The translations under genes were made by a program, and so were the position numbers. This document shows, one piece after another, positions 1-52,555 of a stretch of DNA of 52,555 nt. Source of the DNA: a virus; the IMG/VR virus record IMGVR_UViG_3300036712_000029, positions 1-52,555 of that record; one strand, given 5' to 3'. Below the pieces are notes generated by a model. It worked only from the letters and a program-made list of their open reading frames with translations, searched no databases and was not told where the DNA came from. Positions within the stretch are counted from its first letter, which is position 1, and the number at the start of each line of letters is the position of its first letter.

Positions 1-8
1 CACTCATT

Positions 9-245
9 GTGAACGGGTACAGGCTAGGAGAATTAGAATCTGTCATCTATGAGTACGTAGGAGAGGGACATACGATCAACGGGGTATTAGATCAGATGCG
101 TGCTTCATGGAATGCACGACTCAGCCGCAATGAATTGAAGGGCATCCTTGACTATTTGACTGACGCAGGAGTCCTGAAGCGTGGGAGGGCCAAACTACCG
201 GGGAGCCCCTACTTCTACGAACCGAATCTGCCGATTGATCCATAG
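9..245 (+). CDS. Small winged-helix-like protein
   Basis: Starts at GTG; the frame is still open to the window edge, so the true start may lie upstream. The 78 residues alternate predicted helices with a basic turn (GVLKRGRAK) and a final aromatic strand (SPYFYEP). This fits a winged helix-turn-helix of the type that reads short open frames in phage early regions. It is followed after 14 bases by the next gene, which has its own AAAGGAG site. DNA binding is inferred from the pattern only and no family was recognised. Confidence 0.6.
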   Translation: MNGYRLGELESVIYEYVGEGHTINGVLDQMRASWNARLSRNELKGILDYLTDAGVLKRGRAKLPGSPYFYEPNLPIDP

Positions 246-259
246 AAAGGAGACGTAGA

Positions 260-670
260 ATGGTTAACCTAGCCCGAAAGTTTCTCGAAGAGAAGGGCGA
301 GGATCTGGAAGACTACGATGGCTACTGTCTCGAGCTGGTGGACGACATCCTGAAGTGGCTCGGGCCCGAGAGGGAAGCACGGGCGGAGATCATGTACATG
401 GACGTGCCCTACCTGGGTGATCTCCACCCCTCATGCGTCCAGGTGGTCGGGTGGAGGTGCCATGCCGTCCTATTCATGGATGGGCTGGTCCACGACGCCT
501 ACCTGGAGGAGGCCCTCCCCGTGGACAAGTATCTCCGCACCATGTTCCCGCACAACAACGTGATCGAAGTGACCTACAACTCCGGCATGGACAACGAGCG
601 CGTCGAACGCTGGTACAGAAGGGAGTCTTTGAGAGATGGATCAAAACTGGCCCGTGCCCTGCCCGCATGA
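260..670 (+). CDS. Hypothetical protein with possible Cys-His-Asp triad
   Basis: A 136-residue ORF with a good Shine-Dalgarno site (AAAGGAGA, 7 bases before ATG). Visible elements are a Cys in GYCLELVDDI near residue 23, a His in WRCHAV near residue 68 and an Asp in VHDAYLEE near residue 79. That order is typical of papain-like or transglutaminase-like folds, but I cannot assign a family. The last 12 codons overlap a second small ORF at 636, so the C-terminal tail may be less constrained. A cysteine-hydrolase-like fold is inference. Confidence 0.7.
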   Translation: MVNLARKFLEEKGEDLEDYDGYCLELVDDILKWLGPEREARAEIMYMDVPYLGDLHPSCVQVVGWRCHAVLFMDGLVHDAYLEEALPVDKYLRTMFPHNNVIEVTYNSGMDNERVERWYRRESLRDGSKLARALPA

Positions 671-800
671 GGGGGACGAGAAGGCGTGCGACAACTGCTG
701 GGCTTCGCACCAGGACGCCGTTCCGTACTGCACGAGCGACGAGTACAAGAGGCGGGTAAAGGAGCAGGCGGATGAAGACAAAGATCGTTCCGTCGAATGA
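636..800 (+). CDS. Small zinc-binding-like protein, 54 aa
   Basis: A 54-codon ORF overlapping the genes on both sides (35 and 29 bases). It carries C-P-H near residue 9, then C-D-N-C and a further Cys, a spacing that would suit one zinc ion. The same C-P-H...C-D-x-C arrangement recurs in the protein at 9501-9791, which argues that it is really coded. The upstream GGGAG is only a moderate ribosome site, and the double overlap lowers confidence. Confidence 0.5.
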   Translation: MDQNWPVPCPHEGDEKACDNCWASHQDAVPYCTSDEYKRRVKEQADEDKDRSVE

Positions 801-1056
801 GCTGGACCCTGCAAGGGGTCTGAGGGCGGAGGACTACGTGCTCAGCCCTGTGCGTGTGACCATCACCGAGACGGTCGAGACCGACTATCTAGTTCACATC
901 GGCCCCATTGATACCAGCGATCAGGCGCAGAGCATGCTGGAAGAGATGGAAGACGCAGATCTGATGAAGCTGCTCAGAGGCTCTCTGAGCAGGAAGAAGA
1001 CTGTACGCATCACCGACCGCTATGTAGCATCAGCTGTAGTGGAGGACATCGAATGA
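772..1056 (+). CDS. Hypothetical protein, 94 aa
   Basis: Unrecognised. The middle third (VRVTITETVETDYLVHI) looks like beta strands and is followed by an acidic helix, then another strand. Its stop codon overlaps the next start as ATGA, so the two genes are probably translationally coupled. GGAGCAGG lies just before the start. It belongs to the run of small early-type genes on the plus strand. Confidence 0.7.
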   Translation: MKTKIVPSNELDPARGLRAEDYVLSPVRVTITETVETDYLVHIGPIDTSDQAQSMLEEMEDADLMKLLRGSLSRKKTVRITDRYVASAVVEDIE

Positions 1057-1265
1057 AGATCAAGATCGAGATCAACTGCGACGATGCGGCTTTGCATGAC
1101 AATCTGGAGGTCGAGCTACCCCGTATCTTAACGACCGCGCTGGGAAAGGTCTATGCTCAGCTCGAGCGGGATGGGCGTTGCATCTGTGAGGCCCTGGAGA
1201 GTGACGACAAACTGCTCGACATCAACGGCAACACCGTTGGGACTGTGAGGGTCATCCGTGACTAA
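1053..1265 (+). CDS. Hypothetical protein, 70 aa
   Basis: Unrecognised 70-residue protein coupled by ATGA to the gene before it and overlapping the GTG-started gene after it by 8 bases. The sequence begins with a beta strand (MKIKIEI) and ends with a second one (GTVRVI), with a helix between: a small alpha/beta domain. Two cysteines near the middle (CIC) are not arranged as a zinc site. Confidence 0.65.
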   Translation: MKIKIEINCDDAALHDNLEVELPRILTTALGKVYAQLERDGRCICEALESDDKLLDINGNTVGTVRVIRD

Positions 1266-1524
1266 GAAGGAGACGATGGAGTGTGTGATCGAAGCCGCAC
1301 GCGCTACCTACCAGAACGAGGGCTTCATCGAGATCGACGACAACGCCATGCCCAGCGTCGGGGAGCCCCCGGATGACGGTGTGTACGTTCAAGCATGGGT
1401 GTGGGTGGGCCTGTCGGACATGGATGGTGTGACGGAGGAGGACCTGAAGGGGCTCAACTCCATGCACCGCTACCAGCACCCACAGTCTCTCCACAAGTAC
1501 ACGGAGGCACCATATGGAAGCTAG
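1258..1524 (+). CDS. Hypothetical protein, 88 aa
   Basis: GTG start inside the end of the previous gene; 88 residues. The centre (GVYVQAWVWVGLSD) is an aromatic beta segment, and the protein is acidic overall. No motif was recognised. The start is inferred from gene packing; an internal ATG at codon 7 is the alternative. Confidence 0.6.
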   Translation: MTKKETMECVIEAARATYQNEGFIEIDDNAMPSVGEPPDDGVYVQAWVWVGLSDMDGVTEEDLKGLNSMHRYQHPQSLHKYTEAPYGS

Positions 1525-1804
1525 CTGCCCCTGTGATCTAGATCTCGAGCCGATCACCGTCCACAGGACCAAGATCCGCAAGGCGCGCAAGGGCCACAAG
1601 TGCGACGAGTGTGGGGCTGACATCAAGAGGGGGGATCACTATCATGTCCACACGGGCCGGTGCGACGGATCATGGTTCACCGTGAAGAACTGCAAGGAGT
1701 GTGAGCAGATCAGGGAGGACTACGGCTGCAGATGCATCGGTGATCTCGACACGATGGTCCACGAGTGCTTGGGGGTTCACATCAACAGACTACCGGAGGA
1801 CTGA
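1514..1804 (+). CDS. Zinc-ribbon-like protein, 96 aa
   Basis: ATG with GGAGG at good spacing. Cysteines fall in pairs: CDEC near residue 30, then NCKEC near residue 59, plus a late CRC. In between is GDHYHVHTGRCDGSWF. This resembles phage proteins in which two CxxC knuckles clamp one zinc between beta strands. It ends one base before the radical SAM gene and may be co-expressed with it. Binding partner unknown. Confidence 0.7.
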   Translation: MEASCPCDLDLEPITVHRTKIRKARKGHKCDECGADIKRGDHYHVHTGRCDGSWFTVKNCKECEQIREDYGCRCIGDLDTMVHECLGVHINRLPED

Positions 1805-1805
1805 A

Positions 1806-2615
1806 ATGGCTGAGACGAAGAAAGGGGTGAGCGGGACCAGGGAGTGGTCCCACTCGTCCGTCAACTGCATGAGCGGCTGCTCCAATGGCTGCTGGTACTG
1901 CTACGCACGTGCCACAGCCTCCGGCCGCACCAAGACCAAGGACACCGAGGACTGGACGAACGATAAGCCCATTCCGGACAAGATCCACAAGCGGTTCGGC
2001 AAGCGAGAGGGGACCGTGATGTTCCCCACCCAGCACGATCTCACGCCCGGCAACATGAAGTACACCATCGCCGTGCTCCAGAGCCTGCTGAGGGTGGGGA
2101 ACAGGGTGCTGGTGGTGTCCAAGCCGCACCCGGAGGTGATCGAGCAGCTCACCAGGGCGGTGGAGGGCTATGAGGATCAGATCTTGTTCCGGTTCACTAT
2201 CGGCAGCATCGATCCCAGCGTGCTGGGTATGTGGGAGCCCTTCGCTCCCACGGTCGCCGAGCGCATCTTCTGTCTGGTCTATGCCGAGCGCGCCGGCTTC
2301 AAGACCAGCGTGAGCATGGAGCCCCTGCTCTGCCCAGACATCCCCAGCACCATCCAGGCGGTGGACACCTTCTACCCCTACATCACCGACGCCATCTGGA
2401 TCGGGAAGATGAACCATGCTGCGGCGAGGTTGAAGATCAACAAGGCTCCCCCGGCGGCCATCAACGCCGCCAACTTCCTCGAGGGGGCCTGGAACGATGA
2501 CGCCATCCACGAGCTGTATCGACGGCTGAAGGACCATTCCCTGGTCAAGTGGAAGGAGAGCATCAAGAAGATCGTGGGCATCGAGGTGCCCACAGAAGCC
2601 GGACTCGACATCTGA
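1806..2615 (+). CDS. Radical SAM superfamily protein
   Basis: A 269-residue protein starting at ATG 1806. The C-x3-C-x2-C signature (CSNGCWYC, C25, C29, C32) directly follows an extra Cys at 21. It is the classic ligand set for the SAM-cleaving 4Fe-4S cluster. Later segments alternate strand and helix as in a partial TIM barrel (VMFPTQHDLT, RVLVVSKPHP, ILFRFTIGS, KTSVSMEPLL, AIWIGKMN). This resembles radical SAM proteins of the phage Gp37/Gp68 or spore-photoproduct-lyase-like kind. Its stop overlaps the next start (TGATG); that gene encodes a SPASM-like domain, usually fused to such enzymes. Substrate unknown. Confidence 0.8.
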   Translation: MAETKKGVSGTREWSHSSVNCMSGCSNGCWYCYARATASGRTKTKDTEDWTNDKPIPDKIHKRFGKREGTVMFPTQHDLTPGNMKYTIAVLQSLLRVGNRVLVVSKPHPEVIEQLTRAVEGYEDQILFRFTIGSIDPSVLGMWEPFAPTVAERIFCLVYAERAGFKTSVSMEPLLCPDIPSTIQAVDTFYPYITDAIWIGKMNHAAARLKINKAPPAAINAANFLEGAWNDDAIHELYRRLKDHSLVKWKESIKKIVGIEVPTEAGLDI

Positions 2616-2992
2616 TGGGGGACGAACACATCTGCAACGCCGGCGTGACCAAGCTGGAGGTCTTGCCGACTGGCGACATCATCCCCTGTCCAGCGTGCAA
2701 GGATGCGGCGAGAGACCACCCAGAGGTGTTCATCCTGGGCAACATCCGGGACACCACCTTGAAAGAGGCCCTCAAGCGAGGGAGGAAGATCCCGTATCTG
2801 CGCAAGTTCCGCAGGTGGAATCGGTGGGGCATGAAGTGGCGTTCCCACCTGGCTGGTTGTGAGATCTGCGCACAACCGGACGGCGCCTGTACAGAAGGTC
2901 TCAGGATCCTCCTACGAACGGACGAAGCGAGAAACCAGTTCCTGGACGAGAAGGAGAAGCTATATGGGACACACCACCAACAAGAGGGCTGA
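2615..2992 (+). CDS. Stand-alone SPASM-like iron-sulfur domain protein
   Basis: A 125-residue protein translationally coupled to the radical SAM gene. From residue 7 it shows C-x12-G-x4-C (CNAG through GDIIPC), the first half of the SPASM consensus, then FILGNIRDTTLKEAL, a typical SPASM phrase. The end shows C-x2-C-x6-C (CEICAQPDGAC). The final CX3C and last Cys of a full SPASM are missing, so it may bind fewer auxiliary clusters. SPASM domains normally sit at the C-terminus of a radical SAM enzyme; a separate polypeptide is unusual. It may act with the upstream protein (inference). Confidence 0.72.
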   Translation: MGDEHICNAGVTKLEVLPTGDIIPCPACKDAARDHPEVFILGNIRDTTLKEALKRGRKIPYLRKFRRWNRWGMKWRSHLAGCEICAQPDGACTEGLRILLRTDEARNQFLDEKEKLYGTHHQQEG

Positions 2993-4784
2993 CAGCAACC
3001 TGGGAGTCAAACACCAGGTACTTGATCACGGCTTCGTCTGCCTGGTCGACTACATGGGTGGGGACCAGCGCATCGCCGAGGCGGCTTGGGTTTCCAGCAT
3101 CGACGAGGTCGAGGCGGAGAAGAAGACCAAGAAGGGGATCAAGCGGATCATCAACTACATGATGGCCAACCGCCATTGCTACCACCCCACAATGCAGGTC
3201 CTGACGATCAAGGGCTGGAAGCAGTGGGACGAGTGCGAGGGGGAGGAGGTTTTCCTGGTACCAGACCCGAAGAACCGGACCCTCAAACGTGAGCTGCTTC
3301 AGCTCGAGGTATTCGACGCGGATGAGGAGATGATTGCCTACGAGAACCAGAGGATGTCCTTTTGCGTGACTGATGACCATCGGATGTGGTTCAGGCCCCG
3401 TGGACAGTCCGAGTTCGACATCTTCAGAGCGCACAACATGTCGAAGTGGGGTCACTTCGATCCTCTGAAGGGCTATCACTGGGTGCAGTTTGACACGAAG
3501 ACTGACCCGAAGATGCAGTTCATCGGCTTCTACCTGGGGGATGGGAGCTACGGCAGCCTGAATACGATCACTTTCCACATCCGGAAGGAGCGGAAGAAAG
3601 TCTATCTCAGGGATCTGCTCAAGAAGGTGGAGGCGAAGTGGGATGAACGACAATCTTCCACCTACTCGGACGCGGTCGTCTTCACCATCAGGACCCCCGA
3701 ATGGATGAAGGGGTACATCGACGTCACCCTCCGCGCGAAGGACAAGAACTTCCCTCTGGATACTGTCCATCTGCTGGACCACGGAGAGGTCATCGGGCTG
3801 TACGACGGCCTGATCAATTCGGATGGTTCGGAGAAAGATGACCGGCCGCAGACGCAGTTCTCCAGTTCCTCTGAGAAGCTCCTCGATCTGTTTGAGGTGC
3901 TTTCCGCTCTGCTGGGGACGGACGCTCACCGGACATCGATTGGGTCCACCGCTTATCACGGTGAGCGTACGTCTCTGGAGGCGAGGAAGGAGTACTTCAG
4001 CAAGAGGTACTACAAGGGCAAGGTCTACTGTGCTACCAGCTCCACTGGGCTGCTGATGGTGCGTGGCGGAGCGGACAAGTTCGCCTTCGTCTGTGGGAAC
4101 ACGAGCCCATTCGAGCAGGTGGAGCTGGTGTTTCGGGCGCGCATGCCCATCTTCGTGGCCCGCCAGTGGGTGCGCCACCGCACGGCCTCGCTCAACGAGA
4201 TGAGCGGACGCTACCGCCTTCTCCCGAGTGAGAGCTACGTGCCCGGCTACGGGCGCATGGGTGGCAAGGGCAAGAGCAACAAGCAGGGCACCGAGGGCGG
4301 CCTCGAGATCGAGCTGAAGGAGTTGATCCAGAAGCGGTTCGAGGAGGGTCAGCGGGTGGCCTGGGACGACTACGCCTGGCTCGCCGACACTGGCCTGGCC
4401 AACGAGCTCGCCCGGCTCAACCTCCCGCTTGCTGCCTACACGGAGTGGTTCTGGAAGATCGATCTGCACAACTTCTTCCACTTCTGCGGCCTGCGCCTCC
4501 ACCCCCACGCCCAGTGGGAGATCAGGCAGTACGCCAACAAGATGTACGAGCTGGCCAAGGACGTGGCTCCGATGGCCTTCAAGGCGTTCGAGGAGCACCG
4601 TCTCTACGCCGCCACGCTCTCCAACAAGGAGCGCCACGCGGTGTGGTCTATCTTGAACGGCGTGCGCGGTGCCATGCGTGGTGAGACGGAGCCCGCGGCA
4701 GCGATCGACAGCGAGCTGCTTGACCAAATCATCAAGAAGCTGTCTACGCTCCCTCAGCTCGAAAGGACGATCGTCGATGGGTGA
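2964..4784 (+). CDS. thyX: FAD-dependent thymidylate synthase ThyX, interrupted by an intein
   Basis: Makes dTMP from dUMP using FAD and methylene-folate. ATG 2964 was chosen because AAGGAG lies 7 bases upstream; earlier in-frame starts overlap the previous gene with unrelated sequence. The N-extein ends in NYMMANRH and the C-extein resumes with TSPFEQVEL, which together rebuild the ThyX H-x-S-P-F-E motif. The signature RHRTASLNEMSGR follows. Removing the 308-residue insert leaves 298 residues, a normal ThyX size. The start overlaps the SPASM-like gene by 29 bases and the stop overlaps the next gene. Confidence 0.93.
   Translation: MGHTTNKRADSNLGVKHQVLDHGFVCLVDYMGGDQRIAEAAWVSSIDEVEAEKKTKKGIKRIINYMMANRHCYHPTMQVLTIKGWKQWDECEGEEVFLVPDPKNRTLKRELLQLEVFDADEEMIAYENQRMSFCVTDDHRMWFRPRGQSEFDIFRAHNMSKWGHFDPLKGYHWVQFDTKTDPKMQFIGFYLGDGSYGSLNTITFHIRKERKKVYLRDLLKKVEAKWDERQSSTYSDAVVFTIRTPEWMKGYIDVTLRAKDKNFPLDTVHLLDHGEVIGLYDGLINSDGSEKDDRPQTQFSSSSEKLLDLFEVLSALLGTDAHRTSIGSTAYHGERTSLEARKEYFSKRYYKGKVYCATSSTGLLMVRGGADKFAFVCGNTSPFEQVELVFRARMPIFVARQWVRHRTASLNEMSGRYRLLPSESYVPGYGRMGGKGKSNKQGTEGGLEIELKELIQKRFEEGQRVAWDDYAWLADTGLANELARLNLPLAAYTEWFWKIDLHNFFHFCGLRLHPHAQWEIRQYANKMYELAKDVAPMAFKAFEEHRLYAATLSNKERHAVWSILNGVRGAMRGETEPAAAIDSELLDQIIKKLSTLPQLERTIVDG
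3177..4100 (+). other. Intein with LAGLIDADG homing endonuclease inside ThyX
   Basis: 308 codons, in frame. It begins with Cys (CYHPTMQVL, block A), has T-x-x-H in block B (VTDDHRMW), and ends KVYCATSST...FAFVCGN followed by Thr at +1. The penultimate residue is Gly instead of the usual His, which occurs in some phage inteins. Two endonuclease helices are visible: FIGFYLGDGSYG near residue 112 and GLYDGLINSDGS near residue 206, both keeping the acidic residue. The insert should therefore be able both to splice and to home. It splits the flavin/substrate motif of ThyX, so activity depends on splicing. Confidence 0.92.
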
Positions 4785-5073
4785 GCCCCACATCATCCAG
4801 GGTATGCCGGTCGGGTGGTGGTTCAACGAAGGCCGGGCCGCCGACCGGTGGTCAGGCCCCTTCAAGACGGCTGAGGAGGCTGAGAAGATCGCCAAGTCCA
4901 TGGCTCCAGATCAAGTCGAGTTCATCAAGCTGTTGTGCGTCATGCCGTGGGAGAAGCGCGAGGTGCGCGTGGAGCCACCCAGGAAGTACGTGAAGTGCAA
5001 GAGCTGCAAGGGTGGCTTCGTGGGCGACCGTTGCTGCTCCAGGTGTGAAGGGACAGGGAGGATCGAGGTATAA
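4777..5073 (+). CDS. Small protein with DnaJ-like zinc motif
   Basis: 98 residues; ATG overlaps the ThyX end by 8 bases. The N-terminal half is an aromatic alpha/beta segment. The C-terminus carries CKSCKGG and CSRCEGTG, the C-x-x-C-x-G repeats seen in the zinc domain of DnaJ and in many small phage proteins. The stop codon TAA lies inside the next promoter-like motif. Function unknown; a zinc-stabilised binding protein is likely. Confidence 0.75.
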   Translation: MGEPHIIQGMPVGWWFNEGRAADRWSGPFKTAEEAEKIAKSMAPDQVEFIKLLCVMPWEKREVRVEPPRKYVKCKSCKGGFVGDRCCSRCEGTGRIEV

Positions 5074-5104
5074 GTACCCTGGACCAAAACAAGGAGGCTG
5101 GCTA
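5067..5104 (+). promoter_or_regulatory. Promoter-like motif with duplicated leader, no gene follows
   Basis: GGTATAAG at 5067-5074 followed by ACCCTGGACCA, an A-rich run and AAGGAGGCT. The stretch matches the promoter-leader at 11194-11230 almost base for base, including the ribosome site. Here, however, no start codon follows at normal spacing. Only tiny frames are present before the terminator: 11 codons from GTG 5112 and 27 codons from ATG 5147. It looks like a copied promoter that has lost its gene or now makes a short transcript. Confidence 0.6.
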
Positions 5105-5194
5105 ACCCACCAGTGGATCGGCTGAGGAGCCTGGGCGACCTCCTATGAATGAGCGCCCCAACCGACAACCCCTCAAGGAGGTGAGCGGGAGAGT

Positions 5195-5226
5195 AGGGGA
5201 CCAGGTGCACCTGGTCCCCTTACTTT
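5195..5226. terminator. Bidirectional terminator, 26-base palindrome
   Basis: 5195-5220 is a perfect inverted repeat centred between 5207 and 5208 (AGGGGACCAGGTG and its complement), followed on the plus strand by TTACTTTA. It separates the plus-strand cluster from the minus-strand pair that begins with the stop codon at 5220. Confidence 0.8.
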
Positions 5227-5399
5227 AGCCCATGCTTCTCCTCGAAGCGCCTGGCCTGCTCTGCGATGATGGCCTCGACGTTCTTGGCGGCGATGGCTCG
5301 ATCTTGTGGACGGATAGCTCTGACGGAACGGCGCTCCTCCAACTTCTTGCGCTCCTCCAGCTCATCGTCCGTGAGACTCATGTAGTAGTACTTACTCAC
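5220..5399 (-). CDS. Small helical protein, 59 aa
   Basis: Highly charged helical protein (DDELEERKKLEERR, then AAKNVEAIIAEQARRFEEK). GTG 5399 overlaps the upstream stop as GTGA, suggesting coupling; ATG 5381 is the alternative start. It is downstream in a two-gene minus-strand unit with the Acb2-like protein. No family was recognised. Confidence 0.6.
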   Translation of the reverse strand: MSKYYYMSLTDDELEERKKLEERRSVRAIRPQDRAIAAKNVEAIIAEQARRFEEKHGLK

Positions 5400-5857
5400 C
5401 AGGAAAGGCTCTTGGAGTGACACGCCTGCTCGACCGCCTTCCACACACGCTCCTCCCGCACCTGGTGGTTGTCGATGATGCCCACCGTCTGCTTCACGAA
5501 GGTGTGCAGCAGCTTCCGCACGTTGCCCACCGCCATAATCTCCATCTTGGAGAGATCGTACTTGCCGATCATGTTGTCCTGCTCGGATGTGCGCCAGTAG
5601 GACCTGAAGGTGACCACGCCAGCGACTTCCTCGATGTCGATGCGCAGCTGGTCACAGGCGATGGCGGCGTTGGCGGTCATGACCGCCTCGCGGATCTTGC
5701 GGATGGCGGTGGTCTGATCTGGGCTGGGTGGCGTGCATTCCATCACCACTTGGGCGAATGACTTGGCTGCCTCCCGCAGCTTGGAGTAGAGAGGGAGCTG
5801 ACTCTCACTCGGTTTGTGGTACTCGAACCAGTTGTTGATGTCGGCCTCTGTGATCAT
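5396..5857 (-). CDS. Acb2-like protein (candidate anti-CBASS cyclic-nucleotide sponge)
   Basis: 153 residues from ATG 5857, chosen because GGAGG sits 7 bases upstream. Residues about 7-70 follow the Acb2 pattern: FEYHKPS, then Q...YSKLREAAKSFAQVV, then PPS...AIRKIREAVMTANAAIA. Acb2 family members are small helical proteins that sequester cyclic oligonucleotide signals of CBASS and related defences. The C-terminal half (VAGVVTFRSYWR...KLLHTFVKQTVGII) is an extension I do not recognise. A TTGACA box lies upstream on the minus strand. The assignment rests on pattern memory, not a search. Confidence 0.6.
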   Translation of the reverse strand: MITEADINNWFEYHKPSESQLPLYSKLREAAKSFAQVVMECTPPSPDQTTAIRKIREAVMTANAAIACDQLRIDIEEVAGVVTFRSYWRTSEQDNMIGKYDLSKMEIMAVGNVRKLLHTFVKQTVGIIDNHQVREERVWKAVEQACHSKSLSW

Positions 5858-5933
5858 TTGATCCTCCACGTTGTGCTGCTACCATCTCAGCGATGATCAC
5901 TGCTGTCAAGATCGAAAATCGTAGGGTCCTCGG

Positions 5934-5941
5934 GGCATAAG
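5934..5941 (+). promoter_or_regulatory. Promoter-like GGCATAAG
   Basis: A variant of the recurring GGTATAAG motif, 22 bases before the ATG at 5963 and followed by AAAGGAG. It lies in the divergent gap between the Acb2-like gene and the next plus-strand gene. Confidence 0.5.
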
Positions 5942-5962
5942 AATAGTAGGAAAGGAGACATT

Positions 5963-6475
5963 ATGGATCCTGTGAACATCAAGGCACGGCAGCTCCGGTG
6001 GAAGCTCGAGGACGAGCTGCTACCGGAAACAGGCATCTTCGATGGCGCCTGTGATCGTGGAGTATCCGTGATCCGCAGCAGTGATGACACAGAGCTGTTC
6101 CTCTACTGGTGCAACCTGGAGTGGATCAAGCCCTGTGACAACGAGCTGTGGAGCATGGAGTTCGACACCAGAGAGAAGTCCTACCTCACCAGAATCGGTG
6201 CCCGATACGAGGGGGAGGGTGACCTCTGGGAGGCGTTCGATGGGCGCAGCAAGACCCACGTCTGCGACATCGTGCTGCCGGAGGGCACGAAGGTCGTGCC
6301 CAATCGAGACGCCAACGAGTACAGAGACTTCATCGCCACGCTCCCCACCGGGGAGAAGATCATGTTCCACCGTGAGAGTCGCTGGGGCGGCTGGATCACG
6401 GGGATCATCAACCGCAAGGGCGATCTCGTGATGGGCCACTACCCACACGACGACAGCTCCTGCGCGCTCTACTAG
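5963..6475 (+). CDS. Hypothetical protein, 170 aa
   Basis: Strong ribosome site (AAAGGAGA). Beta-rich with aromatic strands (TELFLYWCNLEW, GGWITGI) and a late MGHYPHDDSS. Single gene between two promoter-like motifs, so probably its own transcription unit. No catalytic motif recognised. Confidence 0.75.
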   Translation: MDPVNIKARQLRWKLEDELLPETGIFDGACDRGVSVIRSSDDTELFLYWCNLEWIKPCDNELWSMEFDTREKSYLTRIGARYEGEGDLWEAFDGRSKTHVCDIVLPEGTKVVPNRDANEYRDFIATLPTGEKIMFHRESRWGGWITGIINRKGDLVMGHYPHDDSSCALY

Positions 6476-6512
6476 GAGGCTGATCACCTCCATTCCTTAG
6501 CTCACAAACAAC

Positions 6513-6520
6513 GGTATAAG
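6513..6520 (+). promoter_or_regulatory. Promoter-like GGTATAAG
   Basis: Exact copy of the recurring motif, followed by AG, an A-rich stretch and AAAGGAG before ATG 6550. An upstream CACAAAC is shared with the copy at 9452. Confidence 0.6.
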
Positions 6521-6549
6521 AGCAATACAGGAGAAAGGAGATGTAGCTC

Positions 6550-6816
6550 ATGCCCAAGTGTCGTGTGTGTGGTCGAGGGACGTTTGGCATTCTGTGTGGT
6601 CCCTGCAAGGAGGCCGGGCGCGGACCCGAAGGGGTCATCGTTCGTGCTCGGGACATGGGGTTCGAGGTGTTGTGGAGCCCGGTGAACCAGGCGTATGTCA
6701 TCCTGGAGCACCCAGGTCCCGACAGCCGCCCCGAGCTGGTCGGGGTCAAGAATAACATCCAGGACGTGAGGGCTTTCCTGGACAACGAGGAGGATGCACG
6801 CAATGAGCCGGAGTAG
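6550..6816 (+). CDS. N-terminal zinc-knuckle protein, 88 aa
   Basis: Starts CRVCGRGTFGILCGPC: two CxxC pairs 10 residues apart, enough for one zinc. The remainder is an alpha/beta segment (VIVRARDMGFEVLW, AYVILEH) with an acidic tail. First gene after a promoter-like motif; overlaps the next gene. Role unknown. Confidence 0.75.
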   Translation: MPKCRVCGRGTFGILCGPCKEAGRGPEGVIVRARDMGFEVLWSPVNQAYVILEHPGPDSRPELVGVKNNIQDVRAFLDNEEDARNEPE

Positions 6817-7444
6817 ACGATACTGGCCACCCGGACTGGAAGATCGAATATTCATCAAGATGCCTCACGCAGCTGGGCAGTACAAAGAGCGTGCAGGTTT
6901 GCCTCCCTCCTACCCACTGGAGAGGGCGCTAGAAGACTTGCGGCGGGAGATCTGCGCGGCTCTCCGAGGTGGTGAACAGATTTACCCCAACACGAAGAGC
7001 AAGGGAGACCCGGAGACGGAATTCGTGATCCGTGTAGCCGGAGAGGGACTGGAGCCGGTTTGGGCTCTCATCGAGGAGGGTGCAGCCGATGGGAAGTACA
7101 AGTACCTGGTACATACCGTCTTCGACAAGAGCATGTTCGATAAGTGGAACGTCGGACAGAGGCTGGGCAGCATGGCTGATGTCCCGGGGGCGGAGGCATT
7201 GAAGCAGGTGCCCACTGTTCCCAGGAAGGAGCCCGAACCTGAGCCCATCCACCAGGACACCTCCAAGCTGCTCATGCGCTGGAAGAACGGCGATGGCACC
7301 AAGGAGAAGTGGTTGGGCAAGCATGAGGTGCACGGAGAGATCCTCACCAAGATCCAAGAGGGTGTCCCACTTGGGGACATCAAGGTGTTCAAGGTGGAGC
7401 TGAAGGAGGTGAAGGTCGGACTCTCCGTCAAGCTGGAGGAGTGA
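6803..7444 (+). CDS. Hypothetical protein, 213 aa
   Basis: ATG 6803 was chosen over ATG 6794 because GAGGAGG lies 8 bases before it. The N-terminal half is a mixed fold (DRIFIKMP, EFVIRVAG, YLVHTVFDKS). A proline-rich linker (PRKEPEPEPI) follows near residue 140, then a lysine-rich C-terminal domain with two similar strands (GDIKVFKVELKEVKVGL). The two-domain layout is clear but neither domain was recognised. Stop overlaps the next start as TGATG. Confidence 0.7.
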   Translation: MSRSRRYWPPGLEDRIFIKMPHAAGQYKERAGLPPSYPLERALEDLRREICAALRGGEQIYPNTKSKGDPETEFVIRVAGEGLEPVWALIEEGAADGKYKYLVHTVFDKSMFDKWNVGQRLGSMADVPGAEALKQVPTVPRKEPEPEPIHQDTSKLLMRWKNGDGTKEKWLGKHEVHGEILTKIQEGVPLGDIKVFKVELKEVKVGLSVKLEE

Positions 7445-7836
7445 TGGAATGGTGGACGAAGTGTAGACCCAACTACGATGCCCACCCGATGGCGAAGTAC
7501 ACTATCATGATCCGTGGCGAGGACGATCCGGAGCGCATGCCACGCGAAGCCCATCCCAACGGGCGCCAGCCGGATATGGCGCCCCACCACACCATAGCCA
7601 AGATGGACATCCTCAGAATCAAGAGGATCATCATCAACCACCTGAGCGACGGGGAGCCCCGCACGTTCAACCGCATCGGAGTGGAGCTGTGGGACAAGAC
7701 CGCAGACCTACTCGGCGGGACGAAGATCGAAACGGCGCTCTGGGACCTCTGCATGGAGGGCAGAGTTGCCTTCACAGATCACGCCCCGATCTTGTTCAGG
7801 TGGATTGAGCCTACCGGCCAGCAGAATCTCTTCTAG
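7444..7836 (+). CDS. Winged-helix-like protein, 130 aa
   Basis: Coupled to the previous gene (TGATG). Residues about 52-125 read as helix (DILRIKRIIINHL), turn, helix (TFNRIGVELW), helix (IETALWDLCMEG) and a wing (RVAFTDHAPILFRW), a plausible winged helix for DNA binding. The stop lies inside a terminator stem. The target is unknown. Confidence 0.65.
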   Translation: MEWWTKCRPNYDAHPMAKYTIMIRGEDDPERMPREAHPNGRQPDMAPHHTIAKMDILRIKRIIINHLSDGEPRTFNRIGVELWDKTADLLGGTKIETALWDLCMEGRVAFTDHAPILFRWIEPTGQQNLF

Positions 7837-7856
7837 AAGGGCTTGGCCCTTCTTTA
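7835..7856. terminator. Bidirectional terminator hairpin
   Basis: Stem AGAAGGGC (7835-7842), loop TTG, complementary arm to 7853, then TT. It sits between convergent genes and shares bases with both stop regions. Confidence 0.8.
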
Positions 7857-8138
7857 GTCCACGACCGCACTGCCGCCGAGATACCGGTGGTAGCCTCCGC
7901 GGTTGTCGTCACGCATCGAGAACTCGAACTCGTCGGCACTGTCCACGATGTCGGCGGGGACACCATCCGGGACGTTGAGCGTGGCGGCGATCGGAACACC
8001 GGCGCTGGCTGCCGAGGCGATCACGATCTCCAGCAGGTGCTTCTTGGCATACTCGCTCTTCGAGCCGCTCTCATAAAGGACCTGGTAGGTGTCAGCGTCC
8101 TTGTCTTCATTGAACGTGACCATTCCCGTGGCCATCAT
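7854..8138 (-). CDS. Hypothetical protein, 94 aa
   Basis: GGAGGAG precedes a double ATG; 8138 or 8135 could be used. N-terminal beta segment (MVTFNEDKDADTYQVLYESG), an alanine-rich helix, then an acidic stretch ending GGYHRYLGGSAVVD. Convergent with the plus-strand winged-helix gene. No family recognised. Confidence 0.6.
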   Translation of the reverse strand: MMATGMVTFNEDKDADTYQVLYESGSKSEYAKKHLLEIVIASAASAGVPIAATLNVPDGVPADIVDSADEFEFSMRDDNRGGYHRYLGGSAVVD

Positions 8139-8298
8139 CTCCTCCGTTCCGGCATTCTAGCCGCACGTTGTTCTCCAGCACGTTCTGGCACCGAAGATAG
8201 CCCTGTATGCAGTGCTGTGCGATCAGCTTACCACAGACCGGGCACTTCTGTCTGGCCCGCAAGGCCTTGAATTGCTCCAGTTTCTGCACCGCATTCAC
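8107..8298 (-). CDS. Small zinc-ribbon-like protein, 63 aa
   Basis: Probable GTG start at 8298; 63 residues with CPVC near residue 18, then a Cys-His (HC), C and a later C (LECRN), a possible zinc ribbon. Overlaps the next minus gene by 32 bases. No clear ribosome site was found, so the start is uncertain, but the Cys pattern supports coding. Confidence 0.45.
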   Translation of the reverse strand: MNAVQKLEQFKALRARQKCPVCGKLIAQHCIQGYLRCQNVLENNVRLECRNGGDDGHGNGHVQ

Positions 8299-8336
8299 AC
8301 TGCCAGGGTACCAGACGAAAAAGCGTCCTGGAAGGG

Positions 8337-8344
8337 GGGATAAG
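8337..8344 (+). promoter_or_regulatory. Promoter-like GGGATAAG
   Basis: A weaker variant of the recurring motif, 52 bases before ATG 8396. The leader between contains CGGAAAGGAG. Confidence 0.4.
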
Positions 8345-8395
8345 TATTGTGAGGATGGAAATGAGAGTCCTCTTTCTCCCCGGAAAGGAGCGAGC

Positions 8396-8950
8396 ATGCC
8401 ACTTTACAACTGGCAGCTGCAGGAGTCGGACGGCCACAAAGCCGTCTACACGATCAACCTCTTCGATAGGCAGCTGACCAAGCCGGGTCACTGCTACCAC
8501 TACGGAGCAGATCACGGGGTGGAGAACAACATCCCGAAGATCACCATCCGGTCGAACGACATGGAGAAGACCTACATCCCCGACGCAGATCTGGATGTGA
8601 GCTTCAGCATCGTCATCCACCGGGACAAGGATGGGGCCTTTGTGCCTCACCTCTACATCCACACCGTCGGACCAGACCTGCTGGTGGAGATGGAGGATGT
8701 GGTGGAGGAGATGCCGAACATCTTCATCTCCCTCCAGAGTGTCTACGACAACCGCCACGACATTCTCCACTCGCTGGAGAAGATCGTGGCCGATGCGCTA
8801 TCCTACAAGTCCGAGATCATTCTCGACGTCCACCCACACGACGGGCTCGACACTGCCCGTTTTGAGTTCGTGAGCCCGCACCTCACGACTCAGGTCACGG
8901 TGAACTGGAAGAAGGTCGCGGGCTTCTTCAAGGAGGTGGAACGTGTGTGA
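8396..8950 (+). CDS. Hypothetical protein, 184 aa
   Basis: ATG 8396 with AAAGGAG upstream. Beta-rich N-terminal half with two long strands (AVYTINLFDR, VSFSIVIHRD, FVPHLYIHTVG), an acidic helix (LLVEMEDVVEEMP) and a second helix near HDILHSLEKIVADAL. No motif was recognised. Overlaps the next gene by 8 bases. Confidence 0.7.
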   Translation: MPLYNWQLQESDGHKAVYTINLFDRQLTKPGHCYHYGADHGVENNIPKITIRSNDMEKTYIPDADLDVSFSIVIHRDKDGAFVPHLYIHTVGPDLLVEMEDVVEEMPNIFISLQSVYDNRHDILHSLEKIVADALSYKSEIILDVHPHDGLDTARFEFVSPHLTTQVTVNWKKVAGFFKEVERV

Positions 8951-9395
8951 CCAGTGCGTCTGCAGTGCCCGGGAAGTCTGCCAGCCCGTCAAGGGATGGA
9001 AGCTTGTCCGGGCACTGCAGGATGGACTCGGCCCCATCCGCGGGGATGACTACGGTCTTGTGGACCTGGACGTGGACCAGGACATCGAGATCGTCATCCC
9101 CGTGGAGGTCACCCCGGTCCTCCCGGCGATGAGCTGGGGGGACTACCTCTACCGCGAGGATGCGGCGATGGATGAGTCAACGGACCCGGCCAAGAGCGAC
9201 AAGCTCGAGGACGAGAACAACGACCTCATGCGAAGGGTCTGCGACTTCACCGCAAGGGTGAGGCAGGTGTCGAGTCTAGACGCCTGGGCAGACCTCGTCG
9301 CTTCGGCGAGAGAAGACGGCTGGGATCCCAAGCACGACGGGCATTTCAGCTGGTGGCTCTACTCTCGCATCGCTAACGCCCTCGCCAATCGGTAG
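8943..9395 (+). CDS. Hypothetical protein with Cys-rich N-terminus, 150 aa
   Basis: GTG start within the previous gene's end. The first 13 residues contain C-x2-C-x-C-x5-C, which could hold a metal or be a disulfide cluster. The middle is acidic beta (LVDLDVDQDIEIVIPVEV). The C-terminal third is helical, with W and DGW motifs (SLDAWADLVASAREDGW). No family assigned. Confidence 0.65.
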   Translation: MCDQCVCSAREVCQPVKGWKLVRALQDGLGPIRGDDYGLVDLDVDQDIEIVIPVEVTPVLPAMSWGDYLYREDAAMDESTDPAKSDKLEDENNDLMRRVCDFTARVRQVSSLDAWADLVASAREDGWDPKHDGHFSWWLYSRIANALANR

Positions 9396-9451
9396 CCGGA
9401 GCCAACCCCTCCATCCGGCATTTCTCTACCCCACAAACGATCTCCTTCGCT

Positions 9452-9459
9452 GGTATAAG
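9452..9459 (+). promoter_or_regulatory. Promoter-like GGTATAAG
   Basis: Exact copy of the recurring motif, followed by AGTTTCACTAG and AAGGAGG before ATG 9501. An upstream CACAAAC is shared with the copy at 6513. Confidence 0.6.
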
Positions 9460-9500
9460 AGTTTCACTAGTGATCAAGGGAAGGAGGTAGCCCACACCCA

Positions 9501-9791
9501 ATGACCGAAGACATCATCAGGGCAAGGATAGAAGGCCTGATGGGCTGGAAGAGAGGAGGCTCCAACAGCTTCTCCTTCCGTGCCCTCCAATCCTTCGTCC
9601 GAGGCAAAGACCCCAAGTTCGACAAGGAGTTCGCCCTGTACCTCGACAGCGGCGAGCACATCTACACCGCACAGAGGTGCCCACACGGGCACAAGGCAGG
9701 TGAGTGCGACACCTGCTTCGATCTTGCAGAACAGGCCTACGAGGAGGGCAAGGAGGCAACAAGACATGGGCGCGACACCACTCCGACTTAG
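9501..9791 (+). CDS. Small zinc-binding-like protein, 96 aa
   Basis: First gene of a promoter-led cluster. N-terminal helix and a short beta region (FALYLDSGEHIY), then C-P-H-G-H...C-D-T-C, the same C-P-H and C-D-x-C layout as the 54-residue protein at 636-800, suggesting related zinc sites. The tail is acidic then basic. Overlaps the next gene by 26 bases. Confidence 0.7.
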   Translation: MTEDIIRARIEGLMGWKRGGSNSFSFRALQSFVRGKDPKFDKEFALYLDSGEHIYTAQRCPHGHKAGECDTCFDLAEQAYEEGKEATRHGRDTTPT

Positions 9792-10353
9792 CGCATCGGC
9801 AAACTTCAGGGCTGTGATCAGGCACGTCCACATGATGAGCCACTTCGATCGTCTGGGATTGGCCTTGATGATCAACATCCCCTACGGCACGGTCTCCCGC
9901 ATCCTCACCATGCTGTACAACGAGGGGTACATCGAGAAGGTGTACCACCTCTGGAACAAGAAGAAGATCTACGAGAAGCAGGGCTACTCGAAGGGGCTGC
10001 CCGAGGCCAACCATGACATGCGCGTGAACGGCAAGACCAACTGGTCCTACACCGACAAGGATACGGCCCACCAGCAGCTCTACCGGGTTTCACCCAAGTG
10101 GGACGAGTTCCTCCGACGGTGGAATCACTTTCTGGAGAAAGGAGAAGACACGTGGCAGGTTCGCTCCCAACGCACCGCCTCGTCCTCGCGGAAAAAGGCA
10201 ACACGAAGAGCAAAACGAAAGTCGGGGTCGGCTGGCAAAACGCCCAAGGGTGGATCTCGATCAAGCTCAGCCCAGGGGCAGTCATCAGTCACCGTGACTG
10301 TCACGACCACTACCTCAGCCTCTACCCGGTCGAAGATCCGCAAGGTAAAGTAG
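9766..10353 (+). CDS. Winged-helix protein with overprinted basic tail
   Basis: 195 residues from ATG 9766 (AAGGAGG upstream). Residues about 15-60 form a MarR-like winged helix: helix (FRAVIRHVHMM), recognition helix (GTVSRILTMLYNEGYIEKV), then a wing (KKIYEKQGYSK). After residue 129 the frame stays open through the next gene for another 202 bases. That adds a lysine/arginine/serine/threonine-rich tail with no fold (SSVTVTVTTTTSAS). A DNA-binding regulator with a disordered basic extension is the simplest reading. Confidence 0.65.
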   Translation: MGATPLRLSASANFRAVIRHVHMMSHFDRLGLALMINIPYGTVSRILTMLYNEGYIEKVYHLWNKKKIYEKQGYSKGLPEANHDMRVNGKTNWSYTDKDTAHQQLYRVSPKWDEFLRRWNHFLEKGEDTWQVRSQRTASSSRKKATRRAKRKSGSAGKTPKGGSRSSSAQGQSSVTVTVTTTTSASTRSKIRKVK

Positions 10354-10394
10354 CACCACAGTACGATGAGGAAGACGATGACATTCCGTTCTGA
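10152..10394 (+). CDS. Small protein with SSB-like acidic tip
   Basis: 80 residues from GTG 10152, with AAAGGAG 7-8 bases before it. The body is beta-rich (HRLVLAEKG, KVGVGWQ, GWISIKLSPGAVI, YLSLYPV). It ends QYDEEDDDIPF; the last six residues equal the conserved tip of bacterial SSB, which docks many replication and repair proteins. It is far shorter than SSB (about 178 residues), so it is either a diverged ssDNA-binding protein or a mimic of the tip. It is read in a different frame from the winged-helix gene it overlaps. Confidence 0.72.
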   Translation: MAGSLPTHRLVLAEKGNTKSKTKVGVGWQNAQGWISIKLSPGAVISHRDCHDHYLSLYPVEDPQGKVAPQYDEEDDDIPF

Positions 10395-10731
10395 CGATGG
10401 GTACGAGGAGGCGATGGAGCGCAAATTCGATGAACTGTGGGAGGAGGGGCTGATCAAGAACGGCAGGCCCATCTCCCCCGATTCCCCACTGGCGCCCAAG
10501 CCGACGCCAGTGAAGAAAGGAGGAAAGGTGGACGACGAAACGTATGAGGCCGAGGCGTTCGTGAAGCAAGCCACCAACAAGGCACTGCTGTGCGAGATCG
10601 AAGGAGACGAGTACTGGATCCCCCTCAGTCAGATCCGACACGGCGGCGACGTCACCCCCGACTCCGGGAAAGGAGACGAGGGCACGATCATCATGACCCA
10701 GTGGATCGCGGAGCAGAAGGGTCTGGTCTGA
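10378..10731 (+). CDS. Hypothetical protein, 117 aa
   Basis: ATG 10378 was preferred to 10366 because GAGGAAG precedes it. Helical N-terminus (EEAMERKFDELWEEG), proline-rich linker, then a beta domain with KALLCEIEGDEYWIPLSQI, a phrase typical of small phage proteins that follow SSB-like genes. Overlaps both neighbours; its stop and the next start share TGATG. Confidence 0.65.
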   Translation: MTFRSDDGYEEAMERKFDELWEEGLIKNGRPISPDSPLAPKPTPVKKGGKVDDETYEAEAFVKQATNKALLCEIEGDEYWIPLSQIRHGGDVTPDSGKGDEGTIIMTQWIAEQKGLV

Positions 10732-10973
10732 TGTTCCACATCGTCGATGCGCTGTACGAATCCACCCGCGCCATCCTCCACAAGTACCTGGGCATGGGGA
10801 GGATAGGAGGGCCACTCATCAACAACGCCAAGCTCGACGCTGTGGCGAAAGCTGTCTCCGTCGAGCTGCTGCCCATGATCATATCTGAGCTTCACCGTGC
10901 CATGGTCGACATGGCCCACAAGTACTCCACACCTGTGACGGTAGTGGTCGAGGAGAAGAAGAGAGATGCCTGA
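10731..10973 (+). CDS. Hypothetical helical protein, 80 aa
   Basis: Coupled by TGATG to the previous gene. Mostly helical (VDALYESTRAILHKYL, VAKAVSVELLPMIISELHRAMVDMAHKY) with a basic end. No transmembrane segment is strong enough to call. Function unknown. Confidence 0.65.
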   Translation: MFHIVDALYESTRAILHKYLGMGRIGGPLINNAKLDAVAKAVSVELLPMIISELHRAMVDMAHKYSTPVTVVVEEKKRDA

Positions 10974-11178
10974 CGAGCAGATCAAGTGCGTCGACTGCGG
11001 CGACGAGTTCACCTTCACCGAGGGCGAGCAGAAGTTCTTCCAGGAGAAGTTCGGCAACGACTTCTCCCCTCCCAAGCGGTGCAAGCCCTGCCGCGCCAAG
11101 AAGAAGGCGGAGAAGGAGGCCAAGGGGAATGGCCGCGGCAACGGCAACCACAAGAAGCGGAGGAGGAAACGCGACTAA
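10966..11178 (+). CDS. Zinc-ribbon protein of the probable zinc-binding (PF13451-like) type
   Basis: 70 residues: KCVDCGDEFTFTEGEQKFFQEKFG, then PKRCKPCRAKKKAEK and a strongly basic tail (KKRRRKRD). The CxxC, the F-T-x-G-E-Q-x-F-F phrase and RCxxCR match a widespread small zinc domain found in bacteria and phages. The basic tail suggests nucleic-acid contact. Role not established. Confidence 0.8.
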   Translation: MPDEQIKCVDCGDEFTFTEGEQKFFQEKFGNDFSPPKRCKPCRAKKKAEKEAKGNGRGNGNHKKRRRKRD

Positions 11179-11193
11179 AGACCTCCTTGATCA

Positions 11194-11201
11194 GGTATAA
11201 G
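11194..11201 (+). promoter_or_regulatory. Promoter-like GGTATAAG
   Basis: Followed by AACCCTGAACCAG and AAAAGGAGGCTTGA before ATG 11229. Nearly the same leader occurs at 5067-5104. Confidence 0.6.
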
Positions 11202-11228
11202 AACCCTGAACCAGAAAAGGAGGCTTGA

Positions 11229-11801
11229 ATGAAGTTTGCGATCAGCAAAGTGTGCTCAGCCTTCCAGGCTCAGACCATCGGCACCAAGGTGGTCGAGCCG
11301 GAGGGCTTTCTCGGCGTCTTGGCCAAGGCGGTCGAGGCACACGACACTACCCACGACCGCGCTCAGGGGCAGCACCTCATCTTCCTGGACGAGGCCATCC
11401 CCTACGTGGCTGGTGGGGTAGGGAAGCGCACCCTGGACACCAGCGACTATGTCCTGAGGGCCCACCGTGAGCGGGTGGTTCCCTTCCTCAAGCGCCGGCA
11501 TGCTCTCCGGCCAGTCACTTTGGCTGCCATCGTCTACACGAAGGAGGCGTACATCACCGACTGCAGGGAGGCGGAGAACGACGAGGGGGAGGCCCGCAGG
11601 ATCGAGGAGATGAGCTGCACCCACGTCATCGTGGCCATCCTGGCCAGCCACGTGAAGATGGAGCCGCTGACCCCTTGGCGGCTCGTGGCCAACCTTGCCG
11701 GCGGCAACAAGGAGGCCATGGTCTGGGGCTCGGACGAAATCCGTGCCAAAGCCAAAGAATCCTTCGACTTCTGGTCGGGGCACTGTGTCGTCTCTGACTG
11801 A
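11229..11801 (+). CDS. Hypothetical protein, 190 aa
   Basis: Strong ribosome site. Alpha/beta content: an N-terminal strand-helix, GQHLIFLDEAIPYVAGG, a strand-rich centre (PVTLAAIVYTKEAYI), then CTHVIVAILASHVK and a C-terminal helix. The D-E in FLDEA resembles a Walker B but no P-loop is present, so an ATPase call is not supported. First gene of its unit. Confidence 0.7.
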   Translation: MKFAISKVCSAFQAQTIGTKVVEPEGFLGVLAKAVEAHDTTHDRAQGQHLIFLDEAIPYVAGGVGKRTLDTSDYVLRAHRERVVPFLKRRHALRPVTLAAIVYTKEAYITDCREAENDEGEARRIEEMSCTHVIVAILASHVKMEPLTPWRLVANLAGGNKEAMVWGSDEIRAKAKESFDFWSGHCVVSD

Positions 11802-11802
11802 C

Positions 11803-12027
11803 ATGGACACTGACCAGCTGTCAGAGCACATCAAGATCTTGACCTGCGAGCTGCAGACGCTCTTCCGCCGCAACGATGAGCTACGGCGGCTCGCGCTCAG
11901 AGAGCCCGCCAGGGCAAAGGAGGCGGCCAGAGAGGCCGCCGAAATGCTGCCCAGGATCTCCGAGATATCTAGAGAGGCCGAGGCCGCACGGGCGCTCCTA
12001 GAGCGCCTCACGGCTCCCACCAACTAG
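11803..12027 (+). CDS. Coiled-coil protein, 74 aa
   Basis: ATG 11803 immediately follows the previous stop. Heptad-like helical sequence throughout (LSEHIKILTCELQTLFRR; AREAAEMLPRISEISREAEAARALLERL). Probably an oligomerising coiled coil. It ends in a GC palindrome (12027-12040) and terminator. Confidence 0.65.
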   Translation: MDTDQLSEHIKILTCELQTLFRRNDELRRLALREPARAKEAAREAAEMLPRISEISREAEAARALLERLTAPTN

Positions 12028-12043
12028 GCCCGGCCGGGCCACC

Positions 12044-12065
12044 AGGACCCGTAGGGTCCTTCCTT
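12044..12065 (+). terminator. Rho-independent terminator
   Basis: AGGACCC, loop GTA, GGGTCCT, then TCCTT. It is preceded by a 14-base perfect palindrome at 12027-12040. Confidence 0.8.
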
Positions 12066-12221
12066 ACTCCTGAACATGCGTTCCTGTGATTAAACCTGTC
12101 CAAAGTGAAAAACATAATGATTTTGTGTATATAACTATTTTGATGGGAAAGAAGTACATCTGTCCTTTGGGCGGGTGAACCTAGCCGGTCTGCTAAGCCG
12201 GTGAATTTCCTAGGAGATTCC
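12066..12221 (+). promoter_or_regulatory. AT-rich leader with ribosome-site-masking hairpin
   Basis: 12080-12150 is the most AT-rich stretch of the window (TAATGATTTTGTGTATATAAC) and probably holds a promoter, though no clean -35/-10 pair was seen. CCAAAG near 12099 can pair with CTTTGG near 12164. Just before the gene, CCTAG (12179-12183) can pair with CTAGG (12209-12213), which overlaps the ribosome site. The two CCGG copies inside can also pair. A regulated leader is plausible; no known riboswitch class was recognised. Confidence 0.4.
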
Positions 12222-12413
12222 ATGACCAAGCAACAGTTCGTTCTGTCGGCTCGGCTGGAGGACCTCCAGACACAGCTCGACGAGACCTGGTCTCGTTTCG
12301 AGTGGGTGCTGGCCGTCGATGGGGAGACCCATTGGGCGGAGGGACTGCTCGACCAGGCTGCTCGCCTGGAGGAGCAGATCTCTGAGGTCCAGGCGCGCCT
12401 GGCCTCCCTGTAG
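12222..12413 (+). CDS. Small coiled-coil protein, 63 aa
   Basis: ATG 12222 with TAGGAG upstream. Helical, with two coiled-coil stretches (LSARLEDLQTQLDETWSRF and LLDQAARLEEQISEVQARLASL) and a tryptophan-containing turn between: a helical hairpin. Its leader may be regulated by RNA structure. Convergent with the minus-strand cassette. Confidence 0.65.
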   Translation: MTKQQFVLSARLEDLQTQLDETWSRFEWVLAVDGETHWAEGLLDQAARLEEQISEVQARLASL

Positions 12414-12494
12414 TTTAGGGAGTGCTAGCGGTCTGGTTGGAGAGAGGGATCGGCGCTGGAAGTGAGGGTTGCACCTCTATAAAGGCGTGGGAGA

Positions 12495-12737
12495 TCAGGC
12501 GTGAACAAGAGAACTGTCGGTGCGGGAGACAGACAGTTTTCTTTTGCCCCAACACGTTTCGAAGTCGGGGCACGGGGGATAGTCGAGGAAGCCCTCACAG
12601 ATCATGCCGCACTTGGAGGGCTTGGTTTGGAAGAACCGGCAGTAGGTCTTCAAGATCTTCATCTTGCCGTTGTCTCCGTTGATCTTCTTTACCCGCCCTC
12701 CATGCTTGATGGAGAGGCTGCGTCGCCGCTTGATCAT
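12495..12737 (-). CDS. Cys-rich small protein, 80 aa
   Basis: Begins MIKRRRSLSIKHGGRV; its ATG overlaps the stop of the one-TM gene. The middle has six Cys within about 35 residues (YCRFF...KCGMICEGF...PPCPDFETCWG), a possible metal site. Last gene of the minus-strand cassette. Family unknown. Confidence 0.6.
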   Translation of the reverse strand: MIKRRRSLSIKHGGRVKKINGDNGKMKILKTYCRFFQTKPSKCGMICEGFLDYPPCPDFETCWGKRKLSVSRTDSSLVHA

Positions 12738-12847
12738 TTGCGGCCGTCCCACCAACGGCCGATGAAGTGACTGCCGACCGACACGACCGCGACGATTCCA
12801 AAGAGGATGAGCGTTGTGCCGATCGGAAAGTCACCCCACCAGTGCAT
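12734..12847 (-). CDS. Single-transmembrane peptide, 37 aa
   Basis: Too short for usual gene calls. ATG 12847 overlaps the stop of the HTH gene (TGATG) and its own stop overlaps the next ATG. Residues 9-29 (IGTTLILFGIVAVVSVGSHFI) are one hydrophobic helix flanked by tryptophans and a basic C-terminus (RWWDGRK). This fits a small inner-membrane peptide. Chained overlaps on both sides support real coding. Confidence 0.65.
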   Translation of the reverse strand: MHWWGDFPIGTTLILFGIVAVVSVGSHFIGRWWDGRK

Positions 12848-13026
12848 CAGTTCTTCTCCGTCCGCTTGGATTCCAGATAGGATTGGAGGGCATCCGGGTC
12901 GATGCGATAGGCGCGTTGGATCCGGATGGCTGGTAGCTCACCGCACTTGATGAGCCGGTAGATGGTTTGGACCTTCAGCTGCAGCTGGTCGGCGACTTGT
13001 TGAGGTGTGAGCCACACTTTCCTCAT
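12847..13026 (-). CDS. Excisionase-like helix-turn-helix protein, 59 aa
   Basis: ATG 13026 with AAAGGAG. It reads LTPQQVADQLQLKVQTIYRL, then IKCGELPAIRIQRAYRI and DPDALQSYLESKR: the full HTH_17/MerR-type pattern in which a helix pair reads DNA and a short wing follows. Such proteins act as excisionases or small regulators. There is no integrase in the window. It sits in a coupled minus-strand cassette after a P-loop kinase. Confidence 0.85.
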   Translation of the reverse strand: MRKVWLTPQQVADQLQLKVQTIYRLIKCGELPAIRIQRAYRIDPDALQSYLESKRTEKN

Positions 13027-13033
13027 CTCCTTT

Positions 13034-13447
13034 CTAGATCAGGGGCTCCCACTTGCTGTGCATCTGACGGATCTTGTCCGCGGGCACGCTGTGCTTGGTG
13101 CTGACGATGCACTCCTCGAGGGGCCGCTCCACATGTAGCACATGGACCCTACAGCCACGCTTGCGCGCCTCCTCGAAGAAGAACTCGTAGTGCATCTTCA
13201 TGTAGCTGACGTTGTCGACCACGACCAGGGGGCTGGCCTCGGGATAGTCGGCCTCGAGGGCCTCGATGAACTGCTGATGTGTCCAGTCGATGGCCTCCTT
13301 CAGCTTGCCGTAGTCGAAGTTGTACGCGCTCCCGTCCTTGGTCCAGAACAGGTCCATCGAGACCAGGTGGTGGGGATCGAGCAGATCACAGATGCTGCTC
13401 TTCCCGCTCCCGGGGAGCCCTCTCAGGATGATCACTGTCTTTGGCAT
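13034..13447 (-). CDS. P-loop kinase (N4BP2/polynucleotide-kinase-like)
   Basis: 137 residues from ATG 13447 (ATG 13456 is possible). Walker A at residues 9-16 (GLPGSGKS), VSMD strand, FDYGKLKEAIDWTHQQFIEAL helix, LVVVDNVS as second strand, a basic segment CRVHVLHVERPLEECI and a C-terminal helix. This is the layout of small P-loop NTPases related to polynucleotide kinases. Substrate not determinable. First gene of the minus cassette, with a TTGACT box upstream. Confidence 0.82.
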   Translation of the reverse strand: MPKTVIILRGLPGSGKSSICDLLDPHHLVSMDLFWTKDGSAYNFDYGKLKEAIDWTHQQFIEALEADYPEASPLVVVDNVSYMKMHYEFFFEEARKRGCRVHVLHVERPLEECIVSTKHSVPADKIRQMHSKWEPLI

Positions 13448-13493
13448 GCTGATCATGGTATAGAATACAGCACTCAAGTCAAGCCAAAAATAC

Positions 13494-13501
13494 GGCATAA
13501 G
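13494..13501 (+). promoter_or_regulatory. Promoter-like GGCATAAG in divergent region
   Basis: Lies 46 bases before ATG 13547. On the opposite strand, TTGACT near 13477-13482 and TATACC near 13457-13462 face the kinase gene, so this 100-base gap is a divergent control region. Confidence 0.45.
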
Positions 13502-13546
13502 GGTAAAGTAACTAAGGCGCAAGAAAACACGCCTGTAGGAGGCTTT

Positions 13547-13783
13547 ATGTCAGAAGAAGTACAAAGTGGTAATTACACAGTCACGGCCCAACTACGGGTT
13601 GTGACCAAGCCTGGGGGGCAGCTACCCTGCAGGCGACAGATCGCAACCCTTTTCAAGGCACTTCTCACGAGTCCGCCGGCGCAGTTCACGGACGTAGAGT
13701 GGGACGTGCACGACGTGGAGATCATGACCCAGTGGGTCAGCTGGGAAGAGGAACAGAAAGAGAAGGAGGTTGATGGACCCTGA
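13547..13783 (+). CDS. Hypothetical protein, 78 aa
   Basis: ATG 13547 with AGGAGG. Beta-rich N-terminus (NYTVTAQLRVVTKPGG), a middle helix and VEWDVHDVEIMTQWV before an acidic-basic tail. Possibly a small beta-sandwich. Unrecognised. Confidence 0.65.
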   Translation: MSEEVQSGNYTVTAQLRVVTKPGGQLPCRRQIATLFKALLTSPPAQFTDVEWDVHDVEIMTQWVSWEEEQKEKEVDGP

Positions 13784-13967
13784 TGAGACTCTGAGGATGT
13801 GCCGTCGCCTGGCTAGACACCTGATCGAGCGGGCTGATGCAAAACGGCAGCATCACGAAACCACCACGACCGACACCGCCGGCGAAGAGCTGGCGGAGTG
13901 CTTCACCAACCTAGACGAGTGGCTGTTGAAGGGCGGCTTCCTTCCGAAGGACTGGAGGCACACATGA
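13773..13967 (+). CDS. Hypothetical helical protein, 64 aa
   Basis: ATG 13773 preceded by AAGGAGG; overlaps the previous gene by 11 bases. Two helices (DETLRMCRRLARHLIERADAK; LAECFTNLDEWLLKGG) joined by a Thr-rich linker. Ends ATGA-coupled to the next gene. No family. Confidence 0.65.
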   Translation: MDPDETLRMCRRLARHLIERADAKRQHHETTTTDTAGEELAECFTNLDEWLLKGGFLPKDWRHT

Positions 13968-14536
13968 ACCCACTGGACAACAAGTCGATCTTGGCCTTGC
14001 GCAAGATACTGGAGCCGACTACCAAGGGTAACCCCTACGCAATGCTCTACAACGATCATGTCGTGGTCACCAACCACGGCTGGCTCATGGAGTGGCCCAT
14101 CCACCTGGTAGATCTCGAGTGCTCCAGGTTCAACAAGCTCCTCGACAACCAGAAGCAGCAGGAGTTCCAGACCGCCCGCGAACGCCTGCAGAAGGAGGGG
14201 TGGAGGAACGTGCTGCTCGACCCCGCCGGCAAGCTCGCCAAGGTGGAAGAAGCAGATCCGAACCAGGATGATCTGGACCACGATCAGATCATCTACACCT
14301 ACCGCAAGACCATGCGGATCCAGTACGGTGTCCACAACTTCGACGCAGTGGAGACGTTCATCGATGACCCCCACTACCGACTCTATAGGCCGGCCAAGCA
14401 TGAGCAGTACCCCAGGGAGTTCATGCCGCTGGTCATCCATGAGGAGGAGGGTGGGGAGCCCGTTGGCATCTTCATGAACGACTACCCCAGGCCGTGCGGG
14501 CCACCGCGAACGGCCAGAGGACCGGAGGATGCATGA
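13964..14536 (+). CDS. Hypothetical protein, 190 aa
   Basis: Coupled by ATGA to the previous gene. Alpha/beta with DHVVVTNHGWLMEWPIHLVD, a long charged helix (KQQEFQTARERLQKEGW), a DQIIYTYRKTM strand and IHEEEGGEPVGIFMND near the end. No motif recognised. Confidence 0.7.
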   Translation: MNPLDNKSILALRKILEPTTKGNPYAMLYNDHVVVTNHGWLMEWPIHLVDLECSRFNKLLDNQKQQEFQTARERLQKEGWRNVLLDPAGKLAKVEEADPNQDDLDHDQIIYTYRKTMRIQYGVHNFDAVETFIDDPHYRLYRPAKHEQYPREFMPLVIHEEEGGEPVGIFMNDYPRPCGPPRTARGPEDA

Positions 14537-14841
14537 CTAGTACATCACCATGGAGGATCGAGGCTGTGACCGTCGATCCGATCACAGACGAGATCGTGGA
14601 CTGGCTGGTGTCAAACCCAGGCCCAACGATGCGTGGTTGGCTGGGGTCGAAGTTCCCTCCCGGGGTACGGTCCCGCCCGATGCCCGAGCTACGGGTCACC
14701 TACATCAAGACCGGGCACGGCCGAAGGGCCCAGATCATCAAGGACGACAGACGCTACCGAGCACGCTACAGAGGGGAGTTGATGACTCTGGAGGCAGCTA
14801 CTAAGATGATGAAGGAGGACCTCACACATGGCCGAGAGTAA
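14533..14841 (+). CDS. Hypothetical protein, 102 aa
   Basis: ATGA-coupled to the previous gene. Contains DEIVDWLVSNPGPTMRGWLG, an HTH-like pair of helices, then a basic segment (YIKTGHGRRAQIIKDDRRYRARY). A nucleic-acid-binding role is possible. Overlaps the large patchwork ORF by 14 bases. Confidence 0.6.
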   Translation: MTSTSPWRIEAVTVDPITDEIVDWLVSNPGPTMRGWLGSKFPPGVRSRPMPELRVTYIKTGHGRRAQIIKDDRRYRARYRGELMTLEAATKMMKEDLTHGRE

Positions 14842-17425
14842 GACAAAGAGGTGGGTCCCTGGAAAGCTGAGCTTCAACGACATCTGGGTGGACCCGCCCC
14901 AGTTCCCAAGTCACATCTTCGACGGCAGCCTCAAGGACGTCTCGATGGGCTGCAAGGTGCCCGAGACCAAGTGTCCGCTCTGCGAGGCTGGCTACGAGCC
15001 GAAGGACACCCCGATCATCAACACCGACTTCGCCCAGCTCGAGCTGAGGATCGTGGCCCAGCGCATGGCGGAGCAGGGATTCAAGCTCGAGTCACCGCAG
15101 GGCCGCACCCTCATCCCGATGCCGATGATGCACACCCACGACGACGCCGTGTATCAAGTGCCAGAGGAGGGCGACAGGATCGTAGGCATCGACTTCGGTG
15201 ATGACGGTAGGACCGTCCTGGTGATGGGTGTCGTCAAGAGGAGCGGTGAGCCGGACGCCAACGGGGACGTATTCATCCTCGAGGACATGAAGTTCTTGCC
15301 GCCAGGGCAGAGCCCGCCCACCACCAAGGCAGATCTGGAGAGGGAGCCGATGCAGGTCATGAACAAGACTGCCCAGCGCATCAAGGCAATGACCGACCAG
15401 TACATCAAGACCTACCAGGGAGATCCCCACCACGTCTCCCAGGTCGACGAGCAGAGGTTCGCCAACGAGTACCTCTGCCAACCCCTGGACCCGGGGGACG
15501 AGCCAGGACCCATGAAGATCCCCAAGCTGGATGAGCACTCGCCGATCGAGAAGATCAGGTGGGTATTGGAGGGGATCTCGGAGAGGCTGAACTGGCTCGC
15601 CACGTCCGAGAACGCCCCCAAGCTGATCGAGGTGAAGGAGCTGTCTCGGGAGCAGTACACACTATACCGGGCGCAGCAGCGTGTGGAGGCGCTGCTGCAC
15701 CAGAAGGAGGCCGAAATGAACATTGATCAACTGGCAGGCCTCTACGCCAGCGATGACGACGAGGGGGACCTTCCCGAGAAGGTCTACTGCCCTCGCTGCG
15801 ACGCCCCCATGGTGCTCCATGAGGCCGGTCGGGGACTCATGGAGGGGCACGAGTTCTACGGCTGCAGCAACTACCCCCACTGTGATGCCACCAGGACCAT
15901 CAACGAGGTGAAGGAGGAGTGGCCCAAGCAGTGGAAGGTGGTGGTGAGCATAGTGAACGGTGAGCAGCAGAGCCGCCTCCAGTTCGGCGTCTTCTACGGG
16001 TGGCGCTGGCAGCCGCTGATGGGGAAGCGGTTCCACAAGACCAAGATCTCCGGTGGGCACATCTTCCACGACTTCATCGAGCCTGCAGCCAGAGCCGTCG
16101 GCTGCAACTTCTTCACGATGACACGGTCTCTACTGGAGGCGCTGGGGACCAAGAACGCGGGCGTGGTGGCCAAGCGGATGGTCCGGACCATCGGCGCCAT
16201 CGACCCCATCCACGCCGTGGACGACATCATGCTGGACAGGGTGCTGAAGGACTCCAAGATCGTGCAGGAGTTCTTGGGCATCAAGCCCGAGCGTGAGCTG
16301 TTCAGGGTGTGCGTGGAGCGGCGCAACTACAAGAAGAACGGCGAGGACGTCCTGCAGCTGCGGGCCAAGGACCGCAAGGGCCAGACCATCAAGACCTCCC
16401 AGATGCCCTGGGAGCACGTGGACGACACCTACGCGACCGAGGCGCTCATCGAGGAGTTCTGCCACGCCGTGGCGGCCGAGCTCACCCTGGGCAGTGGCGA
16501 TCTGGCTGGTGCTCAGCAGGTGTTGACCTGCCTGCGGGAGAGCACGGAGCGGGTGAAGGTCACTAGCCACACGTTCAAGCACGCCGTGCAGGCTATCCAC
16601 CAGGTGGCCATGGCCATGAGCTTCGGCACGAAGCGGGGGTCCGATCGGACCCCCCAGGACATCAACAAGCCCCTCAAGCACGGCCCCCTCACCTCCGTCG
16701 TCCTGTCCGTGGGTCACCCCTGTACAGAGCGGAAGAACCGGGAGATCGAGCTGATGGCGTGTGGATCGCACGCCAAGGACTACTTCCAGGTGTCGGTGGA
16801 GTCGGTGGAGCTGACCCTGGAGCGGGCGAAGCAGTTCATCATCAACTTCGCGCAGAAGACCGCTGCCAAGTTCAAGGTAGCGGCCACGAGGGTGGTGGAG
16901 CTGGTGGAGGACCGGGTCAAGCGGTCGTCTGACGTCCTGCTCCTGGGTGAGCAGAAGCTACTCGAGCAGGCCTGCAGGGAGATCTTGGGGACCGACGAGC
17001 CCACGTTCTCCGAGAAGTCTGCCCGGGCCTGGTCCCCGGACACCAAGCGGTTCATCGAGGAGCAGAAGCGCCTGGCGCCCCAGAAGGAGAAGGAGCGCCA
17101 GGAGCGGATCCACAAGGCTCAGGAGGACGCGCGGAAACTGGCCAACAAGGCCAAGATCTACAAGGCCGGGTATTGCAAGAAGTGCGACAAGACGGGCTGC
17201 ATGTGCCCCCGTCCGTTCGATCCCTTCGCTCCGGAGAACCACCCTCTGCACTCCTGCAAGGACGGGATTCATGTCCGCCTGCAGGACGTACCCAACCACA
17301 TGATGGCTGAGCTGGATCTGGACGAGGGTCAGTGGGAGATCTGCCTCGACTGCTTCGAGCTGCACTGTGACGGTGTGCCCACTGGCCGTAGGGTCTCCAC
17401 TCTCGATGCCCCGCAGGACTCATAG
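14828..17425 (+). CDS. 865-aa patchwork protein of enzyme-like fragments
   Basis: One uninterrupted frame with a strong ribosome site (AAGGAGG). Fragments in order: 37-45 DVSMGCKVP plus CPLC, as in the prohead protease of this window; 65-80 NTDFAQLELRIVAQRM, family A DNA polymerase motif A; 98-114 with THDDAVYQVP, polymerase motif C, only about 20 residues later, so motif B is missing; 118-129 VGIDFGDDGRT; 207-220 QRFANEYLCQPL, terminase-like; 318-356 a topoisomerase-type zinc ribbon (CPRC...CSNYPHC); 783-794 CKKCDKTGCMC. The rest (365-780) is mixed helical sequence. No fragment could be active alone. It may be an in-frame fusion of gene pieces or a protein with a new role. Confidence 0.7.
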   Translation: MAESKTKRWVPGKLSFNDIWVDPPQFPSHIFDGSLKDVSMGCKVPETKCPLCEAGYEPKDTPIINTDFAQLELRIVAQRMAEQGFKLESPQGRTLIPMPMMHTHDDAVYQVPEEGDRIVGIDFGDDGRTVLVMGVVKRSGEPDANGDVFILEDMKFLPPGQSPPTTKADLEREPMQVMNKTAQRIKAMTDQYIKTYQGDPHHVSQVDEQRFANEYLCQPLDPGDEPGPMKIPKLDEHSPIEKIRWVLEGISERLNWLATSENAPKLIEVKELSREQYTLYRAQQRVEALLHQKEAEMNIDQLAGLYASDDDEGDLPEKVYCPRCDAPMVLHEAGRGLMEGHEFYGCSNYPHCDATRTINEVKEEWPKQWKVVVSIVNGEQQSRLQFGVFYGWRWQPLMGKRFHKTKISGGHIFHDFIEPAARAVGCNFFTMTRSLLEALGTKNAGVVAKRMVRTIGAIDPIHAVDDIMLDRVLKDSKIVQEFLGIKPERELFRVCVERRNYKKNGEDVLQLRAKDRKGQTIKTSQMPWEHVDDTYATEALIEEFCHAVAAELTLGSGDLAGAQQVLTCLRESTERVKVTSHTFKHAVQAIHQVAMAMSFGTKRGSDRTPQDINKPLKHGPLTSVVLSVGHPCTERKNREIELMACGSHAKDYFQVSVESVELTLERAKQFIINFAQKTAAKFKVAATRVVELVEDRVKRSSDVLLLGEQKLLEQACREILGTDEPTFSEKSARAWSPDTKRFIEEQKRLAPQKEKERQERIHKAQEDARKLANKAKIYKAGYCKKCDKTGCMCPRPFDPFAPENHPLHSCKDGIHVRLQDVPNHMMAELDLDEGQWEICLDCFELHCDGVPTGRRVSTLDAPQDS

Positions 17426-17618
17426 ACCGGCACCGGAAGAAGCTCAGGAGGATATCAAGCGGAGACTAAGCATCTACGTCCCTCCTGATATGCTCGCCTT
17501 CCTCGAGCGTGAGGCCAAGAGGATGGGCGTTCCATACCCGTCTGATATTGTACGTGCCCTCATCACGGCGTACTATGAGAAGCGCAGTATGGGACTGCTG
17601 ATCGACCCCGATGACTAA
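17406..17618 (+). CDS. Ribbon-helix-helix protein, 70 aa
   Basis: ATG 17406 overlaps the end of the patchwork ORF by 20 bases. Pattern: KRRLSIYVPPDMLAFLEREAKRMG, then YPSDIVRALITAYYEKR, a strand followed by two helices as in Arc/MetJ/CopG DNA-binding dimers. Such proteins usually repress their own or nearby promoters. Overlaps the next gene by 8 bases. Confidence 0.8.
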   Translation: MPRRTHRPAPEEAQEDIKRRLSIYVPPDMLAFLEREAKRMGVPYPSDIVRALITAYYEKRSMGLLIDPDD

Positions 17619-18108
17619 CTGTGTGTTCTGCGGCGGACAGCACGACAACACCGACTGCCCGATGTTTGGGAAGACGGATGCCTACCTCAACGCCTTCGCA
17701 CCGAAGGCGTTCCCCCTACCAGAAGAGCCATCGCGCTCTTCTTTACCCCCCACGCAGTTCGAGGAACTGTTCGGCGCCGAGCCGGGACTCCTTGCTGACG
17801 TAGCGGATGGACCTCCTGAGTACTGGACTCCAGAGCAGCAGGCTCTGGCCCTGAAGATCTTGGCTGGCGAGTCAGACCTCCGTCCCGCAAACAACGAAGA
17901 CCGTCGTATTCTCGATGGGATAGCGGAACAGATGGCCACGCTAAAGGACCCACGTGGCAAGCCGCCTGCTACACTGCCGACGCCGATCTATCGGCCACCG
18001 GGTGTCCACACCCAGGCAGAGATGGAGAACTTCGAGGAGGAGTACCAGCCACCGGTAGCGAAGCGCGACTGGCCACTCTCACCAGATCATCCTGAAGGGG
18101 AACAGTAG
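17611..18108 (+). CDS. Zinc-knuckle protein, 165 aa
   Basis: Begins NCVFCGGQHDNTDCP, a C-x2-C-x4-H-x4-C zinc knuckle as in retroviral Gag and some phage proteins. The rest is proline-rich and acidic with little predicted structure (FEELFGAEPG, PEQQALALKILAGES). Last plus-strand gene before the convergent terminator. RNA or DNA binding is an inference from the knuckle. Confidence 0.75.
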   Translation: MTNCVFCGGQHDNTDCPMFGKTDAYLNAFAPKAFPLPEEPSRSSLPPTQFEELFGAEPGLLADVADGPPEYWTPEQQALALKILAGESDLRPANNEDRRILDGIAEQMATLKDPRGKPPATLPTPIYRPPGVHTQAEMENFEEEYQPPVAKRDWPLSPDHPEGEQ

Positions 18109-18110
18109 AG

Positions 18111-18150
18111 AAAAAGACCCCCGATCAGGGGGCCGAATCCCTGATCGGGG
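18111..18150 (-). terminator. Strong terminator of the minus-strand virion operon
   Basis: 12-base perfect stem (CCCCGATCAGGG, 18119-18130, with 18139-18150), 8-base loop, then AAAAAGA on the plus strand, which is a T-run on the minus strand. It lies at the end of convergent transcription. Confidence 0.85.
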
Positions 18151-18173
18151 ATGCAAGCTCTGCAACTGGAAAC

Positions 18174-18190
18174 GTGAAGGACCCCTTCAC
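18174..18190. terminator. Secondary hairpin in the convergent gap
   Basis: GTGAAGG, loop ACC, CCTTCAC: perfect 7-base stem with no T-run. Together with the hairpin at 18119 it forms a double stop between the convergent blocks. Confidence 0.45.
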
Positions 18191-18229
18191 GGTGGCTGAG
18201 ACATCGTGGAGGACCCAGTCACAGAGTAT

Positions 18230-19330
18230 CTATGCTCCCGGGCCCATGGTGGGCATGCCGGGACCGTAGGGCGTGTGACCATACCCGTACGGCACCGGAC
18301 TCCATCCCCCTCCGTAGGCCATGGGAGTTGTGCTCGCCTGCTCGAGTTGCCTTGCTCCCCAGCCGACGCCCTTGTAGAGGCCGTAGGCTCCCAGGCCCAG
18401 GCCACCGTAGAGTGCCAGTCGACCGAGGCCGTAGCTGGGCTTCTTCGGCTGACCACCACCGGTCAGGCGCTGCCACCAACCCTGTTGAGGCTGCTGACCT
18501 GTTTGCTGAGCGGTCTGCTGCTGGGTGGTCCGTTGCTTGGTTGCTGCCTGGTCAGCCATCTCCTGAGATCGCTGCGTGGATGACTTGGGCTGCTCTTTGG
18601 GAGCCTCCTTCACCCTACCAGAACGACGGTAGGGGCCACCCGCTCCCCCAACCTGCTCGGCACCGGCCGGCGGCGCAGATCTCGGTGCCGTGGCGGGCCG
18701 TCCCGCACCAGTCGGAGCGGCCCCAGAGGTATAGCCTGTGGGTGTAGCTTGTGGCTTGGATGGCTTGTAGCCCGGCCGCCGCTGAACATGCTCCACCGTG
18801 GGCCCCCCGCTGGCCGGCGCGGCCCTGATGTCCCCTCTCTCCGTCATCACAGCGCCCTGCTGACGCTGCTGAGCCGGTTGAACCTTGCCCTTCCTGCGGA
18901 CCCGGGGTCCTGTGGTAGTGGGTGCCGGCCGCGCGGCCTGCTGTGGCACGCTGGGAGCTACCCGTGGCTGTCGCTTGAACCTCTGACCGAAGCTCCGTAG
19001 CCGACTCCTGACTTTGCCGGCGGCGATGTCGAGCTTCGGCGCCCTCTTGGAGATGAACCGGCCGATGGAGCTGAAGATCCCCGCCTCCTTGAGGAACTGG
19101 AACTGCTCAGGGCTGAGTTCGCCCTGCTGCACCATGTCCCAGGCCACCTTCTCCATGCCGGCGGCGATCTTCTCCATCTCCGGCTCGTCGACCTGGGCGA
19201 AAGCCGCACCGGCGATCTTGGCCAGCTCGGTGACTGCACGCCCCATCGCCAACTGCCGCCCCAACAGATCAGCTTCCCGCAGGGACGACAGCTTGACGAG
19301 GAACTCGTCCTGTGGGATCAGGTGTGCCAC
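18230..19330 (-). CDS. Virion-cluster protein with EKIA motif and glycine-rich C-terminus
   Basis: 366 residues from GTG 19330, adjacent to the tube gene stop. N-terminal 90 residues are helical with PEMEKIAAGMEKVAWDM, the motif shared across this operon. The middle is long, disordered, proline/glutamine/arginine-rich. Near the C-terminus is a glycine-zipper-like segment (LALYGGLGLGAYGLYKG) and a Gly/Pro/Tyr tail. It could be an ejected or membrane-active virion protein. Last gene of the operon here. Confidence 0.7.
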   Translation of the reverse strand: MAHLIPQDEFLVKLSSLREADLLGRQLAMGRAVTELAKIAGAAFAQVDEPEMEKIAAGMEKVAWDMVQQGELSPEQFQFLKEAGIFSSIGRFISKRAPKLDIAAGKVRSRLRSFGQRFKRQPRVAPSVPQQAARPAPTTTGPRVRRKGKVQPAQQRQQGAVMTERGDIRAAPASGGPTVEHVQRRPGYKPSKPQATPTGYTSGAAPTGAGRPATAPRSAPPAGAEQVGGAGGPYRRSGRVKEAPKEQPKSSTQRSQEMADQAATKQRTTQQQTAQQTGQQPQQGWWQRLTGGGQPKKPSYGLGRLALYGGLGLGAYGLYKGVGWGARQLEQASTTPMAYGGGWSPVPYGYGHTPYGPGMPTMGPGA

Positions 19331-20056
19331 CTAGCCACCGATGCCCAGCGCGCTCCCGGATGCCCCGGCGATGAGAGACAGGGCGGTGACGGCCACCGGA
19401 ACGGCCCGCTCGAACTGGATCGCCGCCGACTCCTGCACGATCACGCCCTGGGCGTCCGTGGCCCAGGTGTGGTTCGGCACGTAGCAGCTCTCCATGTAGA
19501 CGGCGCCGTAGGTGTCCATGTTGCTGTCCCGCACGTAGAGCAGCAGACCGACCGGCTGGTTGAACAGGTCGGAGGCCAGGTTGAGGAACAGGTTCTCGTA
19601 CCCCGGAGGGATGATGACGTCGTGGGGGTTGGCCACCGTGGCGATCCCCGCGTTGGGGAACACCGCGCTGACGAGCGTGGGCGGGATCGCATCCTCGTAG
19701 TAGGCGTACAGCATGCGGAGCAAGCTGGGCCCGTGGTAGAGGATGCGGGCGATCGAGAGCTGCCCGATGGTGCGGCCGCTGATGAAGAACGACCGCTCGG
19801 AGCCCACCTCGAAGATCCTGTTGAACGTCCGGTTGTGGCTCAGGTTGACGTTCTGGATCACCCCGATGGGCATCACCATCTGATCGGCACCAGCCCCTGC
19901 GGACAGCGCACCAGCGACGGCCGTGCTGCCGCCGATGTTCGCCAGACGAGGAGGCCCGGCCGCCAGGCAGGTGAAGCCAGCGTTGAGGAACTGACCGTCG
20001 ACCATGCCGGCCTGTACGAACTTCTCGTACGGGCTCCATTCACTGAAGGTTGCCAT
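19331..20056 (-). CDS. Tail tube protein
   Basis: 241 residues placed directly downstream of the sheath gene, the usual order in contractile phages. Conserved-looking tube features are MPIGVIQNVNLSHNRTFNRIFEVGSERSFFI near residue 85 and a beta-rich C-terminal half (GLLLYVRDS, YGAVYMESCYVPNHTW). Similar 'non-contractile tube' proteins in large myoviruses include a G-S-x-R-x-F-F-I segment. Good ribosome site (GGAGGCAG). Confidence 0.75.
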   Translation of the reverse strand: MATFSEWSPYEKFVQAGMVDGQFLNAGFTCLAAGPPRLANIGGSTAVAGALSAGAGADQMVMPIGVIQNVNLSHNRTFNRIFEVGSERSFFISGRTIGQLSIARILYHGPSLLRMLYAYYEDAIPPTLVSAVFPNAGIATVANPHDVIIPPGYENLFLNLASDLFNQPVGLLLYVRDSNMDTYGAVYMESCYVPNHTWATDAQGVIVQESAAIQFERAVPVAVTALSLIAGASGSALGIGG

Positions 20057-20115
20057 GACTGCCTCCTATCCGCGCGGCCCGCAGGCCATCACAGAACATG
20101 GTACACCCGCCATCA

Positions 20116-23100
20116 TCAGATGACGAGGGTGAGCCGGATGTAGTTGCAGGGGTACGGCACGTCCAGGGTCACGTCGATGAGGACCGTGTCCGGGGCCGAG
20201 GTGTCCTGCACGATGTTGTTCAGGTCACCGCCGATGATGACACCCGACTCGGTCAGGAAGGACAGCTGGCCCTGCACGACCGTGCTGAGGGTGTCGAGGA
20301 ACGGCTGGGTGATGTTGAACTTGCCGATGAAGTTCCGAAGGCCGGCCCTCATGAACTTCGCGGTGAAGTCCACCACCTTGGTGATCGACAGCTCGCGGGT
20401 CTCGATGCTCGTGAGATCCGTGGTGAGCTGGTGCCGGCAGGTCAGAGGACCACCGGCCACCTCCTGGATGACCCAGTAGGTACCGCCGGCCGCCCCGACG
20501 TTCATCTGGGTCTGGTTGAACACATCGTTCGAGCCCTTGACCCGAGTGAAGCCGGTGATGGGGTAGTTGGTGAAGCCCTGCTGGGGCGCCAACTGACCCA
20601 CCATGCCGGCGATGGCCGCGCAGAGGTAGTAGCCCTTGATCTGCTGCTCGGTGCTCTCGATGGTCGCGCCGACCAGCTCCGGGGCCACCATGATCACACG
20701 CCGGTTCTGGTAGAGCTGCCCCAGGTCCTGGTACGCCTGGGCGATCTCGGTGTAGTCCGGGTCGCCGTTGGAGTCGACCGCGGCCTCGCCCCGCACGTAG
20801 ATGGTGAAGGACTCGGAGATCAGGTTGGTGGGGAGGTTCGACTCGGCGAAGAAGTCGTCATCGTTCTCCCCCGGAGCGAAGGCCACCCGGATGGTCACCT
20901 TGGTGCCGCTGATGGCCGAGATGTTGTACCGGTAGGCGTCCGAGGCGATGTCCAGGTACACCCCGTCTTCCGCGTCGAGTGTCCCCGTGGGGTCCACACC
21001 CGCCGCCAGCAGGTCCGCCGCCAGGGTCGCCAGCTTGGTGTCGAACTCGTTGCTGACCGCCGTCGAGTCGCCGTCCGTGCCGCTGGTCACCAGGTCTGGC
21101 ACCGCCTCCCCCGGCATCTCCGGGTTGATGAAGACGATCCGCTCGCCCTTGGCGTCCGGGTCGGACTGCGCATCCACGTGGGTCATGAACAGCTGATGGA
21201 CCACCGGGTCCTGCGAGGCCGGCGCCAGCGCGTAGACCTCCTCGCTCTCCAGGAAGGACAGGGCCTTGGAGTAGGCCGTCGGAGTCCCGTCCGGGTTGAG
21301 CGCGCTCACGGCGTCCACGCCGATGCCGGTGACCACCACGCCCGGGGCGTTGATGAGCATGAAGTACAGCATCAGGCCCAGCGGGTTGTCGGTGTTGATG
21401 GGCGCCAGGGCATCCTCGAGGTCGTCCGTGTCATCGAGGTTCAGCAGCCCGGGATCGTCCGCCGCCGGCGTCACGTCCAGCCGGAGGGCGGTGTACATGA
21501 TGATCAGGGAGGCCGAGGCGGCGATGGGGTTGCCCTCGGTGTCCCGCAGGAAGTCGTGCTTCAGGTTCACGGCCCCCGCCGCGTCCACGACCAGGTCCGG
21601 GGTGGGCCTGGTGGCCGGCAGCGTGCTGGGGATCCCCACGGCCTGGATGTACATCGAGACGTACCCGGCGCTGGTGGAGATCTCCCGGTCCAGCTTCAGG
21701 CGGTTGTTGTACCCACCCGGCCGCACCACGGCGACGTAGCCGATGAGGGTCCCCTCGCCGTAGACCGCATCCCCGACCGCCGGAGCGAACGGAGTGCCGT
21801 TCTCCACGTCCCCAGCCGTGAAGCCGAGGAGCGTGTTGGCCGTCCCGTTGCCGATCTCGATCTTCGACTCCGCACCCTTGGTGCTGGAGTTGAGCGTCAC
21901 CCGGTTGGCCACGGTCGTGCTGTCCGCCACACCCGCACCCATGGTGTCGTTGATCTGCGACACGATCTCGGCGAGCGACAGGGTCTGGTAGACATCCGAG
22001 GTGCCCGTGAAGCCCAGGTCCGCCCAGGCCGTGCCCGTGGCCACGGAGTAGTCCAGGTAGATCTCGCCGCCGGCGATGGGGGTCGCCCCACCCACCTGGA
22101 AGGCGAGATACCCGCCGCCCGTGGTCGCCACGCCGGACGCGTTCGACTCGTAGCAGACCGTGGTCCCGGCCGCGGCGTTGATCTGGGAGATGGCCGACGC
22201 GATGGAGATCGGGTCACCACCGGCGAAGGTCACCGTCTTGTCCACGCCGTTGACGCTGAAGCCGAACACCGAGCCGGTCAGGGTGTTGCCGACCACGAAG
22301 ATGTTGGGCCCCACGATCGGGCCACCATCGAAGGTGACCTCCTGCATGTGAGCGCCGTCGACGGCCACCTCGAAGGTGAGGTTGTGGATCTGCTGCTCGG
22401 TGGTGATGTCCACCGTGCCCGTCTTCACCGCCTCGTCGGCCGCGGCGTTGAAGTTGTCCTGGTCCACCACCACGAACGGCGTCTTGGTGTCGCCGTCGCC
22501 GTCGTCCACCGGCTCCATCGTGTAGGCCTTGGCCCCATCCGTCCAGCCCATGTTGCTGTGGGCCGAGCTGGCCGAAGGCGTCACCACCTCGAAGTAGCCG
22601 TAGTCCGACTCGGCGTCGATCACCGAACCGTTCACAGTGAAGGTGAGACCGGACAGCGCGGCGATCAGCGTGTTCATGTCGCTGACCAGCGTGGCGATGT
22701 CGCCCGGCTCGGTAGCGAAGGTGAACTCGTGGGTCGCACCACCCTTCTGGTACTTGAAGGCGAACTTCGTGGTGTTGAACGAGCCGTAGGTGACGGTCCC
22801 GCCGGTGTAGGTCGCGCCCTTGTGCTTCCGCAGGAACGTGCTGTCCCGCAGGAACTCTTTCAGGTTCGCCCCGCTCGAGCTCAGGAAGCACCGGATGCTG
22901 GACTCGTCCACGTCCAGCTCGTCGATGATCCCGCGCGGGTCGGGGAAGTTGTCCTGCTCCACGAAGACCTTGTCCTGGCTGTAGCTGGACACGCCCTCGG
23001 ACTCGTAGTTGTCGTTGAACCCGAGGACCGAGTTGGCGTCTCCGCCCAGCACCTTCAGGAACTGGCCGTCGCCCTTGCCCGTGGACCGGAGCTGGACGTA

Positions 23101-23493
23101 GCTGCTCGAGCCGCTCGTCACCACGTAGGCCCCGAAGCCCGAAGGGCTCGCCGCGTTGATCTGGTCCTTCACCTGAGACGCACTCAGGTTCAACGCCGTC
23201 GGGTCGCTGAAGGTGATCTCCTGCTCCGCGCCGTTGTTGACGCTCACCTTCAGAACCAGACCGTCGAGCCCGGCGTAGTCACCGGGGTTGGCCGCCATCA
23301 GGATGGCGGGCACCGAGGCCAGCGCATCCGTGTTCAGCACGTTGTTGCCTGTGGCGTCCTGTTCCAGAGCCTCCAGCACCTGGAAGGCCGGCGCAACGGC
23401 GCAGGGGACCAGCGTGGGAGTCACGATGGTCGGGCTCACCGTCCGGAACTCCTGGATTACGGAAACGCCAGGTTGAAGCAGTTCAGTAGCCAT
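20116..23493 (-). CDS. Tail sheath protein with repeated beta-domain insertions
   Basis: 1125 residues, longer than most sheaths (about 400-700). It forms the contractile outer tail. The N-terminus has the sheath phrase LLQPGVSVIQEF. The C-terminal 250 residues match a sheath core (PITGFTRVKGSNDVFNQ, ELSITKVVDFTAKFMR, FIGKFNITQPFLDTL, ending NYIRLTLVI). Between them are about four related beta modules near 75-160, 250-320, 405-497 and 500-560, each with a T-F-x-x-G/D strand, a Q-I-N helix and an N-x-x-L-G-F end. They should project on the outside of the tail. Good ribosome site. Confidence 0.9.
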   Translation of the reverse strand: MATELLQPGVSVIQEFRTVSPTIVTPTLVPCAVAPAFQVLEALEQDATGNNVLNTDALASVPAILMAANPGDYAGLDGLVLKVSVNNGAEQEITFSDPTALNLSASQVKDQINAASPSGFGAYVVTSGSSSYVQLRSTGKGDGQFLKVLGGDANSVLGFNDNYESEGVSSYSQDKVFVEQDNFPDPRGIIDELDVDESSIRCFLSSSGANLKEFLRDSTFLRKHKGATYTGGTVTYGSFNTTKFAFKYQKGGATHEFTFATEPGDIATLVSDMNTLIAALSGLTFTVNGSVIDAESDYGYFEVVTPSASSAHSNMGWTDGAKAYTMEPVDDGDGDTKTPFVVVDQDNFNAAADEAVKTGTVDITTEQQIHNLTFEVAVDGAHMQEVTFDGGPIVGPNIFVVGNTLTGSVFGFSVNGVDKTVTFAGGDPISIASAISQINAAAGTTVCYESNASGVATTGGGYLAFQVGGATPIAGGEIYLDYSVATGTAWADLGFTGTSDVYQTLSLAEIVSQINDTMGAGVADSTTVANRVTLNSSTKGAESKIEIGNGTANTLLGFTAGDVENGTPFAPAVGDAVYGEGTLIGYVAVVRPGGYNNRLKLDREISTSAGYVSMYIQAVGIPSTLPATRPTPDLVVDAAGAVNLKHDFLRDTEGNPIAASASLIIMYTALRLDVTPAADDPGLLNLDDTDDLEDALAPINTDNPLGLMLYFMLINAPGVVVTGIGVDAVSALNPDGTPTAYSKALSFLESEEVYALAPASQDPVVHQLFMTHVDAQSDPDAKGERIVFINPEMPGEAVPDLVTSGTDGDSTAVSNEFDTKLATLAADLLAAGVDPTGTLDAEDGVYLDIASDAYRYNISAISGTKVTIRVAFAPGENDDDFFAESNLPTNLISESFTIYVRGEAAVDSNGDPDYTEIAQAYQDLGQLYQNRRVIMVAPELVGATIESTEQQIKGYYLCAAIAGMVGQLAPQQGFTNYPITGFTRVKGSNDVFNQTQMNVGAAGGTYWVIQEVAGGPLTCRHQLTTDLTSIETRELSITKVVDFTAKFMRAGLRNFIGKFNITQPFLDTLSTVVQGQLSFLTESGVIIGGDLNNIVQDTSAPDTVLIDVTLDVPYPCNYIRLTLVI

Positions 23494-23508
23494 TGCGGGC
23501 CTCCTTCA

Positions 23509-24381
23509 CTAATCGACTTTGTGCTCGTCCACAATCGGAACCGAACTGGATCCCGGCCCCGTTGGGGTTGCAGTGTTGATCACCCGACCCCGGATTCGCG
23601 GAGGCCGAAGGACGTTGGATCTGGCAGCCTTCTGGCTGGCCTGGGTCTGTCCCGCTGCCTCTCCCCACAGCATCGAGGGGTCGCGGTCCTGCGTGTGTGT
23701 CAGGTTCGGTTGTGCCAGGCCCATCCGTGTCCGCAGCCGCACAGACATGTGCTGCAGAGTGTAGATAGGACGGCGGTTCCAGTCCTCTTTCAGTGGAGTG
23801 ACCGAGTCAGTCCACTGCAGGAAGAACGGCACGGAGACGGGCACGTTGTGCCACTCGCCCTCTGTGTCTCCCTGAACGAGCTGACCTGCCGGAGTCACCG
23901 CCCCGATCGTGATGTTCCTTCCGACCTCGTGAATGTGCGTCTCTTTGATGAAGATCTTCCGGAGATTCCAGATGGTTCTGGCGCTCTGCCAGCCCAGGAA
24001 CCTGCACTCCTGCCGGACACGGGAGAGGCAGTTGAGCGTCATCGTGCCAGGGATCAGATCTGTGTGGATCTCCTTCGCGTTGGTGAGATCCACATTCACC
24101 AAGTCGTCAAGAGATGAACCATTGAAGCGTGCCGGGCCGAGGACGACGGAGATAGCCGGCCGCTGCTCGGTGGCCTCGAGGTTCACCGGGTTCTCTTCGG
24201 TGATCACCAGCTCGGTCTCCTCGATGGCCGCCGCCCAGTGGAAGCACCCCCTCGGTGCTTCCTCCCAGATCGTCTGGAGGAAAGCGATGAAGCCCTTCAC
24301 CAGGTAGTTCAGGGGATCGTTGAGCCAGCTCGACTCAAGCTCCTCTGCGGCGTGGACTGTGCTACTTGGCGTTTCGCTCAT
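23509..24381 (-). CDS. Tail-completion-like protein
   Basis: 290 residues upstream of the sheath gene. Helical N-terminus (LNDPLNYLVKGFIAFLQTIWEE), then a beta domain with repeated strands (ISVVLGPARF, TMTLNCLSRV), and a proline-rich C-terminus that looks disordered. Sheath-adjacent genes of this size often encode tail terminators or neck proteins; this is from position only. Start overlaps the previous gene end. Confidence 0.6.
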   Translation of the reverse strand: MSETPSSTVHAAEELESSWLNDPLNYLVKGFIAFLQTIWEEAPRGCFHWAAAIEETELVITEENPVNLEATEQRPAISVVLGPARFNGSSLDDLVNVDLTNAKEIHTDLIPGTMTLNCLSRVRQECRFLGWQSARTIWNLRKIFIKETHIHEVGRNITIGAVTPAGQLVQGDTEGEWHNVPVSVPFFLQWTDSVTPLKEDWNRRPIYTLQHMSVRLRTRMGLAQPNLTHTQDRDPSMLWGEAAGQTQASQKAARSNVLRPPRIRGRVINTATPTGPGSSSVPIVDEHKVD

Positions 24382-24703
24382 CGCCCTTCTCTACGTACTT
24401 GTCGGCCTTCCTGCGCAACTTCGACGCGGCCAACACGCCTGCCCCGCCGACGATCGTCGCCGCTGCGGGGCTGTACTTCTTCACTCGCTCCTGCCACTTG
24501 GGGCTCAACTTCCGGAGATGCTTCATACCCGGCCCTCGGACGTACCGGCGAACCAGCTTGCCCGTACCGTAGCCGAGCCCGGCACCTGCCCCAACCGTTG
24601 CCAGGGTCTTGAGGTGCCGTTTGAGCTTCTCCTTGGTGATCCACCGCTCTTTCTCCTCGGCGATCTTCTCCAGTTCGTCGTAGAAGGCTGGAAGGCTAAT
24701 CAT
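24362..24703 (-). CDS. Small tagged glycine-zipper protein, 113 aa
   Basis: ATG 24703, chosen because it lies right after the previous stop (24696-24698). It opens with ISLPAFYDELEKIAEEKERW, a clear N-terminal copy of the operon-wide ELEKIA motif. Two glycine-zipper stretches follow (TVGAGAGLGYGTGKL; AATIVGGAGVLAASKL) with basic flanks, as in membrane-inserting phage proteins. Function unknown. Confidence 0.6.
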   Translation of the reverse strand: MISLPAFYDELEKIAEEKERWITKEKLKRHLKTLATVGAGAGLGYGTGKLVRRYVRGPGMKHLRKLSPKWQERVKKYSPAAATIVGGAGVLAASKLRRKADKYVEKGDERNAK

Positions 24704-25607
24704 TTCCGTACCCATAGACCGCGAAAGCATGTTTGATCGCCTCTGATTCAAACCCTTCCAGGTTCTGCGGGTTGGTGAAGTTCCTTCCAGGACTTGGCTC
24801 AAAGTCTCGCAGATCTTCTATCCGTATGGGAAGCTGGAATTCGATGTCACCCTTGATGATCTCGTGAAGCACCAGCTCCTGGTGGACAACACTGCGTAGC
24901 CGCTCCGTGGTAGAAACCTTGACTACCCTCCACCTCCTGTTCTCAGTTTCGACAATTATATCCCGCGGCTTCAGCAGTGGGAAGTTCGGCAAGCGCGCCG
25001 TGGTGTCCACCTGCTGACGCTCCGTGATGGGAATCGCCTGAACCGACTTCGGACTCGGGTCGATCTGGATGAAGATCTCGATGGGATCGAAGTACCCACG
25101 GGCGAAGCCGGTGTCGAAGCAGGTGAGGCAGTGCGACCGCCGACGCTGAGAGGTGAATCCCTTGCCCTTGTCCGGGCCGTCGTAGCAGTTGCCGCACCGC
25201 TGACCGAACGTCCTCGCCGGGAAGATGAAGCAGCGCCGGCCTGCGAACTCCTCCCAGACCAGGCGCTCGAGCCGTTGGATCTCGATGGCGATCAGGTCCG
25301 GCTCGGCGTGGAAGGTGAAGGCCGCGCTCTCCACCACGTTGGTGGTGTCCGCCTTCTCCACGCTGTTGATCTTGTAGTAGAGCTGCCGCCAGCGGTGCAG
25401 GAGGTTCACCCTGTTGTCCACGAACCTGTAGCGGTCCTCGAACGGCCCGGCCATCAGATCCCACGGTCCCATCGGAGACTCGCTCCGGTAGACGTAGAAG
25501 CTGTAGTCGTGCGGGTCGAGGGACGTGTCCTCGATCTCCCAGAGGACCTCGAGGAAGTCCAAGGAGAAGGAACGCACCAACAGGTTCTTGAACGCCAGGT
25601 CCGCCAT
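24696..25607 (-). CDS. Neck/baseplate-like protein with FN3-like domain and zinc knuckle
   Basis: 303 residues. Residues about 10-95 look like a fibronectin type III domain (FLEVLWEIED, YSFYVYRSESPMGPW, LYYKINSVE). A middle segment has CGNC and HCLTC about 22 residues apart, a possible zinc site. The C-terminal half is beta (DIIVETENRRWRVVKVS). Location among tail-neck genes favours a structural role. No specific family called. Confidence 0.65.
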   Translation of the reverse strand: MADLAFKNLLVRSFSLDFLEVLWEIEDTSLDPHDYSFYVYRSESPMGPWDLMAGPFEDRYRFVDNRVNLLHRWRQLYYKINSVEKADTTNVVESAAFTFHAEPDLIAIEIQRLERLVWEEFAGRRCFIFPARTFGQRCGNCYDGPDKGKGFTSQRRRSHCLTCFDTGFARGYFDPIEIFIQIDPSPKSVQAIPITERQQVDTTARLPNFPLLKPRDIIVETENRRWRVVKVSTTERLRSVVHQELVLHEIIKGDIEFQLPIRIEDLRDFEPSPGRNFTNPQNLEGFESEAIKHAFAVYGYGND

Positions 25608-25614
25608 CTTGGGA

Positions 25615-26355
25615 TTAGATCGTCTTCCCCATCGCCGAGACGAGCTTCTTGCGGGAGCGACCGGGAGCGCCCTTGCCGGCCTTCATGGCACCGGCCATCG
25701 CCTTGGCCTTGGCCTTGGCCATGGGGGTGGTGAATTCGTCCTCCTTCTCCATCCCCTCTTCCTCACCGTACTGGCTCATCTTCTTGCACGCCGCGGTGAT
25801 CTGCAGGGCAGCCACCTTGGCCGCGGCCTGCTTGACGTGGGGAGGAGCACCGGACGTCGCACGCAGAGCACGCTGGGCGATCTTGGCCTTCACCGCCGCC
25901 GTCTTCATGGACTGGATGCTCTCCTGTGCGGCCTGGGTCGCCTGGACCTGGCGATCGTACCAGTCAGGGGTTGCTGCGGCCTGCTTGGCGAAGATGCGAC
26001 CGATGTGATCGGCCCACGCTATGGCCTCCTTGGTCGTCGGTACCTTGCCGGGACCCTGGTGGCTCACGGCCGTGGGCTCGGCCTCTTGCTGGCGCGTCGG
26101 CGGCGTGTCGGTCCGGCTCTTGGCCGCGATCTCCTCCACCGTCTTCATCTGCGCGTCCAGCTCGTTCCCGGGGAGCGAGTCCGGCATCGGGGGCTCGACC
26201 GGGCCAGCGACGGCCACCTTGGTGAAGTCCACGCTGTCTAGCCCCAGAAGGCCCTCGAGCTCCTCCACCGACAAGCTGCCCATGAAGTTGTCCAGCTCGG
26301 CAGCGGAGGTCTTCTCCATCTCGTCCTCGTACATCTTGGTCAGAAAGTCGTCCAT
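25615..26355 (-). CDS. Tagged alanine-rich virion-cluster protein
   Basis: 246 residues. Opens MDDFLTKMYEDEMEKTSAAEL, a copy of the shared EMEKT motif near the N-terminus. The middle is proline-rich and disordered; from about residue 118 it is alanine/lysine-rich helix (AVKAKIAQRALRATSG, AKAKAKAMAGAMKAGKGA) ending basic. DNA or lipid contact is conceivable. No family recognised. Confidence 0.65.
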   Translation of the reverse strand: MDDFLTKMYEDEMEKTSAAELDNFMGSLSVEELEGLLGLDSVDFTKVAVAGPVEPPMPDSLPGNELDAQMKTVEEIAAKSRTDTPPTRQQEAEPTAVSHQGPGKVPTTKEAIAWADHIGRIFAKQAAATPDWYDRQVQATQAAQESIQSMKTAAVKAKIAQRALRATSGAPPHVKQAAAKVAALQITAACKKMSQYGEEEGMEKEDEFTTPMAKAKAKAMAGAMKAGKGAPGRSRKKLVSAMGKTI

Positions 26356-26365
26356 CTCTCACTCC

Positions 26366-28195
26366 TTACGCTGCCGGCGGTCCGCCGGGTGGGGGTCCAG
26401 GCGGGGGTCCCGCAGGAGGCCCGCCAGGCGGAGGTCCAGGGGGAGGCCCGCCAGGAGGCAGACCAGCTGCTCCCGGAGGTGGTCCACCCGGTGGGGGACC
26501 ACCAGGAGGAGGCCCACCCGGAGGTGGACCACCCTCGGGAGGCGGCTCGCCGGGCGGGGGACCGCCAGCCTCCGGGGGAGGCGGTCCAGGAGGTCCAGGC
26601 GGAGGAGCGCCCGGCATCGGACCCTCCGGCGCCATCGGTGGCGCCATCGCCTGGGTGGGATCTTGCGCGATCAGGTCCATCAGGGCCTGCCGATAGTTGG
26701 TGATGGCCTGGCGCATCCCGATGTTCTGCTGCTGCGCCGCCAGAGACTGCTCACGGGCGGCCATGGCGTCCTGGGAAGCCATCTCCGCCTGCTGCTGGGC
26801 CATCTGGGACTGCTGCTGCGTGGCCTCGTCCTGCATGGCCCGCTGCTCGTCCTGCTGCTGCTGGAGCTGCATCTGCTGCTGGAGCTGATCCTCCAGCATC
26901 TTGTTGGTCTCCTGGGCCTGTCCGGCCACCGCCGCAGCCTCATCCGCCTTCTGCTTGAAGAACTCGGCCTCGTTGATCGCCTGCTGCGCCTTCAGGAAGT
27001 CCTCCATCGGGTTGCCGGTGGGGCCCTGCGGCGAATCCTCGGCGATCGATGGTTCCACACCACCCTCCACCGGGATCGGGGGGACCTCGTCCTGGGCGAG
27101 CTTGCGCAGTGCCCTGAAGCGAATCGCGGCGGCCTTGGCGAGCTCCTCCTTCTTCGCCATCTCCTCGTCGATCTTCTTGCCCACTGGACATTCAGCGCGC
27201 ATCTTCTCCCGTAGACGCGCCCTGGCTTCCCTCGCCACCGGACCACGGCCCTGTACCAGTTCTCTGGCCGTGGGCTGATCGGGCCGCATCAGACCGGCCC
27301 TCTTCTCCTTCATCTTCTTCCGGATCTTGTGGACGGCAGCACCGCCCAGGGCGCCCACGCCCAGGCCGACCAGGGCAGCCTGTAGCGCCTTGGTCTTGGT
27401 GGGACCGAGGTTCCTGCGGGCCGTGACCATGTACTCCTTCAAGGCCATGGTGGGCTTCTTGAACCCACCCTTCGGCGGCGGGAGCGCGGCCTTCAGGGCA
27501 TCCTGGGTCTTCTTGTCCCGGGCCGTATCCTGCAGGCCCTTGGCAGCCGCACGGATGCGTCTCTCGTGGACGGCAGCTCCGATCCCGGCTCCGGCGCCGG
27601 CGCCGATGGCGGCACCACCCGCCAGATGCCGCGCCCTGCTGCGCTGCTCCTCCTTGGATGCACCTTCCTTGCCCATCTCCTCGAAGTCCGACTGCTTCTC
27701 CATCGCTGCCGGCTTGGCCTTGTAGGCCTTGCGGATCCGGGCACGGTCGGCCTCCTCACCGGCGGCCTTGCCTCCGGTGTAGCCCAGGAGAGCGCCGATG
27801 CCGGCACCGGCTGCCCGGTGCTTCTTGGACAGCAGAGCGCCGATAGCAGCACCGGCACCGGTGCCCACCGCCTTGCCGACGCGCTCCCCACGCTTGCGGC
27901 GGATCATGGAAGAGCGAGCGAGATCTCCACGCACGCCACCGCGGATGGCAGAGAGGATGCCCTGCTTCTTCGCCTTGGCCAGCTCCTCCCCGGAGATCGA
28001 GATGGGTTCGGACCTGGCCTGACCCAACTTCTCGAACTCGGCGGCCTTCCTCAGCACGTCCAGCTCGTCGAGCTCCTCCTGGAGCACGCCGCCGGACGCG
28101 ATCTTCAGCATGACGAAGTGCTCGGCAGCCTTGTGCCAGGGGATCTCCCGATCCTCGCCCTCCGTCAGGATTTCGTAGAGCCTGTCGTCACTCAT
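26366..28195 (-). CDS. Gly-zipper, Gln-rich and Pro/Gly-rich virion-cluster protein
   Basis: 609 residues. Order: helical N-terminus with FEKLGQARS; three glycine-zipper blocks around 110-145, 195-215 and 275-290 (GTGAGAAIGALL, GAAIGAGAGAGIGAA, GLGVGALGGAA); a long Gln-rich coiled coil (about 430-505); and a C-terminal 100 residues of GGPPPGGPPP-type collagen-like repeats. The composition suits a flexible, multi-domain virion or ejection protein. Repeats are visible in DNA at about 26370-26620. Confidence 0.65.
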   Translation of the reverse strand: MSDDRLYEILTEGEDREIPWHKAAEHFVMLKIASGGVLQEELDELDVLRKAAEFEKLGQARSEPISISGEELAKAKKQGILSAIRGGVRGDLARSSMIRRKRGERVGKAVGTGAGAAIGALLSKKHRAAGAGIGALLGYTGGKAAGEEADRARIRKAYKAKPAAMEKQSDFEEMGKEGASKEEQRSRARHLAGGAAIGAGAGAGIGAAVHERRIRAAAKGLQDTARDKKTQDALKAALPPPKGGFKKPTMALKEYMVTARRNLGPTKTKALQAALVGLGVGALGGAAVHKIRKKMKEKRAGLMRPDQPTARELVQGRGPVAREARARLREKMRAECPVGKKIDEEMAKKEELAKAAAIRFRALRKLAQDEVPPIPVEGGVEPSIAEDSPQGPTGNPMEDFLKAQQAINEAEFFKQKADEAAAVAGQAQETNKMLEDQLQQQMQLQQQQDEQRAMQDEATQQQSQMAQQQAEMASQDAMAAREQSLAAQQQNIGMRQAITNYRQALMDLIAQDPTQAMAPPMAPEGPMPGAPPPGPPGPPPPEAGGPPPGEPPPEGGPPPGGPPPGGPPPGGPPPGAAGLPPGGPPPGPPPGGPPAGPPPGPPPGGPPAA

Positions 28196-28206
28196 CGGGA
28201 GACTCC

Positions 28207-28662
28207 TTACTGATGAACCACGGTGTACTTGTTACCACCCTCATCCGTGGTGATCGCGATGACATCTGCAGCGGGCACCTCGTTGGCCCCCACCGTGGCG
28301 TCGGCCGCCGTGGGCAGGCCGAAGATGGAGTTCGCCGTCCCGTCCTTGTCCACGATGTCGTTGGGCTGGTGGAAGGTCAGCTTGTACTTCGGTGGAGTGG
28401 TAGGCCGGTACGACCGGAACGCTGCGATCCCCACCATGTCGGCGTTCACCGCCTCCATCTGCGCGATCACCTCCGTCGGCGACAGACCTGACCCGTCGGG
28501 GTCGGAGAACGTCACCGTCCTGAGCGTTCCGTTCGGGTTGACCTGAAGCGTCAGGCCGTGGAGGCCGGGGATCACGGTCGGCAAGGCCTTCCCCTGAACG
28601 ACGTCGTTCAGGTAGTCGACCATCTCTTCGGCCGTGTCGAACTGCTTGACGATGTATGGCAT
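28207..28662 (-). CDS. Single-domain relative of the sheath beta modules
   Basis: 151 residues. GLHGLTLQVNPNG...RTVTFSDPDGSGLSPTEVIAQM parallels sheath residues 75-110 (GLDGLVLKVSVNNG...TFSDPTALNLSASQV), and later NSIFGL parallels NSVLGF. It is therefore a stand-alone copy of the module inserted in the sheath. It may decorate the virion or cap the tail. Separate gene with AGGAGG site. Confidence 0.65.
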   Translation of the reverse strand: MPYIVKQFDTAEEMVDYLNDVVQGKALPTVIPGLHGLTLQVNPNGTLRTVTFSDPDGSGLSPTEVIAQMEAVNADMVGIAAFRSYRPTTPPKYKLTFHQPNDIVDKDGTANSIFGLPTAADATVGANEVPAADVIAITTDEGGNKYTVVHQ

Positions 28663-28671
28663 CTCAGCCTC

Positions 28672-29184
28672 CTAGTAGATCCCGTACCAGCCGTTTATGA
28701 AGAATAGCTCTGAGTGGGACCCGCTGAACACCCCGAACATCTGGGAGATGTTGAGCGAGACCTTCCTCTGCATCTTCTCCTGCTCGTACTTGTTCTGGAA
28801 GTCCCTGATCCACTGCATCAACATCGGCGTCTTGTCCGACACACCAACGCTGATCCCCCCATCCGAGAACTGGAGGTGGTTCCGGGTCTGCAAGATCCCC
28901 ACCGACTGGAGTAGGGCCACTGTCGTGCCACGCAGAGCGAACGACTGGTAGTGCATCTCGAAGAGCTGCTCGAGGGTATAGTACCCCAACGGCGGGGGAG
29001 ACCCGGCGAAATCGCTCAGGAAATCCTTGATCGCCCACGCTATCATCCGATCGGATGACTCCTCACCCTTCACCAGCCGGTTGAGCTGGGGATGATCGCG
29101 CATGAAGAGGCGCACCGTCTGGATGAACGAGTTGAACGTCTCGCTCACTCCAGGGATGCCCTCTAGTCCTTGCAGCTCAGCCAT
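28672..29184 (-). CDS. Connector/neck-like protein, 170 aa
   Basis: Mainly helical, with FNSFIQTVRLFMRDHPQLNRL and YYTLEQLFEMHYQSFAL, then a beta-rich part (LQFSDGGISVGVSDKTPM) and LQKYEQEKMQ-type helices. Lies between tagged small proteins and the sheath-module gene; size and place suit a head-tail connector component. Inferred from context only. Confidence 0.55.
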   Translation of the reverse strand: MAELQGLEGIPGVSETFNSFIQTVRLFMRDHPQLNRLVKGEESSDRMIAWAIKDFLSDFAGSPPPLGYYTLEQLFEMHYQSFALRGTTVALLQSVGILQTRNHLQFSDGGISVGVSDKTPMLMQWIRDFQNKYEQEKMQRKVSLNISQMFGVFSGSHSELFFINGWYGIY

Positions 29185-29185
29185 C

Positions 29186-29410
29186 CTACCCCCACGGAGT
29201 CATGCGTGCTTTCGCAACACCCTTTGCGCCGCCGCCCTCACGCGCCACCTCGCTGCGCGCCGTCTGACCCACGTTCCGGAGCCCCTGGGCCAGCCGCTTG
29301 CGCAGTGGCCCGGCACCCGGAGCGATGTTGGTCAGCAGCATCTTGCGGACGATGCCGCCGCCGATCTTCTCCAGCTCGTCGTGCATGGCAGCCAGTTGGA
29401 CCGGGTTCAT
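29186..29410 (-). CDS. Small tagged basic protein, 74 aa
   Basis: Opens NPVQLAAMHDELEKIGGGIVRKM, an N-terminal copy of the ELEKIG motif, then a basic region (GPLRKRLAQGLRNVG) and a Gly/Ala-rich end. Overlaps the HhH gene by 4 bases (ATGA-like). Probably a minor virion protein. Confidence 0.55.
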   Translation of the reverse strand: MNPVQLAAMHDELEKIGGGIVRKMLLTNIAPGAGPLRKRLAQGLRNVGQTARSEVAREGGGAKGVAKARMTPWG

Positions 29411-29850
29411 GGCTCCACCTTGCCCTCGGCATCGGCCACGATCTCCTCGGCCATGTCCCGGGTGATCTCGAGCAGACGATCCAGATCTCGGACGCCCATC
29501 TCCACCACGTCGGCGAAGGTGACCACCCCGACCGCCTCCAGCTTCTTGGCGCGGCCCTTGCCGATGTGCACCAGCTCGGTCAGGTCATCGACCCTGGACA
29601 TCTCCGGCATGCCGGGATCTTCCGGGGCCGGTGGGGCCTTCTTCGCCTTCTCCGGCTCGGGGAACCAGCTGACACCCTCGATGTTCAGGACACCCAGCTC
29701 GCAGAGCCGCTTGGCCTGTGCGCTGTACCCGACATCGTCAGGCAGCTGATCATGGATGCGGCCCTGGGGGTCCAACACCCGGTTGTCGGGCAGCACCCTC
29801 CAGCGGAGCAGAGGGACGCCCTTCTTCGTCAGGTTCCATACCTTTGGCAT
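29407..29850 (-). CDS. Virion-cluster protein with C-terminal HhH domain
   Basis: 147 residues. N-terminal beta part (LLRWRVLPDNRVLDPQGR), proline-rich linker, then residues about 88-140 with DDLTELVHIGKGRAKKLEAVG and TFADVV...LLEIT. This is a helix-hairpin-helix (RuvA/Pol X type) for non-specific DNA binding. The neighbouring protein ends with a clearly related copy. DNA contact in head or connector is inferred. Confidence 0.7.
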   Translation of the reverse strand: MPKVWNLTKKGVPLLRWRVLPDNRVLDPQGRIHDQLPDDVGYSAQAKRLCELGVLNIEGVSWFPEPEKAKKAPPAPEDPGMPEMSRVDDLTELVHIGKGRAKKLEAVGVVTFADVVEMGVRDLDRLLEITRDMAEEIVADAEGKVEP

Positions 29851-29853
29851 CGT

Positions 29854-30435
29854 CTACTCCTTGGCGGCGTCGATGACCTCCTGCGCCATCTCCTCGGTGA
29901 CACCCAGGACCTCCATCAGGCCCTCGACCCCCAGCCCCACCACAGCGGCGAAGCTGTCGATCCCGGCGGCCTCCAGCTTGCGAGCGCGGCCGGCACCGAT
30001 GCCTGGAAGGGAGGTGAGATCATCGACCTCTTCCTCCTCGCTGGCCGAGGTGATGACCTCCTTCACGACCTCCATCTTCACGTCCTTCGAGGGCGTGGGG
30101 ACGGCCGTCCCGCCGAAGCAGCTCGGCATCTCCCCCTGCGCGAGCACCTTCACCGCGCCGTTCGGCTTGGTGAGGATGAACTCGCCCGTGTGGGCGGTCG
30201 TGACCTTGATCCCGTCCGGGGTGTAGATCGCCACCATGCCGGCGAGGCACATGTCGAGCAGGTTCTTCTTCTCCTGCGCGAACAGCGACTCGTTCAAGGC
30301 GACCTTCTTGCTGCGCAGCACACGCTGTCCGGCGACGAAGACCTTGAACCTGTGGCGGGTGGCAGACTTGGCCCGGTGAAGACGGGTGCCCTCACGGCGG
30401 ACCGTGTTCTCGACGTAGTAGACCTTCGTGTCCAT
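29854..30435 (-). CDS. Virion-cluster protein with C-terminal HhH domain (paralogous end)
   Basis: 193 residues. N-terminal half is basic (RREGTRLHRAKSATRHRFKV). The middle is beta (GMVAIYTPDG). The C-terminus has DDLTSLPGIGAGRARKLEAAG and FAAVVGLGVEGLMEVLG, the same domain as the next gene with about half the residues identical by eye. Follows the capsid gene across a terminator, so it is expressed by readthrough or its own signal. Confidence 0.7.
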   Translation of the reverse strand: MDTKVYYVENTVRREGTRLHRAKSATRHRFKVFVAGQRVLRSKKVALNESLFAQEKKNLLDMCLAGMVAIYTPDGIKVTTAHTGEFILTKPNGAVKVLAQGEMPSCFGGTAVPTPSKDVKMEVVKEVITSASEEEEVDDLTSLPGIGAGRARKLEAAGIDSFAAVVGLGVEGLMEVLGVTEEMAQEVIDAAKE

Positions 30436-30448
30436 CGAAACCTCCTAG

Positions 30449-30486
30449 AAAAAAGGCGCCGACGCCCACACGAGCGCCGGCGCCTT
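30449..30486 (-). terminator. Terminator after the capsid gene
   Basis: On the minus strand: 13-base stem (arms 30474-30486 and 30453-30465 with one wobble), 8-base loop and a run of six Ts. Read in the capsid-gene direction it sits between the capsid stop and the next ribosome site, so it should limit downstream expression relative to capsid. Confidence 0.85.
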
Positions 30487-30529
30487 GGTCACCCGACTAG
30501 GTAGTACCCTGTGGGTCAGGTGAGGCCTA

Positions 30530-31651
30530 CTAGTAGGTCTCGACCCCCGGGTACACCAGACCGGAGTCCACGCGGTTGTTCTCGGCGCCGAGGTCCTCCT
30601 CGTCCACGGGGATGACCGAGGAGAGGATGCCGTCGGCGTCGTTCGCGGTCGCGTCCCCCGAGTACAGCTCGAGCTTCCGCACCGACGCGATGTTGATGAC
30701 CGACATGGCGATGTCCTCCCAGGACTGCCACGTGATCAGGTTCGCGATCTTGTCGATGTAGAACTTCGTGTTGTTCAGGATGTAGAAGCGACCGAAGAAG
30801 TCCGGCTTGGTGAAGCAGTACACGTTGCCGGGCCGCAGGATGTCGGTCTTGATGGTGCGGACGTACTGCCTGCCCAGGAGCAGGTTGTACTTGTACCCGT
30901 CGGTGGTGGTCTCGGACTGCAGCTTGTCGCCGAAGTCCTCCACCGTCCACTGCAGGATGTCGTCCCAGTCGACCTCGGTGATGAGGATGAGCTCCGCCCG
31001 CAGGCGATTCCCGTCCAGCATCTTGAAGAGGTTGACCAGGTCGGGCCGCTGGATCGGCAGGACGGTAGCGTCGTCCGCCGCGGCGGCGCGGGCCAGGGCG
31101 CCCTTGCGGACCGAGAACTCGACCACGGTGCCGGCGGTGATGGCGCTGGCGTTCAGCGTGGTGACAGCGCCACCGTTCGCCTCGGCCTGGAGCGCCTGCA
31201 CGGCGGCCTCGATGTGGATCGTGAACTCGCGGTCCTCGATCTCCTGGATGTCCTTCACCGAGTTGTCCTCGATGATCTTGGTCACCGGCATCTCGTAGGC
31301 GAGGAGCTCCTGCTCGGTCTTCTCGAACTTCTCCGAGGAGATCGTGTAGAAGGGGACCTCGGCCCGCGGGGCGCGGATGAACCGGGCGGTCGGCTGACCG
31401 CGGAAGGTGATGGCCATGGCGCGGCTCTTGGGCTCGACGTCCACGATCTTCACCAGGGTGTCGTGGTTGACGGAACGCTGGCAGTCCGCCCGGGTGACCA
31501 TCTGGGGCGGGATGACCTTACGGCTGTAGGCCACCTCACGCAGACGGTCCCGGATGTAGGTGCCGGCGTACTCCGCGATCTTCTCCTTCCCCTCGGCCGT
31601 TCCGACCTTGTGGGTGAAGAGATCGTTCAGAACTCTTGCTGGTACGCTCAT
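30530..31651 (-). CDS. Major capsid protein candidate (HK97-like fold)
   Basis: 373 residues with a strong ribosome site. Long N-terminal helical region, a beta-rich middle (VDVEPKSRAMAITFRGQP), VTKIIEDNSVKDIQEIEDREF, and a C-terminal half with RAELILITEVDWDDILQW and GRQYVRTIKTDILRPG resembling capsid P-domain strands. Position after a small decoration-type gene and before a terminator fits capsid. The fold call is by position and pattern; no structure or family match was run. Confidence 0.75.
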   Translation of the reverse strand: MSVPARVLNDLFTHKVGTAEGKEKIAEYAGTYIRDRLREVAYSRKVIPPQMVTRADCQRSVNHDTLVKIVDVEPKSRAMAITFRGQPTARFIRAPRAEVPFYTISSEKFEKTEQELLAYEMPVTKIIEDNSVKDIQEIEDREFTIHIEAAVQALQAEANGGAVTTLNASAITAGTVVEFSVRKGALARAAAADDATVLPIQRPDLVNLFKMLDGNRLRAELILITEVDWDDILQWTVEDFGDKLQSETTTDGYKYNLLLGRQYVRTIKTDILRPGNVYCFTKPDFFGRFYILNNTKFYIDKIANLITWQSWEDIAMSVINIASVRKLELYSGDATANDADGILSSVIPVDEEDLGAENNRVDSGLVYPGVETY

Positions 31652-31702
31652 CTTGTTATCTCCTTCCCAGCTTGGTCCTGGGTCTCTCCGGACAGGCCGG
31701 AA

Positions 31703-32152
31703 CTACACCAGGGTCTGGATGAAACGAAGCCGCCCGCCGTTGTTGGCCGGGAGCCGGGTCACGAACCCCACCACCTCGCCGGTGGTGAAGATCTTGAGCC
31801 CGGACTTGGTCAGCGTGTCCACCGTGACCGCGTCGCTGATCTCCAGCTTCTGGCCGACCGCCGTGATGCCGGTGGTGGTGAACACGCGGGTGTCCGCCTC
31901 GTAGGTCCCGCCGAACAGGACCGTGGCCTTGCCGATGGCCTGGACGTCCATCCGGCCCCGCTCCACGAAGAGCGCGAGGCCGAAGCCCAGGGACGTGGCG
32001 CGCACCAGCTTGTAGCTGGTGTCGAGCGCCATGAACTCGCCGTCCATCAGCGGGTTGGCGTTGTTTGGGTTCACGAGATCTCGGTCTGCCACGGGGAAGT
32101 CCCGCCGGAGCAGAGACTGGACCTCGGTCACCAGCTCGAAGTTGACGTTCAT
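31703..32152 (-). CDS. Head decoration/structural protein candidate
   Basis: 149 residues, beta-rich: YKLVRATSLGFGLALFVERG, KATVLFGGTYEADTRVFTT, GEVVGFVTRLPA. It directly precedes the capsid gene, where decoration or capsid-stabilising proteins are often found. No family motif was recognised; assignment is by place and beta content. Confidence 0.6.
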   Translation of the reverse strand: MNVNFELVTEVQSLLRRDFPVADRDLVNPNNANPLMDGEFMALDTSYKLVRATSLGFGLALFVERGRMDVQAIGKATVLFGGTYEADTRVFTTTGITAVGQKLEISDAVTVDTLTKSGLKIFTTGEVVGFVTRLPANNGGRLRFIQTLV

Positions 32153-32200
32153 CGGATTCCTCCTTCAGTTCTTCGTCCGCTGCAACTCGGAGCGGCCCCT

Positions 32201-32587
32201 CTACTCGGAGAGGTCACCCAGGAGATAGGCGGTCAGCTGGTCGGCCCCGTTTCCGGAGACGTCCTCCGCCAGCTTCGCGATCTCGCCGTTGGGCGCGGTC
32301 ATCTCGATGGCCTCTTCGATGACATCGAGCGACTTGCCCGCCTCCGCGGCCTTCTCGATACGCTCCACCTTGTCCTCGAAGGGGGTATCGGTGTCGATCC
32401 CCTTCTTCTCCATGGTGCGAGCGATCTTCTCGATCCGGTCGCGGTGGTTTCGCTCTCCCAGCTGCTGGGAGAGCTCGGCGTTCTTCTCGAGAAGCTCATC
32501 CCGCTCGGTGACGAGTGCCCGGAGTACACCAGGCACCGCCGAGTAGACCTGAGCTGCCTTCGCTGCGCTGATCTTCTCTTGGCTCAT
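32201..32587 (-). CDS. Coiled-coil head-cluster protein, 128 aa
   Basis: Helical with coiled coils (LVTERDELLEKNAELSQQLGERN) and repeated RIEKIARTM, RIEKAAEAG copies of the shared motif. Between the scaffold-like protein and the decoration gene; could be a scaffold or assembly chaperone. Not recognised. Confidence 0.6.
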   Translation of the reverse strand: MSQEKISAAKAAQVYSAVPGVLRALVTERDELLEKNAELSQQLGERNHRDRIEKIARTMEKKGIDTDTPFEDKVERIEKAAEAGKSLDVIEEAIEMTAPNGEIAKLAEDVSGNGADQLTAYLLGDLSE

Positions 32588-32596
32588 GGTGTCCTC

Positions 32597-33697
32597 CTAG
32601 TACCCGCCCGAGAGCGGCATGCTGAAGCCCGAGGTCTTCTCCTCCTCCTCGTCCTTGGACTCGGAGGTGTCCCCGTTCTTCTTCTCCTCGGCCTTGGCCT
32701 TCATGACCTCCTGCAGCTTGGAGGCCTTCTCCTTCTGCTCGGGGGTCGCGTTGGGCGCGGCCCCCTCCTCCGCGATCTTGCGGAGCCAGGCCCTCGCCGC
32801 CGCCCGCTTCTCGACCGACGACAGCTTCACGCCGGCCTGAGAGGTTGCGTCGAGGACGTTGTGAAGAACCGGATCCGTGCTCTTCTTCTGAGCTGGTTCG
32901 TCGAGAACCTCACCCATCCGTGCCTTGGGTACGGCCTTCGCCTGCTGCTTGGTGTAGTCGATGGCCGACTGGTTGCTGCCGACCATCGTCTCCTGCTTGC
33001 TCACCTCGCCCGGCTGAGAGGGCACGCCCTCCTCCGCCTGGGAGGCGTTGGGGTTCTCCAGGGGCTCGCGGCCCGCGGAGTTGGTCGCCGGGTTCAGAGC
33101 GTTCTCGGCGCGCTTCATGATGCCGAGGACACGCTGGACCTGCGCCTGCTTCTGGACGTCCTTGTTCGTCCAGTCCTCCGATCCGCCCGGAGGATCCTGG
33201 ATGGTGGTCTCCAGGGCGGTGGCGGGATTGGTCTGGCCGGGGGACTTGGGATCGGGGCCCGGGTTCAGCGGCGCCTGCTGCTGCGGGGTCGCCTGGCCGG
33301 TCTCCGTGTTCTGCGTCCCCGGGGTGGGAGCGTCGATCGTGTTGGGCATGGCGGTGGCGCCGATGCCCGAACCGACGGTGGTGGTGGGTGGCTTGTGCGA
33401 CAGAGGCGGCTCCGGCTTGCCGACAGCCTCCTTCTCGAGGAAGTGGACGTTGAGATACTCCACCGCGGACGCCAACTTCTCGACGTACACGGAAGAGACC
33501 TTCTCCTGATCGACTCCCTCCTCGTTGCGCTCCGGAGCTGTGCTCTCGTTGCCGTTGGAGGCCTGTGCCGGAGGAGCCTTCTTTTCCTTCTTCTTCGCCT
33601 CTTCCGACTTGGTCTCCTCCTCTGCCTGAGCGAGCTTCTCCCGCATATCGGCTTCGGCGGCTACCTGCCGGACCATATCCTGAAGCGTGAAGTGCAT
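32597..33697 (-). CDS. Scaffold-like disordered protein, 366 aa
   Basis: Very charged, proline/glutamine-rich low-complexity sequence (EEETKSEEAKKKEKKAPPAQ; many Pro-Gly-Gln runs) with helical stretches, including SVYVEKLASAVEYLN. Lies upstream of the capsid gene. Scaffold proteins have this composition and place, but the call is not specific. Confidence 0.6.
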   Translation of the reverse strand: MHFTLQDMVRQVAAEADMREKLAQAEEETKSEEAKKKEKKAPPAQASNGNESTAPERNEEGVDQEKVSSVYVEKLASAVEYLNVHFLEKEAVGKPEPPLSHKPPTTTVGSGIGATAMPNTIDAPTPGTQNTETGQATPQQQAPLNPGPDPKSPGQTNPATALETTIQDPPGGSEDWTNKDVQKQAQVQRVLGIMKRAENALNPATNSAGREPLENPNASQAEEGVPSQPGEVSKQETMVGSNQSAIDYTKQQAKAVPKARMGEVLDEPAQKKSTDPVLHNVLDATSQAGVKLSSVEKRAAARAWLRKIAEEGAAPNATPEQKEKASKLQEVMKAKAEEKKNGDTSESKDEEEEKTSGFSMPLSGGY

Positions 33698-33711
33698 TCT
33701 GGTCCTCCTTG

Positions 33712-34008
33712 TTAACGCACCCCAAACACTACGTTGGGTGGCGGTTGATGTCGAGCATCCACCGCCTGCGCAGGGTTGGTGGCGGGGGGCGTCTCCACAT
33801 TAGGTTGCGAGTAGTTTTGCCGCTTGCCGAACTGGGGAGCCGGCCGGATCACCTTGGGGCCCATGTCGCCGGGGGCTGTCGGCGCCTTCGGAGCTTGACG
33901 ACCGGGGAGCTTGGACCTCGGGGCCTGCGTGGTCTTCGAGGTCCACACGCTCTCCGAAGACCGAGACTGCGCCCCGATCTTCTCAAGCTCTTCGAAAAAC
34001 GCCGTCAT
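33712..34008 (-). CDS. Small tagged disordered protein, 98 aa
   Basis: Starts MTAFFEELEKIGAQSRS, the clearest N-terminal copy of the shared motif; a TTG at 34023 is an alternative start. The rest is Pro/Ala/Gln-rich with no fold. Likely a minor virion component. Confidence 0.55.
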   Translation of the reverse strand: MTAFFEELEKIGAQSRSSESVWTSKTTQAPRSKLPGRQAPKAPTAPGDMGPKVIRPAPQFGKRQNYSQPNVETPPATNPAQAVDARHQPPPNVVFGVR

Positions 34009-34053
34009 GTTGATCCCAAGCAACTCATTCCTCGAGGTAGCGGCTGGCTACTC

Positions 34054-34893
34054 CTACTCGTTCCACTCCACCGGCCAACCGGCGGCTTCCAGCATCTGGA
34101 GCGCGAGGTTGTCCACCTCGTACCCCAGCTGGCCCGCGAGCTTCTCCTGCTCGTAGCCCTCTGGGATCTCGAGGTACCCGGACTCCATCAGCATCTCGTA
34201 GGCCCTGGCCTCGGCCAGCTTCTCGAGCGCCGACGCGTTCTTCTCCTTCTTCTTGCCCTTCAGGGCCCTGTAGGCCGCGTACCCGCCGCCGGCGAGGGCC
34301 AGGGGGATCCCCACCCGCTTGCCGAACCGCTTCGCCCCACCCTTCAGGGCCTCGACGCCCGCCTTGCCGCTGGGGAAGGCCTTGAGGCTGCGCTTGGCGT
34401 GGCCTGCGGCGGTCTCGGCCGCCTGCATCCCCTTGGCCTTGCGGACATCCTTCAGGCCCTCGATCATCTGGCTGACGCCGGTAGCCTTGCCAGCCGCGCT
34501 GGCGCCGCGCTGGACCGCCCCCTTGGCCCTGCGGTAGCCCAGGCGGGCCTTGCTGATCTGCGGACCCATCTCCTCGGCGGCTTCCTTCTCGATGTTGTTG
34601 AGCTCCTGGACCATGGAGTGGGCCATGACACGCCCCAGGAAGTCCGCCTCGGCGAACTTCTCCTGACCCTCCTCGTCCAGCTCCTCCTCGGCTTCGGCGG
34701 TGTGCTCGATGCCGTCCCCGCTGTAGAGCTCGTTGATCATGCCCTCCACGTCCTCATCGGAGAACTGGGAGAGGTCGACACCCTCCTCCTCGGCCAGCTT
34801 CACCAGAAGCTCCGCGGCGGCGGTCTTCTCCAGATCGTCCTCCTCGTACTCGACCTGGCCGGTCCCGTAGATTGCAGCGAGCTGCTTGTCCAT
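34054..34893 (-). CDS. Tagged head-cluster protein with glycine-zipper
   Basis: 279 residues, AAGGAG site. An acidic N-terminal region contains DLEKTAAAE and later NIEKEAAEE and ALEKLAEAR. A basic middle (KGAVQRGASAAGKATG) precedes a glycine-zipper (GIPLALAGGGYAAYRALKG). Situated just after the prohead protease, as internal core or scaffold proteins are in T4-type phages. Tag copies could be protease sites. Confidence 0.65.
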   Translation of the reverse strand: MDKQLAAIYGTGQVEYEEDDLEKTAAAELLVKLAEEEGVDLSQFSDEDVEGMINELYSGDGIEHTAEAEEELDEEGQEKFAEADFLGRVMAHSMVQELNNIEKEAAEEMGPQISKARLGYRRAKGAVQRGASAAGKATGVSQMIEGLKDVRKAKGMQAAETAAGHAKRSLKAFPSGKAGVEALKGGAKRFGKRVGIPLALAGGGYAAYRALKGKKKEKNASALEKLAEARAYEMLMESGYLEIPEGYEQEKLAGQLGYEVDNLALQMLEAAGWPVEWNE

Positions 34894-34982
34894 GATGTCT
34901 CTCCTTCTTCGGTTTAGTTCGGTTTCCTCTCAGCCAGGTGATCGCATCCTTGAGGTGTCAAAGCCCCTAACGTCCACCGAAG

Positions 34983-36977
34983 CTAAAGCAGTTGGCCAAC
35001 CCCTTGTTTCAGTCCTTCTTTCAGGGATGCCCCACCACCTTTGACTGCGTCCACGACACCGCGGACGAGCCGCCTGGGAATCTGAGATCCTTGTTGATGA
35101 AGAGCGCCCATCCCAGCCATCACCATGAGCGTTTTGGGATTCTCGGCCGCCAGGTTTATCAACGCCCCTGTTGGTCCTCGTGCTCCCATCATCGCTCGTC
35201 TCTGTTGGTGCGCCGCCCAACGACTCAGCGCGAAGGCTCCGCCTACTGCGCCTAGGACCACAGCTGGGTTGACCCCAGCAGCGGTCTTTTCAAAGCCGTC
35301 CGCAAGTCCTGATCTGTGGACTGTTTCCCACAGATCAGGATCCGCATCCACAATGGCTCCTGCATCTACTAGACAATCTCCGATCCGATCTAGGTAGCCA
35401 TTATAAGCTGCCGAGATCTTCTGTAGGAAGGGGGTTTCTTCAGCTTCTTTCCCCTCCCCGTCATCAGCCTTTGGCGCCCCACAGATCGTGATGCGGACCA
35501 CCCTACGTCTTGCGATGGGCTCCAGCATGCTACGGTCTTCCATCATCGGCAAGAGGAGACGCTTCAGCATGGAACTGAAGTGCCCCGATCCCAGGGGGAT
35601 CGAGGTGTCAGACTCGTCCGTGGGAGGGATCACCTCCCCATCTCGATCGAGCTGGTCTGCCAGTGGTTTCTTGCCGAGCCGGATGATGGTGATCCTCTGG
35701 AACTCGCGGGGCTTGAGGATCATCCCCATCGTCGTGGGCGTGGAGAGTGCCTCGCTGAGGTCGCCCTTGCCCAGTTGATCGAGGACTTCATCCGGCAAAT
35801 CTGGTCTGTTGTCTTCCAGGGGCACGGCCTTGCTGCCAAACTGAGACGGCTTGACATCCTTTATAATCTCCGCGCCCTTGCGCTGGGAAGCCTTTTTCTC
35901 CCGGAGCCGATCGCGCACGATGTCGATGGCCGACCGCTTCTCCTTCCCCTGAGACCCGCTGTGGAGGCTGGCGATCCTCTTGCCGGTGAGCAGCTCGCTC
36001 CAAACCTCGCGGACTTTCTTCCGGCCGGGGTGGCTGGTGCTCCACAAGCTGGGCACTGCTGCTGCCTTCTCGAACGACTTCTCTGTGCTCGGCTGCTCGT
36101 AGCCCATCTCTTCCGCCACCAACCAGGAGGGGATCGTGACATATTTTCGACCCCCAGTATGCGCCATAGCCAACTTTGCCATGACCTTTGCGGTCTTGTC
36201 AGCACCGATGAAAACAAAAGAGATGTCGAAGAACCTGGGGTAGTCGTTGATCGCGTAGATCTTCGTCCCGTCCGCCAGGATCTTGTTGAGCATACCCTTG
36301 AGATGCTCGCAGTAGTCGTTCCGGGTGACGGAGAGCCCACGGATGGGGTTCTTCTTGTGGAACTCCAGGACTGCGACGCCTACCGACCGATGCCGGCTCG
36401 GGTCGAAAGTGGCCTGGGCCTGTCGGTACTTCTTCCAGTCCAGGCACTTGGAGCAGAGGTCATAGGGGACCTTGCAGCCCATGCTCACGTCGGGAAACAG
36501 GCCGTGGTCCAGCTTGTCGCACACGTCGGTGGCCCCGAACATCTCTGCCCGCTTGCGGTCGATCATGACCACCAGCTCGACGCGCTTCATGGCGTCGTTC
36601 CAGGCAGCCAGCTCGACCTTGCCGAAGGCCTTGCTTGGGTCCTTGTTGACGTGGTGCTTGTAGGGGAAGGCTCCGTAGAAGGTCTCGTATCCGTAGACCG
36701 GACCCTTGTGGATCAAAGAAGCTTCCGGGAAGTAGTCCCCGTTGATGTTCGAGCCCCAGAACTCACCAGCTCCCAGGGCGTTGACGAGGACGTAGATCCT
36801 TTGGGAATCGGGCTTCAGCTTGTCGAGGTATGCCTGGACCTGCGGGAGCATGGGCGCTGCTGTCTTGCCCATGGAGAAGAACTCGGCGGCCTTCTCCATC
36901 TCACCCGGCTGGAAGATCTCCACCAGGCGTTCGCCCTGCTCACGTCGGGCTTTGAACTGGCATACCTTGACGATCAT
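34983..36977 (-). CDS. Prohead protease with C-terminal extension
   Basis: 664 residues. The N-terminal 250 hold the protease: GSNINGDYFPEASLIHKG, KHHVNKDPS with candidate His108/109, and DVSMGCKVP with candidate Ser165, followed by C-x-x-C. This order (His then Ser in an S-x-G motif) is that of phage prohead proteases (S78/T4 gp21 type), which cut scaffold and capsid proteins before DNA packaging. It far exceeds the usual 200-300 residues. The tail contains FEKTAAGVNPAVVLGAVGG, the operon motif plus a glycine-zipper. ATGA-coupled to the previous gene. Confidence 0.8.
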   Translation of the reverse strand: MIVKVCQFKARREQGERLVEIFQPGEMEKAAEFFSMGKTAAPMLPQVQAYLDKLKPDSQRIYVLVNALGAGEFWGSNINGDYFPEASLIHKGPVYGYETFYGAFPYKHHVNKDPSKAFGKVELAAWNDAMKRVELVVMIDRKRAEMFGATDVCDKLDHGLFPDVSMGCKVPYDLCSKCLDWKKYRQAQATFDPSRHRSVGVAVLEFHKKNPIRGLSVTRNDYCEHLKGMLNKILADGTKIYAINDYPRFFDISFVFIGADKTAKVMAKLAMAHTGGRKYVTIPSWLVAEEMGYEQPSTEKSFEKAAAVPSLWSTSHPGRKKVREVWSELLTGKRIASLHSGSQGKEKRSAIDIVRDRLREKKASQRKGAEIIKDVKPSQFGSKAVPLEDNRPDLPDEVLDQLGKGDLSEALSTPTTMGMILKPREFQRITIIRLGKKPLADQLDRDGEVIPPTDESDTSIPLGSGHFSSMLKRLLLPMMEDRSMLEPIARRRVVRITICGAPKADDGEGKEAEETPFLQKISAAYNGYLDRIGDCLVDAGAIVDADPDLWETVHRSGLADGFEKTAAGVNPAVVLGAVGGAFALSRWAAHQQRRAMMGARGPTGALINLAAENPKTLMVMAGMGALHQQGSQIPRRLVRGVVDAVKGGGASLKEGLKQGVGQLL

Positions 36978-37465
36978 AGCTTGAAGGGATTCTCACTGTC
37001 CGGTCGGAAGGTATCGACCTTGGTCGGCCGGAATGCCTCGGAGATGGGACCCCTGCCAGCCTTGCCCTGGGTGATGTTCCTCTGGGTCTCGGCCAGCAGC
37101 TTGGCGGACTGGAGAGGGACGGCCGGACCAGACTCCGGCGACATCTCCAGCGTGTTCCGGACGTACGACCCGGCGATGAGTGGGTCTGCCGCCAGAGAGG
37201 GTGCGGTCTTCCTCAGCGAGTTGTAGACCATCTGGACCGAGCTGGCGTCGTGGTCCCGCAGCATGGGATTCGCCTTCAACATGTTGGAGTAGTCCCGCAC
37301 CCTGGTGAACCGCTCCTTGACCATGCCGATGCCCTTGCTGGCGGCGACACCCATCGCGGAGATACCAGCGGACGCGATGGCTCCAGGCAGAGCCTCCTTG
37401 ACGGCTCTGCCCATGGCGTCGAGCCAGCCCGCCTCCTTCAGGAACTCGTCGACTGGATTGCTCAT
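36974..37465 (-). CDS. Small tagged protein, 163 aa
   Basis: ATG 37465 overlaps the upstream stop (TGATG). Opens SNPVDEFLKEAGWLDAMG, similar to the shared FLKEAG motif, then an alanine/glycine-rich hydrophobic segment (GAIASAGISAMGVAASKGIGM). The C-terminal half is helical and ends disordered. Likely virion-associated. Confidence 0.65.
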   Translation of the reverse strand: MSNPVDEFLKEAGWLDAMGRAVKEALPGAIASAGISAMGVAASKGIGMVKERFTRVRDYSNMLKANPMLRDHDASSVQMVYNSLRKTAPSLAADPLIAGSYVRNTLEMSPESGPAVPLQSAKLLAETQRNITQGKAGRGPISEAFRPTKVDTFRPDSENPFKL

Positions 37466-37764
37466 CAGTACCCTCGCTGCGCCTTCTTCATCGCCCGGCG
37501 CTGTTTCCAGACGTGATACTTCATCCGAGCCCGCTGGACAGGCTCGGACTCCCAGCCCTTCTTCGCCCCGTAGGCCACCGCCAGATGCGGGGCGACCCTG
37601 GCGGCCAGGGCCAGGTTCTTGTGCCCACGGCTGGCCATGAACTCGGCGGCCCCTTTGCCGGCCCGATCGATGGACCGCACGATGTCCCCGGCTGTGCCCA
37701 GGACACCGCCGTGCTTCTCCAGATCCTGTCGGAGTAGATAGAACGCAGAGGCGAGCTCGATCAT
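37465..37764 (-). CDS. Small tagged basic protein, 99 aa
   Basis: Opens MIELASAFYLLRQDLEKHGGVLG, a copy of the LEKxG motif. Mostly helical with a basic, aromatic C-terminus (RARMKYHVWKQRRAMKKAQRG). Coupled on both sides. Confidence 0.6.
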   Translation of the reverse strand: MIELASAFYLLRQDLEKHGGVLGTAGDIVRSIDRAGKGAAEFMASRGHKNLALAARVAPHLAVAYGAKKGWESEPVQRARMKYHVWKQRRAMKKAQRGY

Positions 37765-38678
37765 CGGACCCCCAGCTTCCCGTTGACCTCGTTGAGCTGC
37801 TCGTCAACGATGCGGATGGAGTGCTCCAGCTTCCGGTGTTCGTGGGCGACCTTGGTGAAGATCAGGAAGCGATCGATGACCGGGTGCGCAGGGTTCGGGA
37901 CCACGCCGGCGCTCGCGGTCTTGGACAGGGACTCGTCCATCTGCTCCTTGCCCATGATCCTCCGCTGCCGGAGGTGATCTCGGAGCAGCTGGGTAGCCTC
38001 CTTCACCATCCTGGTGTCGCCGAAGCTCGACCAGGCACGCACGACATCCCCCAGGGTCGAGCCGTCCATCACCTGCGAGGCCCCGGCCTCGCAGAGGTCG
38101 TTCTTGATGTCGTTGAGGAAGATCTCGGAGGAGGAGAGCTTGCTCATGTAGTGCTCGTGTACGCCTTCCAGCCGCGACCGTAGATCTGCCAGCTCCTCGC
38201 TAGGCTGATGCCGGGCATGATGCGGAACCGCTTCTGCGGTCTTCTCCATCCCGGCGCCGAACGCCTCGGCCAGGATCGAATCGCTGGCACCGGCCGTCTT
38301 GTAGTGGCCGCTGGGAGGGAGGTAGGCCGCGGTCTTGACCTGGTGGACGGCGGGTGAGGACCCATCGTTCAGATCTTGCAGCACCTTCGCCGGGCTCGCC
38401 GGACCCCCCGCGAACGTGACGTTCCGAACCTCCCCCGCCTTCTCGAACTCGCTCAGGTAGGCATTGGTGTTCGCGAACTCGCACACCCTCTTCACCTGCT
38501 CCGGTGCGAGGCGTGCCTCCTTCACGATCTCCACGACCGCATCGCTGAGTTGAGTACCCTGGGAGGAGTAGAGGGCTGCAGCTCTCTTGCCCATGGCCTC
38601 GAGCTGCTCGGGATCGACGTTCTTCGCGGCCTTCTGCTGGGCAAGACCGAGCGGGATTGCACCTGGCTGATCGCTCAT
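37761..38678 (-). CDS. Tagged helical virion-cluster protein, 305 aa
   Basis: First gene after the sigma-70-like promoter; AAAGGTG site. Helical throughout, with GMEKTAEAV near residue 140, VKTAAYLPP and LSKTASAGV copies of the shared motif. Contains a coiled-coil end (EHRKLEHSIRIVDEQLNEVNG). Scaffold or internal head protein is possible. Confidence 0.6.
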   Translation of the reverse strand: MSDQPGAIPLGLAQQKAAKNVDPEQLEAMGKRAAALYSSQGTQLSDAVVEIVKEARLAPEQVKRVCEFANTNAYLSEFEKAGEVRNVTFAGGPASPAKVLQDLNDGSSPAVHQVKTAAYLPPSGHYKTAGASDSILAEAFGAGMEKTAEAVPHHARHQPSEELADLRSRLEGVHEHYMSKLSSSEIFLNDIKNDLCEAGASQVMDGSTLGDVVRAWSSFGDTRMVKEATQLLRDHLRQRRIMGKEQMDESLSKTASAGVVPNPAHPVIDRFLIFTKVAHEHRKLEHSIRIVDEQLNEVNGKLGVR

Positions 38679-38696
38679 GCTGTCACCTTTCGCTCA

Positions 38697-38726
38697 ATCA
38701 TAGAGGCGCGCTTCCTGCAGTGTCAA
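38697..38726 (-). promoter_or_regulatory. Sigma-70-like promoter of the virion operon
   Basis: On the minus strand: TTGACA (38721-38726), 18-base spacer, TATGAT (38697-38702), about 18 bases before ATG 38678. Five of six -10 bases and all -35 bases match the bacterial consensus. Confidence 0.75.
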
Positions 38727-38797
38727 CAATCGTCACTACTTGAGCACCAGCCTCCGGTCCACTACTATTGGTACCACGACCTGATCTAGGGTGGGAA

Positions 38798-39295
38798 GTG
38801 GCTGAAGAAGATCTCAGACTGTTGGAAGCCAGACTCTCGTCTCTTGAGGGGCAAGTCCGGTTCTTGCTGAGGATCAACGGCCTTGACTTGTCCGCCCTCC
38901 GATCGGCTCCCGATGAGAAGCTCCTGAAATACTACCAGGATGCCGTCCAGCTGCTAGGGCTAAAATCAAAACAGTACCCGCCGGAGATTGTGGAGCAGTG
39001 GGCTGACCTCTTCGCCCAGCTCTCCGAATACGAGTGTGCCCGCCTGCAGCTCATCGTGGACTACGAACACACGTGGGAACCGTTCTACCACCTCTGCGTC
39101 AGGATGATGACCGGCCTCCGACAGCACCGGGACATGCCCACAGACGTGGGCATGCAACATCTCTACGCCTTCCTCGAGCGTTCGAGGAAGAACCTACGTG
39201 ACGTAGCCATCATGATGATCAAGAAGTACCCGGACACCGTGCCACCCAAGGCAAAAACCCTCCTGAATGGCGATGATCTGTCTGCCTACCTCTAA
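38798..39295 (+). CDS. Helical protein on plus-strand island, 165 aa
   Basis: Probable GTG start at 38798; TTG 38768 is the other choice. Coiled-coil N-terminus (LRLLEARLSSLEGQVRFLL), further helices, and an acidic end. Ribosome site weak. Divergent from the virion operon across its promoter. Not recognised. Confidence 0.6.
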   Translation: MAEEDLRLLEARLSSLEGQVRFLLRINGLDLSALRSAPDEKLLKYYQDAVQLLGLKSKQYPPEIVEQWADLFAQLSEYECARLQLIVDYEHTWEPFYHLCVRMMTGLRQHRDMPTDVGMQHLYAFLERSRKNLRDVAIMMIKKYPDTVPPKAKTLLNGDDLSAYL

Positions 39296-39399
39296 AACTG
39301 CAAATCGCTGATATTCCTAGAGATAAGGCTAGTGAGGCGGAAGAAGTAATTCTTTCCCCTCGCACGATCTGATCAACAACGCCCAAAAAGGAGGTTTCC

Positions 39400-39825
39400 A
39401 TGGGCAAGGCAGCGACCGCCGAGAAGGCGGAGGTCGAGAGTGCGGTGGACGAGGCGAAGATCGCCGTGGCACTCGGCCAGGAAATGGCCAAACAGCTCCC
39501 CAGCATGCTGGAGAAGCTCAAGGACGCCCAGGCCGAGATGTTGAAGGACCTGGGGTACGAGAAGACCGAGATCACCGAGGAGCTGATCTTCCGGAGCTTC
39601 CAGGCCATGCCCGCGGAGAAGAAGGATGACCTGCTCCGCAAGCACGGTCTCGTCCCCACGCCGGGGTTCTTCTCCAGCATCACCGGCTGGCACAACATCG
39701 AGCATCTCCGCTCGAAAGGCTGGCAGAACAAGGTTCAGGGCGCCATGGGCCTGCTGTACCAGGGCGCCGCGATCGGCCTCGCGATCTACCTGGGAGTGGA
39801 CTGGTATCGGAGCCGCGCCGCCTAG
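39400..39825 (+). CDS. Membrane-associated helical protein, 141 aa
   Basis: AAAGGAGG site. Alanine/glutamate-rich helical N-terminus with a LEKLKDAQAEM stretch, then a basic region and a C-terminal hydrophobic segment (GLLYQGAAIGLAIYLGVDW) that could be one membrane helix. Holin-like or virion roles are both possible and undecided. Confidence 0.65.
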   Translation: MGKAATAEKAEVESAVDEAKIAVALGQEMAKQLPSMLEKLKDAQAEMLKDLGYEKTEITEELIFRSFQAMPAEKKDDLLRKHGLVPTPGFFSSITGWHNIEHLRSKGWQNKVQGAMGLLYQGAAIGLAIYLGVDWYRSRAA

Positions 39826-40007
39826 GGAAACCGGGGGCCGCGCCGTTCCTCCAGAGACTCCATAGCGAAAGGAGGTTCTACAGAACAATGATCTAGTCGG
39901 AAGCGTCCCTCCTGGCCTCGGGGGTGACGTGGATTCATAAGGGGCGCGGGGGATAGCCACCTCGTTCCGGTGAGGAGTCAAGCCGGTGAAGGGTCGCGCC
40001 AAACGGC
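39826..40007 (+). other. Intergenic region with possible structured RNA
   Basis: Contains TTCATAAG near 39934, a weak version of the plus-strand promoter motif. Then GGCGCG (39943-39948) pairs with CGCGCC (39995-40000), enclosing CACC/GGTG and an AAGCCGGTGAA element that also occurs at 12200. A 3-codon frame (ATG ATC TAG, 39888-39896) with a strong AAAGGAGG lies upstream. No tRNA loops are visible. Not assigned to any RNA class. Confidence 0.4.
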
Positions 40008-40037
40008 GAAGAGGAGCGCACGTGACTCCTCTTCTTT
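40008..40037. terminator. Bidirectional terminator before terminase stop
   Basis: Perfect 9-base stem GAAGAGGAG/CTCCTCTTC (40008-40016, 40026-40034), then TTT on the plus strand. Ends plus-strand transcription of the island; overlaps the terminase stop codon. Confidence 0.8.
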
Positions 40038-41862
40038 ACCCGTGAGACGGCGGCACTCCGGTGTCCTTCATCGGGGTCAGGATGTCGGGCCTTGGCCGCA
40101 TAATCATGGAGACCAAGATGCAGTAGAGGATCGAATGGAAGGCGTCGTCCGTCTTGCCTGGCGCCTTCTTGTACTCAATCATCCTCAACCGCTCGTTGTA
40201 CTCGGCGAAGATGTTGAGGATGTCAGTGCCGTGAGGCTCCCGGAAGTCCTCCCAGTTCGGTAGATCTATCAGCTTCCGCTTCATGGCGTTGAAGATATCG
40301 CTCATCACCTCGGAGCGGTGGACCATGTGGCGGAGGAGATTCGGCTCCCAGTACACCTTCTTCTTTTGCCTGGGGTTGTACTGGTACTTCATGATCTTGC
40401 TGGGTCCGAACCGCCGGAGCAGAGTATCGTTGGGATAGAAACCCCCGCCATAGTCCACCCCTACGAGCTGGACGTTGAGCTGCGCGATCATCTGGGTGAT
40501 GAGATCCAGCTGCCGCTCGGGCTCCAGGTCTGGCCCAGTAAAACGGTGGATCCAGAAGATGGAGAAGTTCCCGGTCCCGAAGTAGCCCCCGAAGGAGATA
40601 ACCGTGTAGGTGTTCTCGCCCGTACCCCAGTCCAGGCCGGCGAAGATCTGACGCCCAGAGGCCAGGCGCTTGAAGTGCTCGATGTCCCCCAACCTGATGC
40701 TTGGCTTGCAGCATGCCTTGAGCTGACCCTTGGTGATGGGACGCACGCCAGAATCATAGGAGAGCCCCAGCTTCTCGTTCATGAACTGGGCACGTGGGTA
40801 CTGCTCCTGAGCGGCCAAGATCTCGTCCCAGTCCACCCACTGCACCATGATCTGTGGGATGCGGTAGCTCTCGAAGGTGACCTTGTCCTTGTTGTCCTCA
40901 GTGATCGGATTCATCGACGCCCACTGAGCCATGGGGTGGGTAGCGTCGATGGGCTCCCCACACTTGTCGCAGATCAAACCCTTCTCACCGATGTTCTTCT
41001 CGCCCAAGATGTTCCAGTGCCAGGAGCTGGGATCCTTGGGCGTGCCGTGCCTCTCACAGGGGACGATCCACTCATTCTGGGTGGAGAACTCCGACCAGTA
41101 GTGCTCGAGCGTGTTGTCCATCGACTTCGGCGTGCCGGAGTAGACGAACAGCTTGTACTTGGAGTGGAAGGCGCACTGCTCGATGATCGGGATGTTGTCG
41201 ATGAGGATGTCCTGGATCTCATCGATGCAGATCAAGTCCGCCGGGATACCACGGACACGGTCGGCCGTGAGGTAGGCGTAGCGGAGACGGATCTGCGAGA
41301 AGTTGATGAACTTCTTGAAGAAGACAGCCTGTGAGATCTTGGTCGTGGTGTACGCCTTCATCAACGGCGACGCTTCCACCACGTCCTTGATGCGATCTGT
41401 CGAGAAGACCTTGGCCTGCTCGGCCGAGGGGGCGACGAACAGGGAGCGGAAGTTGTTGGTCAGTGCCGAGTAGCAGAGCAGCCTGTTGCCGAGGGTCGTG
41501 GACTTCTCCACCTGGCGGCCGCACTTGAGCAGGACCTTGTCCGCAGTGGTGTCATAGATGCGGCGGAGGTACTCGCGGCCCTCGAAGCTGAAGTCTGAGA
41601 CCTGGCCTGCCTCCGGCACACGGATCGCAGTCTCGGCGAACGATGAGGGGGACACGTCGTAGATGAACGTGTCGGCCTCGACATCCAGCAGGTCGTCCGG
41701 AGTGGGGTCCGGCGGCTCCAAATCGATCCCGAAGTCCTGTGGATTGCCCTCGTCGTCGTAGTCGAACCAGGGCTCCTTGATCTCCCCATCCAGGGAGTAG
41801 AGCAGAGGGATCACCTTAGCCGATCTGAGGACCTCCGCTTCTGCCAAATTGATCGTCGCCAT
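40036..41862 (-). CDS. terL: Large terminase subunit
   Basis: 608 residues; packages DNA into the prohead. ATPase: Walker A-like CGRQVEKSTT at 114-122, Walker B DLICIDEIQD at 209-218, and SGTPKS coupling motif near 242. A CDKC pair near 298-301 may be a small zinc insertion. Nuclease: AGLDWGTGENTYTV (Asp411), VGVDYGGGF (Asp470) and KTDDAFHSI (Asp572/573) supply the usual acidic triad. Weak ribosome site. Its upstream neighbour on the minus strand ends at 42119, across the RNA candidate. Confidence 0.93.
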   Translation of the reverse strand: MATINLAEAEVLRSAKVIPLLYSLDGEIKEPWFDYDDEGNPQDFGIDLEPPDPTPDDLLDVEADTFIYDVSPSSFAETAIRVPEAGQVSDFSFEGREYLRRIYDTTADKVLLKCGRQVEKSTTLGNRLLCYSALTNNFRSLFVAPSAEQAKVFSTDRIKDVVEASPLMKAYTTTKISQAVFFKKFINFSQIRLRYAYLTADRVRGIPADLICIDEIQDILIDNIPIIEQCAFHSKYKLFVYSGTPKSMDNTLEHYWSEFSTQNEWIVPCERHGTPKDPSSWHWNILGEKNIGEKGLICDKCGEPIDATHPMAQWASMNPITEDNKDKVTFESYRIPQIMVQWVDWDEILAAQEQYPRAQFMNEKLGLSYDSGVRPITKGQLKACCKPSIRLGDIEHFKRLASGRQIFAGLDWGTGENTYTVISFGGYFGTGNFSIFWIHRFTGPDLEPERQLDLITQMIAQLNVQLVGVDYGGGFYPNDTLLRRFGPSKIMKYQYNPRQKKKVYWEPNLLRHMVHRSEVMSDIFNAMKRKLIDLPNWEDFREPHGTDILNIFAEYNERLRMIEYKKAPGKTDDAFHSILYCILVSMIMRPRPDILTPMKDTGVPPSHG

Positions 41863-41896
41863 GATCTCAGTCTACCGCAAGAGTCTCGGGAGCACA

Positions 41897-41904
41897 GGTA
41901 TAAG
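41897..41904 (+). promoter_or_regulatory. Promoter-like GGTATAAG before an RNA candidate
   Basis: Exact motif on the plus strand in the 256-base gap between two minus-strand genes, where no plus-strand gene follows. It points at the structured segment ending in a terminator at 42120. Confidence 0.55.
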
Positions 41905-41910
41905 AGTAAT

Positions 41911-42120
41911 AGTTAGGACTGCGATGTACCCTTTCATCGGGTGGTCCTATCGCCAGCAATCCCCCCGGAGCAACGACTGTTTGGCCCCGACCGGCACATC
42001 AAACTACCCCTTGTTGAGAGCTGCGAGTCCGTGGGCAATAGCCTGGAGTTCGTGCGGTACGCTGGCACCAACTCAACTTGGAGTAGTTTGGTAAGTGGCC
42101 GGCAACGCCGGCCCCTTCTT
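41911..42120 (+). ncRNA. Candidate structured non-coding RNA, about 210 nt
   Basis: The segment runs from a promoter-like motif to a terminator. Hairpin 1: AGGAC/GTCCT (41915-41919, 41944-41948) with CGATG/CATCG inside. Long helix: 42000-42018 pairs with 42072-42090 at 16 of 19 positions, with one A/C mismatch and a symmetric UU/UU internal loop. It encloses a 53-base arm that can form further short stems, for example GUGC/GCAC. Open frames here are short and start weakly, so coding is unlikely. Function unknown; both flanking genes lie on the other strand. Confidence 0.55.
42097..42120 (+). terminator. Terminator of the RNA candidate
   Basis: Perfect stem GGCCGGC (42097-42103), loop AAC, GCCGGCC (42107-42113), then CCTTCTT. 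It lies next to the stop codon of the minus-strand gene at 42119. Confidence 0.8.
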
Positions 42121-42640
42121 AGCCCCCAACCTTGAGGGCGACCGCTGCGAATGGGGCCTCGAGCTGGGACTTGCCCATCGACACCGGGCCATCCGGCTCG
42201 GGCATGATGACCGACCAAGCGTCGGGCTCGGGGTAGAAGGTGATCTTCTTCGGGCGGTGCTTGAAGTGCTCGGTGAAGACCTCGTCCAAGACCTGGGACA
42301 TCTCCGGCCACCAGGGGTGGGCGTCCAGGTCGACGTTGGCTCCGGTGGCCACGGCCTGCTGCAGCCTGGATACTTCCGCCGGCGGCTCCTCGTCACGGAT
42401 CCGATCCATCTCGGCGTGAGCCTCGTCGTAGATCTTCTTCCGGTCCCGCTTGTAGAAGTGGTAGATCAACAGGCCGTCCTTGGTGGTGTAGGCCCCGACC
42501 ACCTCACCCTTCTCCACCGGGTGCAGCTCGGGCACAGCGTTCACCACCTGCTCGGCGATGTTCTCCTGCGGCATCTTGGGGTACCGCTTCTCCCACTCCT
42601 CTTCGTCCATCCAGAAAGGCTTCTGCTCTGTCTCAGCCAT
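42119..42640 (-). CDS. Hypothetical protein, 173 aa
   Basis: GGAGGA site. Helical, with W-rich N-terminus (FWMDEEEWEKRY), a central KKIYDEAHAEMDRIRDEE coiled coil and KITFYPEPDAWSVIMPE near the end. Between a TerS candidate and TerL, so a packaging role is possible but not shown. Confidence 0.65.
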   Translation of the reverse strand: MAETEQKPFWMDEEEWEKRYPKMPQENIAEQVVNAVPELHPVEKGEVVGAYTTKDGLLIYHFYKRDRKKIYDEAHAEMDRIRDEEPPAEVSRLQQAVATGANVDLDAHPWWPEMSQVLDEVFTEHFKHRPKKITFYPEPDAWSVIMPEPDGPVSMGKSQLEAPFAAVALKVGG

Positions 42641-43523
42641 CTTCCATATCCTCCACTTCGTAGTCGGCGAACGCCCCAGTGCGGTCGGTCCCCTCCCCAG
42701 AGTGGCTGTAGTTGGGGCCTGCTACCTCCTCGATGGAGGGGATCGGTACGTCATCTTTGCGCAGGCGGAACTTCTCGAACGCCTGCAGCACATCCTTCAG
42801 CGCCACATCGGACTGGCGCATCTCGGACTCTGCGGCCTTGATCACGTCCATGTAGTTCTTCATCATCTTCGAGTGCGCCAGCGTAGCTGGATTGCGCTCG
42901 ATCTCCAGAACCTTCAGGAACGCGATGTCCCTCATGCGCCTGGCCACCGTGCCCGTGTTGAGCGACTTCGGTGGACCGGCATACCCCATGACCCAGGGGA
43001 CGAGGGTCTGCGCCACGTCCGGGCTGACCCGGAGCACGGCGGTGTGGTTGTTGATGTAGGGGCGGTCCTCCATCAGCTCCACCCAGTCGTGCATGGGTAG
43101 GAGCACCTTGTTCCAGAAGTAGTGACCGAAGGCAGCCACACCCTCCACCGTGAGCTGGATCCCATGGTGGTCGTTGAGCCGCTTCACCACCTCTTCGATC
43201 CTCAGCGGCGACAGCAAGAGCTGCTCCACGTCAGCACGCAGCTGAGGAGTAGACAAGATCGAGTAGGCCTCCTTCACATGCGCATTCGGGTACCACAGAT
43301 CGTGGATTCCGTGGCGCTTCAGGTACGCCTTCGTCTCGGGATCGTTCACCGGGTCCCATGGATCTGGGAACGGCTCCATCTTGAGCTTCAGACGGTCGAT
43401 GTAGTTGGAGCTCAGCCCCTCCAACCCGAAATCCTCCAGCATCCGGAGGATGGTGTTGGTCTCATGCTCCTGCTGCGAGAGCAGGAACTTGATGAAGTTC
43501 TCGGCTGGGCTTCGAGTGACCAT
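42633..43523 (-). CDS. Candidate small terminase subunit
   Basis: 296 residues, overlapping the next gene by 8 bases. The segment VKEAYSILSTPQLRADVEQLLLSPLRIEEVVKRLN then GIQLTVEGVAAFGHYFWN resembles an HTH region that recognises packaging sites. The C-terminal third is helical. Two genes upstream of TerL in transcription order, as TerS often is. Moderate certainty only. Confidence 0.45.
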   Translation of the reverse strand: MVTRSPAENFIKFLLSQQEHETNTILRMLEDFGLEGLSSNYIDRLKLKMEPFPDPWDPVNDPETKAYLKRHGIHDLWYPNAHVKEAYSILSTPQLRADVEQLLLSPLRIEEVVKRLNDHHGIQLTVEGVAAFGHYFWNKVLLPMHDWVELMEDRPYINNHTAVLRVSPDVAQTLVPWVMGYAGPPKSLNTGTVARRMRDIAFLKVLEIERNPATLAHSKMMKNYMDVIKAAESEMRQSDVALKDVLQAFEKFRLRKDDVPIPSIEEVAGPNYSHSGEGTDRTGAFADYEVEDMEDG

Positions 43524-43526
43524 CCG

Positions 43527-45542
43527 TTACGCCTGCGGGACGGTACCCAGAGTTTTCAGCCCCTCCACCACCTTGTCCAGGTGGACGAGCGACTTCTGGA
43601 TCGCCCCCTGTTCCACCGAACTCATGCCCAAGCGGCTGAACAGGAGCAGCTCGGACAGCTTCTTGATCACGTCCTCGAACTCCGGCGCGTAGCTGGCGAA
43701 GATCGAGATGTTCTCCGGGTTGAGGACTCCCAGGCTGAGGATCTTGTCCACTGCCGTCGGGTCCTCGAGCGGCGCCGCCTCCTTCAGCAGGTCCGCCCGG
43801 AGGTCGGGCAACGCACCCAGCTTCTCGGCAGCCACTTTCTTGGCCGCCGCGTACTTGTCCTTGAAGGGATGCACCTCCCGCGCTCGGAACCAGGTCTCGT
43901 ACCTGCCCTTGCGGCGGAGGTTGGCGAGGGCCGTCTTCACCATCTCCGGCTCCTGCCCCAGGATGGTGGCCAGGAACACCGCGTCGTCCAGCGGGAGGAA
44001 CTGGGTCTCCATCACACCAGCCAGCTTGTCGATCTCCTTCCCCTCGAAGCTGAAGCACTGGCCGTCCGTGATGACGCGCACTGCGTTGGTGCTCAGGGCC
44101 ATCGCCTCTGCCGTCTTGGTGAACTCGTCCGGACTGGATGCCAGGTCCACCATGTTCTCGAGCGGCAGCCAGCCACACTCCATGGGGATGCCCACCCGGC
44201 CCGGGCCGATCGGCGAGGCAGTCTTGAGCCCCTCCACCTTCACGATGTCGAGAGACTCGCCGAGATGTGTCTCGGCGATGTAGGACTTGCCCTGCGGCGT
44301 CTCCGCCTGGGACTTGATGGTGACCGGGATGAAGGCCACGGCGCCCTGCGGGGTGGCATGGTAGAAGCAGCCCTCTCCCATCGGCTCCGCGTCCAGCACA
44401 TCGGTCTGCCTGGCGAGTGGGACACCAGCGATGTTCTCCTGCTGCGCGGACTCGCTGCCGTTGGAGAAGACCGCCATCGGCAGGACCTCACCTGAGAAAT
44501 CCATCACCCTGGGGAAGACCCAGCCCACCAGCTCCCGGTTGTCGCCTGCGGTCCGGACCTTGTAGAGACCGAACTCGGTGACCACCGTGATGGTCAGGTC
44601 CTCCAGGGTGTCCTTGGCTGCCGTCTGGGTGGTGATCGTGGTGGTGCCATCCGACTCCACCTTGGACACCAGGTCCCCACCCAGGGCGCCGACCGCCGCC
44701 GGCCGGTCCACATCTGTGGAGTCCGGGATGAGGGCGTTCTCGTTGGCGGTCTTGATCCTGAAACCCCCGTCGATCTTCTGGACCTGGATGACCGTTGGCT
44801 TGATGCTGCTGGCGATCTTCTCCAGGTAGGTCTGGGGGTGGACCCTGGCCGCCTCGACCTGGGCCAGCTTGGCCATCACGTTGAAGGTCGCGGGATTGCT
44901 GAAGATGGCTGTGCGGAGAGACGGGTCCCGGTTGAGCTGGGCCGTCATCTCTGCCACATGCGCCTTCTTGATCGTGGGCATGATGGCGTCGATCAGGAAC
45001 TCGGGCTTGGCTGCCGAGGTCCTGGTCATGCCGGAGCCCTGCGCGCCGGCGTCCGCGATGAGTGGGCCGCGTGCACCACCGTACTGCCGGTGGGGTGGGT
45101 AGAGCTGGTCGATCATGCTCATGTCCCCCGGCGTCTTCCGGATCGCCTCGAAGAGGTTGGGGCGGAAGAGGGCGGCGCGCAGCCTGGTCTCGGTCAAGGG
45201 CTCCGCCTGGCCGTTGTGCATCAGCAGGTCGAGCGGGGACAGCTTCCCGTCCTTGATGATCACCGGGACGATCACCTTATCAGACCCCTTCATCTCCGCC
45301 GGGGTGGCATCGTCCCGGGGGTTGATAGCCAGCTTGTTGATCAGATCAACCCTGCCCCGGGCGTACCGGCGGTCGGGGTCGATGTCGTCCAGCACCACCT
45401 TCGGCATGTAGTCGCTGGTGTAGGGCGCCTGCCGGTAGAGCTGGTCCAAGATCTGCTGGGGCCAGGTGTTCGGGTCCTCCGACATCCGAGCCTCTAGTCC
45501 GAGCTTCTCAAACGTCAGATTCTTATCGAGAAAGAGGTCCAT
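43527..45542 (-). CDS. Large virion-cluster protein, 671 aa
   Basis: Opens MDLFLDKNLTFEKLGLEARMS, containing the shared motif near the N-terminus; a second copy is YLEKIASSIK near 235 and FTKTAEAMALS lies in the C-terminal third. A beta-rich middle (about 240-480) and helical C-terminus. It is the largest unknown in the right block and lies between the spike and the TerS candidate. Baseplate or internal roles are possible. Not a recognisable portal. Confidence 0.65.
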   Translation of the reverse strand: MDLFLDKNLTFEKLGLEARMSEDPNTWPQQILDQLYRQAPYTSDYMPKVVLDDIDPDRRYARGRVDLINKLAINPRDDATPAEMKGSDKVIVPVIIKDGKLSPLDLLMHNGQAEPLTETRLRAALFRPNLFEAIRKTPGDMSMIDQLYPPHRQYGGARGPLIADAGAQGSGMTRTSAAKPEFLIDAIMPTIKKAHVAEMTAQLNRDPSLRTAIFSNPATFNVMAKLAQVEAARVHPQTYLEKIASSIKPTVIQVQKIDGGFRIKTANENALIPDSTDVDRPAAVGALGGDLVSKVESDGTTTITTQTAAKDTLEDLTITVVTEFGLYKVRTAGDNRELVGWVFPRVMDFSGEVLPMAVFSNGSESAQQENIAGVPLARQTDVLDAEPMGEGCFYHATPQGAVAFIPVTIKSQAETPQGKSYIAETHLGESLDIVKVEGLKTASPIGPGRVGIPMECGWLPLENMVDLASSPDEFTKTAEAMALSTNAVRVITDGQCFSFEGKEIDKLAGVMETQFLPLDDAVFLATILGQEPEMVKTALANLRRKGRYETWFRAREVHPFKDKYAAAKKVAAEKLGALPDLRADLLKEAAPLEDPTAVDKILSLGVLNPENISIFASYAPEFEDVIKKLSELLLFSRLGMSSVEQGAIQKSLVHLDKVVEGLKTLGTVPQA

Positions 45543-45551
45543 GGGTCTCTC

Positions 45552-46829
45552 CTACTGATTCACAAGAACTGTCTTGCTGACCAGGTCCTTCGTCTGGGCC
45601 GCTGTCACAGGCGGCAGAGTGGGCAAGGACGGCGGACCCGGTGCGGGATCAGGTAGCGCCTTGACCAGGTGCGTGTGTGACGCCAGCCACGCCACCAATT
45701 TTAGTCCAAGAACCGCTGGCTCGGAAGCAGCTTCGCTCCCCAACTTCAGCAGAGCCGCGGTGATACTCTTCGGCCCGGTCCAGGTCTCCCTGCTTATCGC
45801 CCCCTGGATCTCATGGGTTGCCGTGAGGACAGTCTTCTGGCTCAGGGCTGTGACTTCCTGCGCCCCCGTCACCTTGACCGTCTGTTTGCCCTTGATTGTC
45901 AGCGTGTGATCGCCGTCGATCTCCTCTGTGCAGTCGCCGCCCTGCATCCGGTAGGTGTTGCCCTCTTTGTCCAGGCGGATCACATACTTGGGCTTGCCAG
46001 ACACGCTCCCACTGTCCGCGTCGATCTTCTCCGGGGCGATCGTCACCTCGATGAAGGTGGTGTCCCCACCGGGAGGCTTGGTTGCGTCCTCCAGGCTTCC
46101 GACGCTCACCTTGACCGAGGCCTTCTTGTCCTGGGCATGTTCCCTGGCGATGAGGTGCAGCTCCGTGGGGGCGTCGCCGGAGGGGTTGTTCTCATCCCTA
46201 AGCACCTGCCAGCTCAGGGTGCCGGCCGCGGTGTTGAGCTCGTAGTTCTCGCAGAAGTCACGGATGTAGTTGAGCAGTGGGATGTAGGCTCGCTGGCAGA
46301 TCTGGGTGGAGCCCAGCTGCAGCACACCACCGCGCTTGAGCACCACGAAGTTCTCATCCCTCCCCTGCCAGAGCATGTCCCCCGGGTTGAGGATGGGACG
46401 ACCACCCCGGAAGCTGGCGTCTGTGGGGTTGGTGGAGACAGCAGTAGACCCGCCGGCGTTGCTGGTATTGCTGGCCGGCAGATCTTCCTCCGTCTCCACA
46501 CCAGGGTCCTTGAGCTTATCCTCCAGGTACTTGTCGACGTCGGCGCCCTCCATCTCCGGGCCGCAGAGGAATCCCATGATGAACGGTGGATCTCCGTCCG
46601 AGGGCATGCACATCGTGCAGATGGCACCCACCTCCGGGATGCAGGTGAAGCCCTCCCCGTTGTTGAAGTGCAGGTAGGGCGTCATGATCTGGAGGTCGGG
46701 GATCTGCTTGCCGCTGTACTGCGATACCCAGTCGGCGGTGAGATTGCGGACGTTGACGTTGGCGATGACGCCCGTCTCGATGATGGCCGGCTTGTTGCCG
46801 GGCCCATCTGATGGGGAGTTCTGGAACAT
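45552..46829 (-). CDS. Baseplate spike/hub protein (gpV/gp5-like OB fold)
   Basis: 425 residues. Residues about 50-85 (YLHFNNGEGFTCIPEVGAICTMC, PPFIMGFLCGP) look like the OB fold of baseplate assembly protein V. The C-terminal half is short repeating beta (YRMQGGDCTEEIDGDHTLTIKGKQTVKV) of a beta-helix needle. The end has WLASHTHLV followed by proline-rich sequence, as in phage Mu-type spikes. Pierces the cell surface during contraction. Confidence 0.75.
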   Translation of the reverse strand: MFQNSPSDGPGNKPAIIETGVIANVNVRNLTADWVSQYSGKQIPDLQIMTPYLHFNNGEGFTCIPEVGAICTMCMPSDGDPPFIMGFLCGPEMEGADVDKYLEDKLKDPGVETEEDLPASNTSNAGGSTAVSTNPTDASFRGGRPILNPGDMLWQGRDENFVVLKRGGVLQLGSTQICQRAYIPLLNYIRDFCENYELNTAAGTLSWQVLRDENNPSGDAPTELHLIAREHAQDKKASVKVSVGSLEDATKPPGGDTTFIEVTIAPEKIDADSGSVSGKPKYVIRLDKEGNTYRMQGGDCTEEIDGDHTLTIKGKQTVKVTGAQEVTALSQKTVLTATHEIQGAISRETWTGPKSITAALLKLGSEAASEPAVLGLKLVAWLASHTHLVKALPDPAPGPPSLPTLPPVTAAQTKDLVSKTVLVNQ

Positions 46830-47150
46830 CTAGTACTGCTGCTGCCTGCGTCGATCTCTGCCGAGGGTCGCCTTGTAGGCACCGTACCCGGCCAGCCCGG
46901 TCAGACCGGCGGCCGCACCCATGCGGCCGTAGGGGGACTTGGCGATCTGCTTGATGCTGCCCCATGTACCGCCCCCACCACGCTGCCCGCGGGCCCACAG
47001 CTTCTTGAGGATATCGCCGTGTTGGCTAAGAGACCTCTTGCCCACGGTCCCCAGGCCCTTGAAACCACTGGCCAGAAAGCTGCCGATGCCAGCTTCCTTC
47101 TGGATGGTCTCCATCTCATCGGCGAAGGCCCGCATTATCTGCTCGTTCAT
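46830..47150 (-). CDS. Small tagged glycine-zipper protein, 106 aa
   Basis: Opens NEQIMRAFADEMETIQKEAGI, a diverged copy of the shared N-terminal tag, then a glycine-rich hydrophobic stretch (GRMGAAAGLTGLAGYGAYKATLG) and a basic end. Begins right after the RNA polymerase stop. Confidence 0.6.
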   Translation of the reverse strand: MNEQIMRAFADEMETIQKEAGIGSFLASGFKGLGTVGKRSLSQHGDILKKLWARGQRGGGGTWGSIKQIAKSPYGRMGAAAGLTGLAGYGAYKATLGRDRRRQQQY

Positions 47151-47151
47151 G

Positions 47152-50100
47152 TCAGTACTCCCCGGGCTTGGCGCCCCGACCTATCTCCGCCCCGTACACC
47201 ACGGGTGGGATTGGGTGTTTGCCGTGCAGCTTGGTAGTAAATCCCTGCTGGGCAGCGTCGATCACCGTCTGCCCGATCCGCTGGTGGTTCATGCGGGCGA
47301 TCCAGTCCTCCTGCATGTCCAGCGGCAGCATGTTGACTCCCTTCAGAACCGGCCGATGCACGATCGGCCTCTTCCCATTGCCCTTCCGGTTCAGATTAGC
47401 AACATGAGAGGTCGGTGCGAAGTCTCCCCGGATGAAATCCTTGTGATCACCAGGATCTTCCACCTTGGTGAGGTTCGTCAAGGCCTTGACCACCACCTCG
47501 GAGTTCCGTCGACGGATACCGTGCGGGGAGTAGATCTTGTGCAACTCTCCGGTGATGTACCCCTGCACCGGCTCCACCCCCGTCAGGGGCAGCATCTCGT
47601 GTGGGTTCACGGGACCGCCAGAGATGGCCGCCCCCTTCTTCACCTCCATACCCCTGCGGAGCTGGCGCCCAGCTATCGTTGGGACCCCACGATTCTGTGG
47701 GACATAGTGCCGCTTGCCCCCGATGAAGACGTTGTGTCCACCGGCTGGATCCTTCTGGACCTTGTCCACCTTTCCGCTCACTGTACTGAGGGTAGCAGCA
47801 CCACGCAACGTCTTCGGGAACAGGAGGAGATTCTTCAGCCTGCCGAACTCGTCGACGATCTCCTCCTTGCTGGCCGCCGTGCCGCCCGTGTGGAACGCCT
47901 TCATCGCCAGCTGAGCAGACCTCTCGCCCAGGGCCTGGCCGGCCAGCACACCGACGTTCAGCCCCTTCTCCGGGGGCTTGCCGTCCTCCGTCAGGCCGAA
48001 GCACTTCTTGCACAGACCAGGCCCGTGCTGGCAGCGGAGCGGCGAACGCACCAGTACCCGACCCACCTTGTTGTTGCGCAGGGAAGTCCGAACCTCGGGA
48101 GTCACCAGCGTGCCCGCCTTGAAGATCTTCCTCCCAACCTTGGTGTCCGCTGCCAGATAGCGATCTAGCACGTCCTTCTCATCGATCGACAGAGCGATGC
48201 CCTTGTCCGTACCACAGTCGTCATCGATGATGGAGTTGTCCATCACCGAATTCATCACCATCTTGGAGATGTACCCAGGCTCCTGGACCTGCTGGACCTT
48301 CTGGATGATGCCCTTGCGAGCACCGCTCATGGACGTCCAGTAGTCCGCCAGGTCAAGCCCCTCGGAGTAGGACTTCTTGACCGGGGTAGGGATCGTCTCC
48401 CCCTTGGCATTGGAGATGAGCATCGGAGCCAAGCGAATCTGCCTAAGCTGATCGGTGCCCGGCTTGATGCCAGCGTTGTTCATGACCAGCAGATTGCTCT
48501 TCCGCTCGTCCGTCGCATTCATCTTGGCATGCAGCTCGTCCGTCGCCTTGGCGTAGATCTGAACAGCTTTGGCGTCCCTCTGCTCCCTGGTCCCCTGGAG
48601 CGCCGCCACCTGCCGATCGGCCTTGGCCAACACCTGCTGTCGGAGAGCCTTGTCCGGCTTGATGTCATCCAGGCCAAGACTGAACGCTGTTTCGGTGGAC
48701 CACTTGTTCCCCAAGTCCTTCAGCTTGTTGACCACCTCGCCGTAATCGTTGCGGTGATTCTTGGCCAAGTCGGTCAAGAGTTGCTGTTGTCCTTTCTTGT
48801 CCAGCGGACCCGACCTCTGGAGGAAGTTCTTCCGCATCTCCGATGGCAGGGCTCCGGCGATCATGAACTTGCCAGTGGTATTGGACAAACCACCGACCTT
48901 GATCTGATCGTTCAAGTTCACCTGCCCCTTCCGGACAGCCGACTCCACCTCCTGCATGGTCTTGAAGCTCTTGCTGGTCTTGGCGCCCGGACGAGTCAGA
49001 CCATAGAGACCGAGCTGCGTCTCCAGCGTGGGAGCATACATCAGGCTCCCGGTAGCCGGATTGAAGAGGTTGCGAGAGGGGGCCATCTTCTTCGCCTCCT
49101 CCACGGCCTCGTTGCCTACCGGGACGAAGGCAGCCATGGTGTCGCCGTCGAAATCAGCGTTGAAGCCGGAGGTCACCAACGGGTGGATCTGTACGGCCTT
49201 GCCACTCACGATACGCGGCTTGAAGGACTGGATCCCATACTTGTGTAGCACGGGATCGCGCTTCAGGAGAACAGGGCGTTGCTCCACCACCCGCTCGAGC
49301 GCCTTGTTCACCATCTGTCCGCCCTCGCTGATCTGCTTCTGAGCCTCCAGCGGGGAGACACCTGTGAGGTTCCGCAATTCGCGAACGACGAACGGCTTGT
49401 AGAGCTCGAGCGCAGCCTTGCGGGGCAGGCCCACCTCATCCAGGCCCAACGCCGGCTCCGGGATGATGGTGGACCTCATCGAGAGGTCCTGCTTCCGCTG
49501 GACCAACTTGCTCTGGAAGAACCCTGTCTTGGGCTGACCAACTTTCTTTCCGGTGCCGCGGCCCTGCACCTTCTCCGGACGCTTCCCACCCAGGATGTCC
49601 AGGATCCCGCGGAACTCCCGGTTGGCATGACCACCCAGGCCAGTGAGAGACCTCAGTCCGTCGTAGATCTCCGACCGGACCTCGTTCTTCTCCTCGTCCG
49701 GCAGCAGGGGTGACATGTTATTCAACCTCCCGGCCGACAGGGCGATGCCCTTGTACATGCCATTGAGGTCGTCGAAGTTCAGATCTCCGTTCGGGAGCTG
49801 GGACACCGGACGCATCGAGGGCGGTAGCACCGGGACGTTCTTCATCATGTAGGCGTCCTTGGCCGTCAGCCCCGCGTTCTTCAGCGCGGACAGGTACTTC
49901 ACCTTCTTGTTGGCCCGGTCCAGGCGGTTGCCCTTCAGGCCAGGAGAGGCCAGAGCCTTCTTCGCGCTGGCCAGCTCCTTGTCCACGTCGATCTTCCCAA
50001 GCATGGCGTCGAACGCCTTACCACCAGTGAGACCCTTCTCCGTGTTGGTCGTGAAGCCACCAGTCTTGGGATCGTACGCACTCTTCCCAGCGATGATGTC

Positions 50101-52555
50101 GCCGAACTGCTTGCCGGTGATGCCGGTCAGAGACTGGATAGACTTCTCGAACAGTGGGTTGGGGAACGGCTCGGGGAGCTTCATGTGGCTCCACTTCGTC
50201 CCCTCGACGCCGCCCGTCACCTTGGGGTCGAACAAGCCACCATTCTCTGCCTTCAGGTCTTTGGCACGCACCATCTTGCCGCCGTCCTTGATGGCACCGT
50301 TGCTCATCTCCTCCACCTGCTTGTCGGTGAAGGGTACGAGCTGGAGGTTGTTGCCGTCCTTCTTCGCGTTCACCCCCAAGGCCTTCAGGTAGGAGGTGAA
50401 CTTGTTGTAGGCGAACGTCGGCCTGGGTGCGGGAAGAGCCTCACCAGCCTGCAGGGCAGACCAGAACTCGTCGTTCTGGGCGGCATCACTCTTGAGCGTC
50501 TGCATCTCCCGCAGGTTGTGAGTAGCCCCATGGGCCAGCATGGAATAGAGACCCAGGGTGCCCAAAGCCTGAGCACCGTGTGGGCCGCCACCCTTTGGGA
50601 CCATGTTCCGGTCGTAGGCGTAGCCGGGTCCTCCAGCGCGGGCCACCATCTTCTTCTCGACCTGGTGCTTCAGCTTGATGATATGCTGAGGACCGACCAG
50701 AACATCTCCCAACTTCCGACCAGACACGGGATCGAACACCTCCTCTTTGTCTTTGATCCCATGTTTCTTCAGGTCGGCGGACACCTTGGCGTGGAGGTCC
50801 TCGTTGGGCTGGAAGTTCTTGACGATGTAGGGCTTGCCGGTCTTCTCGGCGATCTTCCCGGCGGCCGTCTCCAGAGTCTGCCCCAGGTTGACCCGGCCGG
50901 GCACACCGGTGGGGTTCATCAAGACCTCAAGCTTCTTGCCGTCCTTGGTCTTGGGCATCTCGTCATCCGGGATGATCTTGGTGACGATGCCCTTGTTCCC
51001 ATGTCTACCAGCCAGCTTGTCCCCGATCTCCATCGGCTCGAGCGTCTTGACGTGCACGGCCGTCTGCCTGCCCCGCTTCACCACCTCAGTGACTACACCT
51101 GGATGATCGGCCTCCCACTTCACACTGCTGTCCTGGAAGGGCTTGACCAGAGACTTGTGGATCTTGGCCAGCTCCCTATCCTCCGCCCGCTCGGTCCTCT
51201 TCTTGAGCGCGGCGATGAGGGTGTCACCCGGCATGATCTGCTGTCCCGGCTTCACTACCCCATCATCGTCTAACTTACTGGCCTGGTTCTTGGTCATGGC
51301 TTCCGGAACATAGGCTTGGAACTTCGCCTTGCTCTGGATGTGGTCCTTGTCCAGGGACAGCGTCTTCCGGTGCATGTGCTCCGAGGCCATGCGCTGAGCC
51401 GCGCTCTCGCTGATGACCACACCATCCTCGAAGTTGTAGCCCTTGTAGGGCATGTAGCCGACGCGCAGGTTCGTTCCCAGGGCCAGCGTCCCACCCTTGG
51501 TGAAGTTGGTGTCAGCGATGGACTGGCCCTTCTTCACCCTGTCCCCCTTCTTCACTGTAGGCTCGGAGTGGAGGAACCCCTTGTCCGCATTCAGTGGGAA
51601 GTGATCGTAGATCTGCCGCTCGTACTTCTTGCCATCAGCGCCCTTGACCACGATGGAGTCCTTCTTCACCTGCACCACCTCCCCATCCACGGGAGCGGTA
51701 TGCCCGGCATAGCTCCCCATCACCTGGTCGAAAGTCTTGGTCCCGGCCAGGCTCTGGACCAGCGGTGCCTGTCGATCTTTCAGGGAGATGGCCTGCTCCA
51801 TGTGCCGACCGGCCATCGTGCTGCGGTTGGGGTGATCGGCAGCCAGGAAGGGTACCATGTTGGAGGCCATGGAGAACATCTGGATCGGGTCTTTCATCAC
51901 GTACTGGGCATCCTTCATGGCGCCCTCTGTGATCTCGTTGCCCACCGTGCTCATCCGGACCTTCTTACCTACCGGTACTGGCTTGCCCTTCTCCCACCTC
52001 ACTTGATCCGGCAAGATCACGTTGGCGTTCATCGCCTTCTCGGGATTGACATCCTCGAGCCTGCCGGTCTTGACGTTGTACATCTTGATCGTGACGTCAT
52101 GCCCCTGCTTCCTCACACCGATCGGTAGGCGCAACGTCACGCCAGTGGTCTGGCCCTCCGGCGTGTGGATAGGATCCAAGTATCCGAGGTGGGACGGGTC
52201 CACCAGCTTGGCGTCCTCGGTGATCCCGTGGGCGCTCTTGATGCCGCCCTCCCCCGTGATCGTGGTCTTCATCTGACCTGAGATCATCTCCAAGGGGTTG
52301 GTCTGTTCCGGGACGTTCGCCAGTGAGTTCTTGGTGTACATCGTCCTGATCGGGCGGTTGAAGATGTCCGGGCCCACGATGTCGCGGACGTTCTTCTTCT
52401 TGTCCAGCGTGTTCTGGATCCGGCGCATGATGTCGCTGGAGCCCTTCTGGATCCGCTCGGAGAAGAAGTCCTCGGTGGCGTGCAGCTCCTTGAACATCAG
52501 CGCGTCACGAGCATCTGGTTCCGCCTTGCCCTGGGAGACCTGCAGCAGCTTGGTG
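47152..52555 (-). CDS. Fused RNA polymerase beta-beta' subunit (5' end outside window)
   Basis: At least 1800 residues in one frame; the frame is open to the window edge, and the ATG at 52497 is internal. Beta part: NMVPFLAADHPNRS, GYMPYKGYNFEDGVVISE, GDKLAGRHGNKG (about 50989-51024), NPTGVPGRVNLGQ, then LREMQTLKSDAA. Beta' part: ENGGLFDPKV, SMRSTIIPEP, the active-site NADFDGD (49141-49161) with three Asp for Mg2+, a zinc site CQHGPGLCKKC near 48000-48035 and GERSAQLAMKAFHTGG of the bridge/trigger region. In bacteria these are two proteins. Transcribes phage genes; promoter specificity unknown. Confidence 0.93.
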   Translation of the reverse strand, partial: TKLLQVSQGKAEPDARDALMFKELHATEDFFSERIQKGSSDIMRRIQNTLDKKKNVRDIVGPDIFNRPIRTMYTKNSLANVPEQTNPLEMISGQMKTTITGEGGIKSAHGITEDAKLVDPSHLGYLDPIHTPEGQTTGVTLRLPIGVRKQGHDVTIKMYNVKTGRLEDVNPEKAMNANVILPDQVRWEKGKPVPVGKKVRMSTVGNEITEGAMKDAQYVMKDPIQMFSMASNMVPFLAADHPNRSTMAGRHMEQAISLKDRQAPLVQSLAGTKTFDQVMGSYAGHTAPVDGEVVQVKKDSIVVKGADGKKYERQIYDHFPLNADKGFLHSEPTVKKGDRVKKGQSIADTNFTKGGTLALGTNLRVGYMPYKGYNFEDGVVISESAAQRMASEHMHRKTLSLDKDHIQSKAKFQAYVPEAMTKNQASKLDDDGVVKPGQQIMPGDTLIAALKKRTERAEDRELAKIHKSLVKPFQDSSVKWEADHPGVVTEVVKRGRQTAVHVKTLEPMEIGDKLAGRHGNKGIVTKIIPDDEMPKTKDGKKLEVLMNPTGVPGRVNLGQTLETAAGKIAEKTGKPYIVKNFQPNEDLHAKVSADLKKHGIKDKEEVFDPVSGRKLGDVLVGPQHIIKLKHQVEKKMVARAGGPGYAYDRNMVPKGGGPHGAQALGTLGLYSMLAHGATHNLREMQTLKSDAAQNDEFWSALQAGEALPAPRPTFAYNKFTSYLKALGVNAKKDGNNLQLVPFTDKQVEEMSNGAIKDGGKMVRAKDLKAENGGLFDPKVTGGVEGTKWSHMKLPEPFPNPLFEKSIQSLTGITGKQFGDIIAGKSAYDPKTGGFTTNTEKGLTGGKAFDAMLGKIDVDKELASAKKALASPGLKGNRLDRANKKVKYLSALKNAGLTAKDAYMMKNVPVLPPSMRPVSQLPNGDLNFDDLNGMYKGIALSAGRLNNMSPLLPDEEKNEVRSEIYDGLRSLTGLGGHANREFRGILDILGGKRPEKVQGRGTGKKVGQPKTGFFQSKLVQRKQDLSMRSTIIPEPALGLDEVGLPRKAALELYKPFVVRELRNLTGVSPLEAQKQISEGGQMVNKALERVVEQRPVLLKRDPVLHKYGIQSFKPRIVSGKAVQIHPLVTSGFNADFDGDTMAAFVPVGNEAVEEAKKMAPSRNLFNPATGSLMYAPTLETQLGLYGLTRPGAKTSKSFKTMQEVESAVRKGQVNLNDQIKVGGLSNTTGKFMIAGALPSEMRKNFLQRSGPLDKKGQQQLLTDLAKNHRNDYGEVVNKLKDLGNKWSTETAFSLGLDDIKPDKALRQQVLAKADRQVAALQGTREQRDAKAVQIYAKATDELHAKMNATDERKSNLLVMNNAGIKPGTDQLRQIRLAPMLISNAKGETIPTPVKKSYSEGLDLADYWTSMSGARKGIIQKVQQVQEPGYISKMVMNSVMDNSIIDDDCGTDKGIALSIDEKDVLDRYLAADTKVGRKIFKAGTLVTPEVRTSLRNNKVGRVLVRSPLRCQHGPGLCKKCFGLTEDGKPPEKGLNVGVLAGQALGERSAQLAMKAFHTGGTAASKEEIVDEFGRLKNLLLFPKTLRGAATLSTVSGKVDKVQKDPAGGHNVFIGGKRHYVPQNRGVPTIAGRQLRRGMEVKKGAAISGGPVNPHEMLPLTGVEPVQGYITGELHKIYSPHGIRRRNSEVVVKALTNLTKVEDPGDHKDFIRGDFAPTSHVANLNRKGNGKRPIVHRPVLKGVNMLPLDMQEDWIARMNHQRIGQTVIDAAQQGFTTKLHGKHPIPPVVYGAEIGRGAKPGEY

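Follow-up and report, generated by a model that had tools for sequence, protein, structure and literature searches.

We propose, as a tentative reading of the sequence comparisons below, that the gene at 14828–17425 encodes an accessory, probably early, fast-evolving multi-zinc nucleic-acid-binding protein that reuses a Cys-knuckle from a prohead protease and a fingerless palm from a DNA polymerase. The gene, P0001, has been inherited together with its neighbours. It lies in record IMGVR_UViG_3300036712_000029, a fragment of a large myovirus, all 52,555 bases of which form the window analysed here. The following features define the locus:

14828..17425, + strand: P0001, a single open frame of 865 codons, member of a three-member family
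14812..14819, + strand: ribosome-binding site AAGGAGGA, 8 bases before the P0001 ATG
14566..14841, + strand: g34, the upstream gene, overlapping the P0001 start by 14 bases; an orthologue occupies the same place in G002 and G003
17611..18108, + strand: g37, the downstream gene, with a zinc-knuckle-like N terminus; a conserved neighbour, also in G010

An earlier note on this DNA had described a single open frame with a good ribosome site, and we confirm both. The P0001 coding signal is the strongest within a plus-strand cluster that comprises ThyX together with numerous small genes of low conservation; from this location we infer that the protein is made early. The minus strand encodes the tail sheath, terminase large subunit, major head protein and a single-chain RNA polymerase (47152–52554) of the multi-subunit type, with beta and beta′ fused in one chain of at least 1800 amino acids. 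In terminase and polymerase searches, the nearest kin were IMG/VR contigs of up to 191 kb and the farther kin were Salmonella phage Arash and Vibrio phages D69, D148 and D181. Six minus-strand proteins (24362–24715, 25615–26355, 29186–29410, 34054–34893, 34983–36977 and 37465–37764) were also seen to have a common N-terminal motif resembling D-E-L/M-E-K-[IT]-A, possibly a protease-processing or assembly tag.

A search of 50 contigs holding a related terminase produced two full-length homologues, in G002 (IMGVR_UViG_3300005077_000006) and G003 (IMGVR_UViG_3300042731_004843), with 28 and 32% identity. Both are single open frames from stop to stop, of 967 and 985 codons, and the order of genes g32 to g37 around P0001 is identical in the window, G002 and G003. 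The earlier note had proposed looking for homologues with the same segment order, and these two independent contigs supply them. Mis-assembly of 14828–17425 was considered and excluded, as the same order and neighbourhood occur in these two other assemblies. The ribosome site, the coding-type sequence and the two full-length homologues in the same gene neighbourhood together indicate that P0001 is a real gene. No homologues beyond these two were found in viral and bacterial collections. The remaining contigs with a related terminase are mostly incomplete, so the lack of P0001 in them says little.

No known family in Pfam, PHROGs, NCBIfam or the PDB matched P0001 from end to end, the secure match being that to a zinc ribbon only. 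The earlier description of an ORF assembled from fragments of unrelated enzymes holds for a prohead protease piece, a family A polymerase piece and a common zinc ribbon, and fails for a terminase piece. The first of these is related to the following features:

14924..14983, + strand: prohead-protease-like segment GSLKDVSMGCKVPETKCPLC, P0001 residues 33–52, identified from profile matches and motif spacing
34983..36977, − strand: the phage's own prohead protease, of the source-like family for P0001 residues 33–52, with its motif at 36444–36503

We ran an N-terminal family profile, made from the three homologues, against 4,962 ORFs of relatives and counted the top non-family matches. Prohead proteases came first, nearly exclusively and always at the same segment; the best domain E-value was 0.0015, whereas 30 column-shuffled nulls reached no better than 0.15. 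The spacing S-M-G-x3-P-x3-C-x2-C in the P0001 family is identical to that in the prohead proteases. The six residues (S39, M40, G41, P45, C49 and C52) are invariant in the three P0001 family members, and their counterparts are kept in 33, 32, 33, 29, 32 and 32 of 33 proteases, respectively. This match beyond the nulls, together with the identical six-residue spacing, bears out the earlier proposal of a prohead-protease-like motif. We take the serine of the S-M-G motif to be the protease nucleophile.

The prohead protease of the same phage group (34983–36977; a weak match to PHROG 18299) is identical to the P0001 segment at 12 of 20 positions. However, the protease has ∼650 residues, and P0001 has the 20-residue segment without the rest: the alignment covers only HMM positions ∼62–109, the remaining protease domain being absent. 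It had been stated that the two genes share residues in this region and not codons. The residues are indeed shared, but so is much of the coding sequence, as DVSMGCKVP has 6/9 codons and 22/27 bases identical.

The second imported segment follows directly:

14987..15121, + strand: family A DNA polymerase-like segment, residues 54–98, with motif A (D67-F-x2-L-E-x-R) plus the next helix
15125..15169, + strand: motif C-like THDDAVYQVPEE, residues 100–114, with T-H-D kept in three members

When residues 60–114 were compared with the relatives' ORFs, the top four matches were the four PolA genes of the relatives, aligned at motif A, and PolA was matched by none of 60 nulls. In the PDB, 19 of the 23 matches up to an E-value of 10 fell on motif A of family A polymerases that belong to several distinct subfamilies, with single E-values for the motif A matches of 0.17–1.1. 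The match thus recurs at the same motif in Pfam/NCBIfam, the PDB and the phages' own PolA. P0001 has D67-F-A-Q-L-E-L-R, in agreement with the consensus D-[YF]-S-Q-[IL]-E-L-R, and D, F, L, E, R and A are invariant in the three members. The assignment of residues 65–80 to family A motif A in the earlier note is therefore upheld by the PolA rankings, the nulls and the PDB matches. A viral contig scan with the N-terminal alignment also gave an unrelated viral PolA (64 residues, 35% identity) with a BLAST E-value of 0.017, computed on the assumption that the database has 20 million residues; as the scan patterns included motif A, this is supporting and not independent evidence. The PolA similarity appears to extend past motif A, to about residue 95.

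Motif C, previously placed at residues 98–114, stands less firmly. P0001 has THDDAVYQVPEE compared to VHDELLFEVPEE, and phmmer of this piece puts PolA second. For the motif C H-D-E, P0001 has THDD and the homologues have THDC and THDG, so only T-H-D is common and the likeness is weak outside P0001. The motif C likeness is likely to be genuine, though weaker than that of motif A. P0001 has motif A, the next helix and a motif C-like THD in an order collinear with a family A DNA polymerase (Pfam DNA_pol_A). In contrast, P0001 lacks the fingers, motif B, thumb and exonuclease, and represents ∼60 of 600+ residues; motif A is separated from motif C by ∼20–30 residues, which leave no room for motif B and the fingers. 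As a separate observation, the PolA gene of G010 (L083:5840-8557) has a break in motif B, following IGFG; the sequence from there to the C-terminal part is non-matching and may be an intron.

It had been argued that the polymerase pieces cannot be catalytic with the fingers missing. The fingers are indeed absent, but this conclusion is too strong: other two-metal palms, among them GGDEF and other nucleotide cyclases and the archaeo-eukaryotic primases, are active in the absence of family A fingers, and the aspartates of motif A and motif C are kept here in all three very divergent members. An active fingerless mini-palm, in which both aspartates would coordinate a pair of metals for an N-terminal module that forms or cleaves a nucleotide bond in the manner of a cyclase or primase, would account for the retention of D67, the motif C aspartate and the motif A L, E, R and A, and for an A-then-C order collinear with PolA. 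We nevertheless consider it improbable, given the weak support for motif C outside P0001 and the absence of the PolA nucleotide-binding (motif B) residues. Moreover, AlphaFold2 yielded no palm at usable confidence (mean pLDDT 38 for the full length and 49 for the N terminus); three sequences were too few, and fold searches with the models were uninformative.

Convergence is a further explanation for both segments, whereby the protease and polymerase likenesses would be accidental or would have arisen by convergence on a zinc knuckle and an acidic motif, both short metal-binding patterns. Each match is short, with E-values of 0.0015 to 0.07 for the relatives' ORFs and at least 0.17 for the PDB, as this explanation would have it. 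However, convergence would have to place six protease-invariant residues at identical spacing and align the family A matches at the same motif in the PDB, Pfam/NCBIfam and the phages' own PolA, with nulls that never match PolA. We therefore regard it as quite unlikely.

Two further regions were compared with terminases:

15446..15487, + strand: terminase-like phrase of the earlier note, residues 207–220, not conserved in homologues and judged to be chance
15176..15280, + strand: conserved strand block RIVGIDFG...NGDVFIL, residues 117–151, with strong conservation

The terminase-like reading of residues 207–220 is not sustained, as there is no conservation in G002 or G003. The same columns are portal-like in G002 (three libraries, E-values of 0.016–0.05) and like nothing in G003; as the resemblance changes from member to member, the phrase is probably due to chance. 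That portal-like match, of P0002, was rejected for the same reason, the other members being without a match in these columns. No family match to a terminase large subunit ATPase or nuclease domain was found in P0001. Likeness of block 117–151 (strand 117–125) to the terminase nuclease strand was not significant, and on sequence the block could equally resemble that strand or the last strand of the PolA palm.

The remaining recognizable features are cysteine-rich:

15782..15904, + strand: topoisomerase I type zinc ribbon, residues 319–359 (Pfam Zn_ribbon_Top1, E-value 2.7e-9, above the curated cut-off)
17174..17353, + strand: C-terminal Cys cluster CKKC..GCMCPR...C...C..C, residues 783–842, family-invariant

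Both had been predicted. The P0001 ribbon passes the curated cut-off and spans nearly the whole 39-position model of the topoisomerase I C-terminal zinc ribbon (PF01396), and the C-terminal cluster is invariant across the three members. Topoisomerase zinc ribbons have a nucleic-acid-binding role. The Toprim and catalytic Tyr domains of topoisomerase I were not found in P0001 with Pfam or NCBIfam, leaving only the ribbon. The G002 and G003 homologues, but not P0001, have a small Cys motif that matches a 130–136 amino acid protein of the same phages (E-value 5e-4). The middle region of P0001 (360–740) has no recognized domain.

Among the genes that the window has in common with both G002 and G003, P0001 shows the lowest conservation. 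Most of the large shared genes have 60–90% identity: the terminase has 77–78%, the major head protein 88–90% and the RNA polymerase 74%, compared to 28–29% for P0001. Its invariant islands include both imported segments plus several that match nothing known, and the family-invariant residues are the invariants of the parents (S, M, G, P, C and C from the protease; D, L, E, R and A from motif A). Rapid change that leaves such islands fixed points to a folded protein under selection, and away from a decaying remnant. Such fast evolution can alternatively come from relaxed constraint. The rate of change suggests contact with host factors.

A slowly dying fused remnant, in which protease and polymerase pieces captured by illegitimate recombination persist without function, would be in keeping with the short pieces and low identity. 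It would also suit G010 (191 kb, terminase 67% identical), where the syntenic gap is present with only small ORFs and no P0001 counterpart. Set against this, three homologues as divergent as these are all open frames of ∼865 codons or more, numerous invariant residues are grouped in islands, and the gene adjoining the start on the upstream side is the same in all three. This makes decay very unlikely.

The segments might instead imitate essential enzymes of the group, as a decoy that occupies host defence sensors or as a dominant-negative that poisons the enzymes of competing phages or satellites. The residues that they hold are precisely those invariant in the families of two essential enzymes, and the gene is the fastest evolving shared gene and lies in an accessory region. 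However, other equally conserved islands (NGDVF, LYRxxQRVEA, FIEPxxRA, LRAKxRxGQT and CKKCxxxGCMCPR) had no match in other proteins of these phages, so mimicry leaves most of the protein unexplained. In addition, known defence sensors of terminase or portal recognize folded proteins, not peptides of 15–45 residues. Mimicry of this kind thus seems unlikely.

Likely inteins were noted in the phage group. In the window, ThyX (2964–4784) probably contains one between its N-terminal and catalytic parts (ANRH|C...LAGLIDADG-like IGFYLGDG...CGN|TSPFE). In relatives, likely inteins occur right after AGIDWG/CGLDWG in the terminases of L014, L016, L017, L038, L044, L045 and L050 and exactly at VSMG|C in the prohead proteases of L021, L047 and L056; both sites fall in conserved active-site segments. 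The idea that the P0001 segments represent intein insertion sites was rejected, the terminase homology not being significant and a PolA intein not being found. As inteins and mimics alike favour conserved active sites, we retain the coincidence as a curiosity.

In the multi-zinc nucleic-acid-binding protein that we tentatively favour, the zinc modules would bind nucleic acid, as one curated zinc-ribbon match and the Cys spacing suggest. The protease-derived knuckle and the fingerless palm would be reused as small metal-binding or nucleic-acid-binding modules, presumably with neither protease nor polymerase activity of the ordinary kind, and the protein may modulate phage or host DNA metabolism. 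A more specific proposal, which we regard as doubtful, is that P0001 is a conserved natural protein in which minimal modules from the active sites of essential enzymes of the phage itself, the protease and a fingerless family A palm, are strung on zinc ribbons, the palm being either a working two-metal site or part of a multi-target decoy.

Phage genes are mosaic at the level of whole domains. It would be unusual for 20–45 residue active-site segments of a phage's own core enzymes to be reused in a set order and maintained across long divergence. A reduced palm able to bind metals or nucleotides would amount to a fingerless family A palm, whereas P0001 as a decoy would represent a new counter-defence format.

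Follow-up and report, generated by a model that had tools for sequence, protein, structure and literature searches.

What is the role of a unit that runs from promoter box to hairpin on the plus strand, between two minus-strand genes? The window, that is, the whole stretch of DNA that was analysed, is a virus record of 52,555 bases, and the unit in question lies at positions 41897-42113 (+). Its divergent neighbour is terL (40036-41862, −), which codes for the large terminase subunit (Pfam GpA_ATPase, 1.3e-11; PHROG 675, 1.2e-56). The convergent neighbour, orfU (42119-42640, −), codes for a protein of 173 amino acids that has no match in Pfam or PHROG, and for which AlphaFold predicts an alpha/beta (ferredoxin-like) fold with a pLDDT of 82. 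The idea that orfU encodes a small terminase of the classical type, or a protein that binds RNA, was set aside, with no family match and only middling PDB structure matches (Z of 7 or less). A preliminary description of this DNA had seen no plausible gene within the unit, and inspection of the open reading frames in 41897-42113 gave the same result. A real structured RNA gene very probably exists at this locus. The best reading is that it represents a new, undescribed family of phage structured noncoding RNA, which is a known kind of molecule.

The predicted noncoding RNA spans 41905-42113 (+), with a start that is approximate to within a few bases, and its prediction draws on syntenic units in related phages and on their folding z-scores. 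It is preceded by an exact copy of the promoter box GGTATAAG at 41897-41904 (+), located between the two minus-strand genes as had been described. The window contains five exact copies of this box, all on the plus strand, where 0.16 are expected on both strands together. A putative upstream (−35-like) element, CGCAAGAG, is located at 41876-41883 (+). Its position matches that of GCAAAA or GTGAAAAA, which many promoters of the relatives carry approximately 20 nt ahead of GGTATAAG; this correspondence was read by eye and is not a tested motif. Within the 5-14 kb around terL that were covered in the relatives, GGTATAAG is absent from the terL strand (0 copies) and found 14 + 27 times on the opposite strand, the 27 belonging to the RNA units. 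Most of the 14 other copies precede a ribosome-binding site and start codon. In some relatives, with genes in either orientation, the box occurs on both strands when the whole contig is considered. By these counts, GGTATAAG is the putative promoter of the non-structural genes, opposite the terL strand, and together with the leader hairpin it may provide a promoter signature by which the non-structural regulon can be mapped in these phages. At 5067-5220 the window has a second GGTATAAG unit, in which the reading frames are no more than mini-ORFs (27 aa) and the terminal hairpin is strong; it is possibly another small transcript.

The hairpin reported to follow the box is indeed present: P1, the 5′ leader hairpin, folds at 41914-41949 (+). 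The dinucleotide UA is found in the apical loop of P1 in 24 of 31 noncoding RNAs (12.7 expected). A similar hairpin occurs in the mRNA leaders behind the same promoter, and 15 of 22 of these have UA in the loop (9.9 expected). Thus, the 5′ hairpin belongs to the unit as first described, but it is common to mRNA leaders of the same promoter class and is not specific to the unit. P1 is best interpreted as the regulon's leader hairpin, and what is particular to the noncoding RNA would be P2 with its pseudoknot. Elsewhere in the window, two plus-strand genes form an island within the minus-strand late region (38768-39825), and a P1-like leader hairpin is found there at 39326-39368.

P2 is a long helix formed by a 5′ arm at 41998-42018 (+) and a 3′ arm at 42072-42092 (+). 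Across 42000-42018 and 42072-42090, 16 of 19 positions are paired, all of them Watson–Crick. The claim that these arms are too well matched for chance holds, as only one of 1000 sequences made by dinucleotide shuffling from the 224-base unit reached an equally good arm pair; across the window, the pair ranks second best of its kind. A further feature of the fold had escaped the preliminary description. GCCAGC in the linker after P1 (41952-41957, +) can pair with GCTGGC inside P2 (42061-42066, +), forming a pseudoknot between the linker and the apical loop. In the window-type (A-type) units, the bases that follow P1 pair with the apical part of P2, the counterparts being GCCAGCG/CGCTGGC in L006 and GCCGGC/GCCGGC in L003, L005 and L014. 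Over seven A-type relatives, the linker-loop pairing is supported by Fisher’s test (p = 8e-5) and by permutation (7/5040), with the boundaries of the test placed by hand; the window pseudoknot taken alone is not significant (p = 0.18, run on the near-identical L002). Several of the helix and motif definitions were chosen by eye after the data had been seen, and an H-type pseudoknot in L128, AGCGCGGCT/AGCCGCGC, was likewise recognized by eye.

The unit closes with P3 (42097-42113, +), a terminal GC hairpin with a perfect 7-bp stem that ends five bases before the orfU stop. It had been called a perfect terminator. The hairpin deserves the adjective, but the tail that follows, CCTTCTT, is not a clean run of T, and P3 is missing from the output of a standard consensus terminator scan. 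Other convergent genes in the window end in similar hairpins (7835-7853 and 5195-5220), and P3 is likely to be a terminator or 3′ end. In the relatives, its loop is of the GNRA or UNCG type in 19 of 34 cases when read on the plus strand and in approximately 1 of 34 on the minus strand. At 39868-39900 of the window, a ribosome-binding site, AAAGGAGG, and a mini-ORF (ATG ATC TAG) are followed by a structured, GC-rich tail that precedes the terL stop.

The window sequence alone could not have proved the case, since the fold of the whole unit is of ordinary energy (z −0.9; −1.4 for the near-identical L002). The strong evidence for a structured RNA comes from the relatives, which were fetched through TerL and orfU searches of IMG/VR and kept where the region upstream of terL was readable. 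The same layout was found opposite the terL strand in 34 loci (~32 distinct units), in the syntenic order of promoter box, P1, body and a GC-rich P3 beside the orfU stop. The units begin 14-37 nt from the terL start, and farther away in L128, where an HNH-type endonuclease gene with CxxC zinc motifs (1839-2252) has been inserted between terL and an intact RNA unit. The promoter box is GGTATAAG in nearly all carriers; the few others have GTTATAAG, GTCATAAG or a weaker variant. Unit lengths range from approximately 120 to 380 nt. Three forms can be distinguished: form A, which includes window-like units and a minimal P1-P2-P3 version; form B (L092, L093, L104, L115, L090 and L117); and form C (L100, L101, L129, L166, L122, L110/L109, L012, L054 and L038).

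Minimum energies lie well under those of dinucleotide shuffles in most members, many with z-scores of −4 to −9. The sequences can be aligned only within subgroups, and as a plain alignment of the window-type units is meaningless, a covariance model of the whole RNA was not built. The core hairpin of class C keeps 88.8% of its pairs and shows 19 doubly changed cells, a result matched by 0 of 500 shuffles, with clearly lower values in slid controls. The internal loop of the class C helices is conserved in sequence. The preliminary description had set uncompensated change in the paired arms of related phages as its own refuting test, and the relatives came out in favour of a structured RNA. The unit shows the general features of phage structured noncoding RNA, namely its own promoter, a conserved fold with compensatory change and a non-coding sequence.

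The strand from which the RNA is read is indicated by several features. The orientation of the promoter, the GNRA/UNCG loops of P3 and a bias towards G-U over A-C mismatches in class C (7:0) favour the plus strand. The same mismatch count is 6:10 in the A-type units and 13 to 10 over all units, where it is not decisive. Minimum free energies of the two strands give a mixed picture, the window-type units folding about equally well on both, and for these units it is possible that the minus strand supplies the element.

Searches for the RNA outside this setting gave little. The unit had no match in a DNA search of 50,697 phage records, and in Rfam the window unit had no match at the gathering score or at E-values up to 1; a single chance miRNA match appeared across all Rfam searches. 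No match was found between Rfam models, ROOL and GOLLD included, and the window plus 14 related loci. The open-access literature yielded no account of an RNA beside terL in phages of this type. A model of the class C core, run over 72 sources, finds only copies divergent from terL, besides a few weak matches at E-values of 0.05 or more. Relocation of class C was considered on account of pattern matches in four further IMG/VR contigs, and these were dismissed as chance, as they lie in coding-like sequence with neither terL nor the promoter box nearby.

Known RNAs offer partial likenesses. Lambda OOP and the plasmid RNAs CopA and RNA I are short promoter-to-terminator units with structured stem-loops that lie opposite the gene they regulate. 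The unit shares their layout and stem-loops, but it has a long pseudoknotted body, a conserved internal loop in class C and no overlap with the start codon. Bacterial 6S RNA is a long imperfect hairpin with a conserved central bubble. Some short members resemble it in being long imperfect hairpins, whereas no Rfam match is found, a central bubble is not conserved across the members and class C has several domains. In the phi29 prohead RNA (pRNA, RF00044), a three-way junction is combined with loops that interlock to build a ring on the prohead. In the present RNA, by contrast, P1, P2 and P3 are predicted to stand in a row with a linker-loop pseudoknot, and the window unit matches no Rfam model. 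Both are small phage RNAs of varied sequence and kept fold, with a link to the terminase proposed here by position; for phi29-type pRNA, wide sequence variation with a kept fold is reported (PMC12670572). ROOL and GOLLD are structured phage RNAs of approximately 600-800 nt, often near tRNA islands, and ROOL has multiple pseudoknots (PMC12286853). Like them, the present RNA is a structured phage RNA with no assigned function, but it measures 120-380 nt, lies beside terL and has no Rfam match, and the window contains no tRNA. Families in which sequence turns over almost completely while fold and place are kept escape sequence search, and so they are probably undercounted.

On balance, it is more likely than not that the locus holds a noncoding RNA gene whose product uses its fold to act in trans on a protein of the phage or the host. 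From the sequence and from comparison of the loci we infer the promoter class, strand, fold, family and inheritance of the RNA, as well as its transcription and its end at P3; trans action and a protein partner are pure conjecture. A promoter of the GGTATAAG class, otherwise used for non-structural plus-strand genes, would fire a transcript of approximately 210 nt away from terL, which would stop at P3, shortly ahead of the orfU stop codon. The 5′ part of the RNA would be the P1 common to the regulon, and its own body the long P2, in which the apical part pairs with the linker. The molecule would work by shape and not by coding, most likely by binding a phage or host protein in trans, and would act during the non-structural phase of infection.

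The chief rival, unlikely though it is the most serious, is cis-antisense control of the late operon. By position, the RNA is opposite and complementary to the late mRNA. Early expression would then delay terL by duplex formation on the orfU-terL mRNA, by RNase III cleavage or by attenuation. Such control would explain free sequence drift at a fixed place, because complementarity survives any drift and only mirror-image stem-loops need be kept, as in plasmid copy-control RNAs; the strand-symmetric helices of the window-type units agree with this. The antisense position is fixed in all carriers, which is weak evidence because late gene order is generally stable. The restriction of the class C core to this place, apart from the four chance matches in IMG/VR, is also consistent with it, as is the count of 0 complementary matches of 12 bases in the rest of the window, which likewise yields no trans target there. 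However, the class C helices and the P3 tetraloops favour the plus-strand RNA, the conserved internal loop of class C is unneeded for mere antisense action, and the terL start lies outside the RNA.

The preliminary description had offered a regulatory RNA, an RNA acting on packaging next to terL, or a decoy. A role in packaging or morphogenesis with TerL, like that of the phi29 prohead RNA, is doubtful. Every carried unit lies beside terL, and the fold is kept while the sequence varies, as in phi29-type pRNA. The well-supported part of that early interpretation is an independent structured RNA unit, but its packaging option is weakened by relatives that keep terL without the RNA there (L008, L044, L050, L125 and L132). 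A search for the class C core elsewhere in the records of L050, L125 and L132, in a set that includes fragments, found no copy. The terminase is of the GpA type (GpA_ATPase/PHROG 675) and not of the phi29 gp16 type, the pRNA model is among those without a match, and the promoter is of the non-structural gene class. Slightly less probable still is that packaging or head-assembly RNAs come in a second natural kind, unrelated to phi29 pRNA and found in phages with GpA-type terminases, to which this RNA would belong.

There is little likelihood that the RNA is a sponge for a factor that binds the regulon-common P1 hairpin. Many GGTATAAG mRNA leaders carry P1-like hairpins, but P1 may be a mere part of the promoter-leader module, and the conserved bodies and pseudoknots would be left unexplained. 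Least probable of all is a processing or attenuation element of the minus-strand late mRNA beside an incidental plus-strand promoter box, as the near-equal folding of the window-type units on both strands is set against a promoter box of fixed orientation with a leader hairpin in nearly all carriers, plus-strand P3 tetraloops and the class C G-U bias.

The reading as a trans-acting RNA gene can be set beside its history. In the TerL tree, all carriers form a single clade (support 100/98) of uncultured phages with contigs of up to ~190 kb; form B is a clade, and form C lies beside A and B. The five relatives in which the RNA is missing at the terL position fall within this clade, and in L008 orfU leads straight into terL. 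These placements point to a single origin with about five losses; relocation is conceivable, as some records are fragments. Natural losses of this kind offer a way of testing the function of the RNA. One of the phages without the RNA at terL, L132 (contig JAGMDA010000864.1), is a TerL relative that was binned in a MAG of Candidatus Eisenbacteria, which may hint at a host.

Some terL genes of the relatives are themselves interrupted, near residues 120, 215 or 427 (L128, L014, L066, L103-L106, L121 and L123). In L128, the terL frame is open throughout 2252-5194 as 980 aa, as expected of an intein. An intein-like arrangement also appears in the window, where a ThyX-like ORF of 641 aa (2859-4784) has its Thy1 match confined to residues 413-571, the remainder being intein-looking.
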